Assembly: GCF_001592435.1 (NCBI RefSeq)
Contig: NZ_CP014750.1
Span: 1,240,001-1,304,000 of the forward strand
DNA from: Thermococcus peptonophilus
Lineage (GTDB): Archaea > Methanobacteriota_B > Thermococci > Thermococcales > Thermococcaceae
Reading direction: 5' to 3'
Length of the DNA: 64,000 bases
The notes under the pieces were generated by a model. It was given only the letters and a program-made list of their open reading frames with translations, did not search any database and was not told the origin of the DNA. This document shows, one piece after another, positions 1-64,000 of the stretch. Both the position numbers and the translations under genes were made by a program. Every line of letters starts with the position of its first letter. The first letter of the stretch is position 1.

Positions 1-1421
1 AGCACCAGCAGAGCATAGACCGCCAGGAAAACGACGAGCACCGGGATCGCGTGCCATATGTCTTCCACGTCCAGATTCAGCCATTTAAGAACTCCAAGCA
101 AAAGGAAGCTGATTCCCAGCGGCTTCACGTAGTTCCAGCTGAATGGATGTATCCCAGTCATCTTATAAAGCCAGTATGACCTGAAGACGTTGGCCACGAA
201 GTAGGAAACCGCCGTGGCGACGGCGGCACCGACCATTCCATACCGGGGTATCAAAGCTAGATTCAGGGAGATGTTGGATACCACGGCAAAGGTGTCCCCT
301 ACCATGTTGAGCTTTGGCTTTCCAATAACGATAAGCGTCATGCCGTTTAGTCCCAGAAACGTGTGGAACATGAACCCCAGAGACAGTATCTGGAGTGCCG
401 GTGCGGCGGAGACGTATTTCTCGCCGAAGAGGAAGGATATGGTGGCCTTTGGAAAGAGGAACATGACGGCAAATATGGGGAGCGTCAGGAGGAACACCCA
501 CTTCGTCAGGATCTGATAGACCCTCCCCATCTCCCCGATCTTCCCCTGGGCGTACAGTGACGTGACTATGGGGGAATAGATTACAGACGCAGAACCCAGA
601 AAGATGGGGATCAACCTTGCCAGGGGAGTGGCCGCATTGTACAATCCTACGACCTCCGAGCCCTTGTAATAGCCGAGCATCAGCGTGTCGGTCCATGTCA
701 TCAAAAAATTCAGAATTCCAACGAACATCAGGGGGAGGGAAAAGAGAACCAGCTTTTTCCCGAGGGCAGGATCAAAAGAGGGCTTTACGTTAAAAAGCCG
801 GATCCTGTGCACCTCAAAGACCAGGGCCAGAAATACCGCCGATTGAGTCAGGATGTACATCCAGAATATTGAAGTAAACGGGAGGCCGAGAACAGCCATG
901 AGCACAACGAGTACAAGCCAGACTATCGGATAGACTATGTTCCTGAAGTACACCTGCTCCCTGACCCTTCCGAAGCCCCTGGAAACCGCAACCACCACAC
1001 TTGTCAGGGCCCAGAACGGCAGGGCAAGGGCGGCTATCTTTAATGCGTAGACCAGCCTCTCCTCGCTGAACACCCGGGCAGCAAAGCCCGAGCCGAGCAC
1101 CAGGAGCACCGTGATTACAAAACTGCTCGCCGCGACAATAACCAGAGCCGTTGAGACCAGATCCCCAATCTTAGAAGGCTCCCTCTCCCTGTAGAACGCC
1201 ACCTCCCTCGGCAGGGCGTTCTGAAAGCCCAGCGTCGCCACAACGAGAGCGATGTTCAGCACCGTCAGGGCTAGATTAAACACTCCATACTCTCCAGTGG
1301 AAAAGTACCTCGCTATCACCGCCCGGCTTAAAAACCCGAAGAGCATCGAAATAATCGTCCCGGCAAAGACGATCCCCGTTCCCCTTGCAATCTTCTGCAG
1401 TGCCTGGCTCGCCTCGCTCAT
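1..1421 (-). CDS. Polysaccharide flippase (MATE/Wzx-like), 3' end outside window
   Basis: Membrane exporter of lipid-linked glycans, MATE/MOP superfamily. The protein begins MSEASQALQK and is open for about 473 codons to the left edge, so the C-terminus is missing. It shows the usual series of hydrophobic helices, an early 'GFLSRAVIARY' and 'TGEYGVFNLA' segment typical of Wzx/RfbX proteins, and positively charged loops. The ATG at 1421 is preceded by GGTGAAATCC, a good binding site. The AbiE-like toxin gene ends 16 bases upstream. Together with the rhamnose and glycosyltransferase genes it probably moves a surface glycan precursor across the membrane. The substrate cannot be read from sequence. 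Confidence 0.85.
   Translation of the reverse strand, partial: MSEASQALQKIARGTGIVFAGTIISMLFGFLSRAVIARYFSTGEYGVFNLALTVLNIALVVATLGFQNALPREVAFYREREPSKIGDLVSTALVIVAASSFVITVLLVLGSGFAARVFSEERLVYALKIAALALPFWALTSVVVAVSRGFGRVREQVYFRNIVYPIVWLVLVVLMAVLGLPFTSIFWMYILTQSAVFLALVFEVHRIRLFNVKPSFDPALGKKLVLFSLPLMFVGILNFLMTWTDTLMLGYYKGSEVVGLYNAATPLARLIPIFLGSASVIYSPIVTSLYAQGKIGEMGRVYQILTKWVFLLTLPIFAVMFLFPKATISFLFGEKYVSAAPALQILSLGFMFHTFLGLNGMTLIVIGKPKLNMVGDTFAVVSNISLNLALIPRYGMVGAAVATAVSYFVANVFRSYWLYKMTGIHPFSWNYVKPLGISFLLLGVLKWLNLDVEDIWHAIPVLVVFLAVYALLV
1408..1421. repeat. 14-bp direct repeat, copy 1 (flippase start)
   Basis: CTCGCCTCGCTCAT at 1408-1421 encodes the first residues of the flippase and recurs exactly at 2957-2970. 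The two copies bracket the AbiE-like gene pair. Confidence 0.8.
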
Positions 1422-1437
1422 GGATTTCACCTTTAGT

Positions 1438-2286
1438 CTATTGGTTGTTCTTAATAATCTCCTCAAGCTCTCTGAGTCTCCTCTCAAAGAGCTTCTCTTC
1501 GAAGACCCTGAATCCGACGTAATCCGCCAGCATTACCTTAATGTCTTCCTTGTACTGACTTTCGTTTAAAACTTCATAAATTGAAGCTGGCTTGTAGCTC
1601 TTAGCCTTATAAAGCTCTCTTAGAATGTCCCTCCTGAGATGGAAGTCCTTCTCACGCCACACATCTCTTTTCTTATAGAAGCCCATTATAAGAGAGTAAA
1701 CATCAATTACGTCCTTCCAGTGCTTGTCCCTCTTGTCGTCTGGATAATCCTCCGCATTGGTGTAGATGTCGAACTTTAAAGCCAAGACTGCCTCAGGAAA
1801 AGCAACGTCAACATCCCCTTCAGCAATTAGATCCCTGCCGAAGTCACGAACTTCAAAGTGAACCTTTGAATAATATCTATTCCCGAAAATTGACGAAGCG
1901 AATGGGGTGTCAAAGCTGAGCTGAGAAGGCTTTTTATCAAAGAGGAAATCCACCTTCACATCTTCCCTGACGATTAAGGTTTTGATGGGCTTTGCAAATC
2001 TGAAGCCCGCGCTTTGAAAGCCAAGGTTTTTCATGACCTCCTTTATTTCCTCAAAGCTTTCAGCCTTTGCGAGGAAGTCAATGTCAATTGATGGAATACC
2101 ATTGTATCCTAAAACGTTATCCACCCAGTAATACACACTCCAGCCGCCAACAAGGATAACCTTTCCTTTTAGCTCTCCGGCAATTTTGAACATTGCGTTT
2201 ATTGACTCCCTGATAACATTATTGTTGTAGCTCCTTGAATCATAAACCTCAAGGAAGATATCCTCGGAGAGTTCAAACCCCTTCAT
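1438..2286 (-). CDS. AbiEii-like nucleotidyltransferase toxin
   Basis: A 282-residue nucleotidyltransferase-fold protein resembling the AbiEii/AbiGii toxin family. The N-terminal part has a GG-W-S pattern ('VGGWSVYYW') followed by 'SIDIDFLAK', the Gly-Gly and Asp-x-Asp signature of minimal nucleotidyltransferases. The C-terminal half is charged and helical. I chose the ATG at 2286 because GGTGAG lies just upstream; a longer frame to 2334 exists but lies further inside the upstream gene. The gene overlaps its neighbour by 14 bases, as toxin-antitoxin pairs often do. Known AbiEii proteins transfer nucleotides to RNA; this activity is inferred, not shown. Confidence 0.7.
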   Translation of the reverse strand: MKGFELSEDIFLEVYDSRSYNNNVIRESINAMFKIAGELKGKVILVGGWSVYYWVDNVLGYNGIPSIDIDFLAKAESFEEIKEVMKNLGFQSAGFRFAKPIKTLIVREDVKVDFLFDKKPSQLSFDTPFASSIFGNRYYSKVHFEVRDFGRDLIAEGDVDVAFPEAVLALKFDIYTNAEDYPDDKRDKHWKDVIDVYSLIMGFYKKRDVWREKDFHLRRDILRELYKAKSYKPASIYEVLNESQYKEDIKVMLADYVGFRVFEEKLFERRLRELEEIIKNNQ

Positions 2287-2884
2287 TCTCCTCACCTTCA
2301 ATTGTGGAAACAACGGTTTCAAAGACATCGTCAAAGAGCCTTGTGTACGTCCCCTGGACGAGCATATCGGCCAGAATCATTCCCCAGCTTGGGATGTAGT
2401 AACCGTTGAGCTCCTTCCGGATTTTGAAGTAGAAGTCATCGTAGATGTAGACCTTAAAGGGGTAGCCTTCAGGATCCCTGAACTTCATGAGCTCTTTGAA
2501 TGTTTTTTCACTTGCATAAATGATCCCACCCGCGGGGCTGATTATCCTGCCGAGCAGCCAGAGGGCAGAGTTTCCGGAGAAGAGAACCAGATCCCTCAGG
2601 TCGTAATCCGGGATAAGCCCCATGGTCACCGGGCTCAGAGAATTCAGGATTATCTCCTTATCCTTCGCCCACCTGAATATCAGCCCCTTCCTGTCAAGGA
2701 TCACCAGCTTTCCGCCCGGCACCACCGTCAGATAATTTTCCTTTCTTAGAGTCCTGACAACCTGAAAGACGTACTTGTAGTTCATCCCGGTGATTCTTGA
2801 GATTTCAGGGACTGAAATTGGGGCGTGATCAAAAAGCAGGCTGTAAATCTTCTCCCTCGAAGTTGGGGGTTTCACTCTATCCAC
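2273..2884 (-). CDS. Winged-helix antitoxin/regulator, AbiEi-like
   Basis: A 203-residue protein with an N-terminal winged helix-turn-helix (about residues 10-65: 'ISVPEISRITGMNYKYVFQ' then 'LRKENYLTVV') and a C-terminal alpha/beta domain of about 130 residues. That architecture, and its position just before an AbiEii-like gene, match the AbiEi antitoxin. The start is GTG at 2884 or TTG at 2887. A TATA box 23-26 bases upstream implies a nearly leaderless transcript. A perfect 12-bp inverted repeat covers that TATA box, so autorepression is likely. Its pairing with the toxin is inferred from overlap and architecture. Confidence 0.65.
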   Translation of the reverse strand: MDRVKPPTSREKIYSLLFDHAPISVPEISRITGMNYKYVFQVVRTLRKENYLTVVPGGKLVILDRKGLIFRWAKDKEIILNSLSPVTMGLIPDYDLRDLVLFSGNSALWLLGRIISPAGGIIYASEKTFKELMKFRDPEGYPFKVYIYDDFYFKIRKELNGYYIPSWGMILADMLVQGTYTRLFDDVFETVVSTIEGEENEGV

Positions 2885-2893
2885 CAAATCTAT

Positions 2894-2930
2894 AATATCA
2901 ACAAATATTTAAAAGTCTTTTGTTGATATT
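2894..2930 (-). promoter_or_regulatory. Promoter and operator of the AbiE-like pair
   Basis: AATATCAACAAA (2894-2905) and TTTGTTGATATT (2919-2930) are perfect 12-base inverted repeats. The 13-base spacer carries the minus-strand TATA box (CTTTTAAATA). A dimer bound here would cover the promoter of the winged-helix gene. Confidence 0.75.
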
Positions 2931-2956
2931 GAGGATAAAAACATGACTGGAGTTGA

Positions 2957-2970
2957 CTCGCCTCGCTCAT
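2957..2970. repeat. 14-bp direct repeat, copy 2
   Basis: Second exact copy of CTCGCCTCGCTCAT, outside any gene, upstream of the AbiE-like promoter. Copy 1 forms the start of the flippase gene at 1408-1421. Confidence 0.8.
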
Positions 2971-3019
2971 TAGAGATCGCTGTGATAGTTTTAATTTGCC
3001 ATGATTGTGTTTGTTAACT

Positions 3020-3883
3020 CTATAAATATCCCTTCTCCTGTAAATACCCCTTCAATGCTTCTTTCCAAGGCTTCATATTTAAACCAAGCTCTTCTAGCTT
3101 TTCGTTCTTCAGCGCAGAAAACCTCGGCCTCTTCGCCAACCTGTTAAGTTCATTCGATTTTATGGGCTTTATCTGAACGTCCCAACCCAGGATCTTGAAC
3201 ACCGCCCTAGCAAACTCATACCACGAGCAAAAGCCTTCATTAACCATATGATAAACCCCAAACTCCGGTTTCAGCTTTAAAAACTCCTTCAAAGTTCTGG
3301 CGACGTCCTTGGTATACGTTGGACTCATGAACTGGTCGTCCACGATTCTAAGCTCCTCACCACTTTTTGCCCTTTCAATGACCCATTCTACAAAGTTCCC
3401 GCCCTTGCCGCTTGCTCCAGCTTTTCCGTAAAGGCTTGCCACTCTGATTATATAATGCTTAGAAGAGTAGTTCCGAGTGAAAATCTCCCCAGCGTACTTG
3501 CTAGCCCCGTAGACGTTTATCGGGTTGGGTGTGTCTTCCTCAGTATAAGGCTCCCCCTTTTCGCCGTCAAAAACATAATCTGTGCTGATGTAAACGTTGA
3601 TCGCTCCAATATCATTGGCAATCCTTGCAACGTTTAAAGCCCCGATTGCATTAACGGCAAAGGCTTTCTCTGGATGAAGCTCGGCGTCATCAACCCTGAC
3701 GTAAGCAGCCGTATTGATAATAACGTCAGGCTTAACCTCTTTCAAAATCTTCAAGCTGTCTAAAACAGCCACATCGAGGTCTTTGTGGGTTAAAGGAACA
3801 ACCTCAAATTCGGGATCTTCACTGGAAATTTCTACCAAATCTGTTCCGAGCTGGCCGTTTGCTCCAACTATAGCGATCCTCAT
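3020..3883 (-). CDS. rfbD: dTDP-4-dehydrorhamnose reductase
   Basis: Last step of dTDP-L-rhamnose synthesis: NAD(P)H reduction of dTDP-4-dehydro-L-rhamnose in the cytoplasm. The 287-residue protein has the Rossmann motif GANGQLG (residues 7-13), STDYVFDG at about 100-107 and the catalytic Y-x3-K as YGASK (125-129), all typical of RmlD. The ATG overlaps the stop of the upstream VapC gene as ATGA, so its translation is probably coupled to the toxin gene. It is the last gene of the rfb operon. Confidence 0.92.
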   Translation of the reverse strand: MRIAIVGANGQLGTDLVEISSEDPEFEVVPLTHKDLDVAVLDSLKILKEVKPDVIINTAAYVRVDDAELHPEKAFAVNAIGALNVARIANDIGAINVYISTDYVFDGEKGEPYTEEDTPNPINVYGASKYAGEIFTRNYSSKHYIIRVASLYGKAGASGKGGNFVEWVIERAKSGEELRIVDDQFMSPTYTKDVARTLKEFLKLKPEFGVYHMVNEGFCSWYEFARAVFKILGWDVQIKPIKSNELNRLAKRPRFSALKNEKLEELGLNMKPWKEALKGYLQEKGYL

Positions 3884-4350
3884 TGAAGACCACCAAGTCC
3901 ACTTAATTTTTCGGGGTTATCAAGAAGGGTTATCCCTTCCCCTTCACACGCATCAGCAAAATCCTTGTCAAAAGATATCAGGTATCTGACATCATAGAAC
4001 TTGCATGTGGCAAGAATCAGCGCATCATTGGGCAGCAGACCATATTTTATCATGTACTCAACTGCAAGAGTTTCGATGGTTCTGTTAATCTCCAGATCAA
4101 AAAAGAGCTCAAAGAGTCTAGCAAAATCCGTCAAGTCCTCTTTTAAGTTCTTGATCATGTCTGGGTCATGTTTCAACGTGTAAGGGCGTTCTCCAGTTAA
4201 CGCCCTTATGTAAACCATAAGGGCCTCACTGAACACTATTCCATTTGAGTACAAAATATCAAATCTCTCTTTCAAGTCCAGCAGGTCAATACTGCCTTCC
4301 AGATGCTCAATTATTACGTTGGTATCCACAAAAGCTGCTAGACTGTCCAT
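3880..4350 (-). CDS. vapC: PIN-domain ribonuclease toxin, VapC family
   Basis: A 156-residue PIN domain. The first acidic residue is in 'FVDTNVI' (Asp9), the next in 'SEALMVY', and the C-terminal acidic pair in 'LPNDALILATC' and 'ISFDKDFAD', the order found in VapC ribonucleases. Its start lies inside the end of the upstream antitoxin-like gene. Its stop overlaps the rfbD start by four bases (ATGA), so a toxin gene is translationally linked to a sugar-nucleotide gene. The RNA target is unknown. Confidence 0.82.
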   Translation of the reverse strand: MDSLAAFVDTNVIIEHLEGSIDLLDLKERFDILYSNGIVFSEALMVYIRALTGERPYTLKHDPDMIKNLKEDLTDFARLFELFFDLEINRTIETLAVEYMIKYGLLPNDALILATCKFYDVRYLISFDKDFADACEGEGITLLDNPEKLSGLGGLQ

Positions 4351-4526
4351 TCCTCCTCGACCTCTTCCAAGAGTCTTTTGAGATCCACTCCCTTGAACTT
4401 CCCGTGAAGTTTTTTCACACTGTGTTCTATGACGATTTCCCTCTCGATTATTCTTTTGAGCCTGTTGATATCCAGTGTTTTCAAAATCTCGTCTGGGACG
4501 TTGAGCTCTATCGCTATCTTTCCCAT
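4338..4526 (-). CDS. Small antitoxin of the first VapBC-like pair
   Basis: A 62-residue charged protein (begins MGKIAIELNVPDEIL) with a short beta strand then amphipathic helices, as in small archaeal antitoxins that pair with PIN toxins. It overlaps vapC by 13 bases and has GGGTGAGAGA before its ATG. A minus-strand TATA-like ATTTTATATT sits around 4559-4568, which would let the pair be expressed apart from rfbABC. The antitoxin role is inferred from context. Confidence 0.7.
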   Translation of the reverse strand: MGKIAIELNVPDEILKTLDINRLKRIIEREIVIEHSVKKLHGKFKGVDLKRLLEEVEEEWTV

Positions 4527-4578
4527 TCTCTCACCCGTTCAACTATTCTGCCTTAAGAATATAAAATACTTCGCTTCC

Positions 4579-5136
4579 CTAGAACACCCATCCCCTTTCA
4601 ATTAACTCCCTTAGAGTTGGCCACTTCTGATCTTTCGGAGAGATTATTGGATCTTCGACTGGCCATTTAATTCCCACATCCGGGTCGTTCCATATGAGCC
4701 CACCTTCGTGGTCGGGAGCGTAGACATTGTCCACCTTGTAAACGACCTCTGCAACATCGCTCAGAACTACAAACCCGTGGGCAAAGCCCCTCGGGATGTA
4801 GAGCTGATACTTGTTGAACTCCGACAAAATGACGCCAACGTACTTTCCAAACGTCGGCGAGTTCTTTCTTAAATCTACTGCAACATCGTAGATAACTCCC
4901 CTCACACACCTCACTATCTTTGCCTGCGCATAGGGCTCCCTCTGAAAGTGCAAACCTCTGAGAACGCCGTATTTTGAGCGGGAGTGGTTGTCCTGCACGA
5001 ACTCCCCCTTAATGCCGGCCTTCTCAAAGTCGGGCTTCTTGTAGGTCTCCATGAAGAAGCCCCTTTCGTCTTCAAAAACGCGGGGCTTGATAAGGATTAC
5101 ATCTGGGATCTCCAGCTTCTTGAACTCGAATGGCAT
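4579..5136 (-). CDS. rfbC: dTDP-4-dehydrorhamnose 3,5-epimerase
   Basis: Third enzyme of dTDP-rhamnose synthesis. It is a cupin-fold epimerase of 185 residues. Family signatures are 'PRVFEDERGFFMETY', 'FVQDNHSRSKYGVLRGLHFQ' in two parts, 'DVAVDLRKNSPTFGK' and 'YIPRGFAHGF', including the catalytic His in RGLHFQ and the later Asp in the DLR segment. The ATG at 5136 is preceded by GGAGGTAATAAAA, an excellent binding site. A longer frame to 5166 overlaps the upstream PIN gene and has no such site. The gene lies 13 bases downstream of vapC. Confidence 0.92.
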   Translation of the reverse strand: MPFEFKKLEIPDVILIKPRVFEDERGFFMETYKKPDFEKAGIKGEFVQDNHSRSKYGVLRGLHFQREPYAQAKIVRCVRGVIYDVAVDLRKNSPTFGKYVGVILSEFNKYQLYIPRGFAHGFVVLSDVAEVVYKVDNVYAPDHEGGLIWNDPDVGIKWPVEDPIISPKDQKWPTLRELIERGWVF

Positions 5137-5149
5137 TTTTATTACCTCC

Positions 5150-5491
5150 TCATTCAAGGAACTCAACCTGAAGCTCTGGGGCGACTTTCTTTATCTTTTC
5201 AAAGTGCTTGTCTTTCGTTATTAGAGTTAGCCCCCGGGATATTGAAACCGCGGCTATTACGATGTCAACTGCAGGAACCGGAGTGCCTTCTTTCACAAGC
5301 TTTTCCGAGAGCTCAACCGCGAGTGCGTACTCCTTTACGGTGGGTATCAAAAGGTTCAGGTCTAGGAGAGCCGCTTTGGGATACTCAACGAGGTTAAGTA
5401 CTGTTGTGTATCCTTCTTCTAGGCTGTCTCTGTTCCTTGCTGCGTCTATCAGGACGTTCGTGTCGTAGAACTTCTTTTTGTTCGATCCCAT
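5150..5491 (-). CDS. vapC: PIN-domain ribonuclease toxin, second VapC
   Basis: A compact PIN protein of 113 residues. Acidic residues occur in 'FYDTNVLIDAA' (Asp10), 'NLVEYP' and 'PAVDIVIAA', and 'LITKDKHFEKI' matches the usual C-terminal PIN strand and helix. It overlaps the upstream ribbon-helix-helix gene by 43 bases, more than usual, so a shorter non-ATG start is possible. rfbC begins 13 bases after its stop, so the pair sits inside the rhamnose operon. Confidence 0.82.
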   Translation of the reverse strand: MGSNKKKFYDTNVLIDAARNRDSLEEGYTTVLNLVEYPKAALLDLNLLIPTVKEYALAVELSEKLVKEGTPVPAVDIVIAAVSISRGLTLITKDKHFEKIKKVAPELQVEFLE

Positions 5492-5736
5492 TCCAGCTCC
5501 CTCACTTTTTTGTAGTATCCTTCGTAAGCTTCATTATGGGTGGCTTCTATCTCCTTTAGTGTCTCTTCCCCAAGAAGACCTCTAAACTCGTCCATAGAAA
5601 TCTCTGCCTTTGAACTTTCCAGTTCTTGGAGGTACTCTTCTATAGCCCTTCTCGCTATTTCGCTCCATTTGATTTCAGGATGCTTCTTCATCCTGCGATA
5701 GAGCTCTGGGGGGATGGAAAGGGTCATTGTAGGCAT
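5449..5736 (-). CDS. vapB: Ribbon-helix-helix antitoxin, VapB-like
   Basis: A 95-residue protein starting MPTMTLSIPPELYRRMKKH. The pattern strand, 'PPELYRRMKK', 'WSEIARRAIEEYL' is a ribbon-helix-helix DNA-binding fold. The C-terminal half would bind the PIN toxin. GGTGATGCT precedes the ATG. Upstream there is a TATA box and a 16-bp perfect palindrome, so the antitoxin probably represses its own promoter between rfbB and rfbC. Confidence 0.8.
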   Translation of the reverse strand: MPTMTLSIPPELYRRMKKHPEIKWSEIARRAIEEYLQELESSKAEISMDEFRGLLGEETLKEIEATHNEAYEGYYKKVRELEWDRTKRSSTTRTS

Positions 5737-5754
5737 AGCATCACCTTAATAAAT

Positions 5755-5777
5755 TATGTGTGCACACATATTTAATT
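5755..5777 (-). promoter_or_regulatory. Internal promoter and operator for the second VapBC pair
   Basis: TATGTGTGCACACATA at 5755-5770 is a perfect 16-bp palindrome. The minus-strand TATA element (AATTAAATAT, 5768-5777) abuts it. The arrangement suits repression by the ribbon-helix-helix antitoxin. Confidence 0.7.
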
Positions 5778-5781
5778 GTTG

Positions 5782-6783
5782 CTACCACCCCAGCTTCCAG
5801 GGCGTGGGATGGAGAACTTTCTCATTGACTAAAGGCTTCCACCACCACTCGTTTTCAAGGTACCATTCGACGGTCTTCTTGATGCCCTCTTCGAAGCTGT
5901 ATTTTGGTCTCCACTTAAGGTCACGGGTTATCTTCCAGGAGTCGAGTGAATACCTCAAATCATGGCCGGGCCGATCCTCTACGAACTCGATTAGGCTGTC
6001 ATCTTTACCCATGAGCTTCAAGATAGTCTTGACAACTTCTATGTTCCTCTTCTCCTCGCCGGCGGAGATGTTGTATATCTCCCTGGACTCCCCCCTGAGT
6101 AATACTGCTTCAATGGCTCTAACATGATCCTCCACATAGAGCCAGTCTCTCACGTTTTGACCCGTGCCGTATATCGGGATCTTAAGCCCCATGTTTGCCC
6201 TTATTATCGTCTTCGGAATGAGCTTTTCAGGGAACTGGTAGGGGCCGTAGTTGTTGGTGCACCTCGTTATGGAAGCGTTCAGGTCGTAAGTCCTCGCCCA
6301 TCCAAGGACGAGGGTGTCGCTGGCGGCCTTCGTGGCCGAATAAGGGGAGGACGGCATCAATCTGTCGTTTTCAGTAAAGGAGCCCTTCAAAATGTCGCCG
6401 TAAACCTCGTCTGTGCTTATGTGAACGAACCTAATTTCAGGATTTTCTCTCCTAACGGCCTCTAAGAGAGTGTAAGTTCCAATAACGTTGCTTCTCAAAA
6501 AGTGCTCCGGGCTTGAAATGCTCCTGTCCACGTGACTCTCAGCGGCAAAGTGAACTACCCCATCAACTTTCTTAACGAGCTCGCTCACGAGTTCGTAGTC
6601 TGTTATATCTCCCTTAACGAAGGTGTACCTCTCGTTCCCTTCGATGTCTTTCAGGTTTGCCGGGTTTGAGCCGTAGCCGAGCTTGTCGAGGTTTATAACT
6701 TCCCAGTCTTTATGATTTTCCAGAATGTAGCGAATGAAGTTGCTTCCTATGAAGCCCATTCCCCCCGTTACCAACAACCTCAT
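5782..6783 (-). CDS. rfbB: dTDP-glucose 4,6-dehydratase
   Basis: Second enzyme of the dTDP-rhamnose pathway. The 333-residue extended short-chain dehydrogenase has the NAD motif GGMGFIG (7-13), STDEVYG (123-129) carrying the Thr-Asp-Glu active-site residues, and YSATK (148-152) as the catalytic Tyr-x3-Lys. 'CTNNYGPYQFPEKLIP' is a strong RmlB signature. It starts nine bases after rfbA, so the two are co-transcribed. Confidence 0.95.
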   Translation of the reverse strand: MRLLVTGGMGFIGSNFIRYILENHKDWEVINLDKLGYGSNPANLKDIEGNERYTFVKGDITDYELVSELVKKVDGVVHFAAESHVDRSISSPEHFLRSNVIGTYTLLEAVRRENPEIRFVHISTDEVYGDILKGSFTENDRLMPSSPYSATKAASDTLVLGWARTYDLNASITRCTNNYGPYQFPEKLIPKTIIRANMGLKIPIYGTGQNVRDWLYVEDHVRAIEAVLLRGESREIYNISAGEEKRNIEVVKTILKLMGKDDSLIEFVEDRPGHDLRYSLDSWKITRDLKWRPKYSFEEGIKKTVEWYLENEWWWKPLVNEKVLHPTPWKLGW

Positions 6784-6792
6784 GGTTCCACC

Positions 6793-7851
6793 TCACAGTA
6801 TCAGCCTGGAATTGTCGCCGATGACCAGCTTTCTGCCGAGTGGGTGGGCAGTACCGTTAATTATCTTCACTCCACGTCCTATCAGGCTCTCGACTATCCT
6901 TCCAGCGTTCCTGATTTCGCTACCCTCAAGGATTATTGAGTCCTCAATCTCTGTGTTCTCAATAACGACGTTGTCCCCAATGCTGGTGTAAGGTCCAATG
7001 TAGGCGTTTTTGATCCTGCAGTTCTTCCCTATAACGACCGGTCCCTTGATTACGGTGTTCTCGTCAATCTCAGTCCCTTCATCGATTACAACCCTCCCAT
7101 GGATTCTGGCCTTCGTATTGACTTTGATATCTGTCTCTATGTCATCAAGGATGAGCCGGTTGGCATCTAAAATGTCCTCGGGCTTTCCTGTGTCCTTCCA
7201 CCAGCCGGTAACCTTTGTCCAGCCCACCTTATAGCCGTGGTCGATGAGCCACTGAATTGCATCTGTAATCTCAAGCTCGTTTCTCCAGGACGGCTTTATG
7301 TTCCTCACGGCCTCATGGATAACCGGCTTAAAGAAATATATGCCAACCAATGCAAGGTTGCTCGGAGGGACCTTAGGCTTCTCAATCAGGCGTTTGATGG
7401 TCTTGCCGTCTTCGCTCAGCTCGGCAACACCGAACTGTTGCGGATTTGGAACCTCCTGGAGGAGTATGCTTGCATCAAAATCGTTCTCTTCGAAGTACTT
7501 CTTGTGCCTCACTATTCCCTCACGGAGGATGTTGTCGCCGAGGTACATTACGAAGTCCTCATCGCCTAGAAAGTCCCTTGCAACGAGTATTGCATGAGCT
7601 AGGCCCTTGGGCTCCCCTTGGTAAATGAACTCGATGTTCGCGTCCCACTCCCTGCTCATGACGACTTTCTTAACCTGCTCTGCGTTGGGCCCGACTATTA
7701 TCCCAATCTCGTGTATCCCGGCTTCGATTACATCTTCAATGGCGTAGAACAGCACCGGCTTGTTTGCGACGGGAATTAATTGCTTCTGTTGGGAATATGT
7801 GAGCGGCCTGAGCCTGGTGCCGTGGCCTCCGGACAGAATTAGGGCTTTCAT
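6793..7851 (-). CDS. rfbA: Glucose-1-phosphate thymidylyltransferase, long form
   Basis: First enzyme of the pathway: glucose-1-phosphate plus dTTP to dTDP-glucose. The N-terminal nucleotidyltransferase domain starts MKALILSGGHGTRLRPLT and has 'YLGDNIL' for metal binding. The C-terminal 100 residues form hexapeptide repeats ('IKGPVVIGKNCRIKNAYIG' and following) of a left-handed beta helix, as in archaeal long RmlA/GlmU-like proteins. I start the gene at the ATG 7851, where GGTGACTCTC precedes. A frame extending to 7989 adds 46 residues unlike the family. Confidence 0.92.
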   Translation of the reverse strand: MKALILSGGHGTRLRPLTYSQQKQLIPVANKPVLFYAIEDVIEAGIHEIGIIVGPNAEQVKKVVMSREWDANIEFIYQGEPKGLAHAILVARDFLGDEDFVMYLGDNILREGIVRHKKYFEENDFDASILLQEVPNPQQFGVAELSEDGKTIKRLIEKPKVPPSNLALVGIYFFKPVIHEAVRNIKPSWRNELEITDAIQWLIDHGYKVGWTKVTGWWKDTGKPEDILDANRLILDDIETDIKVNTKARIHGRVVIDEGTEIDENTVIKGPVVIGKNCRIKNAYIGPYTSIGDNVVIENTEIEDSIILEGSEIRNAGRIVESLIGRGVKIINGTAHPLGRKLVIGDNSRLIL

Positions 7852-7885
7852 GAGAGTCACCCAAAAAATTCTCTGGATGGCTGTG

Positions 7886-7895
7886 ATATTAAAAG
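7886..7895 (-). promoter_or_regulatory. TATA box of the rfb operon
   Basis: Minus-strand CTTTTAATAT lies about 40 bases before the rfbA ATG. This predicts a start point near 7865 and a leader of about 14 bases holding the GGTGA site. Confidence 0.6.
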
Positions 7896-8051
7896 TTTTT
7901 GGAGTAAAACAGAATTTAACAACTGCACAGGATTTGGAGCTAGAATTACCCACAGGCTGATTTTCAATAGCTTCAAAACTGCACAGCAAAACTCATATAT
8001 TTTGTGAGTAAGTTCTTTAAGTAGAGTATAAATCCAGAGAGGTGCGAGTGT

Positions 8052-10355
8052 ATGGATTTCAACAAAATTTTCAGGCCCAAAGTCGCGCTTCCCCTGATAA
8101 CTACCGTTGCGCTAATTTTCAGGCTAATCCCCATGAGGTTCAAGTACCTCCTCGGTTATGACCCATATTTTCACCTCGCGTACATAGAGGAGGCGTTAAA
8201 GGCGGGAAAATGGTTCAACTTCCTGACGATCGCCGGAGGTCCGTGGGGATTCCAGGTAAGGCATTTCCACCCCCTCGGTCTGTGGGCAGCACCCGCCTAC
8301 GTTTACAAAACCCTGAAAATTTTTGGCATCTCCCTCTACAATGCCTTCAGGATAACGCCGGTCATCTTCGGAGTTCTGACTGTTGTGTTATTCTACCTTG
8401 CCCTCCTGAAGCTTTACGGTGAAAAGGGAGCCTTTTTTGCATCGCTCTTCCTCGCGGTTAGCTTTGGTCATGTCTTTCGCTCAATGGCGGGCTACTACCG
8501 CGGCGACAACTACATGCTCTTCTGGTACTCGGTGGCCCTCTTCGGAATTGCACTCGCCATGGAGAAGAAGCACCCAAGATGGAGGTACAAAAGGCTGGCT
8601 TTCTACGTTATACCTGCCCTCGCGAGCGGCTTTGCGGCGGCTTTCTGGCAGGCATACTATCCGATTTTTGTGTTTCTTCTGGCCAACGGGGTCTTCCTGG
8701 GGGTGGGCGCTTTTCTCCTCGGCAGGGACAAGTACATCCTCGACGGGATAGCGCTAACGGTCTCCACTGCCTTTGGTGTCCTCATCGCAAACTACCTTGG
8801 AGGCAAGGTTGGATATGGGATGCTCGGATACGATCAGTGGCTGGGCAGAAAGGTTGCCGAGAAGTTCTCGCTCGAACTCACCACAATAAAGGACGCATAC
8901 CTTCTTTTCCACCTCAAGTATCTGGTGGCCCTCGCCCTGGTGGGACTCCTGGCCCTCTTCGCGCTATCAAAGTTCATCGGGGACAAAAGGCTGAGAGGCA
9001 TAACAGTTGTGGTGTTTGGAGCCATCGCCGTTTATCTCCTCCTAGCGAGGTTTGAGGGGCTGAAAGACCTCTCAACTGGCTTTGGAATATTCAAGAAGGT
9101 GCCAATCTCGGAGACCCATCCACCAACATTCGACGACCTCTGGAACGCGTTCGCATTGGGTCTTTTCATCGCCCCCCTCTTCTTCCTCCGGTTCAGACCC
9201 GGGAAAGTTAAGGTTCAGGACTTCATGCTCCTTGGGCTTGTTCTGCCCAGCCTGTACATGATCAGGACATGGACGAGGTTTCTCTTCATAGGTTCTATGG
9301 GAGTCGCCCTGATGGCAGGAATCGGATTGCTGGAGCTTTATGAAATTTTGTCGAGGTTTGATGGGAAAAAAGGACTCGCCCTGACACTTGGGCTCCTCGT
9401 CCTTATTCCAACTGTTGACGCGGCCTTTGGTCTTGAGAAAGTTGCTGCACAGAGGCCCTTCATGAACGAGCACTGGGAGAAGGCCCTAACTTGGCTCGGA
9501 GAAAACTCAAACAAAAACGACGTTGTCTTGGCCTGGTGGGACTACGGCCACTGGGTGACCTACTACGCCAGGAGGTCTCCCGTGGCCCAGGGAAGCCCGA
9601 ATGTAGCAGTGGCTCTGTACTACCTTGGCAAGCTTAATGAGAACTGGGCGATTAACCGTGGAGTTGACTACGTCATCGTTTCCTACTATGACTTCCTGAA
9701 GTTCGGTGCCATAGTGGACACAGCGAGGATGCATCCAAAGTACAACGTGAGCGAGAACTACGGCCTCGTTGTTCTGCCGATGGTTTCTTCAGTTGGGGCG
9801 CTCGTCTTCAGAAATGGTGGCTACATGGTCGTTGCGAGGCCGGGCGAGGAGTGGGACGTTGAGATAAACGTTAACGGTCACGTGTTCGCGCCGCGGGAGG
9901 TCTACGTTGAGTACGGGGATAAAATTATAAGACCAAACCTGGCTCCGTCAGAATCCGATGCGTACGTCTACATAAACCTCAACTATAACTACGCGGTCCT
10001 CATGAACGGTAATGCCTTCAACACAACCCTGGCGAGACTCTTCATAAGACCCGAAAATCCCTATGAGCTGGTTTACTCCGATGGAGGGCTGATAAAAATC
10101 CTGAGGCTTAAGCATCCGAACGTTGTAGTTAAAAGAACGGGTGGCGAGACACTCCTTCAGTTCGAGAACGCAACCGGGACGAGGCTCGGAATCTGGGGCT
10201 TCCTCGACAACGGTACGATGGTCTTCAAGAAGTGGTACAACGTTGAGGGGCTAAAAGAGTTTGAGCTACCCCCCAAGGTTAACGGGACTGTGATAAGGTA
10301 CGCTTACGCCGAAGGCAAGAAAATCGTGGATAGGGGAGTGTTCAGAAGGGACTGA
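8052..10355 (+). CDS. aglB: Oligosaccharyltransferase, STT3/AglB family
   Basis: Transfers lipid-linked oligosaccharide to Asn of surface proteins. The 767-residue protein has about 13 membrane helices in the first 450 residues, then a soluble domain. Visible catalytic features: 'GYDPYFHLAY' (first acidic loop), 'GYYRGDNYM' (second), 'PISETHPP' (the SVSE/TIxE-type loop) and WWDYG at 495-499. It is at the short end for Thermococcales AglB proteins, whose long form exceeds 900 residues. GGTGCGAG precedes the ATG. It is transcribed away from the rfb operon, with glycan genes on both sides. Confidence 0.93.
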   Translation: MDFNKIFRPKVALPLITTVALIFRLIPMRFKYLLGYDPYFHLAYIEEALKAGKWFNFLTIAGGPWGFQVRHFHPLGLWAAPAYVYKTLKIFGISLYNAFRITPVIFGVLTVVLFYLALLKLYGEKGAFFASLFLAVSFGHVFRSMAGYYRGDNYMLFWYSVALFGIALAMEKKHPRWRYKRLAFYVIPALASGFAAAFWQAYYPIFVFLLANGVFLGVGAFLLGRDKYILDGIALTVSTAFGVLIANYLGGKVGYGMLGYDQWLGRKVAEKFSLELTTIKDAYLLFHLKYLVALALVGLLALFALSKFIGDKRLRGITVVVFGAIAVYLLLARFEGLKDLSTGFGIFKKVPISETHPPTFDDLWNAFALGLFIAPLFFLRFRPGKVKVQDFMLLGLVLPSLYMIRTWTRFLFIGSMGVALMAGIGLLELYEILSRFDGKKGLALTLGLLVLIPTVDAAFGLEKVAAQRPFMNEHWEKALTWLGENSNKNDVVLAWWDYGHWVTYYARRSPVAQGSPNVAVALYYLGKLNENWAINRGVDYVIVSYYDFLKFGAIVDTARMHPKYNVSENYGLVVLPMVSSVGALVFRNGGYMVVARPGEEWDVEINVNGHVFAPREVYVEYGDKIIRPNLAPSESDAYVYINLNYNYAVLMNGNAFNTTLARLFIRPENPYELVYSDGGLIKILRLKHPNVVVKRTGGETLLQFENATGTRLGIWGFLDNGTMVFKKWYNVEGLKEFELPPKVNGTVIRYAYAEGKKIVDRGVFRRD

Positions 10356-10382
10356 CCTTACTTCTTTTTCAAAACTTCGCCC

Positions 10383-11267
10383 TTAAAGTCTTCCCAAAAA
10401 CTTGAGGATGTATATCCTCGTCCTCACGTCTAGGATTGAAGAGAGTATATCCCGGATGTTGCCCTTCATCATAGGGTTCAGCCTGAACGCCTCCAGTACT
10501 TCCCTCGCGCCGCTCTTATCGCCGCTGAAAAGCTTCAGTATCCCTATCTGCAGGAGGTGGTAGCTTAGAATCTTGGGGTTATGGCGTATATCTCCATGTG
10601 TCTCTATCATCCTGTACCGTCCGGCCAGGTACTTGGCAAAAGAAAACTGGCCGGGATGAATGGAATAGTCAACCAGCGGCTCGTCTATGGCTCCGAAACG
10701 GCAAACTTTGGCCATCCTCAGCCACATGTCCCAGTCCTCGCAGGTTACGAAGTCCTCTCTGAAGAGCCCAGCTCTCTTGAAGCACTTACGCCTCACCATT
10801 ATCGTGGATGTTCCGGTTATGTTGTCCTTCAAAAGATGCCCATAAACATCCCCACTCGCCTTAGGGTGCTTTATCCCCAGAACTTTGCCCCGTTCTAAGG
10901 AGTAATACGTGAAGGCCGTATAAACCAGCCCATAACCCGGAGGAAGTCTCTTAAAGGCCTCGATCTGCAGCTCAAGCTTGTTTTCCCTCCAGCGGTCGTC
11001 ATCGTCGAGGAATGCTATGAACTCCCCTCTGGCCTTCAAAACACCGAGGTTGCGGGCGTTCGCTATGCCTTTCCCACGCTGGGGGATGTATCTGAGCCTT
11101 CCGTCCCCGAAGGAACGCACGAGTTCCCTCGTTGATTCCCTCCGGGCTCCATCAACAATCAAGACCTCAAAATCGTCGAAAGTCTGGTTTAATACGCTGT
11201 CTATGGCCCTTTTCAGGAGCTCGTCCCGGTTGTATGTGGGTATTATTACTGATACTCTCAGAGGCAT
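10383..11267 (-). CDS. Family 2 glycosyltransferase
   Basis: A 294-residue GT-A fold enzyme. 'VSVIIPTYNRDELLKRAIDSVLNQ' in its first 30 residues and 'FIAFLDDDDRW' (the DxD metal site) identify GT2. 'CEDWDMWLRMAK' gives the later acidic catalytic region. The last 80 residues are helical and not recognisable. It is the last gene of a leftward block with two phosphatase-superfamily proteins and another GT2. The sugar and acceptor are unknown. Confidence 0.88.
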   Translation of the reverse strand: MPLRVSVIIPTYNRDELLKRAIDSVLNQTFDDFEVLIVDGARRESTRELVRSFGDGRLRYIPQRGKGIANARNLGVLKARGEFIAFLDDDDRWRENKLELQIEAFKRLPPGYGLVYTAFTYYSLERGKVLGIKHPKASGDVYGHLLKDNITGTSTIMVRRKCFKRAGLFREDFVTCEDWDMWLRMAKVCRFGAIDEPLVDYSIHPGQFSFAKYLAGRYRMIETHGDIRHNPKILSYHLLQIGILKLFSGDKSGAREVLEAFRLNPMMKGNIRDILSSILDVRTRIYILKFLGRL

Positions 11268-11314
11268 ACGGGAAGTTCAGGGCAGGAGCCTTAATAATGG
11301 TTGCGGGGAAAAGC

Positions 11315-12571
11315 TCACGGAACAACTGCCATCCCCAGGTGCTTGAGGAGTATCTTTTTGGCGGTCTTCTCAAAGTCTCTCTTTTCGCTGGCAATTCTTT
11401 CGAACTTCCAGTCCTCGACGTTGAAGACCGCCGTGCCCTCGGGGTGATATAGCTTTATCCTGTACTTCTCAAGTTCCTGAACCACTGAAAGCTTGTCCTT
11501 TGAGAGGCTGGGGTAAGGATAGTGTGTCCCAAAGGTCTCGGCGATTGCATAGCCTGGAGAAGCAGGAAGAGAGTTACTCGTCACTAAACTCAGAATGAGG
11601 CCCTTTATCCTTGACAGACTGAAGTAGCCCTCAACGGGGGGGACTTCTGAAGGTAATCTGAGGAGTAGAGGAACCCTCAAAAGCTCATCATCGAGGAAGA
11701 CTCCATGTCCGAGCCTCCCGTCCTCACCGAGGAGCTGGCCGTGGTCGCTTGTGACTATAACTATCGAGTTGTTTAATAGGTGCCTCTCATCCATCCTCTT
11801 CAGTATCTCAACGAGTTTCCTCTCCAGGTAGTCAACTTGCCGCTGGTATCCCTTTCTCCACTTTTCAACGAGCTCTGGCTCTTCACCGAGGAGCCTGTTA
11901 ATAACTGGTGCATCCGTGAAGCCCTCAAAGAGAGAGTACGGTTCGTGGACCTCCATGAGGTTCATGAAAACGTAAGAAGGACGAGAAAATTCCAGCTCGC
12001 TGACAAGCTCTGCCGTAATCTTTGCCCCCTTATCAACCGGCCAGCCCTCCTTGTACCTGCTCAGGATTCTGGCCAAAACCTTGAGCGGCAATTTGACCTT
12101 TTTCTCCTTAAGGAGCGCTAATAGAAGTTCCAGAGCGCTCTTAGGGTTGTATTTCTTGAGAACTCTGTTAAGTTCTTCTCTGTCCTTGTCCTCTATGAGA
12201 GGTTTAAGGGTGTCGTGGAACTCGCGGAAGGACTTCAGGCCAAAGTCTGGACTCAGAAAGAAGTTGGCTGTGAGGTTGTATGTCCTGTAACCGGCAGAGG
12301 AAAGTATTTCGTGGAGGTAAGTCCCATCCTCCCTGAACCTTATGTCTGGAAGCTTTCTCTTCCGACTCTCGTGAATCCTGTGGTAGAAGGGATACAGTCC
12401 GGTGAACATCGATGCGTGGCTCGGTATGGTCCATGGAGAGGGGGCGATTGCCCCCTCCACGCTGGAGAACCCGAACTCCTTGGTAAGTCTTCTCTCTATC
12501 CTCTCTGAGTAGTCCTTTCTCAGCGTGTCGAGGACGATCAGGATAACGTTGGGCCTATCCACGGAGCTCAC
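11315..12571 (-). CDS. Sulfatase-fold alkaline phosphatase superfamily protein
   Basis: A 418-residue protein starting (GTG) MSSVDRPNVILIVLDTLRKDY. The N-terminal 'LIVLDTLR' metal site, 'SPWTIPSHASMFTGLYP' and 'VIVTSDHGQLLGE' are the core motifs of sulfatases and phosphoglycerol transferases. The position where sulfatases need Cys or Ser (C-x-P-S-R) carries Thr (T-I-P-S-H), as in LtaS-type phosphoglycerol transferases. I therefore favour phosphoester or phosphodiester chemistry on a glycan rather than sulfate removal. There is no signal peptide or membrane helix, so it acts in the cytoplasm. It overlaps the next gene upstream by 17 bases. Confidence 0.8.
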   Translation of the reverse strand: MSSVDRPNVILIVLDTLRKDYSERIERRLTKEFGFSSVEGAIAPSPWTIPSHASMFTGLYPFYHRIHESRKRKLPDIRFREDGTYLHEILSSAGYRTYNLTANFFLSPDFGLKSFREFHDTLKPLIEDKDREELNRVLKKYNPKSALELLLALLKEKKVKLPLKVLARILSRYKEGWPVDKGAKITAELVSELEFSRPSYVFMNLMEVHEPYSLFEGFTDAPVINRLLGEEPELVEKWRKGYQRQVDYLERKLVEILKRMDERHLLNNSIVIVTSDHGQLLGEDGRLGHGVFLDDELLRVPLLLRLPSEVPPVEGYFSLSRIKGLILSLVTSNSLPASPGYAIAETFGTHYPYPSLSKDKLSVVQELEKYRIKLYHPEGTAVFNVEDWKFERIASEKRDFEKTAKKILLKHLGMAVVP

Positions 12572-13505
12572 TCTCCCTCACAGGCACGAGCTTCCTTGCA
12601 TTTCTAATCCGCTCTAGCTTTTTTAAGTTGCTCGCCAGGCTCATGTCAGTTCTTATAAACTCCCTTAGCGCAATGTTTTCCAGTCTCTTCTCCCCCAATT
12701 TAAAGGCTTTTATATAGCCTGCAACAAGGCCGTAGGCCTTCAGCGGGTTCGAGGGGAACAGGATTACACTCCTAGCCAATAAGGAGGTAAAGGACGTCCC
12801 AAGCTTGTAGTTCGACCAGCCGAGCATCTCGTAGCCCCTCAGGAAGCCGAACCGCCCCTCGGTCTCCCTGAGCTGAACGGCTATCGCATCAACTACTTGG
12901 GCGGTCTCCCAGCCGAGGAGCCTCGCGAGGTAGTATGAAACCGTGTCGGGACTCGGTCCCAGCCGGTAGCCGCCGACTTCCCTGAAGCACTCCCTCCTAA
13001 AGAGCCTCGGGCTCCCCTTGGGTCTCGCTGGGTCTGTTCCCTCCCAAACGAGACGGCCGTTCCTGATGTAGTACCCCCCGCCGCTGAGTATCCCGAGGCG
13101 CTCGTTTTCGTGAAAAGCCCGTATCAGCTTCTCGAAGAACCTGCGTTCAAGTACGAAGTCAGCGTCGAGAACCCCGATGTAGCCGAAGGGGATTCTCTTC
13201 CCGATCGCGTAGCTGATAGCCACTCCGAAGCCCCTTCTAACAACGTCGGAATAGCGGTACCTCAGGTCGTACCCAACAGCCCTGTCCTTCAGGTGGATAA
13301 CCTTAATCCATCCGTGTTCCCTGGCGAGGTCTTCGGCTATTTCGCCCGTCCTGTCGTTGCTGTTGTCGTCAACGATCACCCAGAGCCTCGGCCTGACGCT
13401 TTGGTTGATGACGCTCCTGGCTAGGAGGGGAAGGTTCTCCTCTTCGTTTTTGGCCGGGGTAACTATTATGTAGCCCCAGCTCTTCGAGCTCCTATACCTC
13501 ACCAT
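12555..13505 (-). CDS. Family 2 glycosyltransferase
   Basis: GT2 enzyme of 316 residues. It shows 'IIVTPAKNEEENLPLLARSV', 'WVIVDDNSNDRTGEIAED', 'GVLDADFVLE' (DxD) and 'RLFRRECFREVGGY', the standard order for this family. The C-terminal segment is hydrophobic and basic. It overlaps both neighbours, which implies one mRNA for four genes from 14358 to 10383. The donor and acceptor cannot be deduced. Confidence 0.87.
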   Translation of the reverse strand: MVRYRSSKSWGYIIVTPAKNEEENLPLLARSVINQSVRPRLWVIVDDNSNDRTGEIAEDLAREHGWIKVIHLKDRAVGYDLRYRYSDVVRRGFGVAISYAIGKRIPFGYIGVLDADFVLERRFFEKLIRAFHENERLGILSGGGYYIRNGRLVWEGTDPARPKGSPRLFRRECFREVGGYRLGPSPDTVSYYLARLLGWETAQVVDAIAVQLRETEGRFGFLRGYEMLGWSNYKLGTSFTSLLARSVILFPSNPLKAYGLVAGYIKAFKLGEKRLENIALREFIRTDMSLASNLKKLERIRNARKLVPVRESELRG

Positions 13506-14358
13506 CTCCCTTCGCCCTTCTGACGATAAGTCTGAAGAGATCCTGGGGCTTCTCTATGGTTTCCCCAGTGTTGCTACTGAAAAATCCATGGTCGGAATGG
13601 TCTCCACCCCTCGGATCGCCGGGGATTGGTTCCATCCCGTGGTCTGAGATTATGTAGAGAATGTCTCCATCATCGAGCTTTTCTGAAATCTTTTTGGCGA
13701 GTTTATTGAGGTCAATGTAAACGTTCATCAACCTGAGCTTTTTCCTTATCAGGAAGTGTGAGAGCTCATCTAGGAATGGTGTGTACCAGAAGATTAGCTC
13801 GTAGTTCCCTTCTAGGGCCTCAAATAGGGCTTTTCTATCGTTTTCATACGTTCGCATTGCGTACTCGATAAGGGGCTTCAAATTGCCCTTAACGGCCTCT
13901 TTCATAACTTCCTTGACTTCTGGGGTTGAGACGTTTCTCCCGTAAGATGGCACCCCATTAGTCCAGCTCTTCTCGAAGTAGTCAAAGATTGTCTTGTACT
14001 TCTTTGTACGAAGGAGGTAGTTGTAAGTCTCTTTGAAGGGATCAGGAGTCATGGCGTCGCCGATTCGCTTCCTGATTGAGAGGGGGAGTATTTTAGCTGC
14101 GAGTTTGACATACCATGGTGTCTTTACTTTCGTTATGTTTCCCTTGTTGGCAATAAACTTCTGTCTCTTGATGAAGGGTTCCTCTATCTCTGGAATCTTC
14201 CGCCCGGTAAGCATGGCCGCCCATATTGGAGGCGTTACTATAACTTCAAAATCGGATAAGTCGGTTTTGGTATACGCCTCCTGCTTAAGGTGCTTTAAGT
14301 CCCACTCATCAACTAGGTTATATTCGAGTCCGTCTATGCCGAGTATCACAACTTTCAT
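13492..14358 (-). CDS. Nucleotide pyrophosphatase/phosphodiesterase-like protein
   Basis: A 288-residue member of the alkaline phosphatase superfamily. 'ILGIDGLEYNLVDEW' is the first metal site, 'TPPIWAAMLTG' provides the Thr nucleophile, and 'YIISDHGMEPIPG' and 'GGDHSDHGFF' complete the metal ligands. It resembles type I phosphodiesterase/nucleotide pyrophosphatase proteins. A good site (GGTGGGGAC) precedes the ATG. It is the first gene of the leftward block, divergent from the A+T-rich glycan genes. The substrate is unknown; a nucleotide-sugar or glycan phosphodiester is plausible. Confidence 0.8.
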   Translation of the reverse strand: MKVVILGIDGLEYNLVDEWDLKHLKQEAYTKTDLSDFEVIVTPPIWAAMLTGRKIPEIEEPFIKRQKFIANKGNITKVKTPWYVKLAAKILPLSIRKRIGDAMTPDPFKETYNYLLRTKKYKTIFDYFEKSWTNGVPSYGRNVSTPEVKEVMKEAVKGNLKPLIEYAMRTYENDRKALFEALEGNYELIFWYTPFLDELSHFLIRKKLRLMNVYIDLNKLAKKISEKLDDGDILYIISDHGMEPIPGDPRGGDHSDHGFFSSNTGETIEKPQDLFRLIVRRAKGDGEV

Positions 14359-14381
14359 TTTGTCCCCACCAACATCGGATC

Positions 14382-14426
14382 ACATTTCAAGCGTTGTACC
14401 CCCGTTACATTTTTAAGCGTTGTTCC
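14382..14426. repeat. Tandem promoter-proximal repeat
   Basis: ACATTTCAAGCGTTGTACC (14382-14400) and ACATTTTTAAGCGTTGTTCC (14407-14426) differ by two substitutions and one extra base. The second contains the TATA-like TTTTTAAGC that should drive the next gene. The pair lies between divergent operons. Confidence 0.65.
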
Positions 14427-14432
14427 ATACAT

Positions 14433-15587
14433 ATGCCCGTGGAAAATGTAATCATTATAATGCCATACTCTGAAAAACCTATTGGGGGAAGAGAGACTGT
14501 TGCATACAATACTGTGGTTGGGTTGTCCTTAAATGAGGGATTACTCAAAGAGAATGGTCTTTTTATTGAAATCCTTTCACTTTCAAAACGTTCCCCAGGC
14601 TTTAAGAGGGTTGCGGAACGTGTGACAGTTCGGCGTGTTCCAGTATTTATTGGTGTTAATGATTTAATAATGTCCCTTAGGCTTCTCCAGATGAAAGGAA
14701 AACTTGACTTGCTCCATGACAATGACCTGTATTCTTGCTTCTTTTCATGTTCTTCGGATATTCCAGTTGTTTATACGTTGCATAGCATGTTTTGGAAAGT
14801 CAAAACTATGACGCGGTTGCCTATGTTGAAGCTTTACCATTGGTATAATATACGGAAGTTTTTTGCATTGTATCCCCGACTTAGGGGTTTCGTGGCAATA
14901 TCACGGGCAATTATTAATGAACTTAAATCTAGAGGTATTTATGAAGAAAATATCCCTACGAGTGTCATTGAAAATCCTGTGAATGTGGATCTTTTTAAAA
15001 TACCTGAAAGAGAGATCTCAGATCCTCCTACAATTATGTACCCTGCATTAATAAGGCCTTTAAAGAACCAGCTAACCCTTTTAAGAGCGATCAAATTGCT
15101 AAGGGAGGAAGGATTTCGCGTAAATTTAGAGCTTATTGGGAGTATTAAGGACATGAAATATTATTTTAAAATTCGTAAATTTATCAAAGAGGAAGGGCTT
15201 AAGGATAGTGTGAGAATTGTACCCGGAGTTTCATATGATACTATGGTGAAGTATTATGCTAGGAGTGATATTGTAGTTGTTCCATCTTTACAGGAGAGTT
15301 TCGGGATGGTAGTCCCTGAAGCAATGGCAGCGGGGAGGCCTATAGTTGCATCAAACATACCTGCATTCAGAGAAAAAATCGAGAACAGAAGAGATGGCAT
15401 TCTCATAGATCCTAAAGATCCAGAGGATATTTCTGAAAAGATTGGCAACATTATTAATTCCTACTCGCTCCAGAGAAAGATCGCGAGGCGTGCAAAAAGA
15501 AAAGCTGTTAATAGGTGGCATCCAAAGATTGTGGCGAGAAAATTAATAGGATTTTATTTGGAGGTATCTATGGAGGGAAACACATGA
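14433..15587 (+). CDS. Family 4 glycosyltransferase
   Basis: GT-B fold retaining glycosyltransferase of 384 residues. The C-terminal domain has 'GSIKDMKYYFKIRKFIKEEG' and the E-x7-E motif 'PSLQESFGMVVPEAMAAGRP', diagnostic of GT4. The N-terminal 'YSEKPIGGRETVAYNT' is the usual acceptor-side loop. I start at the ATG 14433 because a TATA-like element at 14410-14418 suggests a leaderless mRNA; a frame from 14394 would run through the promoter. Base composition is visibly A+T-rich relative to the genes before 14.4 kb, suggesting transfer. Confidence 0.85.
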   Translation: MPVENVIIIMPYSEKPIGGRETVAYNTVVGLSLNEGLLKENGLFIEILSLSKRSPGFKRVAERVTVRRVPVFIGVNDLIMSLRLLQMKGKLDLLHDNDLYSCFFSCSSDIPVVYTLHSMFWKVKTMTRLPMLKLYHWYNIRKFFALYPRLRGFVAISRAIINELKSRGIYEENIPTSVIENPVNVDLFKIPEREISDPPTIMYPALIRPLKNQLTLLRAIKLLREEGFRVNLELIGSIKDMKYYFKIRKFIKEEGLKDSVRIVPGVSYDTMVKYYARSDIVVVPSLQESFGMVVPEAMAAGRPIVASNIPAFREKIENRRDGILIDPKDPEDISEKIGNIINSYSLQRKIARRAKRKAVNRWHPKIVARKLIGFYLEVSMEGNT

Positions 15588-16558
15588 AGGAAGGTCTTGT
15601 GTCTGTTATTATGCCTGTGTACATGGACTACCCGTATATTATCAAAACCTTGGATAGTATAATATCCCAAACGTATAGGCCAATTGAAGTTTTAATAGTT
15701 TATACCCCAGGAGACGAAAAAACCCTAGACGTCATTGAAAATGCGTCTCAAAACTATGAATTTATTCGAATACTAGAAAGCGAAGCTAGAGGTCCCTCAC
15801 CGGCAAGAAATATTGGCATTCGGAAATCGAGAGGAGAATATATTGTGTTCATTGATGCTGATGATTACTGGGATAGCAACTTTTTGGACGCATGTATTAG
15901 GGCTATAAAAGAATACTCAGCAGATACATGTGTTACAGACTATTACATTATCTTTGAAAATGGAAAGAGGAATAGGGTAGCAAATTTAGTCAAATTCCCT
16001 ACTGTCCTCGACTTTCTCAATGAGAAAGCATGGATTCGAGCTGGGAATTCAGTTCTGTCCTCTAAAATAATAAAAAAAACAGGCATAAGATTTAGGGAAT
16101 CGTTATTTTATGGGGAAGATACTTTGTTTTTCTTAATGTACCTCCTTAATGCTCAAAAGGTAGTTTCTGTCCAAGAACCATTGTTCTATAAAACCATAAG
16201 AAAAGGATCTATAACAACAGATGCCGAGCTTGTTACTCGCCGGATAGAACAGGCAATACTCTCTGCAAAGATTTTTGAATCATATGTCCTGTTAAGGAGT
16301 TTTGAAAACAGTAATGAGATACTTAGAGCCTTTTATAGGCGGAAACTTCCAAGGGATAAGTTAATCTCAAATATAAGAATGGCTAAAGATAGGTTAAAGG
16401 CCATCGAACTTTTCCTTAGGTACTGGAGATATCTGAGTAAGTTTGATATAGGATTTGATTATTATTCTCTGAGTGCTGTAGTCTCCTTGATTGATGTATT
16501 CATTCCAGGAACACAAAGATTATTAAGTTACCTCTTTGATATACTAAGGAGGATGTAG
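15584..16558 (+). CDS. Family 2 glycosyltransferase
   Basis: A 324-residue GT2 protein: 'VSVIMPVYMDYPYIIKTLDS', 'PSPARNIGIRKSRGEYI' and 'FIDADDYWDS' (DxD). The ATG at 15584 overlaps the previous stop as ATGA and has GGAGGG before it. A frame from 15515 runs through the previous gene and is rejected. A+T-rich like its neighbours. It probably adds a sugar to the same surface glycan as the preceding GT4. Confidence 0.87.
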   Translation: MKEGLVSVIMPVYMDYPYIIKTLDSIISQTYRPIEVLIVYTPGDEKTLDVIENASQNYEFIRILESEARGPSPARNIGIRKSRGEYIVFIDADDYWDSNFLDACIRAIKEYSADTCVTDYYIIFENGKRNRVANLVKFPTVLDFLNEKAWIRAGNSVLSSKIIKKTGIRFRESLFYGEDTLFFLMYLLNAQKVVSVQEPLFYKTIRKGSITTDAELVTRRIEQAILSAKIFESYVLLRSFENSNEILRAFYRRKLPRDKLISNIRMAKDRLKAIELFLRYWRYLSKFDIGFDYYSLSAVVSLIDVFIPGTQRLLSYLFDILRRM

Positions 16559-16560
16559 GG

Positions 16561-17580
16561 ATGTTCACGAAATCACTCCACTATATTCGGATACTTTTTA
16601 AAACAATAAGGCATGTAAGGACATCAAAGAATGTTTTCCTTAACTATCTTGGGCTGACTCAAACATGTAGGGTTGTCTGTAGGAATGGTCTTGATCTTGG
16701 AACTTGGACAAAGAAAGATTATCAACTCTTAGAAATAATTCCTGCCCTATGTATCTTGAGTGAATATGGCTTTGAAGTCAAGCGAACTACAACTGGTGTG
16801 TCAGTTAATAATATTGAATTTAGATTACCCTCTAGGAGGGGTGCAATACTAAACTTACTACGCTTAATTAGGACATTAAATCCTGTCAGATTGCATCAGG
16901 AGGGTACTAATGTTTACATAACTTTTCCATATAATGGGAAGGAAGTAATTTTTCAATGCGATCCATCTCTTGGTCTATTTGGAACTTTGTGGGAGATATT
17001 TGGGGAATGTGAATACTGTGGAATTGATGTGAACAGGAAATACATCTTGGACATCGGGGCATTTGTTGGAGATAGTAGTATCTACTTTGCATTACAAGGC
17101 GCTAAAAAAGTGTATGCCATAGAGCCAAATCCCTACCTGTTCCCAATATTGGTTGATAATATACATCTCAATAAGTTGGATAATGTTATATGCCCTTACA
17201 ATCTCGCATTATCTGATTTAAACGGGAACCTTGAGTTTTTTATTGATAAATTCTCCTATGCCCGCTCTGGGATTTACAAGTGGGGAGAAGATAGCTCCGA
17301 GGAAGTGATTAGAGTCCCTGTTGTGGATATAGCGAGGTTCCTAAGGGAGCATCCTGCTGATGTACTCAAAGTAGACTGTGAAGGGTGTGAATATTCCGTT
17401 ATCCCTCGCCTAATAGATTCGGGATATATAAAAAACATTGAGGCAATGATATTGGAAGTGCACAAAATAGGAAATTATGTGCCTATGGAGCTGGTTACTC
17501 TGCTAAAGCAACATGGTTTGGTAGCAACAAAAAGAAGGGACGATAAAACCCTAATCGTGTCGTTTTACAATAAACGATAA
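16561..17580 (+). CDS. FkbM-family methyltransferase
   Basis: A 339-residue protein with an N-terminal part of about 155 residues that I do not recognise and a C-terminal SAM-dependent methyltransferase. 'ILDIGAFVGDSSIYFALQGA' is motif I, 'VYAIEPNPYLFPILVDNI' is motif II, and 'DVLKVDCEGCEYSVI' is the FkbM signature. FkbM proteins methylate sugar or polyketide hydroxyls, so O-methylation of a glycan sugar fits here. It starts two bases after the GT2 stop. Its last 30 bases overlap the convergent flippase gene. Confidence 0.85.
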   Translation: MFTKSLHYIRILFKTIRHVRTSKNVFLNYLGLTQTCRVVCRNGLDLGTWTKKDYQLLEIIPALCILSEYGFEVKRTTTGVSVNNIEFRLPSRRGAILNLLRLIRTLNPVRLHQEGTNVYITFPYNGKEVIFQCDPSLGLFGTLWEIFGECEYCGIDVNRKYILDIGAFVGDSSIYFALQGAKKVYAIEPNPYLFPILVDNIHLNKLDNVICPYNLALSDLNGNLEFFIDKFSYARSGIYKWGEDSSEEVIRVPVVDIARFLREHPADVLKVDCEGCEYSVIPRLIDSGYIKNIEAMILEVHKIGNYVPMELVTLLKQHGLVATKRRDDKTLIVSFYNKR

Positions 17581-18780
17581 ACACGTCATTATCCCCTGGC
17601 TTATTACTGTGGCTATTGCTGCTCCCTCTGCACCATACTGCGTTATTAAGAAAAAATTAAGAAGTACATTGATTAGAGCTGTGCCTCCTGCTATTTTTGT
17701 AAAACTCAGCTCTCTTCCTGTTGCGCTCAAAAAACTCCCAAATAAAGAGTTTAAAAACATAAATGGAAGAGCAAAGGCGAGTATTTTCAGGATAGAGATG
17801 CTCTCAAAAAATTCTTCACCAAAAACTGTCCTAATACCAAACCCCGAAAAGGCATAGTATCCGACTGCCCCAGAAATTCCAAGTCCTAGGAGCATTTGAA
17901 AGCTCTTCTTAAATAGCAATTCGAGCGTTTTTTGGTCCTCTATGTGAAGCCTTGCCATTGATGGCATTGTGATAGAGATAACTATGCCTGGAACAAAGAG
18001 AGAAACCTCGACTAGCGTATATGCAGCTCTATAAATTCCAGTCTCATAATCTCCTTTCATCAGACTCAGCATCACCATGTCCGTTCTGTAATAAATTAAT
18101 GAAAAAAATCCGATAAGCCAGAAGGGATATGATTTCTTCAGAAGATAAATCCATATTTGCGGTTTAAATCGAATACTAATTCTATTGACAAATCTAGCGC
18201 CCCATACCGTCCTCATAGAATCTCTTATTATGTAGCCAATAAGGAGCATGATTATGAATAACGGGAGACGTTTATAAAAGTAAAGAACCGTTCCACCAAC
18301 AAAAAATGCCCAAATTCTTTCAACAGTTCTTGCTATTGCTTCGTACTTGGTCACTTCATAGGCATACATAAGTCGTACAAACACTAATGAGACCCATGTA
18401 AACATAGCTTCAGCCCCGACTATTACTATGAGCGCCTTGATCCCCCTAGGCTTTGGAAGGATGAAAGTTAGAGCAATTATAATGATAAAGTTAACTAGCG
18501 CAAGGACAACCTTAAGCCCCAGCACACCCGGAAGAAGCTCATCGGCTTTACTCCTATCTCTTGCAACCTCTCGCATGAAGTAGTAGCTAACTCCTAAATC
18601 TGAAAAAATTCCCAGAAGTCCAACGTAGTAAAAGATGAAGGAGTACTGGCCAAGTCCCTCTGGTCCGAGAGTTCTACTAAGAATGACTATCACACCGTAG
18701 GCCAAGAGCTTTGAGATAATCTCTGCACCGAATAACCAGCCAGCATTTTTTATCAGTTTCGATTTTAAACTATCTGCCAT
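17551..18780 (-). CDS. Polysaccharide flippase (Wzx-like), second copy
   Basis: A 409-residue MOP-superfamily transporter with about 12-14 hydrophobic helices. 'SRTLGPEGLGQYSFIFYYV' near the N-terminus and 'GVSYYFMREVAR' are typical of Wzx. The frame is open from a TTG at 18792, but the ATG at 18780 fits better with the upstream T-rich promoter region. It closes the A+T-rich glycan set (14.4-18.8 kb) and is not a close copy of the flippase at 1-1421. Its 3' end overlaps the FkbM gene by 30 bases. Confidence 0.88.
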   Translation of the reverse strand: MADSLKSKLIKNAGWLFGAEIISKLLAYGVIVILSRTLGPEGLGQYSFIFYYVGLLGIFSDLGVSYYFMREVARDRSKADELLPGVLGLKVVLALVNFIIIIALTFILPKPRGIKALIVIVGAEAMFTWVSLVFVRLMYAYEVTKYEAIARTVERIWAFFVGGTVLYFYKRLPLFIIMLLIGYIIRDSMRTVWGARFVNRISIRFKPQIWIYLLKKSYPFWLIGFFSLIYYRTDMVMLSLMKGDYETGIYRAAYTLVEVSLFVPGIVISITMPSMARLHIEDQKTLELLFKKSFQMLLGLGISGAVGYYAFSGFGIRTVFGEEFFESISILKILAFALPFMFLNSLFGSFLSATGRELSFTKIAGGTALINVLLNFFLITQYGAEGAAIATVISQGIMTCLSFIVKRHD

Positions 18781-18896
18781 TGCAATTTCCAATGGAAACT
18801 GAAAAATTAAAAACTTATTGCCCTTTTTTGTGTTTTAAAATAAAGTTCTACTTTAGCTCGGTGCTCTGGCACTTCTTGCTGTCTAGTAAGTGTGCT

Positions 18897-19640
18897 TCAA
18901 CTTAATGATCTTACTACTGTGAAAATTCCTATTACTAGAATTATCACGTTTATAAGCTTCTTAAGCTTCTCCCCATTTGTGATTGAGTTTAGATGCGTGC
19001 CCAGATAAACTCCCGGAAGCGTCCCGGCAGTCAGAAGAAGGGCCAGATGATAGTCAACGCTCCCAAAGGCAGCATGGTTCAGAAATCCCATCAGTGAAAG
19101 TGCCAGGCCGTAGAGAAGAGAAACCCCAACTACCTCCTTTGGATCTACCCTCGCAACGTTCATGAGGGCAAAGCTCACTATAACCCCCGCCCCAACCGAT
19201 GTGAACTGGATTATCAGACCTGTAATGAATCCGAGGAGATAAACGTACTTCCACTCTCTCTTTACAGGGATGTGAAGCTCCCCCTTGAAAAGGCTTAGAG
19301 TGGCTGTAATGACCAAAATTATGCCGAGGAGGAGCGTGAGATAGTCATCTATCGAGTATTCCTCTAGCTTCTTCAACACAACGGCTCCGAGGATTACCGC
19401 GGGGATTCCACCGGCTATGAGCCTAGAGGCTATGTCGTGCCTTATCTTTCCTTTTCTGCCCTGGAAGAATATCCCAAAGATTCTGGTGATTGTTGCGTAG
19501 AGAAGATCAGTCCCCACCGCCGTTAGAGGCTCAACACCGAGGAAGATGAGGGAGGGCGTCATCAGAGCCCCACCGCCAACCCCAGTAAGGCCAACGAGGA
19601 AGCCCACTAAAAGGCCGAGCCCGACGAAGATCAGTTCCAA
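18897..19640 (-). CDS. TauE/SafE-family sulfite or organosulfur exporter
   Basis: A 247-residue membrane protein with about eight helices in two repeats. 'GVGGGALMTPSLIFLGVEP' near the N-terminus and 'SVGAGVIVSFALMNVARVDP' in the second half are the paired TauE/SafE signatures. The start is a TTG with GGAGGG before it. It is the last gene of the sulfate-activation operon, so transport of sulfate, sulfite or a related anion is likely. The direction of transport is not visible. Confidence 0.87.
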   Translation of the reverse strand: MELIFVGLGLLVGFLVGLTGVGGGALMTPSLIFLGVEPLTAVGTDLLYATITRIFGIFFQGRKGKIRHDIASRLIAGGIPAVILGAVVLKKLEEYSIDDYLTLLLGIILVITATLSLFKGELHIPVKREWKYVYLLGFITGLIIQFTSVGAGVIVSFALMNVARVDPKEVVGVSLLYGLALSLMGFLNHAAFGSVDYHLALLLTAGTLPGVYLGTHLNSITNGEKLKKLINVIILVIGIFTVVRSLS

Positions 19641-19658
19641 CGCCCTCCCCCCATAACC

Positions 19659-20213
19659 TCAAGGCAGATAGCCAAGCTCTTTAGCTTTCTGGATCACTGC
19701 TTCAACTTCTTCTTCAGGCGTCATCTTTGAGGAATCAACCTTCACCTCTGGGTTCTCGGGCTCCTCATAAACTCCATCATAGCCTGTTAGGCCCTTTATC
19801 TCTCCCCTCAACGCTTTCGCGTAAAGGCCCTTCGGGTCGCGCTGGATTCTAACCTCAAGGGGGGCATAGACGTAGACCTCTATGAAGTTTCCTATCTCCT
19901 TTCTCGCGTACTCTCTGACTGCCTTGTAGGGCGAGATAAGGGAAACGATAGCGATGACACCGTTCCTGCTTAGGAGCTTTGCCATGTAGATAACTACACG
20001 GTTGTGCATCTCCCTCGCTTCCTTGGAGAAGCCAAGCTCCGGGTAGAGGGTCTTCCTTATCGTATCCCCATCGAGAATCTCGACGCGGTAGCCAATCTCC
20101 CTTAACCTCTTGGCGAGCTTGACCGCTAAGGTTGTCTTTCCTGCACCGCTTGGACCTGTGAGCCAGATCGTGAAGCCCTTTTCTAAGTTTTTAGTTTTCT
20201 CCAATTTTTGCAC
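19659..20213 (-). CDS. cysC: Adenylylsulfate (APS) kinase
   Basis: Phosphorylates APS to PAPS with ATP. The 184-residue protein has the P-loop GPSGAGKTT (20-28), 'EILDGDTIRKTLYPELGFS' (the D-G-D APS-binding segment), 'ISPYKAVREYARKEI' and 'DPKGLYAKALRGEIKGLTG', all CysC hallmarks. The start is GTG. Sat, which makes APS, lies three kilobases upstream on the same strand, so the pair makes PAPS. No PAPS reductase is visible nearby. Confidence 0.93.
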   Translation of the reverse strand: MQKLEKTKNLEKGFTIWLTGPSGAGKTTLAVKLAKRLREIGYRVEILDGDTIRKTLYPELGFSKEAREMHNRVVIYMAKLLSRNGVIAIVSLISPYKAVREYARKEIGNFIEVYVYAPLEVRIQRDPKGLYAKALRGEIKGLTGYDGVYEEPENPEVKVDSSKMTPEEEVEAVIQKAKELGYLP

Positions 20214-20228
20214 TCTCCTTCTGTTTTA

Positions 20229-20444
20229 TCACTGGGCAAGTGCCTTCTCGACCTTAAAGGTTATCTCATCCAGAGGGCTGGAATGTGTCCTAACTGACGC
20301 GTTTATTATCTCAATGCCTACTATTTCCCCGTTCTCCCCGTAATCTATGAGAATCCCCTCTTCCACCTCAACAGTCTCAACTATCCTCGCGTTGGAGAAT
20401 TTAATGTACATAACATCATGAACAGGGTCGTAGGTTATTCTCAT
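20229..20444 (-). CDS. DUF2283-like small protein
   Basis: A 71-residue protein starting MRITYDPVHDVMYIKFSN, with 'ILIDYGENGEIVGIEIINAS' in the middle. This beta-rich pattern is the DUF2283 family. It begins one base after the upstream DUF4258-like gene ends. DUF4258/DUF2283 neighbours are suspected toxin-antitoxin pairs in several prokaryotes. The function here is unproven. Confidence 0.75.
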   Translation of the reverse strand: MRITYDPVHDVMYIKFSNARIVETVEVEEGILIDYGENGEIVGIEIINASVRTHSSPLDEITFKVEKALAQ

Positions 20445-20687
20445 TCACTCACCCCCATATTTCTTGAGCTTTGACGTTATGTATGCCGTAACTACGACGA
20501 TGTTTTCTCCATCTTCCTCATAAATAACCCTAACGACTTTCCCGTTGATGTTCTTCTGCGCAACTTTTCTGCCGAGGTAACCTTCAATAACCTTGTCGGG
20601 ATGCTTCAGCGTGTCTTCCACCAGTTCCTTTGGGATGCCCCTCTCTTCCATTCTTGCAAGTGCGTGGGGAATGTACTTTATGTGCAT
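20445..20687 (-). CDS. DUF4258-like small protein, candidate toxin
   Basis: An 80-residue protein: 'PHALARMEERGIPKELVEDTL' followed by 'HPDKVIEGYLGRKVAQK' and 'VVRVIYEEDGENIVVVTAY'. The H-A-x-x-R-M-x-x-R-G-I pattern and the closing strands are DUF4258, whose fold resembles small RNase toxins. It is immediately followed by the DUF2283-like gene. Its place inside the sulfate operon suggests an operon-embedded toxin-antitoxin pair; this is inference. Confidence 0.72.
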   Translation of the reverse strand: MHIKYIPHALARMEERGIPKELVEDTLKHPDKVIEGYLGRKVAQKNINGKVVRVIYEEDGENIVVVTAYITSKLKKYGGE

Positions 20688-20691
20688 GCTC

Positions 20692-22137
20692 TCACCAAGT
20701 TATAATGCTCTTTCCCCTCAAGGCCTCGGCCTTCTCCCTGAGGCCGAAGAGCGTCAGCAGGGTTGGTGCAACGTTGTATATCGTCAGCTGTGTCTCCTTT
20801 GGCTCATCAAAGCCAGGCAGGTACATCGAGAACACGCCCACCTCGGAGTGGTTTGCATCGTCAGGCCCCGTGTCGTTCTCTGGCAGATAGTTGCTCGGAT
20901 GCCCCACCGTCCCAGCGGCACGCCAGTTGAGGTCGTCGAAGTAAACCATTATGTCGGGCTTGTTACCCCGTGCAACGGGGTAGATGTCCTCGGGGAAGAA
21001 AACCCTGTTGTTCCACTTCTCCCCGTTAGGCCCGCGGATTGATCTAATCTGCTCCGCCACCTCTTCCCTGACCTCGTCGAACCTCGACTTGGGAACCTTC
21101 CCGAATAGCTCCCTCCCCTTGACGTTCAGGAAGACCCTGGAGTAGTAGCCGCCCCACCCCCAGGCGGTTGTTTCCTTCCAGTCCACCTTTATCTGCTCGA
21201 AGCGCTTGACCTTCCCGTCGTGGAGAACCTCCGGGTTCCTGACCTTGAGAAGGCCCTCTTCGGCCAGCCACTGGTTGACAGCGAAGTTGCCGTGCATCCC
21301 CTTTATACCGTGGTCGGAAACGATAAAGACGGCCGTCTCGTCGAGGTCAATGAGCTTAAGCGTCTCCCCAATCTCCTTGTCGAGGAGCTTCCAGTAGTCC
21401 GGGATGACGTCTTCGTACCTGTTCCCCTTCCCCGGGTAGAGGTGGTGGTTCGGGTCGAAGTAGCGCCAGAAGGCGTGGTGAACCCTGTCGAGGCCGATCT
21501 CAACGAAGTGGAAGTAGTCCCACTCCTTCTCCTGGAGCAGGTATCTAATGACCTCAAAGCGCTTCTCCGTCATCTCCCAGAGGCCTTCCTTAACTTCGTC
21601 CTTGGCCTCCTTCCTGAAGGGGACGTCGAAGATGTATTCTCCAACGAGGCGCTCTATCTCGCCCTTAAGCTCCTTTGGATAGGTGTAATCAACGCTCGCG
21701 TCGGGTGTTATGAAACAACTCACGAGGTGGCCGTTGATTGGCTTCGGGGGATATGTGGGAGGGACGCCGACTATAATGGATTTCTTGCCGACTTCACCGA
21801 GGTAGTCCCATACCGTTGGCTCCTTCACCTTCTTGCTGTGGGCTATCCAGTATTCGGTGTAGGAGTGCCCCTTCCTGTGCCTGAAGCCGTAGAGCCCGAG
21901 CTCGCCGGGGGTCTTTCCGGTTACCATCACCATCCACATGGGTATGGTTATCGCCGGAATCCCGGTCTTCATTGGGCCGTGGATTGACCTCTCGATGAGC
22001 CTCCTCAGGTTCGGCAGTTCGTCGTAGAACTTTCCGAAGAGAAGCTCAGGGGGAGCCGAATCGAGACCTATAACGAAGACCTTCCTGGTCTCCTCCATTC
22101 CCTCCCTAACCTTCTTCTCAAACTCCACCTTTCTCAC
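20692..22137 (-). CDS. Alkaline phosphatase superfamily phosphodiesterase-like protein
   Basis: A 481-residue cytosolic-looking protein. 'VFVIGLDSAPPELLFGKF' is the first metal site, 'AITIPMWMVMVTGKTPGELG' carries the Thr nucleophile, and 'VFIVSDHGIKGMHG' and 'DDANHSEVGVFSMY' hold the remaining metal ligands, as in type I phosphodiesterase/nucleotide pyrophosphatase proteins. The GTG start overlaps the stop of the DHH gene, so the two are translationally coupled. In a PAPS-making operon it might act on APS, PAPS or a sulfated or phosphorylated glycan; which one cannot be told from sequence. Confidence 0.82.
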   Translation of the reverse strand: MRKVEFEKKVREGMEETRKVFVIGLDSAPPELLFGKFYDELPNLRRLIERSIHGPMKTGIPAITIPMWMVMVTGKTPGELGLYGFRHRKGHSYTEYWIAHSKKVKEPTVWDYLGEVGKKSIIVGVPPTYPPKPINGHLVSCFITPDASVDYTYPKELKGEIERLVGEYIFDVPFRKEAKDEVKEGLWEMTEKRFEVIRYLLQEKEWDYFHFVEIGLDRVHHAFWRYFDPNHHLYPGKGNRYEDVIPDYWKLLDKEIGETLKLIDLDETAVFIVSDHGIKGMHGNFAVNQWLAEEGLLKVRNPEVLHDGKVKRFEQIKVDWKETTAWGWGGYYSRVFLNVKGRELFGKVPKSRFDEVREEVAEQIRSIRGPNGEKWNNRVFFPEDIYPVARGNKPDIMVYFDDLNWRAAGTVGHPSNYLPENDTGPDDANHSEVGVFSMYLPGFDEPKETQLTIYNVAPTLLTLFGLREKAEALRGKSIITW

Positions 22138-23192
22138 CTCAGATACTCCTCAATGATCCTAAGGGCCTCTTCAACTTTACCCCTCTCGCAGACGCAACCC
22201 AAGACCTCCCTCTTGCCGCCGGTGTTGGTACCCAGCTCCTTAAGGCGGGCTATAACTTCTCCCATGTCTATCCTCTCAGCCTCTTCCGGAGAGATGCGGA
22301 AGTATATCTGAGCTTTCCCGTGGAAGTTTCTGTTAACGACCACTGCACCCCAATAACCCATCTCCCAGACGAGCTTCCTCGCGACCTTGGAGATTATGTT
22401 AAAGGGGCTTTCGAACTCCACAAAGGCGAAGCCGTTCTTTTCCTCTACGCCTGAGACGGCGCTTTCTATTGCTTCCTTTATGGTCGTTGCCTGTTTAACC
22501 CACGGCTCGTATTCAAGGAGCTCCCTAACGTCGTGATTTAAGAGAACTCCAACGGCCTCTTCCACCGCTTCCCTGTCCATCGCGATGTAGTTTGAATCTA
22601 TCAGTTCAACGAGCCTTATGGCATCCCCCGGAGTGAGTCCTTCCCTTTTGAGGAGTTCACTAACGGTTTCAATCTCAAAGGCCTTCTCGCCAATATCTCC
22701 AACGACCCCAAGGGCGCTCCAGGCGTTCCATATCCCGAAGTACTCTGAGACGACGAGAGAGTTCGAGGGATAGTACTCACCTTCCAGTGATGGATTCACT
22801 TGCTCAACGAGCGGGTTTTTGATCTTCGGCTGGGTGTGGTGGTCGATGAAGAGCGTTGGTACTTTGACTTTCTCAACCTCGTGTGGAACGTTGAAGTCGA
22901 GGACATAGAGCTTCTTGGCCCTCTCGATTGCTTCCCATATTCTTCCATCGAAGCGAAACTCGCCGATTGGAGCGGTTAGGTTCGTGAAATCCTCAAGTTT
23001 AAGCGCGCTCACTAGGAGGGCAGCCGAGGTTATTCCGTCCGTGTCCCAGTGGTGGACGATTAGGTGCATAGGATTCTCCCCCGCTCGAGATAATCGTGCT
23101 CTCTCATCCAGAAATTCTTTCAAAACATCTCTCTTGACTTTTCTACTGAACTTTTCAACCACATCCGCTATGCCAATTTCTGGGTTTCCCAT
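22134..23192 (-). CDS. DHH-family phosphoesterase (possible PAP phosphatase/oligoribonuclease)
   Basis: A 352-residue DHH/DHHA1 protein. 'LIVHHWDTDGITSAALLVSA' is motif I (D-x-D), 'LYVLDFNVP' supplies motif II, 'FIDHHTQP' is the DHH motif, and 'NTGGKREVLGCVCERG' at the C-terminus is the GG-G substrate motif of DHHA1. NrnA-type members hydrolyse 3'-phosphoadenosine 5'-phosphate (PAP) and short oligonucleotides. Next to Sat and CysC a PAP-removing role is attractive because sulfotransfer yields PAP. The start is the ATG 23192 with GGTGAAGAGA before it. Confidence 0.85.
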   Translation of the reverse strand: MGNPEIGIADVVEKFSRKVKRDVLKEFLDERARLSRAGENPMHLIVHHWDTDGITSAALLVSALKLEDFTNLTAPIGEFRFDGRIWEAIERAKKLYVLDFNVPHEVEKVKVPTLFIDHHTQPKIKNPLVEQVNPSLEGEYYPSNSLVVSEYFGIWNAWSALGVVGDIGEKAFEIETVSELLKREGLTPGDAIRLVELIDSNYIAMDREAVEEAVGVLLNHDVRELLEYEPWVKQATTIKEAIESAVSGVEEKNGFAFVEFESPFNIISKVARKLVWEMGYWGAVVVNRNFHGKAQIYFRISPEEAERIDMGEVIARLKELGTNTGGKREVLGCVCERGKVEEALRIIEEYLR

Positions 23193-23238
23193 TCTCTTCA
23201 CCACTCAAAGAAACTAATGAACAAAGAAAACGTAAGTG

Positions 23239-24378
23239 TCATTCCACAAACGGGTTCTCGAAGCTCCTGATGACCTCGTAGACCTCGGGTCTCATCATAT
23301 ACTCCGGCGGCTGTTCGCCGGCCATTATCATCTTCCTGAGCTTGGTGCCGCTTATGTGGACGTGGAACTCCTCGCTGTGGGGGCATATCTTGGCGTTGAC
23401 CATTCCGCCGCACTTCTTGCAGTAGAAGGCCTCCCTGATGAACATCGGGGTTATGCCGAGGTCGGGGAAGTTGTCGAACATGTCCCAGGCCTCGTAGGGA
23501 CCGTAGTAGTCGCCCACACCGGCGTGGTCCCTTCCGACTATGAAGTGGGTCGCACCCATGTTCTTCCTCATGATGGCGTGGTGAATGGCCTCTCTTGGAC
23601 CAGCGTAGCGCATCTCGTAGCGGACGGTCGCGAGGGTTGCGGCGTCCTTGGGATAGTAGTGCTTGAAGAGGGCCTCATAGGCCTTGATGATAACCTCGTC
23701 CTTGTAGTCGCCCTTCTTTTTCCTTCCGAGGACTGGGTTAATGAAGAGGCCGTCGACGAAGGTGAGTGCCGCCTTCTGGACATATTCGTGGCCGACGTGG
23801 GGAGCGTTCCTCGTCTGGAATGCAACTATCGTCTTCCAGCCGAGCTCCTTGAAGAGAACTCTCGTCTCAACGGGCCTGAGAGTGTACTTGGCGAAGGGGT
23901 TCGGGAGCTCGTTGAGAAGCTCTATCTCGCCGCCGATGAGGTAGTCCCCCATCTCCATTACCCTAGCGACACCGGGGTGAGCGGGGTCATCGGTCTTGAA
24001 GACCTTCACCGCGAACTCCCTCTTGTCGTAGGTGTATATCTCCTCTACGTGCATCCTTGCTATCGGAAGGTCTCCGTGGTAGAGCAGAACCGCGTCCCCT
24101 TCCTCGAAGTCTGGCTTTTCAACGTCGAGAACTATGGGAATTGTCCATGGGGTGTCGTCGCTGAGGCGCATGTCGTGGAGGACGCTCTCAAAGTCGTCCC
24201 TCGTCAAGAAGCCCTTGAGAGGGGAATAAACGCCATGCGCGATGTTTTCCAGGTCGATCACCCGGCCGTGGTCGATCTGAACCCTTGGATACTCCTCCTG
24301 CTCGCTCAGAATCCTCTCCCTGGTCTTCGGGGCAACGATCCTTCTAACGAGCTTTCCGCCGTGGGGTTTTGAGACCAT
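23239..24378 (-). CDS. sat: Sulfate adenylyltransferase
   Basis: ATP sulfurylase: sulfate plus ATP to APS and pyrophosphate. The 379-residue protein contains QTRNAPHVGH (188-197, the nucleotide-binding QTRNPxHxxH with Ala for Pro), GRDHAG (282-287) and ISGTKLR (342-348). A zinc site is formed by C320, C323, C332 and H334, as in archaeal and Thermus-type Sat. A GGTGGTAGC site precedes the ATG. It heads the sulfate part of the operon with the DHH and CysC genes downstream. Confidence 0.96.
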   Translation of the reverse strand: MVSKPHGGKLVRRIVAPKTRERILSEQEEYPRVQIDHGRVIDLENIAHGVYSPLKGFLTRDDFESVLHDMRLSDDTPWTIPIVLDVEKPDFEEGDAVLLYHGDLPIARMHVEEIYTYDKREFAVKVFKTDDPAHPGVARVMEMGDYLIGGEIELLNELPNPFAKYTLRPVETRVLFKELGWKTIVAFQTRNAPHVGHEYVQKAALTFVDGLFINPVLGRKKKGDYKDEVIIKAYEALFKHYYPKDAATLATVRYEMRYAGPREAIHHAIMRKNMGATHFIVGRDHAGVGDYYGPYEAWDMFDNFPDLGITPMFIREAFYCKKCGGMVNAKICPHSEEFHVHISGTKLRKMIMAGEQPPEYMMRPEVYEVIRSFENPFVE

Positions 24379-24414
24379 GCTACCACCTCAGAATGACAAA
24401 AACAATGAAAAGGC

Positions 24415-24633
24415 TCAGTCAAGGTAGCCGAGGGCCCTGAGCCTCTCCTTGACCTTCTCCTCCTCTTCCTCGCTGAATACTTCCTCTTCATCCTCTTCGA
24501 GGTTCGCGAGAACCTCGCGGAGGACGTAGGTAACGTAGTCGTCAACGCTGTCGAAGCCCGTATCTTCGATCCTCTCCTTTATCTTGTCGTAGAGGCTCTT
24601 CGGGATCTTGATCTCAACCATCTGCTCGGCCAT
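24415..24633 (-). CDS. Small ribbon-helix-helix-like protein
   Basis: A 72-residue acidic protein: 'MVEIKIPKSLYDKIKERIED' then 'FDSVDDYVTYVLREVL' then a Glu-rich tail. The strand-helix-helix pattern matches CopG/ribbon-helix-helix proteins. An excellent site (GGAGGTGAGAAG) precedes it. It lies 36 bases before sat and may regulate the operon or act as an orphan antitoxin; neither is shown. Confidence 0.72.
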   Translation of the reverse strand: MAEQMVEIKIPKSLYDKIKERIEDTGFDSVDDYVTYVLREVLANLEEDEEEVFSEEEEEKVKERLRALGYLD

Positions 24634-24687
24634 CTTCTCACCTCCTTATTCCAAGTGAAAATTTTCCAAAGGAATATAAACGTTACC

Positions 24688-25683
24688 TTAATCCCCTCTC
24701 TGTATCTTCGCATGCCCACCAACCAAACTCTTTTTAAGCTCAAGGTTCCTTATCTCGCACTTCTCATCGATTATCGAGCGCCATATCGTCGCGTTCTTGA
24801 GAACCGTACCCCTGAAAACTATCGAGTCGCTCACGTCGGAGTTCTCTATGACGCAGTCCTCTCCAATGTATGCGTACGGTCCGATTATGGAGCGGCCCAG
24901 TATCTTAGTCCCCCTCTTTATGACGACCGGAGGGATTATCTTGGAGTATGGACTTATCTGGATCTCCTCGATGTGACTCTCATTAAGGAGGGTCTTTAGT
25001 GCCTCCAGATAGCTGTCCGCCGAGCCTATGTCGTACCAGAACTCGGAGAACCGATAGGCCCTTATCTCAATACCCCTCTTCAGGAGCCAGCTCAGGAAGT
25101 AACCCGGTGCGTCTCTGTGGCCGTTTGCCAGGTATTCGTCAATGAGCGCCATGACATCCTTCGGGAGGGCGTAGACGCCGGTGCTTATCAGGGTGGACTT
25201 CGGCACGGCCGGTTTCTCCTCGAAGTCAACAACCCTGTCTCCCTCAAGGAGCACCACACCGTACCTCTTGGCGAGCTCTGGATCGCCAACGTCGTAGACC
25301 GCTATCAGGGACTTTCCATCGTACCTCTTTAGGAAGTCTTGAAGGGAGAACGAGAAGAGGTTGTCTCCGGCGATAATCAGGTAGTCGTCAAGGCCTATCT
25401 CTTCGATTATCTTTTTCAGCGCGCCGATCGTTCCGAGCTTCTCCTCTTCGTGTAAGGTGTCTTCAACTATTAGCTTGACGCCCCACCTTTCGGCGAAGGG
25501 CCTGAACCTGCTCTCGAAGAACCTGTTAGTGGATATATATGTCTCGAGACCGGTTTCCATAACTTTCTCCATTATGTGGTCGAGTATGGTTTTATCCCCC
25601 ACGGGCAGCAGGGCCTTGGGGACGTCCTTCGTGATCGGCCAGAGCCTTGTAGCGTAGCCACCGGCCATTATGACGGCCTTCAT
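24688..25683 (-). CDS. NDP-sugar pyrophosphorylase with beta-helix tail
   Basis: A 331-residue nucleotidyltransferase starting MKAVIMAGGYATRLWPITKD, with 'IIAGDNLFSF' for metal binding and C-terminal hexapeptide-type repeats ('IGPYAYIGEDCVIENSDVS'). It belongs to the GlmU/RmlA/ManC-like sugar-1-phosphate nucleotidyltransferases; the sugar and base are not determinable by eye. The ATG at 25683 follows GGTGATCATC; a GTG three codons earlier is less likely. It is upstream of the sulfate genes and divergent from the broken epimerase. Confidence 0.87.
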   Translation of the reverse strand: MKAVIMAGGYATRLWPITKDVPKALLPVGDKTILDHIMEKVMETGLETYISTNRFFESRFRPFAERWGVKLIVEDTLHEEEKLGTIGALKKIIEEIGLDDYLIIAGDNLFSFSLQDFLKRYDGKSLIAVYDVGDPELAKRYGVVLLEGDRVVDFEEKPAVPKSTLISTGVYALPKDVMALIDEYLANGHRDAPGYFLSWLLKRGIEIRAYRFSEFWYDIGSADSYLEALKTLLNESHIEEIQISPYSKIIPPVVIKRGTKILGRSIIGPYAYIGEDCVIENSDVSDSIVFRGTVLKNATIWRSIIDEKCEIRNLELKKSLVGGHAKIQRGD

Positions 25684-25792
25684 GATGATCACCTTGGCAT
25701 CATATCTACTTGGGTTCCTGCGACACGTTTCGGAATGAATGTGCTGGAAACTTATTTAAGTTCTTCTCTTTACTCTTCTGGAGGTGATAGAT

Positions 25793-26742
25793 GTGAAGGC
25801 CCTCGTTACAGGCGGCGCGGGCTTCATAGGTTCTCACCTCGTGGACAGGCTGATGGAAAGTGGCTATGAAATAAGAGTTCTGGACAACCTGAGCACTGGG
25901 AGTATCGACAACATAAGGCACTGGATGGAAAACGAGCACTTCGAGTTCATGAAAGGGGACATGATGGACGTTGAGACCGTAAAGAAGGCCATCGAAGGCG
26001 TTGATGTCGTCTTCCACCTCGCGGCCAACCCGGAGGTTAGAATCAGCGCCCAGAGCCCGGAGACGCCTACGAGAGCAACGTCACAATAACCTACAACCTC
26101 CTGGAGGCCATGAGGAATTCTGACGTTGAATACCTCGTCTTTACGAGCTCCTCGACGGTCTACGGCGATGCTGAAGTCATACCAACTCCGGAGAGCTACG
26201 GGCCCCTCAAGCCGATAAGCGTCTACGGCGGGGCAAAGCTCGCTGCTGAGGCCATAATAAGCGGCTACTCTCACATATTCGGATTCAGGGCCCTTTCCTT
26301 TCGACTGGCTAACATCATCGGCAAGCGCTCGAACCACGGCGTCATATACGACTTCATCAACAAACTGCGGAAGAACCCGAACGAGCTTGAAATCCTTGGA
26401 GACGGCACCCAGAGGAAGAGCTATCTCCATGTGAGCGACACCGTTGAGGGTATTCTACGCATCTTCGAACACTTCAGGAAAAGCGGCGAAACATACGACG
26501 TCTACAACCTCGGCAACGATGACTGGATAACGGTGAAAGAGATAGCCGAGATTGTGAGCGAGGAGATGGGTTTAAACCCCAAGTTCCGCTTTACTGGTGG
26601 GGTAGATGGTGGAAGGGGCTGGAAGGGGGACGTTAAGCTTATGCTTCTCGACATAGGCAAGGCCAAGTCCGCCGGCTGGAAGCCTAAGATGAACAGCTAC
26701 GAGGCCGTCAGGAGAACAGTTAAGGAGCTTCTTGAGGGGTGA
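25793..26742 (+). pseudogene. NAD-dependent sugar epimerase (GalE-like), frameshifted
   Basis: An extended short-chain dehydrogenase that would act as a UDP-glucose 4-epimerase or relative. 'ALVTGGAGFIGSHLVDRL' binds NAD, 'VFTSSSTVYGDA' and 'SVYGGAKLAAE' hold the catalytic Ser and Tyr-x3-Lys. The frame starting at GTG 25793 (GGAGGTGAT upstream) ends at a stop at 26087-26089. The rest continues in the frame one base back from about 26063. Adding one base near 26060-26063 restores a continuous protein of about 316 residues (…SPE-D-AYE…). Either a recent pseudogene or a sequence error. Confidence 0.85.
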
Positions 26743-26788
26743 TTTTTGATATTTTTACTCACCTTTGATAAATGGGGGGATCTTTGGT

Positions 26789-26812
26789 CAAACTTCGCGC
26801 AGGCGAAGTTTG
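26789..26812. repeat. Palindromic hairpin element, copy 1
   Basis: CAAACTTCGC and GCGAAGTTTG form a perfect 10-bp stem around GCAG. It is preceded by TTTGGT, as is the similar hairpin at 43207-43227. It lies seven bases beyond the 3' end of tRNA-Arg. Confidence 0.8.
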
Positions 26813-26818
26813 TATTGC

Positions 26819-26896
26819 TGGCGGGCCGGGCGGGATTTGAACCCGCGACCTTCGGCTCCGGAGGCCGACGCCCCGTCCAGACTAGGCCACCGGCCC
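26819..26896 (-). tRNA. tRNA-Arg (CCG)
   Basis: Cloverleaf with acceptor GGGCCGG/CCGGCCC, anticodon stem TCGGC/GCCGA around loop CTCCGGA (anticodon CCG) and T arm GCGGG-TTCAAAT-CCCGC. The discriminator is G and CCA is encoded. No intron. The minus-strand TATA box GTTTTTAAGC lies at 26923-26931. Confidence 0.95.
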
Positions 26897-26955
26897 ATCC
26901 CTTGAGAGACAATGAAAGAGAGCTTAAAAACCTAACCGCGTCAAAGGGAGTAAAA

Positions 26956-26963
26956 TTTATAAA
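26956..26963 (+). promoter_or_regulatory. TATA box of tRNA-Gln
   Basis: TTTATAAA lies 28-35 bases before the mature tRNA start, the consensus archaeal promoter spacing with a very short leader. Confidence 0.75.
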
Positions 26964-26990
26964 TCCACTATCGGAGCTAACACCGGGTAC

Positions 26991-27066
26991 AGCCCCGTGG
27001 TGTAGCGGCCAAGCATGCGGGACTCTGGATCCCGCGACCGGGGTTCGAATCCCCGCGGGGCTACCA
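26991..27066 (+). tRNA. tRNA-Gln (CTG)
   Basis: Acceptor AGCCCCG/CGGGGCT, anticodon stem CGGGA/TCCCG around CTCTGGA (anticodon CTG), T arm with GGTTCGAATCC, discriminator A and encoded CCA. No intron. Divergent from tRNA-Arg. Confidence 0.95.
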
Positions 27067-27467
27067 TTCAACTGGGCTCCAGACGAACTTCGAACCCCGT
27101 GTTTTACTCCTCCTTGTAATCCTCTCTTCTGGAAAATATTTATAGTAATCCCCTGTGGTTGTGTATTTTCTGGAGTTTGGCAGTTTTCTGGTTTAAGGCT
27201 AATGTCTTCGTATTCTGGTGGAAGAAGTGCATGTGGCATGTAACTGCAAAATTCAGATGGAACGGGTGTTTATTCCTACACTCTAGCCATTAGAATTTTT
27301 CTAATAATCTGTCTTCAAAAAGCTGTTTCCAGACTAAAAAGGGTGGAAATCGGACTTTTTAAGAACCCTTTTAAGGAGATGGCCTAATAGGTGTTAAGTG
27401 GGATTTTAGTAACTTGTTAATAATGATGTCTCATTTTTAAATCATGTAATTATAAGAAGGTGAGAAA
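27067..27467. other. Non-coding stretch after tRNA-Gln
   Basis: About 400 bases without a convincing gene. It is A+T-rich toward the end and carries the promoter and GGTGAG site of the next gene. I see no tRNA, insertion sequence or strong hairpin in it. Confidence 0.6.
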
Positions 27468-27689
27468 ATGGACAGAAATCTGAATCTTGAACGCGAGATT
27501 ATTGCCCTGTTAGAGAAAAAGGGCCCATTGAGCGTCGCTTTTATCACCCGGTTTTTGAACGAGATGGGAGTTGAATGCACCCGCCAGCGAGTTGAGAGGG
27601 TTCTGAGGGGCCTTGTCTCGAGGGGTGTTGTAGAGGCATTTTACAACAGCGGTATCTACAACAAGAGAAAGCACTACAGGGTGAGGTGA
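27468..27689 (+). CDS. Small winged-helix DNA-binding protein
   Basis: A 73-residue protein: 'REIIALLEKKGPLSVAFITRFL' helix, 'CTRQRVERVLRGLVSRGVVEAF' recognition helix and wing ending 'KRKHYRVR'. This is a minimal winged helix-turn-helix. GGTGAG precedes the ATG. It is the first gene of the cluster for secreted DUF1102-like proteins and ends six bases before the second winged-helix gene. A role in controlling that cluster is likely but inferred. Confidence 0.78.
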   Translation: MDRNLNLEREIIALLEKKGPLSVAFITRFLNEMGVECTRQRVERVLRGLVSRGVVEAFYNSGIYNKRKHYRVR

Positions 27690-27695
27690 TAAATC

Positions 27696-28187
27696 ATGGC
27701 AGGTAACAAAGCCCCCTCGAGGATGATACTGGGCAACAATAGGCGAATGCTTCTAATAGAGTTCCTCCAGAGGAAAAACGGGAGCGCTGAGCTCAGGGAT
27801 GTTGTGGAGTACATTGCCGAGAAGGAGGGTAACACTGACAGAAAGCACAGGAAGAGCGTCTACGTCAGCCTCATGCAGACCCATCTACCAAAGCTGGAGA
27901 GGGAGGGGATTGTCACCTTCAGGAGAGGCACTATAACCCTTTTAAAGGTTCCAAACAACGTCACCCTTTACATGGAGGTCGTCCAGAAGAACGACATAAG
28001 CTGGAGCGTGTTTTATGCGGGCCTCTCGGTGATCTTCGCCCTCATGGCCATATGGTTCGGCAACGTTCTCCTCCTCTTTGCTGCAGTGACCTATCTGACA
28101 GTCTCTGTTATACACCACAAGAGGACGTACCTCATAGCCAGACCAAAAGAGAGGAAAAACATCGAAAAATCAGAGGACAATGTGTAG
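27696..28187 (+). CDS. Winged-helix protein with two membrane helices
   Basis: A 163-residue protein with an N-terminal winged helix ('RRMLLIEFLQRKNGSAELRD', 'VYVSLMQTHLPKLEREGIVTF') and two C-terminal hydrophobic helices at about residues 108-145 ('WSVFYAGLSVIFALMAIWF' and 'VLLLFAAVTYLTVSVI'), then a basic tail. Such membrane-tethered wHTH proteins occur in archaeal surface-structure loci. It could sense envelope state and regulate the downstream secretion genes; the ligand is unknown. Confidence 0.75.
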   Translation: MAGNKAPSRMILGNNRRMLLIEFLQRKNGSAELRDVVEYIAEKEGNTDRKHRKSVYVSLMQTHLPKLEREGIVTFRRGTITLLKVPNNVTLYMEVVQKNDISWSVFYAGLSVIFALMAIWFGNVLLLFAAVTYLTVSVIHHKRTYLIARPKERKNIEKSEDNV

Positions 28188-28196
28188 GTAATGACC

Positions 28197-28230
28197 GGTT
28201 ACCGGGCGGTAACCTCCAACTTCATATATA
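28197..28230 (+). promoter_or_regulatory. Operator palindrome and TATA box of the DUF1102 genes
   Basis: GGTTACC (28197-28203) and GGTAACC (28208-28214) are a perfect 7-bp inverted repeat with a GGGC spacer. TATATA follows at 28225-28230, predicting a start near 28250-28256. The palindrome sits just upstream of the TATA box, where archaeal activators bind. Confidence 0.7.
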
Positions 28231-28251
28231 TCCGAAGAACCCATGTGATTG

Positions 28252-28374
28252 TGGAGCGGCCGTAATGGTCGTCCGCCAAGGGCACTGTGTTGCCCACCAA
28301 TGTGGTGTCGAAACACCTCTGGTATTTCGGGACCTGCTTCCGTACCACAGTGCCTCCGTACAGGAGGCGAAAAA
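28252..28374 (+). promoter_or_regulatory. Structured mRNA leader with sequestered ribosome binding site
   Basis: About 120 bases between the predicted start point and the DUF1102 start codon form nested and competing helices. GCCTCC (28352-28357) pairs with GGAGGC (28363-28368), which is the ribosome binding site. GGCACTGTG (28281-28289) pairs with CACAGTGCC (28346-28354), which shares GCC with the first helix. GGGCA (28280-28284) can instead pair with TGCCC (28291-28295). GGTGT-CGAA-ACACC (28304-28317) is a separate tetraloop hairpin. This is the layout of a translational switch. I know no named class that it matches. Confidence 0.6.
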
Positions 28375-28968
28375 ATGAGAAAGAATCTTGCTTTGGGAAT
28401 TTTTGGCCTGTTGGTGGCCTTTGGCCTAGTTTTGGGGGCTGGAGCTAACTTCAGGGACTACAACGCGGACAGGAGCGTTCATTGGAACATCGTGACCGAT
28501 GACAACGAGCTCATCGATCTGACTCCAATTCAGCCCTACGCGTACATTAACGACGGTGGCGTCCTGGTTGTGGACATAAGCCCGAACAACCCGAACTATC
28601 CGGGCTACGGGATGGGCCTGAGCCCGAACTCAGAGTACAACTTCGATGAAGTGTTTGAAGTCAGCAACGACCTCTGGGAAGAGAACATGAGCATAGTCGT
28701 TAGGATAACCAGCGACAACGAGGCTATTCAGTTCTACGGACATGAGTTTGACGTCTACGACAGCACTACCGGTCAGACGGTTTACGCCAGCGACATGGCG
28801 AAGAACGACGTCTGCTTTGTTGTGAACAACGGAGACGCGGTCAAGGTCGGTATGGACTTCACAGTCGGGAACGACGCACCGGGCACGACCAACAGCGCAG
28901 CCGTACACATTGAGGCCTACAGGCTAGGCACAGAGCCGGCTGATCTGGTTGGCAAGTGCGGTCAGTGA
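28375..28968 (+). CDS. Secreted DUF1102-like filament subunit candidate, copy 1
   Basis: A 197-residue secreted protein. A signal peptide (MRKNLALGIFGLLVAFGLVL) ends at GAGA, and the mature part begins NFRDYNADR. The body is predicted all-beta ('VTDDNELIDLTPIQPYAYIN', 'FDEVFEVSNDLWEENM') and I assign it to DUF1102 from recall. The start is the ATG 28375 with GGAGGCG seven bases upstream; a longer frame from 28249 would read through the structured leader. Only 14 bases separate it from its paralogue. DUF1102 proteins resemble TasA/camelysin and archaeal bundling-pilus subunits, so a filament role is plausible. Confidence 0.8.
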   Translation: MRKNLALGIFGLLVAFGLVLGAGANFRDYNADRSVHWNIVTDDNELIDLTPIQPYAYINDGGVLVVDISPNNPNYPGYGMGLSPNSEYNFDEVFEVSNDLWEENMSIVVRITSDNEAIQFYGHEFDVYDSTTGQTVYASDMAKNDVCFVVNNGDAVKVGMDFTVGNDAPGTTNSAAVHIEAYRLGTEPADLVGKCGQ

Positions 28969-28982
28969 AGGAGGAATGAAAG

Positions 28983-29522
28983 ATGAATAAACTATTTGGA
29001 TTGGCATTGTTAATGGTTGGAATGCTCCTGGCCGTTGGCGCGGGTGCTAACTTCCGCTACTACTCCGCCGACAGGACAGCGAGCTTCGATGTTGTCTCCG
29101 ACGACAACGAGCTTATTGACCTGACCGCACTCCAGCCCTACGTGACCTACGACGCTGGAAAGCTCTACGTGGACATAAGCGAGTACAACCCGAACCACCC
29201 CGACTGGGGAGGAACTGGCATGAGCCCGAACACTACCTACGTCTTTGAGGAGATGTTCGAGGTAAGCAACGACCTCTGGGAGAACAATCAGACTGACTAC
29301 CCGATCTGTGTTGACATAAAGAGCAACCACGACAACGTCCTGCTCTTTGCAGGGAACTACACGAACCCCATAGCAGGGCCCTCACAGAACCTTGAGTTCA
29401 CGGTCTACTATGGAGACCCCGTGCCGGTTGGCATGATCTTCGACAACACCAACGCAAGCCTTGGCATGGACCAGTTCCAGCTCAGCTTCGAGGCACATGC
29501 GGGAGCCTGCGGGCCACAGTGA
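28983..29522 (+). CDS. Secreted DUF1102-like filament subunit candidate, copy 2
   Basis: A 179-residue paralogue of the preceding protein. The signal peptide ends GAGA before NFRYYSADR. The two share 'DDNELIDLTxxQPY', a 'DISxxNPN' strand and 'FEVSNDLWE'. GGAGGAATGAAAG precedes the ATG. Two related subunits in tandem upstream of a dedicated signal peptidase resemble the TasA/YqxM or AbpA/AbpB arrangement. The assignment rests on motifs and context. Confidence 0.8.
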   Translation: MNKLFGLALLMVGMLLAVGAGANFRYYSADRTASFDVVSDDNELIDLTALQPYVTYDAGKLYVDISEYNPNHPDWGGTGMSPNTTYVFEEMFEVSNDLWENNQTDYPICVDIKSNHDNVLLFAGNYTNPIAGPSQNLEFTVYYGDPVPVGMIFDNTNASLGMDQFQLSFEAHAGACGPQ

Positions 29523-29531
29523 TTTCCTTTC

Positions 29532-29545
29532 GGGGCATTTGCCCC
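29532..29545 (+). terminator. Intergenic hairpin between DUF1102 copy 2 and the signal peptidase
   Basis: GGGGC-ATTT-GCCCC, followed by a T-containing run (ACTTTGTTAATCTT). It could attenuate transcription or protect the 3' end of the upstream mRNA so that subunits outnumber the peptidase. Confidence 0.45.
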
Positions 29546-29574
29546 ACTTTGTTAATCTTGGAGAGATGTTGAGG

Positions 29575-30642
29575 ATGAAAAAACTGCTTGAAGGCATTAT
29601 CACAGCCGTAATTTTTATGATACTCGTAGCCTCAGTGGTGGGGTTCATCCTTGACAGGCCGATTCTGGTATCTTACGCTTATTCTGAGAGCATGACACCC
29701 ACGATCAACAAGGGGGACCTCTTCTTCATGAACCCCCTCTCAAGGAATGCTGACGTGGGGGATATCATTGTTTTCCACAGAAGTGACGGCTGGACCGTCC
29801 ACAGGGTTTATGCAATAGTTGATGGGAAGTACGTAACAAAGGGCGACCTCAACGTTGCCACTGACCAGCAGGATGGGGCATACCCGGAGGTTAAGCCCAC
29901 GGATGTGGCTGGAAAGGTAGTCCAGATTTCAAACCATCCGCTGGTAATCAGGGGAGGTGGGGACTTCATAGTGAGCCTCAGGAAAAGGCTGACGAACGTC
30001 TATGCCATAGTGATAATAGTGATCCTCGGCGGTCTGCTCACGTTCTCTGGAAGCTCAACTGGCAGATCCAGAAGAAAGTCAAAACGCAGTAGATTCATCA
30101 GAATCCAGGGAAAAACGCTCTACGGGATCGTCTCAGTCCTCATGATCTCAGGTTTTCTGGCGGTCGTCATTGCATCCTGGGGAACGCTGGCGTTTACATA
30201 CTCTTCAACCCTGGCCGGAGGACAGAGGGAGGGCTGGTATCTGCCCGGAACGACCTTTGAGAAAAACCTCAGCGTTGAGAACCACGCGGTTTATCCTTTC
30301 TACTACTTCTTCAAGGATGACAGTGGAAGGGTCGAGCTGAAAACAACCGGCTTCCGGCTCGCTGGAGGGGAGGCCCAGAACCTCAGCCTCACCGTGACCG
30401 TTCCCGAAGACACCAGGATTTACAGGGAAGAAGTATCTGTGCGGTCATACCCGGCTCTTCTGCCCTACAGCCTGATAAACTGGGGATACTCAATCAGCCC
30501 GTACTTCCCGCTGGTGCTGTACCTGATTCCACTCTCGGCACTGCTGTTTGCGTTCTACTGGATCTCCGGGATTTCGGGAGAGGTCGTCTCAATCAGAAAG
30601 GGGAAGATTTTATCCAAACTAACGGGAGATGGTAGGTTATGA
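29575..30642 (+). CDS. SipW-like signal peptidase I with extra outer domain
   Basis: A 355-residue membrane protein. After one helix, 'YSESMTPTINKGDLFF' carries the catalytic Ser39 and 'GWTVHRVYA' the His76; the Ser-His dyad marks the ER/SipW type rather than Ser-Lys. 'VTKGDLNVATDQ' gives conserved Asp. A helix near residues 145-160, a basic loop (RRKSKR), a second helix, an outer beta domain of about 120 residues and a final helix follow. A start at ATG 29566 is also possible. It probably cleaves the DUF1102-like preproteins. Confidence 0.85.
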   Translation: MKKLLEGIITAVIFMILVASVVGFILDRPILVSYAYSESMTPTINKGDLFFMNPLSRNADVGDIIVFHRSDGWTVHRVYAIVDGKYVTKGDLNVATDQQDGAYPEVKPTDVAGKVVQISNHPLVIRGGGDFIVSLRKRLTNVYAIVIIVILGGLLTFSGSSTGRSRRKSKRSRFIRIQGKTLYGIVSVLMISGFLAVVIASWGTLAFTYSSTLAGGQREGWYLPGTTFEKNLSVENHAVYPFYYFFKDDSGRVELKTTGFRLAGGEAQNLSLTVTVPEDTRIYREEVSVRSYPALLPYSLINWGYSISPYFPLVLYLIPLSALLFAFYWISGISGEVVSIRKGKILSKLTGDGRL

Positions 30643-31586
30643 AGGCACTTATAGTTCTTGTTTTCCTGATGGGGGCTTTCCTCATCGTGGGCTCCAGCGG
30701 GAATTTCAGGGAGTATTCCTCGTCCAGAGCGGCTAGCGTGATGGTCGTCCCCCACGAGGACGAATACGTGGGCTTTAACTGTTCGGACGGCGAAATTACA
30801 TCCGTCACAGTTCTAAATGGAGAAGGAAAGGACTTCGACGTAATGACGCTGGAGAACCAGCTCATAACAAACGAATACGTGAGCATTACTCTGGAGCCGG
30901 CTTATTACTATGTTCCAGCTGGAGTGTATCTAGATGTTGAAAGCGGCACGGGAACACCGGTTGATATAGCACCCGGGGACTCACATACCTTTGGGGGACA
31001 CGTTGCGGCCAGCTCGGCCACGCCGGGTGAGTACTACGTTCCGGTCACGATCTACGCCACCTGGGACGGAGGGGGCGCGGTGATTGAGAGCTGCCCTATA
31101 AAGATTACCGTTCTCGACGATCCGAGAATAACGAAGACTCTGCTCTCGGGAAACACGAGCGACATACCTATGAAGACGTACCAGGAGTGGACGTTCCAGA
31201 TAGAGGTATCAAACCCAACTAACCATGACCTGAATCTGACAGTCAGGGACACCATACCAGCCGAGTTCAACGTCAGCCTCTCGGAAGTCTCGGCAAGCTC
31301 AGGAACGTACAGCTTCTGGGCCGCGAGCCAGGGAAACGGCAATGGAAACGGAAATTCACAGAACGGGAACCCCCATCCAGCAACCAAGATGAAATGGGAA
31401 GTCTCAGTGCCAGCCGGTGAAAGCGAGCACATCAACGTGACGATATTCACAAGGGTTAACAACGGCAACCAGCAGGAGTTCACCTCATGCGGCACTTACT
31501 CGCTCAACGATGGTGCCACGATAGACGGCTACCCGGGGAGGAGCAACGGAATAGAGGTTAGCGTCGCCTGTTCAGACGGCGATTGA
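30639..31586 (+). CDS. Secreted beta-sandwich protein with the NFR-type mature start
   Basis: A 315-residue secreted protein: signal peptide (MKALIVLVFLMGAFLIV), then GSSGNFREYSSSRAA, closely like the N-termini of the two DUF1102 proteins. Two beta domains follow: residues about 30-165, and a DUF11-like domain with 'VSNPTNHDLNLTVRDTIPAEF'. An Asn-Gly-rich low-complexity loop (QGNGNGNGNSQNGN) interrupts the second. The start codon overlaps the peptidase stop as ATGA. It could be a filament cap, anchor or minor subunit. Confidence 0.75.
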   Translation: MKALIVLVFLMGAFLIVGSSGNFREYSSSRAASVMVVPHEDEYVGFNCSDGEITSVTVLNGEGKDFDVMTLENQLITNEYVSITLEPAYYYVPAGVYLDVESGTGTPVDIAPGDSHTFGGHVAASSATPGEYYVPVTIYATWDGGGAVIESCPIKITVLDDPRITKTLLSGNTSDIPMKTYQEWTFQIEVSNPTNHDLNLTVRDTIPAEFNVSLSEVSASSGTYSFWAASQGNGNGNGNSQNGNPHPATKMKWEVSVPAGESEHINVTIFTRVNNGNQQEFTSCGTYSLNDGATIDGYPGRSNGIEVSVACSDGD

Positions 31587-31605
31587 AGATTTGGAGTTGA
31601 TTTAG

Positions 31606-32568
31606 ATGAAGGTAAATAAAAGGAAGGCCCTGATTGCGGGCCTTGGAATTTCACTCTCACTGGCGGTTCTTTTTGGTGTTTATTCGGCCGTGGCCTACGC
31701 CACGCCAGTGTCAACCAGGGATGTTAGTTACACTACCGCTTATTCTGAAGGGGGTTCACTGAGGCACTACGCCCTCTTCTCAAACGAGACCGTTTACCGG
31801 AACGGCACCTCGCTGAAGTATTATCCCTCGGGGATAACCGACGCCATAATCGGAGAGTACAGGTATTCAACGTCACCCGGAGCTTCCGGCAGTTATAAAA
31901 TAGAGATGCACTCGAACTACTACGTCTCAGTGAACAGGAAGCCAGTTTACCTGCTCAACAGAACGACTGAGATAGCATCGGGAAACTTCGACGGTTCATT
32001 CTCTGTCCCGGTGGAGTTCAACATGACATCGCTTGGGGAAGAGCTCAAAACGATAAGGGAAGGTACTGATCTATACCGGGCTGAGAACGAGGTCTATCTA
32101 ACGGTTACTGTCATCATAGATGGACGTGAGCCCTTTACGCAGAAAATTCAGGTGAAAAAAGACACTTCAGGAATGCTGAGTCTTGAGGGAGCAAACAAGG
32201 ACTACCAGAAAGTTGAGAGGAACGTACGCGTCACAGAAAACAGCGTTGGCTTCCTTGGGACGAGTGTTAAGGGCTCCACGGCGAGAAAAGTTTTTCCTGC
32301 TATGGCACTGCTCTTCGCGGCTCCACCGCTGGGCTTTGTCTACTCAAAGAGGGAGAAGAAGCCCAAAGACGAACTTGCTCCACTGAGGAAGTACATCGTG
32401 GAGGGCAAATCTCCAGAGGGGACAAGAAAAGTCGAACTCAAAACCCCCGAAGACCTTAAGAGGGTCTTTGAGCTTGTGGACAGGCCGATAGTCCACGACG
32501 GCAGTAAGGAGGGCGACGTCTATTCAATAGCGGATGGCGACACCGTCTACGAATACCAACAACTTTAA
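31606..32568 (+). CDS. DUF5305-like membrane protein
   Basis: A 320-residue protein with an N-terminal helix (about 10-32), an outer beta-rich domain (35-215), a second helix ('AMALLFAAPPLGFVYS') and an acidic/basic cytoplasmic tail of about 80 residues. The architecture and 'STRDVSYTTAYSEGGSLRHYA' resemble the archaeal DUF5305 family. It is the last gene of the secretion cassette, 19 bases after the preceding gene. It may couple the outer filament to the cytoplasm; no enzymatic motif is visible. Confidence 0.7.
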   Translation: MKVNKRKALIAGLGISLSLAVLFGVYSAVAYATPVSTRDVSYTTAYSEGGSLRHYALFSNETVYRNGTSLKYYPSGITDAIIGEYRYSTSPGASGSYKIEMHSNYYVSVNRKPVYLLNRTTEIASGNFDGSFSVPVEFNMTSLGEELKTIREGTDLYRAENEVYLTVTVIIDGREPFTQKIQVKKDTSGMLSLEGANKDYQKVERNVRVTENSVGFLGTSVKGSTARKVFPAMALLFAAPPLGFVYSKREKKPKDELAPLRKYIVEGKSPEGTRKVELKTPEDLKRVFELVDRPIVHDGSKEGDVYSIADGDTVYEYQQL

Positions 32569-32626
32569 AAGCAGAACCGGAAAGCAAAGCTAGGAGTTCT
32601 AAGAAAAAGGTTAGAGGTGGTTAGGT

Positions 32627-33163
32627 ATGAACCCGTTCCACGAACTTGAGCCCGGACCGGAGGTTCCAGAGGTCGTTTACGCCCTCATAGAGATACCGAA
32701 GGGGAGCAGGAACAAATACGAGCTTGACAAGAAGACAGGCCTTCTGAAGCTCGACAGGGTCCTCTACAGCCCGTTCTTCTACCCGGTTGACTACGGTATC
32801 ATTCCGCAGACCTGGTACGACGACGGCGACCCCTTCGACATCATGGTCATCATGCGCGAGCCGGTTTACCCGCTCACCATCGTCGAGGCGAGGCCAATAG
32901 GCATAATGAAGATGGAGGACAGCGGTGACAAGGACTGGAAGGTTCTCGCCGTTCCCGTTGAAGACCCGTACTTCAAGGACTGGAAGGACATAGATGACGT
33001 TCCAAAGGCCTTCCTCGACGAGATAGCCCACTTCTTCCAGAGGTACAAGGAGCTCCAGGGCAAGGTAACCAAAGTCGAGGGCTGGGGTAACGCCGAAGAG
33101 GCTAAGAGGGAGATACTCAGGGCCATCGAACTCTACAAGGAGAAGTTTGGCAAGAAGGAGTGA
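32627..33163 (+). CDS. ppa: Inorganic pyrophosphatase (family I)
   Basis: Hydrolyses pyrophosphate. The 178-residue protein has '[23 protein letters not shown]' split over the active site, with the D-x-D-P-x-D signature as DGDPFD, and '[13 protein letters not shown]'. The length fits family I soluble enzymes. The TATA-like CTTTAAAAG overlaps the end of the preceding gene and GGTTAGGT precedes the ATG. Confidence 0.96.
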
Positions 33164-33199
33164 TTCCTTCTCTTTTTCCCTTCTGAAGGAGGTTGAGTC

Positions 33200-33772
33200 A
33201 TGTACAAGCTCCTGAAAGTTAAGGACGTCGTGAGGATTCCGCCCAGGATGTTCACAATGGATCCTAAGGAAGCCGCGAAGATAGTTCTCAGGGAGACCTA
33301 CGAGGGCATATACGACAGGGACGAGGGCGTTGTGCTGGCGATCATCGATGTTGAGGAAATCAGCGAGGGAGTTATCGTTCCGGGTGACGGGGCGACTTAC
33401 CATGAGGCAGTATTCAACGTTCTCGTCTGGGAGCCGAGCGTTCACGAAGTCGTTGAGGGCGAAGTCGTTGAGATGATGCCCTACGGAGCATTCATAAGAA
33501 TCGGCCCGATGGACGGTCTCGTCCACATCAGCCAGCTCATGGACGACTACGTCGTCTTCGACGAGAAGAACAGGCAGTTCATAGGTAAAGAAACCAACAG
33601 GGTTCTCAAGCTCGGCGACTACGTGAGGGCCAGGATAATCGGCGTGAGCGTCAAGAGCAGGGTAATCAGGGAGAACAAGATAAACATGACGATGCGCCAG
33701 CCCGGTCTTGGAAAGTTCGAGTGGATTGAGAAGGAGAAGAGGAAAGCTAAGGAAGAGCTCAAGGAGGAGTGA
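33200..33772 (+). CDS. rpo7: RNA polymerase subunit Rpo7 (E')
   Basis: Stalk subunit of archaeal RNA polymerase that binds emerging RNA with Rpo4. The 190-residue protein begins MYKLLKVKDVVRIPP and has the RNP-type N-terminal domain and a C-terminal S1 domain ('VVEMMPYGAFIRIGPMDGLVHISQL'). GGAGGTTGAGTC precedes the ATG. It heads a cluster with spt4, the CoA kinase and two ribosomal proteins. Confidence 0.96.
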   Translation: MYKLLKVKDVVRIPPRMFTMDPKEAAKIVLRETYEGIYDRDEGVVLAIIDVEEISEGVIVPGDGATYHEAVFNVLVWEPSVHEVVEGEVVEMMPYGAFIRIGPMDGLVHISQLMDDYVVFDEKNRQFIGKETNRVLKLGDYVRARIIGVSVKSRVIRENKINMTMRQPGLGKFEWIEKEKRKAKEELKEE

Positions 33773-33774
33773 AC

Positions 33775-33978
33775 ATGGCCAAGGAGAGGGCCTGCAGGCA
33801 CTGCCACTACATAACAACGGAGGACCGCTGTCCCATCTGCGGTAGCAGGGACCTCAGTGATGAGTGGTTCGACCTTGTGATAATCCTAGATGTCGAGTCA
33901 AAGATAGCAAAGAAGCTCAGGGAGAGCATACCCGAGGCCGCTAAGGTCCCAGGCAAGTACGCTATCAGGGTAAGGTAA
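33775..33978 (+). CDS. spt4: Transcription elongation factor Spt4 (RpoE'')
   Basis: A 67-residue zinc protein that pairs with Spt5. 'ACRHCHYITTEDRCPICGS' provides the four zinc Cys. I use the ATG at 33775, with GGAGGAGTGAAC upstream, rather than the GTG two codons earlier. It starts two bases after the rpo7 stop. Confidence 0.95.
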   Translation: MAKERACRHCHYITTEDRCPICGSRDLSDEWFDLVIILDVESKIAKKLRESIPEAAKVPGKYAIRVR

Positions 33979-33980
33979 AA

Positions 33981-34508
33981 ATGTTCTTCAGGCTCACGGA
34001 AGACCTCAGAAACCAGCTCAAAAAGCCCCTGGGTGAACTGGTTAGGGGGCCGATCCCCGAACCATACCTTAAGGTTAGGGGTAAGCTTGAGAAACACCCC
34101 GTTGTCACTGTGGGAGATGTCGTCACGGAGAACGTCCTCAAGATCGGCGTCAAGCCGATAATTGCTTTCTACGACCTCAAGACAAAGAGAAAAGAATATT
34201 CTCCCGAGATTGAGGATACCGCCGTTTTTTTGACCGTAACAAACCCTCCGGGAACTATAACGAAAGCTTTATTAGATACCGTCAGGAAGGCCTTCGGGCT
34301 GGCTGAAAGGGGGAGGAACGTCCACGTCCTGGTCAGCGGGGAGGAGGACTTGGCGGCGATCCCGGCCGTCCTGTACGCCCCACTCGGGACGCTAGTCCTG
34401 TACGGCCAGCCCGATGAAGGAGTAGTACTTATAAAGGTAACACCCGAATGCAAGCGCAGGTGTGCCAAGATACTCGCGAGTATGGAGGTGGTTCGTGATG
34501 GAGATTAA
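33981..34508 (+). CDS. GTP-dependent dephospho-CoA kinase
   Basis: Last step of archaeal CoA synthesis, phosphorylating dephospho-CoA with GTP. The 175-residue protein matches the DUF359 family characterised in T. kodakarensis (TK1697, from memory): '[20 protein letters not shown]', '[17 protein letters not shown]' and '[21 protein letters not shown]' are its conserved blocks, with Glu and Asp likely catalytic. It starts two bases after spt4 and overlaps rps24e by 11 bases. Confidence 0.93.
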
Positions 34509-34794
34509 GGTTACCGAGATAAGGGAGAACAAACTCCTGGGAAGGAAGGAGATATACTTCGACGTGATACACGAGGGCGAGCCTACCCCGAGCAGGGAAG
34601 CGGTGAAGGGTAAGCTCGTCGCCATGCTCGACCTCGACCCGAACACGACCGTTATCCAGTACATCAGGAGTTACTTTGGAAGCAACGTCAGCAAGGGCTA
34701 CGCCAAGGCCTATGAGACGAGGGAGAGGATGCTCTACATCGAGCCCGAGTACATCCTCGTTAGGGACGGCCTTGTCCAGAAGCAGGAGGAGTGA
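34498..34794 (+). CDS. rps24e: Ribosomal protein S24e
   Basis: A 98-residue small-subunit protein: '[19 protein letters not shown]' and '[20 protein letters not shown]' are S24e signatures. GGAGGTGGTTCGTG leads to the ATG at 34498. A frame beginning at 34462 lies within the upstream gene and is rejected. Confidence 0.96.
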
Positions 34795-34804
34795 GGTGGT
34801 GTAG

Positions 34805-34978
34805 ATGGCCAAGGGTAAGAAGAGAACCAGCCAGAAGTGGAAGCTCTACGAGGTTAAGGGTGGTAAGGTCATAAGAAAGAACAAGTTCTGCCCGCGCTGT
34901 GGGCCGGGTGTCTTCATGGCCAACCACAAGGATCGCTGGTCCTGCGGAAGATGTGGTTACACCGAGTGGAAGAAGTGA
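34805..34978 (+). CDS. rps27ae: Ribosomal protein S27ae
   Basis: A 57-residue zinc ribbon protein. '[19 protein letters not shown]' and '[11 protein letters not shown]' hold the two Cys pairs. The N-terminus is [15 protein letters not shown]. It begins ten bases after rps24e and has the usual length of archaeal S27ae without ubiquitin. Confidence 0.96.
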
Positions 34979-35110
34979 TCCTTCTCTTTTTCTTCTCCCG
35001 ATTATTACGGAAATTCTTCTGATTCATGTTTCTGAGAAGCTTATCTCTACGAAGCGTTTAATCAATAGACATTATCACAACAAGGAAAGAGAAGAACAGA
35101 AGAAACGGGT

Positions 35111-35395
<285 letters not shown>

Positions 35396-35434
35396 TCAAA
35401 AGGTTCTTCAATGAACAAAAAGAAGCCAAAGGGG

Positions 35435-35968
35435 TCAGTAAAGACCCAGCTTCTTTTTATACTCTGGGCTTATCCTGTCGGGAGTCCACGGCGGATCAAA
35501 GGTAAGTTCAATTTCCGCGTCCTTAACTCCTGGAATCTCCAGTATCTTGTCCTCAACGGCCCTGAGAATCCACATGGTAAGTGGGCAACCGGGAGTCGTC
35601 ATCGTCATCTTAACGTAAACTGTGTTGTCCGGGTTGACCTTGAGGTCGTAGATAAGGCCCAGGTTGACAACGTCAAGCCCTATTTCAGGGTCAATGACCT
35701 CTTTGAGCTTCTCAAGGATCATTTCCTCGGTAAGCTGGACGTTATCTGGGGCCTCTTTAATGCCCCTCTCGCGGTTTACGGTGATCAAACCGACACCCTC
35801 GAGCTTTCCAATCTCGGAGTGGAGCTTTATCAGGACGTTGTCAATATCGGGAGTGTCCTTTGCCAGCGTGACTGTGACGTTCCCCTTCTCATCGACCTCG
35901 ATTGAGCGGATAAACTTCTCATCAACTATGGACTTAACTACCTTCTCAACATCTTCTTTCGTGACCAT
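35435..35968 (-). CDS. DUF59/MIP18-family iron-sulfur assembly-like protein
   Basis: A 177-residue protein. The N-terminal 80 residues resemble small alpha/beta NifU-C/MIP-like repeats. The C-terminal half is a DUF59 domain with 'VIDPEIGLDVVNLGLIYDLKV', 'TTPGCPLTMWI' (the conserved Cys) and 'FDPPWTPDRIS'. DUF59 proteins help mature Fe-S proteins. Its start is ATG 35968 after GGTGGTGTTT. It is near a ferredoxin and a PP-loop ATPase. Confidence 0.85.
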   Translation of the reverse strand: MVTKEDVEKVVKSIVDEKFIRSIEVDEKGNVTVTLAKDTPDIDNVLIKLHSEIGKLEGVGLITVNRERGIKEAPDNVQLTEEMILEKLKEVIDPEIGLDVVNLGLIYDLKVNPDNTVYVKMTMTTPGCPLTMWILRAVEDKILEIPGVKDAEIELTFDPPWTPDRISPEYKKKLGLY

Positions 35969-36030
35969 AAACACCACCTGAAAAGCCTTTGAGAATACAC
36001 ATTTAAACCTTTTGGGACAGGAATGGGTAC

Positions 36031-36744
36031 TCAGCGGGCGAGGATGTCGAGTATCAGTTCCCTAGCCATCCCGGGCGTCAATGCCCTTGCCCTCGTTTCC
36101 CTCAGAACCCTCTGGATGGAAAGCCTCTTTGTAGACGGGGCTTTTCTGAACAGTTCCCAGAGGAGCGGACAGCCGAACCTCAGCTCGTAGCTCCCACCAA
36201 TTATCTCGATAATCTCAGCTTTGTCCAGTGCCAGAAACGCCGGGAAGTTAAGAATTACAAGATCACCTTTTCGGTAGATTGAAATCAGGCCAGAGCTGAG
36301 CATGTCCCCGGAGGCGACTATCTTTATCCCGTTCCTTCTGGCATATCCTTCAACTGCATCCATCACAAGAGCGTGACATCGGCCGCAGATTGGAGCGCCC
36401 TTTTCAATCTGGGGCCGTATGATATCCAAATATTCCGGAATTTCGATGAAAACAGTCCCATAACTCCGGGCTTTTTCGAGAGTCTTTTCACCCATCTGGG
36501 GGAGTTTTGCAGTTATTGGAACAACATCGAAACCAGCCCATCGGAGTACCTTTAAAGTGGCGGTGCTGTCTGAGCCTGCAGAAAAAGCAACGGCAACCTT
36601 CGTCCCAATAGGAGAGCGGTCAAAGTCCTTTCCGGTCAGGCGATACTCTATCAGGGCTTTTAGGCGGGAGTAAGTAATCTCACTAATTTCTCCTCTAACC
36701 CGTTCAAGTGCCTCAAAGTTGTACTCCAGGCGGTACCTCTTCAC
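36031..36744 (-). CDS. PP-loop ATPase of the tRNA-thiolation/adenylation type
   Basis: A 237-residue ATP pyrophosphatase. 'VAVAFSAGSDSTATLKVLRW' is the S-G-G-x-D-S PP-loop with Ala for one Gly. 'CGRCHALVMDAVEGYAR' gives a Cys pair, and 'KIVASGDMLSSGL' the later conserved block. I place the start at GTG 36744, with GGAGGAGACTTC upstream; an ATG at 36771 is possible. The substrate, perhaps a tRNA base or a cofactor, is unknown. Confidence 0.78.
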   Translation of the reverse strand: MKRYRLEYNFEALERVRGEISEITYSRLKALIEYRLTGKDFDRSPIGTKVAVAFSAGSDSTATLKVLRWAGFDVVPITAKLPQMGEKTLEKARSYGTVFIEIPEYLDIIRPQIEKGAPICGRCHALVMDAVEGYARRNGIKIVASGDMLSSGLISIYRKGDLVILNFPAFLALDKAEIIEIIGGSYELRFGCPLLWELFRKAPSTKRLSIQRVLRETRARALTPGMARELILDILAR

Positions 36745-36815
36745 GAAGTCTCCTCCAACCGGCTTCAGCATGGGGTTAAGTTCGGGACTTGACTTTAAAA
36801 TCTGCCGGCGGGAAA

Positions 36816-36824
36816 ACCCTTAAA
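36816..36824 (+). promoter_or_regulatory. TATA box of bpsA
   Basis: ACCCTTAAAAGG is a TATA element about 60 bases before the bpsA ATG. The gene has GGAGGTGTGAGAG immediately before its start codon. Confidence 0.55.
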
Positions 36825-36879
36825 AGGGGCCTTTACGAGCTTCTTTTACAGGCCGAAAATCCTTCTGGAGGTGTGAGAG

Positions 36880-37935
36880 ATGAAGGAGATAATTGAGAGG
36901 GTCAGGGAAAAGACGACCATTCCCGTTTACGAGAGGACGATAGAGAACGTTCTAAGTGCCATTCAGACCAGCGGTGACGTCTGGAGGGTTGTCGACCTCA
37001 GCGAGGAGCCGCTTCCTCTCGTCGTTGCCATTGTTACGGCCCTCTACGAGCTTGGTTATGTGGCCTTTGAGAACAACCAGGTCATCCTCACGAGGAAGGG
37101 CAAGGAGCTGGTTGGGAAGTATGGAATCGGCCCGAGGGCAGACTACACCTGCTCCCACTGCCAGGGAAGAACTGTTGAGCTCGATGCTTTCTCCGAGCTC
37201 CTCGAGGAGTTCAAGGAGATAACGAAGGACAGGCCTGAGCCTGTACACCAGTTCGACCAGGCTTACGTTACCCCGGAGACCACCGTTGCCAGAGTTGCCC
37301 TCATGCACAGCAGGGGTGACCTTGAGAACAAGGAGGTTTTTGTCCTAGGAGATGACGACCTCACAAGCGTCGCTCTGATGCTCAGCGGTCTCCCGAAGAG
37401 GATAGCCGTCCTCGACATAGATGAGAGGCTCACAAAGTTCATTGAGAAGGCTGCCGACGAGATAGGCTACGAGAACATCGAGATATTCACCTTCGACCTC
37501 AGGAAGCCGCTCCCTGACTACGCGCTCCACAAGTTCGACACCTTTATCACAGACCCGCCCGAGACCGTCCACGCAATCCGCTCGTTCGTCGGAAGGGGCA
37601 TAGCGACCCTCAAGGGGCCTGGATGCGCTGGCTACTTCGGGATAACGAGGCGCGAGAGCTCCCTCGACAAGTGGAGGGAGATTCAAAAGGTTCTCCTCAA
37701 CGAGTTTGGCGTCGTTATAACCGATATCATCAGGAACTTCAACGAGTACGTGAATTGGGGCTATGTCGAGGAGACGAGGGCCTGGAGACTGCTCCCGATA
37801 AAGGTCAAGCCGAGCTACAACTGGTACAAGAGTTACATGTTCAGAATTCAGACCCTTGAGGGCTCGAGAGGCTTCGAGGACGAGATAACCGTTGGGGACG
37901 AGCTATACAACGATGAGGAAGCATCAACTACCTGA
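36880..37935 (+). CDS. bpsA: Branched-chain polyamine synthase
   Basis: Makes N4-bis(aminopropyl)spermidine from spermidine and decarboxylated SAM; in T. kodakarensis (TK1691, from memory) this polyamine is needed at high temperature. The 351-residue protein has an N-terminal winged-helix part, a Cys pair ('CSHC'), and a Rossmann core with 'VFVLGDDDLTSVALMLSGL' and 'FITDPPETVHAI', the GDDD and DPPE active-site segments. 'VDLSEEPLPLVVAIVTAL' is also family-specific. A strong GGAGGTG site precedes it. Confidence 0.95.
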   Translation: MKEIIERVREKTTIPVYERTIENVLSAIQTSGDVWRVVDLSEEPLPLVVAIVTALYELGYVAFENNQVILTRKGKELVGKYGIGPRADYTCSHCQGRTVELDAFSELLEEFKEITKDRPEPVHQFDQAYVTPETTVARVALMHSRGDLENKEVFVLGDDDLTSVALMLSGLPKRIAVLDIDERLTKFIEKAADEIGYENIEIFTFDLRKPLPDYALHKFDTFITDPPETVHAIRSFVGRGIATLKGPGCAGYFGITRRESSLDKWREIQKVLLNEFGVVITDIIRNFNEYVNWGYVEETRAWRLLPIKVKPSYNWYKSYMFRIQTLEGSRGFEDEITVGDELYNDEEASTT

Positions 37936-38622
37936 GCTAATTGAGTGCATCCAGCGAAAAATCGGCCGGGTTCCCGGCCTCCACTCCCTCATTCTCTACG
38001 GCTCCCTCGTGAGGGGAGATTTTGTCCCTGGAACAAGCGACATTGACTTTTTCGTAGTTCTGGAAGACGAGGCTGATCCAGACACAGTCATCTCAAGATT
38101 AAGCCCTGTTCTCGAAGAGTGTTCGGCTCCGTTTAACCCAGTTGAGGTCGACATTGCCTGGGAATGGCTCTCAAACCTAAAAGATCCTCTCAGGTTGGCT
38201 ATCCGTACAAGTTCCTCACGATTTATCAGACCGACTTCAGGGAAAATCACGTCGTCATCCTGGGCAATGAGGTCGTAGAATACCTCCCCGAGTATTCGCT
38301 CGAAGATCTCCTTCCTGCGAGGCTCAATGGGGTTCTCAACGGCCTGGAGAAGTTCAAAGGAAACCTCAAGATGATGCACATACAGGCGGGAGAAGTGGCA
38401 CGGCTGATGGCGTACCTCAACGGTTCAAGCCTTAGGAAAGATGACGTTGTGAGAACACTGGAGCAAATCGGAGACAAAGATGCCATTAAAATCTACAGAG
38501 CTTATCTAAACGGAAGAAAGATACCCTTTCCAGAAGAGTTCCTGAGGGAATTTATAACAAAAAGAGTTGAGTGGATAAAAGAAAAGTTCCTCACTTCTTC
38601 CGCCGGTTCTCGAACCATATGA
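37913..38622 (+). pseudogene. Minimal nucleotidyltransferase-like gene, frameshifted
   Basis: The first part (ATG 37913, overlapping bpsA by 23 bases) has 'LHSLILYGSLVRGDFVPGTSDIDF', split around the G-S-x10-D-x-D nucleotidyltransferase motif. The second part, in the frame one base back from about 38189, reads 'GYPYKFLTIYQTDFRENHVV' and a helical C-terminal region of about 110 residues. One missing base near 38189 explains both. The intact protein would be about 236 residues. Its 3' end overlaps the convergent toroid gene by 32 bases. Confidence 0.8.
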
Positions 38623-40354
38623 TGCCGTACATTGCCAGGAACAGCGCGCCTACCACTAGCACGATGACAACGTATTTGGTATTCCCCGTTCTCCATGGAC
38701 TCTCCGCCCTGAAGCCCTCCACGGCGACAGCCTTTATCATTAAGGGATTCTTTGAGGGGTAAATAGCCACGTACCCATCAAGTCCAGTTGGATTCACTCT
38801 CCCCGTGGTGTTACCGACGTATCTTCCGTCCTTCACCATGAGAAACGTCGTGTTGGCCATCTCTGGCTTTACCTCTGGAATCTCGGCGTAGAGCACCTTC
38901 CTGAGAAAGTCAACGCCCTTTCTGTAAAGCTCGGTGTTGGTTAAGCCGGCTATCTCGAGGTTCCAGACAACGCGAGCGGTAGTCGTTATTCCCGTCACCG
39001 ACTGGTGAGTATAGGCGAAGGCGCCATTAGGATATTGCCGCTCCCTTAGGACTTTGAGGGTTTCATTTAGCTCTTTGCTCATACCGAACTGACTGAAGAC
39101 GATGGCTGCCTGCGAGAAGTAGTAAGTCGGTATCGAGTAGTAAAGCGGCTCCCCTGTCTTTGGATTCTTTTCGTTCAGCATCCACGTGAGATTAGCCGAA
39201 AGATAGTGGAGGGACTTTTCGTAGTCGTAGGAAACGTTGAGGCTCTTAAGCACCCAGACGACGTAGGCAGTGTTGTAAAAGTCCTTCCAGGTTCCATTAT
39301 TTGATGTGGAGATGAGATACCCAACCGCGTCGTTGTATGGTTTCCCGAGAAGGGCCTTTATCCTCGCAACTTCTGCCACCTGCCAGGGGAGGAGAGCACT
39401 GTAGTTCTCAGGGAGCTCCGGCTCTTTTGAGCAGAGGACAAAGTAGTGGGCATAAACCGCTTTCTGCCACTCTTCAGTGGCGGGAATCTTGTCCAGATAC
39501 GGGCAGGCGATCTCCCTAAGTTCTCCAAAGCCGGTGATCTGAGAGACGTCGAGCAGATCGAGGACGCGGTAGTGGAGCTTCCCCCAGAAGCCGAAATGCT
39601 CCATATTAAGGAGCTCTTCCCTGTACTTTTCATTTCCTGTCGCATAAAGCGCCATCGCAACGGCCATCGGCGAGAAGAAGTTCCCTTCCAGTGAGACCTT
39701 TTCTCCAAGGTAAGCGAGTGCAAAGGCTTTGTAGGCCTTCAATTCACCCTCGACAGTAAGCTTCTCAAGGTCATCTTTATCCCCAAGCGCAATGTCCCGG
39801 AATATTCTCTCCACGTCGTTTTCTGGTTCATTAACCTGAAGCCAGCCAAGTGCTCTGTTCAAGCCTTCCCGAAGCTGTTCTTCGAGGCCAGTCATGTTCT
39901 CTTCAACGTATTTGCTCTTAAGGAGCTCCCTCAGGGCTATAGCGGCCATAGCGGCATCAAGGTAGTCGTTCCAGGAGCCGTCAGCCTTCTGCTTGTATAT
40001 GAGCCAATAGGCGGCGCTGTTGATAACGTCTCTGTAGCGGCCGTTTGCTATGCTCTCCCCTCTGATGAGTGCCATTATTGCCATGGCTGTGTATTTGGCC
40101 TCGTGATCCTCGCCGTAGGCGTAGCCCCAGGAGTCGAAGGGCGTTCTAATGGCCATAAGCCATTCACACCCTTCAAGAACCTTATCGTAATCACCCATCT
40201 TGTAAAGGGCGATAATTGCGAAGGCTGTGTCCGGAACGGTCGGCTCGTAAACGTATGGTCTGATTTCAGCCGAAACAACGAGGGGTGAGGAGATAAGCGA
40301 GAGCATAAAGCCCACAATTAGTATGGTAGCGAGAACCTTTTTCATTCCAACCAC
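38591..40354 (-). CDS. Secreted, membrane-anchored alpha/alpha-toroid protein
   Basis: A 587-residue protein with a signal peptide (MKKVLATILIVGFMLSLISS), a long repeat region and a C-terminal anchor ('YVVIVLVVGALFLAMYGII') followed by RRKK. Repeats such as 'KQKADGSWNDYLDAAMAAIAL', 'TSNNGTWKDFYNTAYVVWVL' and 'QYPNGAFAYT' are QW-like motifs of the squalene-cyclase/prenyltransferase toroid. The catalytic acidic DxDD of cyclases is not obvious. It probably binds or processes a surface molecule. GGTGG precedes the start. Confidence 0.75.
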   Translation of the reverse strand: MVGMKKVLATILIVGFMLSLISSPLVVSAEIRPYVYEPTVPDTAFAIIALYKMGDYDKVLEGCEWLMAIRTPFDSWGYAYGEDHEAKYTAMAIMALIRGESIANGRYRDVINSAAYWLIYKQKADGSWNDYLDAAMAAIALRELLKSKYVEENMTGLEEQLREGLNRALGWLQVNEPENDVERIFRDIALGDKDDLEKLTVEGELKAYKAFALAYLGEKVSLEGNFFSPMAVAMALYATGNEKYREELLNMEHFGFWGKLHYRVLDLLDVSQITGFGELREIACPYLDKIPATEEWQKAVYAHYFVLCSKEPELPENYSALLPWQVAEVARIKALLGKPYNDAVGYLISTSNNGTWKDFYNTAYVVWVLKSLNVSYDYEKSLHYLSANLTWMLNEKNPKTGEPLYYSIPTYYFSQAAIVFSQFGMSKELNETLKVLRERQYPNGAFAYTHQSVTGITTTARVVWNLEIAGLTNTELYRKGVDFLRKVLYAEIPEVKPEMANTTFLMVKDGRYVGNTTGRVNPTGLDGYVAIYPSKNPLMIKAVAVEGFRAESPWRTGNTKYVVIVLVVGALFLAMYGIIWFENRRKK

Positions 40355-40388
40355 CTCAAGGAAGAAAAGAAGAGAGGGTTAAAAGACT

Positions 40389-42786
<2,398 letters not shown>

Positions 42787-42864
42787 GCCCCGGTGGTGTA
42801 GCCCGGTCAATCATGCGGGACTCTCGATCCCGCGACCCGGGTTCAAATCCCGGCCGGGGCACCA
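42787..42864 (+). tRNA. tRNA-Glu (CTC)
   Basis: Acceptor GCCCCGG/CCGGGGC, anticodon stem CGGGA/TCCCG around CTCTCGA (anticodon CTC), T arm with GGTTCAAATCC, discriminator A and encoded CCA. It is read from the TATA box at 42751-42760. Confidence 0.95.
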
Positions 42865-42877
42865 AAACCTTTCTCGC

Positions 42878-42955
42878 GGGCCCGTGGCTCAGCCTGGTCA
42901 GAGCGCCCGCCTGATAAGCGGGAGGTCCGGGGTTCGAAGCCCCGCGGGCCCACCA
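42878..42955 (+). tRNA. tRNA-Ile (GAT)
   Basis: Acceptor GGGCCCG/CGGGCCC, anticodon stem CCCGC/GCGGG around CTGATAA (anticodon GAT), T arm with GGTTCGAAGCC, discriminator A and encoded CCA. Thirteen bases after tRNA-Glu, so probably co-transcribed. Confidence 0.95.
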
Positions 42956-43022
42956 TAACAGTCCTTTCTTGCGAAAGCGCTGGTGGAAAGCTAGTATGCG
43001 ATTCTAACAAGCTAGTTTTTAA

Positions 43023-43140
43023 GTGGGTTTACTTATCGAGTTGCTAGATTTACAGGATTTTCTCACAGTATAGCGCTCGAAGAGCGCTAAAAGAAAGTTT
43101 GAAATCAAAAGTAGTGAGGAAGTTTCGAGCTTAAACCCAC
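43023..43140. repeat. Imperfect palindromic element with central hairpin
   Basis: GTGGGTTTA (43023-43031) and TAAACCCAC (43132-43140) are 9-bp inverted ends. At the exact centre TAGCGCTC and GAGCGCTA (43071-43089) form an 8-bp stem with a GAA loop. CTCAC (43062-43066) and GTGAG (43114-43118) could extend the pairing. The symmetry suggests a MITE-like element or a structured RNA. Confidence 0.65.
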
Positions 43141-43197
43141 GTGAGCTGCCTTTTTGGAGGCATACGTCTCAACACGCGAGCTAAACAAGAAGGGCGC

Positions 43198-43239
43198 ACT
43201 TTTGGTCAAGCTTTTTGAAAAAGCTTGAAGGGCAAAAGT
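43198..43239. repeat. Nested palindromic hairpin element, copy 2
   Basis: An inner perfect 10-bp stem (CAAGCTTTTT at 43207-43216, AAAAAGCTTG at 43218-43227) lies inside outer arms ACTTTTG (43198-43204) and CAAAAGT (43233-43239). The inner left arm follows TTTGGT, as at 26789. Confidence 0.8.
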
Positions 43240-43281
43240 TTCACCAAAGAGGGAATGTCCTTTTAGATTGCTGAGTTTCCA

Positions 43282-43357
43282 GTGATTCTCATAACTAACT
43301 AGCAGTTTTAGAGGGGTTTACTCACAATATAACGCTTAAAGGGCGTTAAAAACAAGA
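43282..43357. repeat. Diverged partial copy of the 43023-43140 element
   Basis: It shares the upstream GATTCT...CTAG...TTTTA-GGGTTTACT sequence and the hairpin (TAACGCTT/GGGCGTTA, 43330-43348). Compared with copy 1, one G-C stem pair has become A-T and two others are kept as G-T wobble pairs. The right inverted end is missing. Confidence 0.6.
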
Positions 43358-43532
43358 AAATCCACACTTCTCTGCCTATTCATTGCGAGAATCCCAATCC
43401 ACAGCCAATTTTCGAGGACATTCAAGATTTTTCCAAAAGCTTCCTTTGAGCAGAGAATTTCTTTACAAATTGGTCTATCCCTTTGTGCAGTCGTGCCAGC
43501 TGGCCATTATCTTCTTTCTGCAATTGCCGAAA

Positions 43533-43541
43533 GACTTATAA
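43533..43541 (+). promoter_or_regulatory. TATA box of the HTH regulator gene
   Basis: ACTTATAAT lies about 25 bases before the ATGs at 43558 and 43564, so the mRNA is probably leaderless. Confidence 0.6.
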
Positions 43542-43563
43542 TCTCTTAGAGTTAGCAATGATT

Positions 43564-44295
43564 ATGCTGGAGAAAGAAAAGGAAGCCCTTGCCAAGAGAA
43601 TCGCGGGTGAGATAACCCTTTCTTCTGACCCCGGCAAGACAATGAGGAAATGGCGCGAGATCTTCGGCATAAGTCAAACTGAACTTGCTGACTATCTAGG
43701 AGTTTCATCTTCAGTCATTAGCGACTATGAGGGTGGGAGGAGAAAAAGCCCCGGCGCCTCGACAATAAGAAAATTTGTTGAGGCCCTCCTTGAGATAGAC
43801 GAGAGGAGGGGTGGCAACGTCATAAGAGCCTTTAGTAAGACGATTGAGGGTGAGCTCCCGACGGATGCTATTCTCGATATTCGTGAGTTTGCAGTTCCAG
43901 TTCCGATAAAGGAAGTTGTCGAGGCCGTTAAAGGTGAGGTTGCTGCAAACCACGACCTTCTTGACAGAAAGATATACGGCTACACCGTAGTGGACAGCAT
44001 ACGGGCAATCCTTGAGATGAGCAGCGAGGAGTTCCTTAAGCTCTACGGCTGGACGACCGAGAGGGCGCTGGTGTTTACAAAGGTGACCACCGGCAGGAGC
44101 CCCATGATAGCAGTCCGCGTCCAGGGCCTTAAGCCGGCCGTGATAGTGCTACACGGCGTCAAAAAGCTCGACGAGCTGGCAGTTAAACTTGCCGAGCGTG
44201 AAAGGATTCCTCTTGTGGTATCGAAGGCCTCAAGTGAGAACGAACTCATCAACGGCCTCAGGAAGCTGGTCGAGAAAACTGAAAAGGAGTTTTAG
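43564..44295 (+). CDS. HTH-domain transcription regulator
   Basis: A 243-residue protein with an XRE-type helix-turn-helix at about residues 30-70 ('WREIFGISQTELADYLGVSS' then 'SVISDYEGGRRKSPGASTI') and a larger C-terminal domain with 'GWTTERALVFTKVTTGRSPM' that I know only as a conserved archaeal regulator domain. ATG 43558 would add two residues. The TATA box spacing supports leaderless initiation. The target genes are unknown; the convergent and downstream genes for Cys and CoA metabolism are nearby. Confidence 0.83.
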   Translation: MLEKEKEALAKRIAGEITLSSDPGKTMRKWREIFGISQTELADYLGVSSSVISDYEGGRRKSPGASTIRKFVEALLEIDERRGGNVIRAFSKTIEGELPTDAILDIREFAVPVPIKEVVEAVKGEVAANHDLLDRKIYGYTVVDSIRAILEMSSEEFLKLYGWTTERALVFTKVTTGRSPMIAVRVQGLKPAVIVLHGVKKLDELAVKLAERERIPLVVSKASSENELINGLRKLVEKTEKEF

Positions 44296-44474
44296 ATGAC
44301 TTTTGTCCATCTTTTGCTCTTCCCGGAATCTTTTGATAATCATTGTCAGGTGAACCTCCTTAATCAAACACCTATTTGGTTTCACCGAACTCATTCAATA
44401 CGCATATTTGAGTAATATTGTCAGAAACAAAACATTTATAACGTCCTAAAGCCATACCCCTGTGGTGGTCTCAG

Positions 44475-45384
44475 ATGAACGTCTTTAAAAACCCAATAGA
44501 ACTCTTTGAGAAGTACAAACCGACCCCCCTGCTCAGGCTTTCCCTTTCGGACGAGAGGGGGGATGTATTTTGCGAAGTTAGAGTTCTTTAACCCCTTCAG
44601 CAGGAGCATAAAGGACAGGGCTGTTTTTAACCTCGTGATGAACGCTCTGAAGCGCGGGGACATCAACGGCACCAGACGGCTTTTTGAAGCGACTTCCGGA
44701 AACGTCGGCATATCAATGGCAGCCATATCGAACATTTTTGGCGTTGAATTCAGGGCCTATCTACCTAAACCAACTCCAAAAGCGACAGTGAGCCTTTTGA
44801 AAGTCCTTGGAGCAGAGGTCGTGAAAACAGACTTTGAGGTAATTGACCGGGAGATGATTGAATTCGTCAGGGATGAGGCAGAGAAAGTGGGGGCAGTGAA
44901 CCTGAACCAGTTCGAGAACGACGACAACTTTGAGGCCCACCACAGGTACACGGCGAGGGAAATAGACGAACAGCTCAGGAGCATAGGAGCGAGCCCTGAT
45001 GTAATAATCGCTGGAGTCGGGACTTCTGGACACATAGCTGGTATTGCGAAGTACTTCAAAGAGCGCTACGATACGAAAGTCATCGGGGTGATTCCTGCTA
45101 AGGGCGAGAAGATTCCTGGCATAAAACGGCTCGAAACAAAACCTAAGTGGTTTTTTGACGCTGGCATTGATGAGGTCGTCGAGGTAACACAGAGGGAAGC
45201 GATTGAGGGGTCCATCCAAGTGGCCAGGAGGGAAGGCATCTTAATAGGCCTCAGCTCTGGTGCCGTGGTCAGTGCCTTTGAGAGGGTTAGAGACAAGTAC
45301 TCCGGAACGGCGATCCTGATATTTCCAGACGACGCGTTTAAGTACGTTGAGGTGTTTGAGAAATACCTATGCGAGGATCAGTGA
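44475..45384 (+). pseudogene. Cysteine-synthase-like PLP enzyme, frameshifted
   Basis: A PLP-dependent beta-family enzyme related to cysteine and threonine synthases. 'NPIELFEKYKPTPLLRLSLS' comes from the first frame (ATG 44475), 'FNPFSRSIKDRAVF' holds the PLP Lys in the second, and 'EATSGNVGISMAAI' and 'IIAGVGTSGHIAGIAKYF' are the phosphate-binding loops. The first frame stops near 44590. One extra base, in the TTTT run at about 44572-44575 or the G run before it, explains the shift. From memory, the T. kodakarensis counterpart at this position (TK1687) is a cysteine synthase using O-phosphoserine. Confidence 0.82.
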
Positions 45385-45494
45385 GTTTTAACTTATTTCT
45401 CGGGTTGTTCTTCTTTACTCCATTCTAATTTTGCATCATAGCCATAGTGGATGTTTTTAAGCTGACAGCAAAAAGGTAATAAAGGAAAAAAGCT

Positions 45495-46280
45495 TCACTC
45501 AAGTTCTTTCCTTCTCCATATCCCCTCTTCCGCCAGCTTCGTTAGCCTGTCCCTTATGTGGAGCAGAACATCGCTGAGGTTCTTGCCGTTGTCGTACTCT
45601 TCTATGATCTTGAGGAGCTCTTCCCTGCTGTAGTCTTTCATCTCCCTCGCGAGCTCTATCATTCTTGGGTAAGCCCTTACGATGTTGTCCACTATGGTTA
45701 TGTCGGCCATCCTGGCGCTCCTTGAGAGGGGGTTTAGGTCAACGGTAACGACAAACTTGCCCATTCTTACAAGTGCCTCCGTTCTGTCACCGTCTTCGAG
45801 GGGAACAAGAACCACGTCGGCCTTCCATATGCCGTTTTCATCAACCTTTCCGCGCTCGTGCTCAAGGCCAGGAATTCTCTTCGTCGGGTTGATACCGAGT
45901 ATCTCTATCTCTGGGTCGTACTTCCTAAGCTCCTCTGCTATGGCCTTAACTCTCTCCTCCGTGCGGTAGAAGAGGTTTATCTCAAGCTTCGCGTTGATGA
46001 CCTTTGCCAGCTCGATGGTCTCCTTTGGAACGAGAGCTGCGACGTTTCCGTTCACTGAGATTACTGGATGCTCCGCCAGAAGGAACTTCGCAACGGCGGC
46101 CCTCATTGCCCTCTCAGCCGGCTCTATTGTTTTCTCACCGATAAGGTAGTCAAAGGCCTCTCCGCGTCCGTGAGCTATTAGTCCGGCTTTGGCCGTCATT
46201 CCCTTCTCCATCCCCTCTATTATTTTTTCACGGTAGTAGAGGCTCCAGTAGCGTGGGTGACTCTTCGGGATGTTCACCAT
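45495..46280 (-). CDS. Phosphopantothenate synthetase (4-phosphopantoate-beta-alanine ligase)
   Basis: Archaeal CoA pathway enzyme joining 4-phosphopantoate and beta-alanine with ATP. The 261-residue protein begins [19 protein letters not shown] and contains '[19 protein letters not shown]' and '[22 protein letters not shown]', signatures of the DUF137 family represented by T. kodakarensis TK1686 (from memory). With the dephospho-CoA kinase at 34 kb it completes two CoA steps in this window. Confidence 0.93.
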
Positions 46281-46392
46281 ACTATCACCTGCTCACAGTC
46301 TGCTGAACTAACTAAAAAGTCTTGCCTGTCGAAATAGAGCTTTCTCCTTTCTTTAAAGAAGGCCTTTCAAGGTTTTTCTGACAGAAATGGGG

Positions 46393-46449
46393 GTTCTAAA
46401 CCTTTGGTTCAAAAAAAGCGTATAAACCTTGAGTTCAAAACTAATGGTG
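46393..46449 (+). promoter_or_regulatory. Two SurR-like sites around the Nfn promoter
   Basis: GTT-CTA-AAC-CTTTG-GTT (46393-46409) is an exact match to the extended SurR consensus GTTn3AACn5GTT. GTT-CAA-AAC-TAATG-GTG (46433-46449) matches all but the last base. The TATA box GTATAAACC lies between them at about 46419-46428. Confidence 0.7.
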
Positions 46450-46483
46450 AACATATCTGATCACGTGTTCGAGGTGGTGCACT

Positions 46484-47338
46484 GTGGGATATAAGATAAC
46501 AGCCAAGGAGAACCTCTCGGTGATAGACTTCTTCATGGAGGTGGAAGCGCCGCACGTGGCCCGCTCTTGGAAGCCGGGACAGTTCCTAGTCCTCATCGTG
46601 GACGAGAAAGGCGAAAGGGTGCCGATGTCGGTTTACTATGCGGATGAGGATACCGGAAGGGTGGGCATGTTCATAAGGCGCCACGGCGTCACGACCTTCA
46701 AGCTCTGGTATGAGAAGCAGGTTGGAGATGAGCTTCTGAGCGTTGCCGGGCCGCTTGGGAAACCAATTGAAGTCAAACACTACGGCAACGTTGTTTTTGC
46801 CGCCGATGCCGTCTGCGCCCAGGCCGAGTGCTACGCCACCCTCAAGGCGATGAAGGAAGCCGGCAATTACACCATAGCAATCCACAGCTTCGAGACCAAA
46901 GACCACGTCTATCCTGAGAAGTTCCTCTCGAAGCCCGTCGCCGATGAATTCTACATAACGACCGAGGACGGGAGCGTTGGAAGGAAGGGCCACTATCTTG
47001 ACGTCCTAAAGGAGTTGATTGAGCAGGACAAGGTTGACATTGTTTTCGCGGGTGGAAAGCTTGGAAGCCTCAAGAAGCTCGCAGAACTCACTAGGCCCTA
47101 CGGCATTCCCACAATAACCACAGTGAGGCAGATAATGGTGGACGGAACCGGGATGTGCGGCTCGTGCAGGATTCTCTACGACGGTGAGGTAAAGTTTGCC
47201 TGCAGGGACGGGCCAATGTTCGACGCCCACAAGGTGGACTGGGACGACGTGATAAGAAGAGACTCCCGCTTTGCCGAGCAGCAGGCCCTTGCGAGGGAAA
47301 GATATCTCGCCAAGCTCAAGGAGAAGGGGGTGATCTGA
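46484..47338 (+). CDS. Nfn/Xfn-type oxidoreductase, small flavin and 2Fe-2S subunit
   Basis: Small subunit of a ferredoxin:NAD(P) oxidoreductase. The N-terminal FAD barrel has 'PGQFLVLIVDEKGERVPMSV'. The C-terminal 'GTGMCGSCRILYDG' and 'FACRDGP' carry the 2Fe-2S Cys. Where relatives have a Gly-rich nucleotide loop this protein reads 'FAADAVCAQAECYATL', which argues for the NfnII/Xfn paralogue, whose partner differs from NfnI. GGTGGTGC precedes the start, and the large subunit follows directly. Confidence 0.88.
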   Translation: MGYKITAKENLSVIDFFMEVEAPHVARSWKPGQFLVLIVDEKGERVPMSVYYADEDTGRVGMFIRRHGVTTFKLWYEKQVGDELLSVAGPLGKPIEVKHYGNVVFAADAVCAQAECYATLKAMKEAGNYTIAIHSFETKDHVYPEKFLSKPVADEFYITTEDGSVGRKGHYLDVLKELIEQDKVDIVFAGGKLGSLKKLAELTRPYGIPTITTVRQIMVDGTGMCGSCRILYDGEVKFACRDGPMFDAHKVDWDDVIRRDSRFAEQQALARERYLAKLKEKGVI

Positions 47339-48787
<1,449 letters not shown>

Positions 48788-48796
48788 GCCTTTTCT

Positions 48797-49264
48797 TTAC
48801 CATTCCCTTTTTCTTGATCCGAAAACAAGGCCGTGTTTGAGGTAGTCCATGAATTCGCTGTTCAGGAAGCTTTTGGTGAACTCAAGCGTCTCCTCAGGGG
48901 AGAGCCACTCGACGTCCTCCGGAACGCCCTCAACCCAGAGGTAAACAAGTTCGTCTCCTTCCCGTGCAATCAGGAGGGTGTAAACTTTGACGCCGTGTTC
49001 GAGAGCTATCTTGACCTCCCTTCCGACGAGAGAAGTGAACTTCCCGAGGGGAGCGATCGCGACGAAGTAGTCCGCCTTGGGGATGTATTTGCTGGTATCC
49101 CTCATTCCGTACTTTGAGGGAATGAGTATATTATCGGTGTTGAGCTTCTCACGGATTATCTCAACTATGGCCTTCTCCGTTTTGGTATTGTAAAGTAGGG
49201 TAGGCTCGCTCAGATAAACGAACGGTCCGGTTTTTTCCTTCTTTTTCCTGAACAGCCCAAGCAT
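48797..49264 (-). CDS. Conserved hypothetical alpha/beta protein
   Basis: I do not recognise this 155-residue protein with certainty. It is soluble, begins MLGLFRKKKEKTGPFVYLSEP and alternates strands and helices ('PKADYFVAIAPLGKFTSLVG', 'EVKIALEHGVKVYTLLI', 'VEWLSPEETLEF'). The layout resembles nucleoside 2-deoxyribosyltransferase-like or TIR-like Rossmann folds. It converges on the Nfn operon with nine bases between stops. Confidence 0.7.
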   Translation of the reverse strand: MLGLFRKKKEKTGPFVYLSEPTLLYNTKTEKAIVEIIREKLNTDNILIPSKYGMRDTSKYIPKADYFVAIAPLGKFTSLVGREVKIALEHGVKVYTLLIAREGDELVYLWVEGVPEDVEWLSPEETLEFTKSFLNSEFMDYLKHGLVFGSRKREW

Positions 49265-49273
49265 GGGAACACC

Positions 49274-49329
49274 TCAGGTGGGGATAATGTCATCATCTCG
49301 ACATCAGGAGGGATGACACTCCTCATCGG
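49274..49329 (-). ncRNA. Possible box C/D sRNA
   Basis: On the minus strand the order is CCGATGA (C-like), CTGA (D'), ATGATGA (C', exact) and CTGA (D) within 56 bases. Spacers are 15, 7 and 12 bases. The first C box deviates at two positions and the last CTGA overlaps the binding site of the 48797-49264 gene, so the call is weak. Confidence 0.25.
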
Positions 49330-49390
49330 TCAAGTCCACTAACGGAGAGGACTTATTAAGGTTTAGGGCAACGTTCAATTGGTGTGTAAA

Positions 49391-50290
49391 ATGCGCATTA
49401 TACCTCTCGCCTCGGAAAGCCTTGGTGTTAGGAGCTTGGCGACTTTCGTTGAAGCTGGAGGGCTGAGGATACTGATTGACCCGGGTGTAGCCCTGGGGCC
49501 AAAGCGCTATGGACTTTCACCGGCGGAGATCGAGCTAAAGACTCTCCAGCAGATGAGGAAGAAACTGCAAGGCTACGCGAGGAAGGCAGACATCGTGACT
49601 ATCTCCCACTACCACTACGACCACCATACGCCGTTTTTTGAAGGCCTCTACGAGAGCTCCAGTGAGGAGTACGCAAGGGAGATTTACGCCGGAAAGATTC
49701 TCTTCATTAAGCATCCAACCGAGAACATCAACTTCAGCCAGAGAAAGAGGGCGTGGGCCTTCCTCAAGAACGCCGAACCTATAGCGAAGAAAATCGAGTA
49801 TGCTGACGGAAAAAGCTTTGACCTCGGGGGAATCAAGCTGGAATTCTCTCCAGCCGTTCCGCATGGAAGCGAAGGATCAAAGCTTGGCTTCGTTGTCATG
49901 GTTCTCATCGATGACGGGAGCAAAAGAATAATCCACGCCAGCGATATACAGCTGTTGAACAGAAAGGCCGTTGAGTGGATAATCGAGAAGAACCCGGATT
50001 TGCTCATAACCGGAGGCCCGCCAACCTACCTCGGTCCAAAGGCGGCTGGTTCGTGGGAGACAGGAGTTAAGAACCTCAACGAGATAATCCGCGAGACGGA
50101 CGCTGAGGTTATCCTCGACCACCACATAGTTAGGGACAAACGATATCCGAAGTTCTTCGACGAGCTTGAAAAGAGACCAAAGACCTTCGCCGGCTATCTT
50201 AAGGTCGAAGATAGGCCGCTTGAAGCATACAGAAAGGAACTTCACAAGATCGAAAATGGGGAGGAAGTGGAGGTTCCCTTCGGTTTATAA
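49391..50290 (+). CDS. Metallo-beta-lactamase-fold protein, UPF0282 family
   Basis: A 299-residue hydrolase. 'VTISHYHYDHHTPF' is the H-x-H-x-D-H metal motif, 'LEFSPAVPHG' and 'HASDIQLLNRKAVEWI' give later ligands, and 'LDHHIVRDKRYPKFF' the last. The start is ATG 49391 with GGTGTG upstream rather than GTG 49379. Its substrate is unknown. It precedes the nicotinate phosphoribosyltransferase gene by about 90 bases with its own promoter between them. Confidence 0.85.
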   Translation: MRIIPLASESLGVRSLATFVEAGGLRILIDPGVALGPKRYGLSPAEIELKTLQQMRKKLQGYARKADIVTISHYHYDHHTPFFEGLYESSSEEYAREIYAGKILFIKHPTENINFSQRKRAWAFLKNAEPIAKKIEYADGKSFDLGGIKLEFSPAVPHGSEGSKLGFVVMVLIDDGSKRIIHASDIQLLNRKAVEWIIEKNPDLLITGGPPTYLGPKAAGSWETGVKNLNEIIRETDAEVILDHHIVRDKRYPKFFDELEKRPKTFAGYLKVEDRPLEAYRKELHKIENGEEVEVPFGL

Positions 50291-50342
50291 TCTCGCCGAT
50301 CCCAGTTCTTTCATACCCTGGCGGGCTCAGTACCAAAAACCC

Positions 50343-50351
50343 CTTATATAA
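50343..50351 (+). promoter_or_regulatory. TATA box of the NAPRTase gene
   Basis: CTTATATAAAG lies about 30-39 bases before the ATG 50382, giving a very short leader that contains GGTGAGAGCC. Confidence 0.65.
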
Positions 50352-50381
50352 AGCGGTTCAATTATCCTTCAGGTGAGAGCC

Positions 50382-51554
50382 ATGAGAGACTTCTACATTG
50401 CTCATGAAGAGGATATAAGGGCCGGTAAAACGACCGACGTTTACTTTATTAGAACCCAGAAAATCCTCCGCGAGAAGGGGATAAGGAAGAAGGTCTTCGC
50501 CGACGTTTCAACGACTTCACTTCCGCACGGCTGGAAGTGGGGTGTTTTAGCGGGGATAGAAGAGGTCGCGAAGCTTCTCGAGGGCCTTCCGGTGAACGTC
50601 TATGCGATGCCTGAAGGAACGATATTCCACCCCTACGAGCCGGTTCTGCAGATAGAGGGCTACTACGACGAGTTCGGCATCTACGAGACGGCCCTCCTCG
50701 GAATGCTCAGCCAGGCGAGCGGAATCGCCACCGCCGCCCTCAGAGTCAAGATAGCGGCAAAGTTCAAACCCGTTTACTCCTTCGGGATAAGGCACATGCA
50801 TCCAGCGATAGCCCCGATGATAGACCGCTCGGCCTTCATCGGCGGGTGTGACGGCGTTTCAGGAGTACTGGGGGCGGAGATGATAGGCGAAAAGCCCGTT
50901 GGTACGATGCCTCACGCATTGATCTTAACAATAGGCGACCAGGTGAAGGCTTGGAAGTACTATGACGAGGTCATGCCCCCGGAAGTCCCGAGGACGGCCC
51001 TTGTTGATACCCTCTGCGACGAGAAGTTCGAGGCTTTAATGGCGGCAGAGGCCCTTGGAGATAGGCTCAACGCCGTAAGACTGGACACTCCTGGCTCGAG
51101 GAGGGGCAACTTCAGAAAGATCGTCGAGGAGGTTCGCTGGGAGCTGGATTTAAGGGGGTACAAGCACGTCAAAATATTTCTCAGCGGAGGACTGAACGAG
51201 GAAAGCCTGAAGGAGCTGGCAGATATGGCCGATGCCTTTGGTGTGGGCAGTGCAATAGCGAGTGCAAAGCCGGTTGACTTTTCCCTTGATATCGTGGAAG
51301 TCGAAGGAAAGCCGATAACGAAGCGCGGCAAGCTAAGCGGAAGGAAGCAGATCTACCGCTGTGAGAACGGCCACTACCACCGCGTTCCCGCTGATAAGGA
51401 GCTTGAGAAGTGCCCGGTCTGCGGCGCTAAGGTCGAACCTCTCCTGAAACCGCTCATAGAAAACGGCGAAATCGTTGCTGAACTTCCAAAGGCGAGGGAG
51501 ATACGGGAGTACGTTCTGGAGCAGGCGAGGAGATTCAACTTGAGCCTCGATTGA
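50382..51554 (+). CDS. pncB: Nicotinate phosphoribosyltransferase
   Basis: Joins nicotinate and PRPP in NAD salvage. The 390-residue protein has 'FADVSTTSLPHGWKWGVLAG', 'SFGIRHMHPAIAPMID' and 'VRLDTPGSRRGNFRKIVEEV', the phosphoribosyltransferase active-site segments, plus 'KIFLSGGLNEESLKELADM'. The C-terminus carries a zinc-ribbon-like Cys/His set ('CENGHYHRV', 'CPVCGAKVE'), as known for archaeal relatives. ATG 50382 is used; the GTG at 50373 lies in the binding site. Confidence 0.93.
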   Translation: MRDFYIAHEEDIRAGKTTDVYFIRTQKILREKGIRKKVFADVSTTSLPHGWKWGVLAGIEEVAKLLEGLPVNVYAMPEGTIFHPYEPVLQIEGYYDEFGIYETALLGMLSQASGIATAALRVKIAAKFKPVYSFGIRHMHPAIAPMIDRSAFIGGCDGVSGVLGAEMIGEKPVGTMPHALILTIGDQVKAWKYYDEVMPPEVPRTALVDTLCDEKFEALMAAEALGDRLNAVRLDTPGSRRGNFRKIVEEVRWELDLRGYKHVKIFLSGGLNEESLKELADMADAFGVGSAIASAKPVDFSLDIVEVEGKPITKRGKLSGRKQIYRCENGHYHRVPADKELEKCPVCGAKVEPLLKPLIENGEIVAELPKAREIREYVLEQARRFNLSLD

Positions 51555-51621
51555 GCATTTTTTCTCTCATTTTTCTTTGAAAGTGAAAAGTTACTAAAAA
51601 GGGCAAGAAGTGTTTTAAAAA

Positions 51622-52896
<1,275 letters not shown>

Positions 52897-53125
52897 CTAT
52901 GGACACCTCCATTCTGAAGTGTGCAATAAAATACATCCAAGAACATCTAATAAGCTTTTTGTTTTTCTTCTGGGACTGTTGTCAATACTAATTCAAAAAT
53001 TCATCATTTTGACCTGGACTTTGGCAAAAAATGTTCAATATCTCAAATTATTCCCGGATAATATTGACTGTATGTGTAAGATCAAGTTTTAAGTTTGAGA
53101 CGGGATTATAACAGATGTGAACTAA

Positions 53126-53662
<537 letters not shown>

Positions 53663-53685
53663 CTTCCCGCATTCTTTTTCCAACT

Positions 53686-54270
53686 ATGTTCCTTGAGTAC
53701 CGAGGCCTCAGGATAAAGCTCCACCCCCAGGTGTATGAACCCGCTGAGGATACTTTCCTGCTTTCAGAGAACCTTGCGGTCAAGGAAGGGGACATCGCCC
53801 TCGATATGGGTACGGGAACGGGAATAATAGCCCTGCTCATGGCAAGGAAGGCCCGCTGGGTTCTGGGAGTAGACATCAATCCCATAGCCGTCGAGCTTGC
53901 AAAAGAAAACGCGAGGATAAACGGCATAACCAACGTCGAATTTCGACTCAGCGACCTTTTTGATAACGTCTCGGGCAAGTTTGACGTTATAACTTTCAAC
54001 GCTCCTTACCTGCCCGGCGAGCCTGAAGAGCCGATAGACCTCGCCCTCGTTGGTGGTGAAAGCGGCAGGGATGTTCTCGACAGGTTCATAGATGATGTTC
54101 CCAGTTATCTAAAGCCGGGAGGAGTGGTTCAGATAGTCCAGAGTTCAATAACCGGAGTGGAAGAGACCCTCAGAAGGCTGGAAAAAGCGAGACTAACTGC
54201 GAGAATTGTGGCTAAGAAGCACATCTTCTTTGAAGATATCGTGCTGATAAACGCTTATGCCAGGGAGTAG
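53686..54270 (+). CDS. HemK/PrmC-type protein methyltransferase
   Basis: A 194-residue SAM-dependent methyltransferase. 'YEPAEDTFLLSENLA' is typical of HemK2/PrmC, 'ALDMGTGTGIIALLMARK' is motif I, 'VLGVDINPIAVELAKEN' motif II and 'TFNAPYLPGE' the NPPY-type catalytic motif with Ala for the first Pro. The archaeal members methylate Gln in release factor aRF1 or ribosomal proteins. The target here is inferred. Confidence 0.87.
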   Translation: MFLEYRGLRIKLHPQVYEPAEDTFLLSENLAVKEGDIALDMGTGTGIIALLMARKARWVLGVDINPIAVELAKENARINGITNVEFRLSDLFDNVSGKFDVITFNAPYLPGEPEEPIDLALVGGESGRDVLDRFIDDVPSYLKPGGVVQIVQSSITGVEETLRRLEKARLTARIVAKKHIFFEDIVLINAYARE

Positions 54271-54392
54271 CGCTTGATCTCGTGAAGGAGTTTTACCTTC
54301 GGTTTTTCGGCGTCGCTGGCATCGTCCTCGAAAAAGTCAATTTTAATCTCCCTTGCTTTCAGCTCTCCAGTTGGTTTTATTCTCTCGAACAT
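54255..54392 (-). CDS. Small conserved-looking protein, 45 residues
   Basis: A short frame beginning MFERIKPTGELKAREIKID, then an acidic middle (DFFEDDASDAEK) and a basic end. A minus-strand TATA box (GGTTTAAAAG, 54416-54423) lies about 28 bases before the ATG 54392, which would give a leaderless mRNA. A longer frame to 54455 crosses that promoter and is rejected. The 3' end overlaps the methyltransferase gene by 16 bases. No function is suggested. Confidence 0.5.
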   Translation of the reverse strand: MFERIKPTGELKAREIKIDFFEDDASDAEKPKVKLLHEIKRYSLA

Positions 54393-54541
54393 GGAGAAAA
54401 AAAGGTGGAAACTGCTTTTAAACCTTTCGCAGATTGACGAAGCATTTTTCGTCAATAAGAATCAATTGGTCACCTCTGACCCATCACATTTTTAAAAACC
54501 TCCCCTGAGTTGAACCTAGAGAGAGGAATTAGGTGAGGCTA

Positions 54542-55543
54542 ATGGCGATAACGTTCGTATCGACCCCTAACATGCCAGAGGAGATAGTCGAGCTGTTCAA
54601 AAAACAGCATTACGCAATAGTGGGTCACCACAGCGGCGTTAAGCTTTGCCACTGGCTTAAGGAGAGCCTTACAAAGGGCCGCTTCTGTTACAAGCAGAAG
54701 TTCTACGGCATAGCGAGCCACCGCTGCCTCCAGATGACCCCGGTTTTGGCCTGGTGTACCCACAACTGCGTCTTCTGCTGGCGCCCTATGGAGGGCTTTC
54801 TAGGAACCGAGCTTCCACAGCCGTGGGATGATCCAGCGTTCATCGTTGAGGAGAGCATAAAGGCGCAGAGGAAGCTCCTCGTGGGTTACAAGGGCAACCC
54901 AAACGTTCCGAAGGAGAAGTTTGAGGAAGCATGGAACCCGAGGCATGCTGCCATAAGCCTATCAGGTGAGCCGATGCTCTACCCCTATATGGGTGACCTT
55001 GTTGAGGAGTTCCACAAGAGGAGCTTTACCACCTTCATAGTCACCAACGGAACCCTTCCCGAGAGGCTTGAGGAGATGATAAAAGAGGACAAGCTCCCGA
55101 CCCAGCTCTACGTCTCTCTAACTGCCCCCGACCTTGATACCTACAACCGCGTGAACGTCCCCATGATCCCGGACGGCTGGGAGAGGATAAAGGAGTTCCT
55201 GAAGCTTATGAGCGACGCCCAGACGAGGACGGTGATAAGGCTCACGCTCGTCAAGGGAGAGAACATGCACAACCCGGAAGGCTACGCCAGGCTGATAAAG
55301 CTCGCCAACCCAATGTTCGTCGAGGCCAAAGCTTACATGTTCGTGGGCTTCTCAAGGAACAGGCTTACGATAAACAACATGCCGAGGCATGAAGAAATAA
55401 GGGCTTTCGCCGAGGAGCTGGTGAAGCACCTCCCGGGCTACCACATTGAGGACGAGTACGAGCCAAGCAGGGTCGTCCTTATAATGAGGGACGACGTTGA
55501 TCCAAAGGGAAGGGGTCTAAAGGGAAGGTTCATTAAAGATTGA
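54542..55543 (+). CDS. taw1: tRNA 4-demethylwyosine synthase
   Basis: Radical SAM enzyme that turns 1-methylguanosine-37 of tRNA-Phe into 4-demethylwyosine using pyruvate. The 333-residue protein has the radical SAM motif C72-x3-C76-x2-C79 (CTHNCVFC) and a second set at C36, C49 and C62 for an auxiliary 4Fe-4S cluster, as in P. abyssi TYW1. 'SLSGEPMLYPYMGDL' and 'SLTAPDLDTYNRVN' are further conserved blocks. GGTGAGGCTA precedes ATG 54542. Confidence 0.95.
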   Translation: MAITFVSTPNMPEEIVELFKKQHYAIVGHHSGVKLCHWLKESLTKGRFCYKQKFYGIASHRCLQMTPVLAWCTHNCVFCWRPMEGFLGTELPQPWDDPAFIVEESIKAQRKLLVGYKGNPNVPKEKFEEAWNPRHAAISLSGEPMLYPYMGDLVEEFHKRSFTTFIVTNGTLPERLEEMIKEDKLPTQLYVSLTAPDLDTYNRVNVPMIPDGWERIKEFLKLMSDAQTRTVIRLTLVKGENMHNPEGYARLIKLANPMFVEAKAYMFVGFSRNRLTINNMPRHEEIRAFAEELVKHLPGYHIEDEYEPSRVVLIMRDDVDPKGRGLKGRFIKD

Positions 55544-55644
55544 GCGTTGACTTTTCCTTTTGATTTCCCTTTATTCTGTCGAATTCAAGGGATGGGAAAC
55601 TTTTATTTATTCTCATGACAACGTTTTCCTTAGGTGGTGAAGGT

Positions 55645-57873
55645 ATGCGTGCAAGTTCAAGGGTGTTAATCGTGGTCTTCACTTTGATGATCATGACCGT
55701 TCCCATTACCAGCGCCTCAGTGCTGGATCGGTCGATACTTTACCTCTCAAGTGCCCCGGAGTATGTTACTAACGTTAGAGACTCATCCCTCCTCTTAATG
55801 GCTCTGAGTTCCCTCTATGGAAAAGTTGAGAACCAGTCAATTGTTGAAAGTTCCATCCTGGAGCTGGTTGATTATCTTAAAACCGCCCAAAATCCCGACG
55901 GTGGTTGGGGGTACTACCCAAATGAGGTCAGTAACCCGTTGGATACTGGATATGCGCTGGCTGCCATTGGAGGTGTGAAAAATCTCCCCATTAAGAGCAT
56001 TGACGTTTCTAGCGAAATAAGGTCTGGTATTAGATACCTCTTGGACTCTTTCAATGGTCATGGGTGGGGATACAGCCCGGAAACTCCTGCGGATCCGTAT
56101 CTAACAGTTGTTGCACTCTGGGGGTTGGGTGTAAACGGATATACAATCGACGACCCGACTGTATCCAAGGCTGTCTCATATCTGGAGTCCTTCGATGAAA
56201 CATCCCCCAAGATGGTTGCCCTGAAGCTTATCGCGTACCACTACGTCGGTTATGACAACGTCTCCCGCCTTATTGGGGCCGCATATGACATGCTCTCGGG
56301 GGAGCTGACACCGGACGAGAGGGCCATGCTCACGTACGCTCTCACGCTGTATCCCGAAAACATAACCTCAGAACTTCCCCGTTCGCTGGTGATACTTGAG
56401 AGCCTCGGCTCCCACAACGAGACCTTCGTCCTCACTGAGCCTATGTGGCCTCTCCCCGAGCTGGATTCCGTCACTCCGACTTCCTTTGCAGTCATGGCCT
56501 TTGCTTCCCTTTCGGATGTCATCTCCAGGGAGGAATACCCAACGGTTTCCCAGATGTGTGATGAGATCCTTTCACTGCAAAACCCTGATGGCGGCTGGGG
56601 TTACACTCTTGGAGAAGATTCCCGGGCCAAGCCGACTTATTATGCCCTTGAATTTTTGAGCCTTTGCACCCCCAAGCCTCAGGTTGCAATTGACAAGGCA
56701 GCGGCATGGGCGGAAAACCATCTAAAGTCCGCTATGGAAGAGGTAGAAACAAAGGGCATGCTCACCCAGGACTTCTATTATACAGCATTAATCCTCGCCA
56801 AGCATTCCTCTATGACCCCCGAAGAGAGGCAATCTCTCATTGATTTCATAAACGAATACAGGTATTCAGGCTTTGCGTGGGTAGGATTCTTTGCGATACC
56901 GCAGCCCCTCCAGACGGCGATGGGAATAAACCTGCTCAAAGCCCTAAACGTTAGTGACGTTGATGCTCCTGCCAACTGGCTGCTCTCCCTTACTGACGGA
57001 GGCTGGGGACTGCTCATAAACTACCCATTCACCATTATGAGCTCCCCCGACGTACCCACCACCCTTCTAGTCCTTGAGGCCCTGTCAGGGGTGGCGAGTG
57101 AAGATGAACTTGAGCCTCATCTTGACTGGCTCCTCGCTCAGAGGCTCGAAAATGGGCTCTGGGGCCATTATAAGACGAGCGTAGACCTCTTTGGCCAGGT
57201 TACAACGGCTCCCCCCTCGATTGAGTACACCGTTAGGGCGCTTGAACTGCTCAGGGAATATGGATATGGCCTGAACTACTTTGACATGGCAAGTACGTTG
57301 CTACAGGACGTAGAGAAAAGCAACAGAATAATAGAGAAGGCTTTAGTATTCAAGTTTGCTGTGGAATCCGGCTTCTTGCCGCCAATTCTCCTCTCGTCCG
57401 TGGTTGCAGAGCTGGGCAATGGGGCCTGGTACGTGCACTATAGCACTGCTTATGCTCCTGCTGCGGAGGATATAAGCGAGATTATTGAGTCATTCGGCGG
57501 CGTACCGCTTCTTAAAGAAGGTGACATGAACATAGAACTCACGGGCAACCACGTGTTTGTGGGTTCATTCGGAAGCTTTGATATCGGAGTTTACAACCCC
57601 TATGTCAATATCTCTGTTGCGGGCAGCTATGTCGAGATAAACGGTAGAAAATACTCAAAGGACGGTCTGGTGGTCATAATTCCGGGTAGGACACAGAGCG
57701 GCTACGTCCTCATACTGTTGATGGATGAGAAGGTTCTCCCAGCAATTGATTTGATCATTAACCCAACGATGGTTAAGTATCTGCACGGTGCTTACGTGGT
57801 GTTCAGCGTTAGGGACCTCAATGGGGACGGCGCAATAACTCCTGATGAGGTCAAAATACTTTTTGAGGGGTGA
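55645..57873 (+). CDS. Secreted alpha/alpha-toroid protein with C-terminal EF-hand
   Basis: A 742-residue secreted protein. A signal peptide (MRASSRVLIVVFTLMIMTVP) precedes repeats of the squalene-cyclase/prenyltransferase type; QNPDGGWGY occurs at 82-90 and again near 312-320, with 'DGGWGLLINYP' and 'GHGWGYSPETP' between or after. Near the end DLNGDGAITPDE (724-735) is a perfect EF-hand calcium loop of dockerin type. There is no C-terminal anchor. GGTGGTGAAGGT precedes the ATG. cetZ starts seven bases downstream. The cyclase DxDD motif is not visible. Confidence 0.8.
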   Translation: MRASSRVLIVVFTLMIMTVPITSASVLDRSILYLSSAPEYVTNVRDSSLLLMALSSLYGKVENQSIVESSILELVDYLKTAQNPDGGWGYYPNEVSNPLDTGYALAAIGGVKNLPIKSIDVSSEIRSGIRYLLDSFNGHGWGYSPETPADPYLTVVALWGLGVNGYTIDDPTVSKAVSYLESFDETSPKMVALKLIAYHYVGYDNVSRLIGAAYDMLSGELTPDERAMLTYALTLYPENITSELPRSLVILESLGSHNETFVLTEPMWPLPELDSVTPTSFAVMAFASLSDVISREEYPTVSQMCDEILSLQNPDGGWGYTLGEDSRAKPTYYALEFLSLCTPKPQVAIDKAAAWAENHLKSAMEEVETKGMLTQDFYYTALILAKHSSMTPEERQSLIDFINEYRYSGFAWVGFFAIPQPLQTAMGINLLKALNVSDVDAPANWLLSLTDGGWGLLINYPFTIMSSPDVPTTLLVLEALSGVASEDELEPHLDWLLAQRLENGLWGHYKTSVDLFGQVTTAPPSIEYTVRALELLREYGYGLNYFDMASTLLQDVEKSNRIIEKALVFKFAVESGFLPPILLSSVVAELGNGAWYVHYSTAYAPAAEDISEIIESFGGVPLLKEGDMNIELTGNHVFVGSFGSFDIGVYNPYVNISVAGSYVEINGRKYSKDGLVVIIPGRTQSGYVLILLMDEKVLPAIDLIINPTMVKYLHGAYVVFSVRDLNGDGAITPDEVKILFEG

Positions 57874-57880
57874 TAACGTC

Positions 57881-59023
57881 TTGAGGGCCTTGATAATAGG
57901 AATTGGGCAGTGTGGGACGAAGATAGCTGATCTGTTTGCACTGGTTGACTTCGATGCAATCGCCCTGAACACCTCTAGGGGGGACCTAGAATACCTCAAG
58001 CACATTCCCCACGACAGGAGGATACTCATAGGGGAGAGCATAACTGGCGGCAAGGGAGTCAACGCCAACCCGTTGCTTGGAAGAGAAGCTATGAAGCGTG
58101 ACCTGCCCCTGGTAATGAGGAAAATAAGCTCCATCGTGGGCTATGAAGACGTGGACATCTTTTTCCTCACCTTCGGTTTTGGCGGGGGGACTGGTGCGGG
58201 AGGAACCCCAGTTTTAGCGGAGGCCCTCAAGGAAGAGTACCCGGACTCACTTGTCGTTGCTATCGGGGCGCTCCCACTAAAGGAGGAAGGGATAAGGCCG
58301 ACCATAAACGCGGCTATAACGATAGACAAGCTTTCCAAGGTAGCGGACTCAATTATAGCCATTGACAACAACAAGCTCAAGGAGAGCGGAGATGACATAA
58401 GCAGGGCATACGAGAGAATAAATTACACCATCGTGGAGAGAATAGCTTCCCTCCTTGCCTTGGTGGACGTGCCCGGCGAGCAGACCCTCGATGCGAGCGA
58501 CCTGAAGTTCGTTCTGAAGGCATTTGGCAGCTTTGCAACCGTTGGTTATGCCAAAGCAGATGCCTCCAAGGTCAAAAACCTCTCCAGGCTTATTCTCAAG
58601 TCCTTTGAAAGTGAGGGTCTATACTTGGATGCCAACATTGAATCTGCCCTCTACGGCCTCGTCGCCATCCACGGACCGCATGAGGTACTGAAGGCAAGCG
58701 ACATCTTTGAGGCGCTGGATTATCTCACATCGAAAATAAGGGGCAAACAGATATTCCGGGGATTCTACCCGGATCCCCGGGAAAGGGAAGTCGAGGTCGT
58801 CACGCTCTTAAGCGGGATATACGAGAGCAAGAGCATCGAAGACATTGTCAGGACGGCTAAGGAATACGCAAGGTCTTTCATGCAGGCAAAGAGTGAGGCC
58901 GAAACGAAGAAGAAGGAACTGCTCACTGGTCTTCCTGACTTTGATGACGTGTACCCGAGTTTGGAGGCAACAGGTTCAGATGATTCCGAAGGGTTTGTGG
59001 AGTACCGGGAGGTATCCCGATGA
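57881..59023 (+). CDS. cetZ: CetZ-like tubulin-superfamily GTPase
   Basis: A 380-residue FtsZ/tubulin family protein. 'IIGIGQCGTKIADLF' binds the nucleotide, GGGTGAG (101-107) is the tubulin signature loop, and 'IGALPLKEEGIRPTINAAIT' and 'DNNKLKE' complete the N-terminal domain. The C-terminal tail is acidic and variable. Sequence type is CetZ rather than FtsZ1/2. I start at TTG 57881, with GGGGTGATAACG upstream; a frame from 57845 lies in the previous gene. CetZ polymers control archaeal cell shape. Here the gene sits between secreted and pilin-like genes. Confidence 0.88.
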   Translation: MRALIIGIGQCGTKIADLFALVDFDAIALNTSRGDLEYLKHIPHDRRILIGESITGGKGVNANPLLGREAMKRDLPLVMRKISSIVGYEDVDIFFLTFGFGGGTGAGGTPVLAEALKEEYPDSLVVAIGALPLKEEGIRPTINAAITIDKLSKVADSIIAIDNNKLKESGDDISRAYERINYTIVERIASLLALVDVPGEQTLDASDLKFVLKAFGSFATVGYAKADASKVKNLSRLILKSFESEGLYLDANIESALYGLVAIHGPHEVLKASDIFEALDYLTSKIRGKQIFRGFYPDPREREVEVVTLLSGIYESKSIEDIVRTAKEYARSFMQAKSEAETKKKELLTGLPDFDDVYPSLEATGSDDSEGFVEYREVSR

Positions 59024-59634
59024 GCATGGTAAAGGACTCCGTTGAAGCCGCCCTCGACCTCGATGAAAAGTCCGTCTACTCCCATATAGCCCACGAAAGC
59101 GCTGAGGATATCATCAGGATAATCTCTTCCATAGACGCCGAGCGGGCCAGGCTTCGCGGGGAGGTAATCTACTACACTGACGACTGGGACGATCTAATCA
59201 GGCAGAGGATAGCGAAGGGAAAGAGACATACGGCCTTCGACTTCTACAATCCCGCCCTTCTCGACATCTGGGAGGCTAAAGTGAAGAAGGTAAAGGCTTT
59301 GAAGAATGCCGAAAAAATTGCCTATACCCTGTATGCTTTTGTCATTGCGCTCTCAATTGGCCTCTTGTTCTTAGCTGGGTCTCTCATCATACTCCCGGTT
59401 CTGTCAATTGCCCCGCTGGTGCTCTTCCTTAGAGGGTGGATCAGGGACAGAATGGACCTCAGCTACTATGAGCTAACGCAGTTCTTTATAGACGAGATGG
59501 CCGAACTCGTGAGGAGGCATGGGCTGAGGCCTGAGAACTATCGTTTTAAGCTCTTTGGAAACGATTATTTTGGCGTTAAAGCGTTTAACCAGCGCTCTAG
59601 TACTTTTGTTGTCGAAGTAGAGGGTAATGATTAA
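59020..59634 (+). CDS. Conserved membrane protein of the CetZ operon
   Basis: A 204-residue protein with a helical charged N-terminus, two adjacent hydrophobic helices ('YTLYAFVIALSIGLLFLAGS' and 'LPVLSIAPLVLFLRGWI' at about 105-145) and a C-terminal soluble part. Both ends would face the cytoplasm. It overlaps the cetZ stop as ATGA, so the two are coupled and the protein may link CetZ to the membrane. I do not recognise a family. Confidence 0.75.
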   Translation: MSMVKDSVEAALDLDEKSVYSHIAHESAEDIIRIISSIDAERARLRGEVIYYTDDWDDLIRQRIAKGKRHTAFDFYNPALLDIWEAKVKKVKALKNAEKIAYTLYAFVIALSIGLLFLAGSLIILPVLSIAPLVLFLRGWIRDRMDLSYYELTQFFIDEMAELVRRHGLRPENYRFKLFGNDYFGVKAFNQRSSTFVVEVEGND

Positions 59635-59676
59635 ATAGACAGCGCCGTATTAGTTAGTGAACGGAGGGGAACATTC

Positions 59677-60351
59677 GTGAGAAGGGGCCAGATATCGCTT
59701 GAGTTCATAATAATCTTCGGACTGTTTACGATACTACTCCTGTACTCCATACGGAACACGTCGTTTAGTGAGGGCACGCCCTCGGTCGAAACACTCAAAA
59801 TCCAGACTGCCCTTGAGGAGAAAAACCTCGCAAACACGATCTCAAACACAATCAGCCAGGTCTATGCTCAGGGGCCGGGCTCCAAGGCGACATCCTACGT
59901 CAAGCTGGTTTATCTTAGGAACCCCTCCTATCTTGAGAGGGCTTGGAATGTTGAGAACCCGAAAATATTCATAACCTACGGACACCTCCAAGGGGGACCA
60001 TCCGATAACGGTACCTATGTCATGGTTATTAACGGTACTGAAACAACGAACGTTGCTCTGAGCGGTGACAATAAAAACATATTCTGGAGCAGATCATTAT
60101 ACGCTGTCAACCTCCTCGGGAACTCTGCCGTTTGGAATTCCACATTTGGAAACAGCACTCAAATTAAGCTTGAGGGGTCGAGCACCTCCACAACTGTCTA
60201 TGGTCTTGTAATTCCCCCCGAGACGTTGCCTCCCTATCTGAGGATCGTCGTGGAGTGGACCCCGGGATGGAACCCCCAACAGGATGAGATGTGGATCTAT
60301 AACGGGACTGCGGGGGAGATACACATCTACATCAACCCGGGTGAATCGTGA
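59677..60351 (+). CDS. Class III signal peptide protein (pilin-like), 1
   Basis: A 224-residue surface protein starting (GTG) MRRGQISLEFIIIFGLFTIL. G-Q-x-S-x-E before a hydrophobic helix is the class III prepilin signal cut by EppA-type peptidase. The rest is beta-rich with several N-x-S/T glycosylation sequons (NGT, NST). GGAGGGGAACATTC precedes the GTG. A possible local TATA box (GATTAAATA) lies about 45 bases upstream. Four further class III-like genes follow. Confidence 0.78.
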   Translation: MRRGQISLEFIIIFGLFTILLLYSIRNTSFSEGTPSVETLKIQTALEEKNLANTISNTISQVYAQGPGSKATSYVKLVYLRNPSYLERAWNVENPKIFITYGHLQGGPSDNGTYVMVINGTETTNVALSGDNKNIFWSRSLYAVNLLGNSAVWNSTFGNSTQIKLEGSSTSTTVYGLVIPPETLPPYLRIVVEWTPGWNPQQDEMWIYNGTAGEIHIYINPGES

Positions 60352-60794
60352 TGGGACGCGGGCAGCTGAGTATTGACGTTATCTTTGCGTTGACTCTGAT
60401 AACCCTCACCGTGCTTAGTTTAGTTTCCCTTGCGTCCCACCAGGTAGAGAGTGCGGAGCTCATGGACAAAACATCAAAGCTCAAGGTCTTTGCGATAGAT
60501 CTAAGGGATACCGTCGTCAAGGTTTACTCCTCGGGGCCAGGGTTCTCTGTTAAAAAAACGGTACCGATGAACCTTAGTGCGGGCGATGAAATAACCGTTG
60601 TGCTCAACTCTACCTCTGGACGTCTTGAGGTCTCGGCGGTGATAGGTGGTGAACGCTACAGGGTTTATCAGAACCTCCCCGTCCCCCTCGTGGCGACCAG
60701 TAGTGTTACCTTAAACTCGGCCTCACCAGACCTCTGGGTTTATGCCACCTACAACCAAACGGCGGGTGCCATTGATGTCCGCGTTAAGAAGTAG
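60351..60794 (+). CDS. Class III signal peptide protein (pilin-like), 2
   Basis: A 147-residue protein: MGRGQLSIDVIFALTLITL is a class III signal with Asp in place of Glu at the usual +5 position. The C-terminal beta domain carries N-x-S/T sequons. Its ATG overlaps the previous stop, so the genes are coupled. It is likely a minor pilin-like subunit. Confidence 0.75.
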   Translation: MGRGQLSIDVIFALTLITLTVLSLVSLASHQVESAELMDKTSKLKVFAIDLRDTVVKVYSSGPGFSVKKTVPMNLSAGDEITVVLNSTSGRLEVSAVIGGERYRVYQNLPVPLVATSSVTLNSASPDLWVYATYNQTAGAIDVRVKK

Positions 60795-61278
60795 GGGCCA
60801 GACGGCCCTTGAAATGCTGTTCATAATGGCCGTTATCTTCATGGGGATAGTCGTCATTCTCCCCCCTTATATGCAGAACAACTCCGAGGTTTCGGCCCTG
60901 GCTGGAATAAGGTCAGTTGCCTCGGACGTTGCATCGTACGTCAGCGTTGGCGTGATCGCCGAGAACAGAACCGAGTTTGACCACCTTAATAACAACATTA
61001 CCGCTCACTATGATTACCTCTCTGGAAAGTTTGTATTCGAGGGCCTGAAAGTGCAGGAGGAGACCGATGAGGGCATGAAAGTTCTGGTTAAGTTTAAAAC
61101 CCTTGGAGAGAGCAACTCAACGGTTGATGCCCAACTCGTGAGTGCCGTTGGCGAGGCTATGGTTGAGACCCTGAAGGAAATCAGGGGCTTCAGCGAGAGG
61201 GATGGTAGGCTGTACTACGACGGGATTGAGATTGTGCTGAATGTGAGCGTGAACTATCAGTGGGGGGAGTTCCCGTGA
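60775..61278 (+). CDS. Class III signal peptide protein (pilin-like), 3
   Basis: A 167-residue protein from ATG 60775: MSALRSRGQTALEMLFIMAV shows R-G-Q-x-x-x-E before a hydrophobic helix. The mature part is alpha/beta, with 'SALAGIRSVASDVASYVSVG' resembling the long pilin helix. It overlaps both neighbours by 20 and 4 bases. Its role in a pilus or pseudopilus is inferred. Confidence 0.74.
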   Translation: MSALRSRGQTALEMLFIMAVIFMGIVVILPPYMQNNSEVSALAGIRSVASDVASYVSVGVIAENRTEFDHLNNNITAHYDYLSGKFVFEGLKVQEETDEGMKVLVKFKTLGESNSTVDAQLVSAVGEAMVETLKEIRGFSERDGRLYYDGIEIVLNVSVNYQWGEFP

Positions 61279-62786
61279 GGAGGGGGCAGATTTTTTCTCT
61301 GGATGCAATGCTATCACTCGTTATAATAATAATGGTGGTGGGAACTGTTTCGGCTACCTCTGAGAACCTTAAGAACGAGATAACATCTCTCGTTGGCTGG
61401 TACGAGAGAGCAAACATAGCGGGGAACATGCTTGATGTGCTGCTCAAGACCCCGGGAGATCCTGAAAACTGGACCGATGATCCTGCCAATGCGGTAATGG
61501 TGGGCATAGAAAGCAAGCTGATCCCGGGGACTGTTGATTTTTTAAAACTTAAGGCCCTCAACTCCTCACTTGAAGAAATCGCCCCGATTCTCCAGAAACT
61601 GTCGCAGGGCAGGGACTTCATGATTGAAGCATACGTCTCAAAGTATAACGTTTCGGTCAGTGGGGGCAGTTTTCCTGCGGTATACCTGGACAACTATGAA
61701 TTTGATGGGTCTGCCTTTGTTTTCGAGAAGGCATCTGGCACTGAACAGAAAAAAGTTCCGATAGTGGATATTTTTGTGAAGGTTGCCCCATCTGGACAAA
61801 CTTACACGGCTGCCAATATTTGCTCATACTTTGCCTCAAACCAAAATATGGATCTTGACCCGGGTTCATATCTTAGGGTTGTCGTAAACACGAGCACCAG
61901 GATTGGCAACCAAAACAACAAAGATCTCGTTGTGGTGCCGCCAAACACGACTGTAGAGATATACGTAAACCAGTCCAACTCCAATGGTAATGACAATAAC
62001 CAGGGGGGCGGTGCCAGCAACCTTCAGCTGTCTGTCGACTGTGATAACAGTGTCCCAATCAGTGTCCAGATAACAGGACAGGGAAACGTTATAGTAAGGG
62101 TTTCTGGGAAAACCGGTGCCAACCTTAGGGTGGAGAGTAAGTACGTCTACCCAATACTGCTCTGGGAACAAAGGAAGCCCTCGTATAGGTTCGGAGTGAT
62201 CGCACTCTCTAACGGGACAATAGAAGCTCAACGGGATATTTCGGTTCTAAAAGCATCAATGAACGCTTCTCCGTGGATAGAAACGAGCAGGCGTCTTACC
62301 ATTGTTTCAAAGAAGGTAGTTGATCTCTCCAGGCCCGCTTCGGCTACTGAACCCGTGATATACGGAGTTCTTCGTTATTCGTTGCCGAAGAGTGGCTACT
62401 TTGTCGTTAATGCTGGGTCGGTTCCCCAAGTTGATCCCCAGAGTGAGGACATAGTTGTTGAGTACGCTCACTTTGTAGTGGCCAGCGATAACTACACAGC
62501 TGCCATGGGCATCTTCTACAATGCAAAGGAAGATAAAGTCGGTGCCGCTATATCAAACACTCCCGGTTCAAACTTTACCGTCTACTGGGGCAACTCAACT
62601 TCCGTTAAGGTTCCGCTGGGAGCGCTGTTTCCGACAGCAAAGAGAGGGAGCTTTATCGCAATGTGGAAGTTCTGGGAGAACCAGACTATTCAATTGGACA
62701 TGTTCACAGTCCCTAATCTGGATCCATACCTTCTCCCGAAGCAGGAGGAGATGTTGATATACCTGTACGTGTGGGATGAGTCATGA
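61275..62786 (+). CDS. Class III-like surface protein (large), 4
   Basis: A 503-residue protein starting GTG at 61275 (MRRGQIFSLDAMLSLVIII), with the same arginine-glycine-glutamine start and a helix. The long outer part has an Asn/Gly-rich loop (NQSNSNGNDNNQGGG), many N-x-S/T sequons and beta domains. A frame from 61260 is rejected because GTG 61275 overlaps the previous stop. Such a large member could be a tip or adhesin subunit. Confidence 0.74.
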   Translation: MRRGQIFSLDAMLSLVIIIMVVGTVSATSENLKNEITSLVGWYERANIAGNMLDVLLKTPGDPENWTDDPANAVMVGIESKLIPGTVDFLKLKALNSSLEEIAPILQKLSQGRDFMIEAYVSKYNVSVSGGSFPAVYLDNYEFDGSAFVFEKASGTEQKKVPIVDIFVKVAPSGQTYTAANICSYFASNQNMDLDPGSYLRVVVNTSTRIGNQNNKDLVVVPPNTTVEIYVNQSNSNGNDNNQGGGASNLQLSVDCDNSVPISVQITGQGNVIVRVSGKTGANLRVESKYVYPILLWEQRKPSYRFGVIALSNGTIEAQRDISVLKASMNASPWIETSRRLTIVSKKVVDLSRPASATEPVIYGVLRYSLPKSGYFVVNAGSVPQVDPQSEDIVVEYAHFVVASDNYTAAMGIFYNAKEDKVGAAISNTPGSNFTVYWGNSTSVKVPLGALFPTAKRGSFIAMWKFWENQTIQLDMFTVPNLDPYLLPKQEEMLIYLYVWDES

Positions 62787-64000
62787 GGAGGAGAGGTTTC
62801 ATATTCACGCTTGATGCTCTGCTCTCGTGGGTGCTAGTGGCGCTGGTGCTGATAAGCATAGCGTCGGTAGTTGAGACTTCAATGCCCTTATATACTTCGA
62901 CTATGCAGAATGAGAACAAGGCTCTAGCGGAGGGGATTCTCAAAACCTTCAGGACTGTTCCGCTGAACCAGTTAGTTTCTCCTGAACAGATAGATGACTG
63001 GATTAATAAGAGCGTTCTAGATTTGACTTATGTTTCTCCGGATATGCCCCCGCTTCAGATCGTTGCAACTTACTGGGCGCTGAACAATCCAACATACCGT
63101 CAAAACGCCGAGAAGATAATGAGCGCCCTCCTCTCGAATTTCACGAAGGGATACAAATATCAGCTGATCATCAACAACTACACTTCCCCGTACCTTACCT
63201 TTGATAACTCCTACGAGAACGCCACCGATGTTGGCTCGGCCACGATGATGGTCAGCGGTTATCTCTTAAACACAAACCCTAGGGGCTATGTTGCTAAGGC
63301 TTATCTGACGAAGATTGTAACTGATCAGAGAAAGCTCGTTGGAATCCAGAGGGTTCTTGCTGGGGGAGAGTACTGTTCTAATCTAGAATATACTCCTCCC
63401 ACCTTTAATTGGTACCCCCTTGAAGTTGATTTATTAAACATCTCCTATCAAACACCTCCGGACGACAACTCTGTAGTATCTGAAGGAAGGTTTCAGCTTA
63501 GGGGACGGTATAGTGGGGGTACAGTCAACGCCGATTGGGACTTGAATGGCTGGTATGTCTATTATTATAATGGCTTAGTAGAACTTTACAATGGAAATCT
63601 TCTCATTAATCTTTATATTACGTCCCCAGAAGTCATTGATAGAGGAAGCACCTACGAGATTGAGAGATACACAGTAGATGAAGTATATGTCGAGGATAGT
63701 TATGGTAACTACGTTGATATTCACCTAAACTCTGGTATTTATGTGGAGATAACCTGGAAAAAGAATTGGCGGGGCAGGTGGTACATATCTTCATCTAAGG
63801 CATATACAACAAATCCCGATATTAGATACTACTCCTGTGAGGATTACGACGACAACTCCCTCAATGTCAATTTCACCATTGAGCTTCCTTCGGATGCCTA
63901 CGTAACTGACGCGATACTCAATCTGGCGACGAGAGCCGGTGAGAACGTTGACTTTAAAATAAACGGAAACACAACTACAACGACAGGCGTTAGGGCCCTA
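62783..64000 (+). CDS. Class III-like surface protein, 5 (cut by window end)
   Basis: Open for 406 codons to the right edge. It starts MRRRGFIFTLDALLSWVLVA; this resembles the preceding signal but has Phe in place of Gln after Gly. The outer part holds repeated N-x-S/T sequons and a Tyr/Asn-rich segment (about 63.4-63.9 kb) with A+T-richer codons. The ATG overlaps the previous stop. The 3' end lies beyond the window. Confidence 0.74.
   Translation, partial: MRRRGFIFTLDALLSWVLVALVLISIASVVETSMPLYTSTMQNENKALAEGILKTFRTVPLNQLVSPEQIDDWINKSVLDLTYVSPDMPPLQIVATYWALNNPTYRQNAEKIMSALLSNFTKGYKYQLIINNYTSPYLTFDNSYENATDVGSATMMVSGYLLNTNPRGYVAKAYLTKIVTDQRKLVGIQRVLAGGEYCSNLEYTPPTFNWYPLEVDLLNISYQTPPDDNSVVSEGRFQLRGRYSGGTVNADWDLNGWYVYYYNGLVELYNGNLLINLYITSPEVIDRGSTYEIERYTVDEVYVEDSYGNYVDIHLNSGIYVEITWKKNWRGRWYISSSKAYTTNPDIRYYSCEDYDDNSLNVNFTIELPSDAYVTDAILNLATRAGENVDFKINGNTTTTTGVRAL

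Follow-up and report, generated by a model that had tools for sequence, protein, structure and literature searches.

A conserved DUF1102 cassette of Thermococcus peptonophilus predicted to make a donor-strand-type surface pilus

In Thermococcus peptonophilus, an operon of seven genes probably serves to build one particular thin pilus of the donor-strand type on the cell surface. The operon lies in a 64,000-nucleotide stretch of DNA (NZ_CP014750.1:1240001-1304000; hereafter the window), and its seven collinear ORFs occupy positions 27468-32568 of the plus strand, with little or no gap between most of them (Table 1). Domains were assigned to the ORFs with Pfam and NCBIfam profiles at the cut-offs of the families. 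A sequence-only reading of the window had placed seven genes on one strand in about 5 kb, and this gene content was confirmed by computation, all seven being recovered on the plus strand at the same coordinates. The cassette is a distinct DUF1102 branch next to the Tafi and bundling pili and not a wholly new system. Its neighbours are tRNA-Arg (minus strand) and tRNA-Gln on the 5′ side and, on the 3′ side, an inorganic pyrophosphatase gene, which adjoins the cassette in many relatives as well.

Table 1. Features of the predicted pilus cassette (positions counted from the first nucleotide of the window)
Feature	Position	Strand	Description
HTH1	27468..27689	+	ORF, 73 aa, putative winged-helix regulator; profile matches weak
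HTH2	27696..28187	+	DUF7344 winged helix and two TM helices; putative membrane-anchored regulator
Candidate operator and TATA box	28187..28230	+	GGTAAT-N5-TTACC and GGTAACC half-site, 5′ of the pilin genes
Leader hairpin	28351..28369	+	TGCCTCC-GTACA-GGAGGCG, pairs with the Shine-Dalgarno of pilin A
DUF1102 protein A	28375..28968	+	PF06510, 4.8e-59; predicted major pilin
DUF1102 protein B	28983..29522	+	PF06510, 3e-57; predicted second pilin
Signal peptidase I, archaeal, dedicated	29575..30642	+	TIGR02228; 4 TM and extracellular beta-rich domain
Sec3	30639..31586	+	Third preprotein; predicted two-domain minor subunit
DUF5305 membrane protein	31606..32568	+	PF17231; two TM segments, ectodomain between

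DUF1102 was present in 72 of the 74 good Thermococcales genomes, covering all six genera, and nearly always in tandem copies. Since order and sequence were conserved in 35 Thermococcales loci (6 genera) and about 30 further loci including Archaeoglobales, the cassette is not a product of chance. The order HTH2, A, B, peptidase, DUF5305 was constant in the 35 Thermococcales loci read, and A and B stood in tandem without exception in the loci read; a third DUF1102 gene (C) was added in some Thermococcales genera. HTH1 was kept at the same place in five Thermococcales genera and was not detected in the loci of genus g3 or of Archaeoglobales, while full-length Sec3 was not seen in the genus-g3 loci, being short or unrecognised there. 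In a scan of the collection, Archaeoglobales showed the same layout (up to 62% identity to A), and a short version was found in Halocatena, consisting of DUF7344, a separate 70-aa membrane protein, a secreted protein, a signal peptidase and DUF5305. The cassette behaves as a unit: G026 and G040, the two complete genomes in which DUF1102 is missing, were also devoid of DUF5305 and the dedicated peptidase, and G028 carried a decayed copy of the entire cassette. The exception is G080, where A, B and most of C were gone and HTH2 was shortened with the other cassette genes intact, so that either the remaining genes may serve an additional purpose or the pilins may have been lost recently.

With 199.0 and 193.2 bits, A and B both lay far above the gathering cut-off of PF06510 (22.2 bits). 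Structure prediction, which the sequence-only reading had proposed as a check, was run on A with AlphaFold using 46 relatives, and the computed model (pLDDT 85, pTM 0.81) showed a pilin fold of the AbpA type. When this model was compared with the PDB by Foldseek, the best match was AbpA from the bundling pilus of Pyrobaculum (7ueg; E 1.3e-4, prob 1.00), and FimA came next. AbpA was also at the top in VIA-align, with Z 8.2 and 2.8 Å over 116 residues; a Z of 8.2 is moderate, and the range common for beta-sandwiches begins just below it. The Natrinema Tafi pilin (9p0a) gave Z 6.9 and the Sulfolobus thread subunit (7pnb) Z 6.0, while unrelated MSP/PapD-type domains reached values up to 7.4, and the margin of AbpA is thus real yet modest. 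The model therewith supports an AbpA-type pilin fold for A, with a moderate margin, and the claim that DUF1102 proteins are relatives of bundling pili gained ground from the first rank of 7ueg in both searches. AbpA of Pyrobaculum calidifontis is the best structural match of A, but the two share just 12% sequence identity, and searches of PDB sequences with A, B and profiles gave chance matches only, none of them to AbpA.

At the family level, a profile comparison of DUF1102 with the haloarchaeal Taf subunits gave 94.9% probability. The TafA equivalog NF052520 (cut-off 190 bits) was failed by A (24.9 bits) and B (14.5 bits), and no match to it at E <= 1e-3 was obtained in Thermococcales genomes. 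Neither A nor B matched the TasA/camelysin family PF12389 (cut-off 22.5 bits), and profile comparison of DUF1102 with TasA-type proteins gave nothing beyond the signal peptide. As the cut-offs of both the TafA and the TasA family were failed, DUF1102 belongs to a known kind of system but forms its own branch within it. No literature on DUF1102, DUF5305 or DUF7344 was found.

The three secreted proteins had been thought to share one mature start (NFR), and NFR-x-Y was indeed common to A, B and Sec3. Conservation of this mature N-terminus was strong, and single-chain models gave it little order. In A, mature residues 1-9 were poorly ordered in the single-chain model, the model placed residues 10-17 as a strand within the same chain, and the regions aligned with known structures began near residue 20. 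The conserved segment before about residue 20 is, on the evidence of the model, a candidate donor strand, and the disorder of residues 1-9 in A and 1-19 in Sec3 fits what is expected of a free one. For the AbpA bundling pili, strand exchange has been described in the literature. It seems unlikely that the DUF1102 proteins have the beta-sandwich fold but do not polymerise through strand exchange, being instead surface proteins that stay monomeric or form sheets, as a coat or matrix associated with the S-layer. Such a reading could draw on the commonness of beta-sandwiches and on the Z of about 7 of PapD-/MSP-type domains, but both methods ranked AbpA first, the N-terminus of the mature protein was strongly conserved yet lacked structure in the models, and the gene partners were the same as in a cluster with named fimbrial proteins.

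The claim of a Ser-His signal peptidase held: the protein passed TIGR02228 (57.8 bits, cut-off 51.85), and S39, H76 and D91 were invariant in 26 aligned sequences. Four of its segments are hydrophobic (TM), and residues from about 206 to 311 form a conserved extracellular domain rich in beta structure. The HMM built on this ectodomain matched the peptidases of haloarchaeal clusters and class relatives with E from 1e-15 to 4e-6 (12-sequence set), and it barely matched the peptidases of camelysin-type cassettes. The Bacillus SipW model NF046067 (cut-off 190 bits) was failed with 22.3 bits. For its housekeeping signal peptidase, the genome has a gene of its own.

The regulator, the extra domain of the peptidase and the DUF5305 protein had been taken to belong to no described system. 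This did not stand, as all three occur in the TafA cluster on plasmid pHl5678-1 of Haloferax larsenii, and the supposedly unique parts are therefore common to the Taf cluster. This cluster passed the NCBIfam models of TafA (257.7 vs 190 bits), TafC and TafE, and it also carries a DUF7344-TM protein, a collinear signal peptidase with the same ectodomain, and DUF5305. These three proteins are homologous to those of the cassette over most of their length; the two peptidases were 24% identical over 359 aa, and HTH2 was 36% identical to the DUF7344-TM protein over 121 aa. The likeness to the haloarchaeal Tafi/Taf pili, for which a structure from Natrinema sp. J7-2 is available (PDB 9p0a), thus covers the DUF7344-TM protein, the signal peptidase I with four TM segments and ectodomain, and DUF5305, as well as small preproteins with a signal of the signal peptidase I type and a conserved N-terminal start. 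On the other hand, the subunits of the cassette are DUF1102 proteins that score below the threshold of TafA, and neither TafC (LamG) nor TafF was found among the genes of the window's cassette. In Thermococcus, moreover, the genes share one strand, A and B are in tandem, and Sec3 has two domains.

The DUF5305 protein scored 40.7 bits against PF17231 (cut-off 29 bits) and has TM segments at residues 6-37 and 228-247 with an ectodomain between them. A second cassette was observed beside alaS in some Thermococcus, comprising an HTH protein, two camelysin/TasA-family preproteins, a signal peptidase and DUF5305; these preproteins were above the cut-off of PF12389 and carried the SipW-type signal TIGR04088. 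In the source genome, a 95-aa DUF5305 fragment was all that was found at this site, and no match to PF12389 was obtained in that genome. An apparent in-frame TGA in PF12389 genes was rejected, since it represented the genes' own stops, overrun by one step in the match. DUF5305 accompanies two different pilin-like families, which argues for a role in assembly.

A general secretion or quality-control unit, in which the peptidase with its ectodomain and DUF5305 would cleave and fold exported proteins of all kinds and the DUF1102 proteins would be no more than the main clients, is quite improbable. The G080 genome retains the machinery without pilins, and DUF5305 accompanies unrelated-looking preproteins in other cassettes, both of which would suit such a unit. 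However, housekeeping cleavage has its own peptidase gene, G026 and G040 lack the dedicated peptidase together with the pilins, and one cleavage motif is common to three neighbouring preproteins.

Sec3, whose mature start is NFREY as in A and B, was also modelled with AlphaFold (pLDDT 85), and its fold was resolved computationally into two domains behind a disordered stretch of residues 1-19. The first (22-138) is Ig-type and closest to PapD-family chaperones (SfaE, Z 10.4, 2.1 Å over 98 residues), and it is related to DUF1102 (hhalign 97.8%). The second (139-291) comes close to domains of pilins, EbpB among them (Z 9.9). DUF11 was matched by about half of the Sec3 relatives, and K145, D183 and N269 were invariant. 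Isopeptide-forming domains use a trio of this kind, and four Sec3 relatives matched, weakly, an isopeptide-type domain family; an isopeptide bond in Sec3 is our guess from the sequence. Having complete Ig-like domains plus the shared N-terminal strand, Sec3 would give a strand and take none. By its model and by analogy, it looks like a TapA-like initiator or terminal subunit. TapA gives away its unstructured N-terminal strand but, having a stable Ig domain, cannot take one up, and it is thus the start of the filament (PMC10151520).

The parallel drawn earlier with Bacillus tapA-sipW-tasA stood for content and failed for order, since in the cassette the subunits precede the peptidase, and the TapA-like gene stands last of the three. 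The likeness is one of roles, namely a subunit, an Ig-type initiator and a dedicated Ser-His peptidase, and the differences are the added ectodomain and extra TM segments of the peptidase relative to SipW and the additional DUF5305 and DUF7344 genes. That the cassette is a direct archaeal counterpart, a true TasA/SipW/TapA system, is the least probable of the readings: a TasA-type subunit fold, a SipW-like Ser-His peptidase (a weak match to the SipW model, 22.3 vs 190 bits) and a TapA-like protein are all present, but A and B have no PF12389 match and the TasA-type profile comparison fails, the closer TasA-type cassette in Thermococcus is the separate one beside alaS, and the gene order is different.

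Among archaeal filaments, the threads of Sulfolobus acidocaldarius (Saci_0406, 7pnb) consist of beta-sandwich subunits with donor strands and a signal of the signal peptidase I type, and the assembly machinery beside the subunit was not identified in that study (PMC9715654). Unlike the threads, which had a lower structural score to A, the cassette carries candidate machinery.

As regards regulation, HTH1 gave weak winged-helix matches, the best being PF03965 at 5e-3. HTH2 matched PF24035 (DUF7344; 2e-18, 66.9 vs 27.8 bits for the gathering cut-off) with a hydrophobic stretch at residues 100-142, and it was the only protein of the source genome above the DUF7344 cut-off. The candidate operator half-sites and the TATA box were conserved in nearly all of the 16 aligned leaders. 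Membrane-anchored HTH2 together with HTH1 would govern expression of the cassette. The leader hairpin, with a conserved stem and a variable loop, was found at 22 loci of one Thermococcus clade and was absent from other genera; as the hairpin is invariant, covariation lends it no support. The leader RNA matched no Rfam family, and a two-state switch in it was seen by eye only.

For the donor-strand pilus, we infer that A and B would be pilins exported through Sec, and that the cassette peptidase would cut them before NFR-x-Y. The freed N-terminal strand would then insert into the open groove in the following subunit's beta-sandwich, and we propose that the subunits chain head to tail in this way. 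Sec3 would start or end the filament, as TapA does, and the membrane-anchored peptidase ectodomain and DUF5305 would hold the base of the growing pilus. The regulator, the peptidase and DUF5305 are homologous to parts of the haloarchaeal TafA cluster, and the peptidase ectodomain with DUF5305 is newly proposed here as a conserved candidate assembly platform. More tentatively, it is possible, though we would not favour it, that the extended peptidase acts with DUF5305 as an usher-like machine, in which cleavage and donor-strand insertion would occur in one membrane complex and the Ig-like ectodomain of the peptidase would hold the base.

Donor-strand pili are by now known in several archaea. 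The peptidase with ectodomain, DUF5305 and a TapA-like protein are found together with the subunits in Thermococcales, in Archaeoglobales and in the haloarchaeal Taf clusters, and the cassette suggests a concrete membrane machine for the assembly of an archaeal donor-strand pilus. An usher-like machine, if true, would explain how archaea carry out donor-strand assembly without chaperone and usher. Some Thermococcales are genetically tractable, so the question of assembly is directly testable. For nearly all Thermococcales, a surface filament is thus predicted from a family named 'unknown function'.

The palindrome GGTAAT-N5-TTACC and a third half-site, GGTAACC, were found to be kept across Thermococcus leaders, and judged from the sequence this arrangement before the pilin genes is likely an operator. 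The leader of pilin A (a DUF1102 preprotein and predicted pilin) carries a terminal hairpin (TGCCTCC-n-GGAGGCG) in which the Shine-Dalgarno sequence of pilin A is base-paired within the stem; it was present at 22 loci and restricted to one Thermococcus clade. The element GGGCACTGTG, lying 5′ of the hairpin, could be an alternative pairing partner of CACAGTGCC, which overlaps the anti-Shine-Dalgarno arm. The leader gave no Rfam match, and no covariation was found in its hairpin.

Features and their positions
Feature	Location	Strand	Remark
Palindrome and third half-site (candidate operator)	window 28187-28214		immediately 5′ of TATA box
Leader of pilin A	window 28240-28374		3′ end is hairpin 28351-28369
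Glycan/exopolysaccharide-like island	window about 12500-26700		upstream of cassette
Pilin-gene loss site	L135 (G080:C1:974500-984500), about 3485
DUF7344 winged helix/TM helices, Halocatena	L073 4590-5206	-

The DUF7344 winged helix and two TM helices form one fused gene in Thermococcus and Haloferax, whereas in Halocatena they are separate genes. In one complete genome (G080), pilins A and B and most of the third DUF1102 gene, C, were cleanly lost, with the peptidase, Sec3 and DUF5305 all intact. The island contains glycosyltransferases, a flippase-like protein and nucleotide-sugar genes; GC falls to 0.38-0.40 at 14-18 kb of the window.

A second cassette, adjoining alaS (L074, L075, L076), encodes genuine TasA/camelysin-family preproteins, a signal peptidase and DUF5305; its remnant in the window's own genome (L079, G000:C1:1376709-1376903) is a DUF5305 fragment only. 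Several Thermococcales genomes carry a solitary TasA/camelysin-type (PF12389) gene (L129-L132, L134), 3′ of one conserved membrane-protein gene and with no adjoining signal peptidase at these loci.

In Sec3, the third preprotein (window 30639-31586), K145, D183 and N269 (mature numbering) are invariant, which suggests an internal isopeptide bond in its second domain.

Follow-up and report, generated by a model that had tools for sequence, protein, structure and literature searches.

A leader with competing helices at the ribosome site points to translation control of a DUF1102 gene in one Thermococcus branch

Bacterial translational riboswitch platforms sequester the Shine-Dalgarno sequence by means of two overlapping helices, one of which covers the ribosome site while the other frees it. 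In the ROSE and FourU RNA thermometers, a hairpin lies over the Shine-Dalgarno site, and in the leader of the phage MS2 maturation gene, translation has a window before the final fold is reached. For the Thermococcales, the accessible parts of two reports give crcB/fluoride, the preQ1-like sRk28, and sscA/sRk33 as putative riboswitches or 5′ UTR RNAs (PMC4247193, PMC3124441).

The leader analyzed here lies in a window of 64,000 nucleotides from Thermococcus peptonophilus (the whole stretch of DNA that was analyzed), where it takes up ~125 nt (28250-28374) 5′ of a DUF1102 gene. It shares two overlapping helices at the ribosome site with the bacterial platforms but has no conserved aptamer or known ligand and occurs at one gene per genome in one archaeal genus. 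Like ROSE and FourU, it carries a hairpin over the Shine-Dalgarno site; unlike them, it has a conserved competing long-range helix, and over the growth range its computed melting is not sharp. A translation window before the final fold, as in MS2, is also predicted, although MS2 is a phage RNA and the window of the leader is computed at equilibrium only. The leader is structured and long and belongs to the same order as the crcB/fluoride, sRk28, and sscA/sRk33 RNAs, as far as these are described in the accessible text, but it precedes another gene. We take genome G064 to be that of P. abyssi. No P. abyssi locus in Table 1 of PMC3124441 lies at its DUF1102 locus near 1444010. The leader was likewise not described in the available text of the Thermococcales long-leader and riboswitch reports PMC4247193, PMC3124441, and PMC5316973, and the literature on Thermococcales riboswitches and RNA thermometers or on archaeal Shine-Dalgarno sequestration, in its available parts, yielded no description of it. 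The leader, with its two competing folds, points to an unreported translation control in one Thermococcus branch.

Leader architecture and distribution

Transcription of the leader probably starts at ~28249-28252, judging from the TATATA core (Table 1) and archaeal spacing. A TATA-like core was found in all 34 leaders that carry the element, 132-186 bases 5′ of the start codon. A palindromic TAAY-N-RTTA motif (28188-28214) lies 5′ of the TATA box and was matched in 77 of 83 Thermococcales DUF1102 promoters by a loose pattern without chance control; it is likely an operator, perhaps for the adjoining HTH genes. Of two small genes 5′ of the leader, one (27468-27689) has sub-threshold regulator-like Pfam matches only, and the other (27696-28187) encodes a DUF7344 protein. 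On the 3′ side, the controlled gene is followed by a second DUF1102 gene at 28983 and then by one at 29557 that weakly matches a signal peptidase. Elsewhere in the window, an Rfam search identified the C/D box sRNA sR55 (49272-49330, minus strand; RF01307) and gave no match at the leader.

Table 1. Features of the leader and the controlled gene (window coordinates)
Feature	Position	Strand	Basis
TATA box core of the leader promoter (predicted)	28225..28230	+	TATATA read in the sequence
P1, 5′ hairpin GUGG-A-GCGGCC/GGUCGU-CCGC with a bulged A	28251..28276	+	Hairpin folds here in 34/34 leaders
P2, 5′ strand GGGCACUGUG	28280..28289	+	GGC invariant in 34/34
Local hairpin GGGCA/UGCCC	28280..28295	+	Not conserved beyond chance
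Variable part between the P2 strands	28290..28345	+	Anchor to anchor, 54-105 nt across 34 leaders
P2, 3′ strand CACAGUGCCU	28346..28355	+	Pairing in 34 leaders
PSD, GCCUCC/GGAGGC hairpin over the Shine-Dalgarno GGAGG (28363-28367)	28352..28368	+	99.0% of 204 cells paired
Controlled gene, DUF1102 protein of 197 aa	28375..28968	+	Pfam PF06510, E 4.8e-59

Two pairings that an earlier note on this DNA had described were both present in the window. The hairpin over the ribosome binding site, PSD, joins GCCTCC (28352-28357) to GGAGGC (28363-28368), and the 9-bp helix, P2, joins GGCACTGTG (28281-28289) to CACAGTGCC (28346-28354), with GCC common to both. The DUF1102 protein was matched in 57 of 61 same-genus genomes, in 35 of them closely (71-100% identity), and the upstream DNA of these 57 genomes was compared with that of 27 genomes of other genera (28 had the protein; G081, a partial match, was left out). 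The element was found in 34 of the 35 close orthologues, that is, in 34 of the 61 same-genus genomes, the exception among the close ones being G033. T. kodakarensis, which we take to be G012, very likely carries it. The parts always stand in the order P1, P2 5′ strand, variable stretch, P2 3′ strand, PSD, and start codon, and P1, P2, and PSD each form in all 34 leaders despite the varying stretch between the P2 strands. The positions and frames of ATG codons differ among these leaders, and 2 of the 34 have no ATG, so attenuation by a leader peptide was rejected (ATG starts only).

The element was not found in other genera of the order, and the 22 more distant genus members also have other leaders. 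A covariance model built from the 34 leaders gave 34 strong matches in 94 genomes of the order, one per genome and all at the DUF1102 gene; nothing else scored better than E 0.01, and seven others fell at E 0.01-0.8, under stricter filters that lose weak matches. A search of the leader against Rfam 15 returned no family and two chance-level matches only (E 5.6 and 6.8). Most other Thermococcales leaders of the DUF1102 gene have a 5′ hairpin of differing sequence (modest z-scores against shuffles in many; G091 left out), suggesting that P1 may have arisen earlier and serve a separate function. From the distribution, we read P2 and PSD as a probable later addition within Thermococcus. In one leader of another genus (L091, G061), the ribosome site 5′ of the DUF1102 gene is hidden by an unrelated 8-bp pairing, CCUCCCUU/AAGGGAGG, possibly an independent origin of the same control. 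In genus g4, leaders L099, L101, L107, L108, and L110-L115 have a 9-10 bp 5′ hairpin, for example GUGCCUCAU/AUGGGGCAC; in some of them, pairing of the 5′ arm with the ribosome site GGAGGC would be possible as well, and the words GUGCCUC and GGGGCAC occur in a different order.

Chance controls and pairing evidence

Of 200 dinucleotide shuffles, 2 folded as well as the window leader (z -2.67). Within this leader alone, the chance p values on shuffles were 0.040 for P2 and 0.007 for PSD, which is only moderately unlikely, and the control pattern GCCTCC-N(3-8)-GGAGGC is expected by chance about once or twice per genome. P2 and PSD exceed chance because they recur at fixed places in 34 leaders; among single leaders, P2 reached p < 0.05 against shuffles of the upstream part in 17 of 34. 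Sequence comparison establishes the parts of the leader, their conservation, and the sharing of bases between P2 and PSD.

All 34 leaders have the P2 duplex with its GGC/GCC pairs. Two successive pairs each vary among UA, UG, and CG, and 270 of 272 cells of the P2 core pair. On a sequence-only alignment, 91.8% of 340 P2 cells pair and the covariation score was reached by none of 500 shuffles, which ignore relatedness; one P2 position (columns 49-165) was unpaired in 21 of 34 leaders. For P1, 87.7% of 301 cells pair, and 2 of 500 shuffles reached its covariation score. PSD is nearly invariant and hence cannot be tested by covariation. In a tree-based test of helix events, P2 gave P 0.0002, 0.0008, and 0.024 at transition biases of 2, 4, and 8, with a one-base P2 bulge allowed in G007, G009, and G020. 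P1 gave P 0.0002-0.005 with arms taken from the individual fold of every sequence, a choice that favours P1, and with the pairs of G000, G012, and G057 set by hand.

No base pair was significant when pairs were tested more strictly for covariation against a tree-based null; the best P2 pair ranked 36 of 7537 (E 61). Loss of the pairing in relatives, which the earlier note had named as evidence against a switch, was not seen in the 34 leaders, and the covariation that it had proposed to look for was supported for P1 and P2 at the level of helices but not of single pairs. Together, the pairing tests provide good but not decisive evidence for selection on P1 and P2 pairing. The 5′ GGC of P2, which is the partner of the PSD arm, is invariant in all 34 leaders, and this is the strongest hint of competition between P2 and PSD.

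The two helices had also been said to exclude each other. This is true only of the bases that both helices use (GCC and also U28355, a possible partner of G28280) and not of inner P2, which could in principle stack beside PSD; such stacking is rare in the computed ensemble, and the mean probability of inner P2 at 75 °C was 0.17 versus 0.15 for the overlapping P2 pairs. The proposed third hairpin, GGGCA (28280-28284) with TGCCC (28291-28295), exists in the window and is no stronger there than in shuffled sequence (0.39 versus 0.50). As a conserved anti-P2 element it was rejected, with a family mean of 0.488, reached by 4 of 60 shuffle sets, against 0.445 for shuffles.

Computed folding, the proposed switch, and its alternatives

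All folding figures rest on energies extrapolated to 75-85 °C. In the computed ensembles, the probability of PSD exceeded 0.5 in 27, 30, and 29 of the 34 leaders at 37, 75, and 85 °C. The exposure of the ribosome site in the window leader was 0.08 at 75 °C, the second lowest of 42 Shine-Dalgarno sites in the window (median 0.46). Among relatives' leaders without the element, exposure was at least 0.34 in 47 of 48, G061 (0.02) being the exception; these are 48 of 50 such leaders, without G016 (no Shine-Dalgarno pattern) and G091 (no upstream sequence). When the 5′ GGC of P2 was complemented in silico, the cost of opening the site rose on average by 2.99, 1.49, and 0.65 kcal/mol at 37, 75, and 85 °C (in 33, 32, and 32 of 34 leaders), versus shifts of 0.14, 0.05, and 0.03 kcal/mol for control changes. 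PSD is thus predicted to win at growth temperature and P2 to lower the cost of opening the site, with a grip that weakens with heat. At 75 °C, P2 is predicted to dominate in G030, G044, and G048 and neither helix in G060, suggesting that the set point would differ between species.

We consider it about an even chance (roughly 0.5) that the leader is a translational switch of the Thermococcus surface-fibre (DUF1102) operon, gene-specific, OFF by default, and opened by P2. The resting OFF state would consist of P1 and the PSD hairpin covering GGAGG. In the ON state, the distant 5′ strand GRGGCACUG would pair with CAGUGCCUC to form P2, which would take GCC(U) from PSD by branch migration and so free the ribosome site. 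We infer that the balance of P2 and PSD is regulated in the cell. The signal would most likely be a protein or other trans-acting factor that recognises P1 and the P1-P2 junction and stabilises P2, since the stretch enclosed by P2 varies too much to form a metabolite pocket. Such a factor would likely act at P1 and the short P1-P2 linker, the parts that are both conserved and non-ribosomal.

An unlikely alternative is that no signal is sensed, PSD acting as a fixed damper of surface-protein translation and P2 only tuning the level. In nearly all species, the balance of P2 and PSD determines the computed opening cost, which would agree with this, as would the lack of an aptamer-like core and the single gene; however, a long-range helix with pairing-preserving changes would be a costly constant where a weaker Shine-Dalgarno would do, and most relatives manage without the element. 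The conservation of P2 also argues against an RNA thermometer in which PSD melts above the growth optimum to free the site, because P2 would be superfluous there, and P2 itself drops with temperature. As for an RNA thermometer, a hairpin is computed over the ribosome site at low temperature, and the mean unpaired probability of the site in the 34 leaders was 0.09, 0.10, 0.15, and 0.30 at 37, 75, 85, and 95 °C. The increase between 75 and 95 °C would suit a thermometer, but any hairpin would show such a gradual rise, and the predictions leave PSD mostly closed at 75-85 °C, so we regard this reading as improbable.

We give similarly little credence to a timer on nascent RNA, in which P2 is in place ahead of the Shine-Dalgarno arm and new messages are briefly ON before relaxing to PSD. 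The mean computed probability of P2 at 75 °C is indeed 0.87 before this arm is made and 0.15 after it (above 0.5 in 31, then 3, of 34 leaders). Yet the calculation is one of equilibrium rather than kinetics, the precedence of P2 over its competitor follows from its mere presence, and with only 3-5 pairs to migrate, one would expect very rapid relaxation at 80 °C. A small-molecule riboswitch whose aptamer is closed by P2 is less probable still. Its architecture would be that of translational ON riboswitches, with mutually exclusive helices at the ribosome site found by comparison and computation, but the P2-enclosed region varies in length and sequence, and the element is confined to a single gene and genus without an Rfam family. 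No conserved aptamer core was found in the P2-enclosed region of the 34 leaders, and because this aptamer is defining, the leader was not filed as a riboswitch. Control by L7Ae or another kink-turn protein is very improbable: kink-turn-like patterns occurred in 14 of 34 leaders versus 5.9 (SD 2.1) in shuffles, but their places differ, several come from close relatives, and the 5′-end patterns coincide in part with P1. Of the hallmark of riboswitches or thermosensors that the earlier note had seen here, the conserved competing helices with a covered site stand, but they do not by themselves place the leader in either class.

The protein product and implications for Thermococcus

The AlphaFold2 model of the product of the gene at 28375 had a pLDDT of 84.8 and a pTM of 0.75. 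Its best PDB match was 7ueg (E 2.7e-5, probability 1.00), a bundling pilus from Pyrobaculum calidifontis, and FimA pilins came next. With low TM-scores, 0.31-0.40 for the first five rows, the 7ueg match indicates the kind of fold and not a close fit. The DUF1102 protein is accordingly predicted to fold like an archaeal bundling pilin. 7ueg is presumably related to TasA. No paper on DUF1102 was found in the literature search.

A wider reading, which we hold tentatively and below even odds, is that the switch proposed above is a natural archaeal leader that moves between two translational states in response to a signal; it would have arisen once within Thermococcus on an older, order-wide 5′ hairpin and would control a TasA/AbpA-like surface fibre and hence free versus attached growth. 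The leader is compact, its genus is open to genetic work, and sharp predictions for mutants follow from it. If the reading is true, it would link RNA-level control to archaeal surface fibres.
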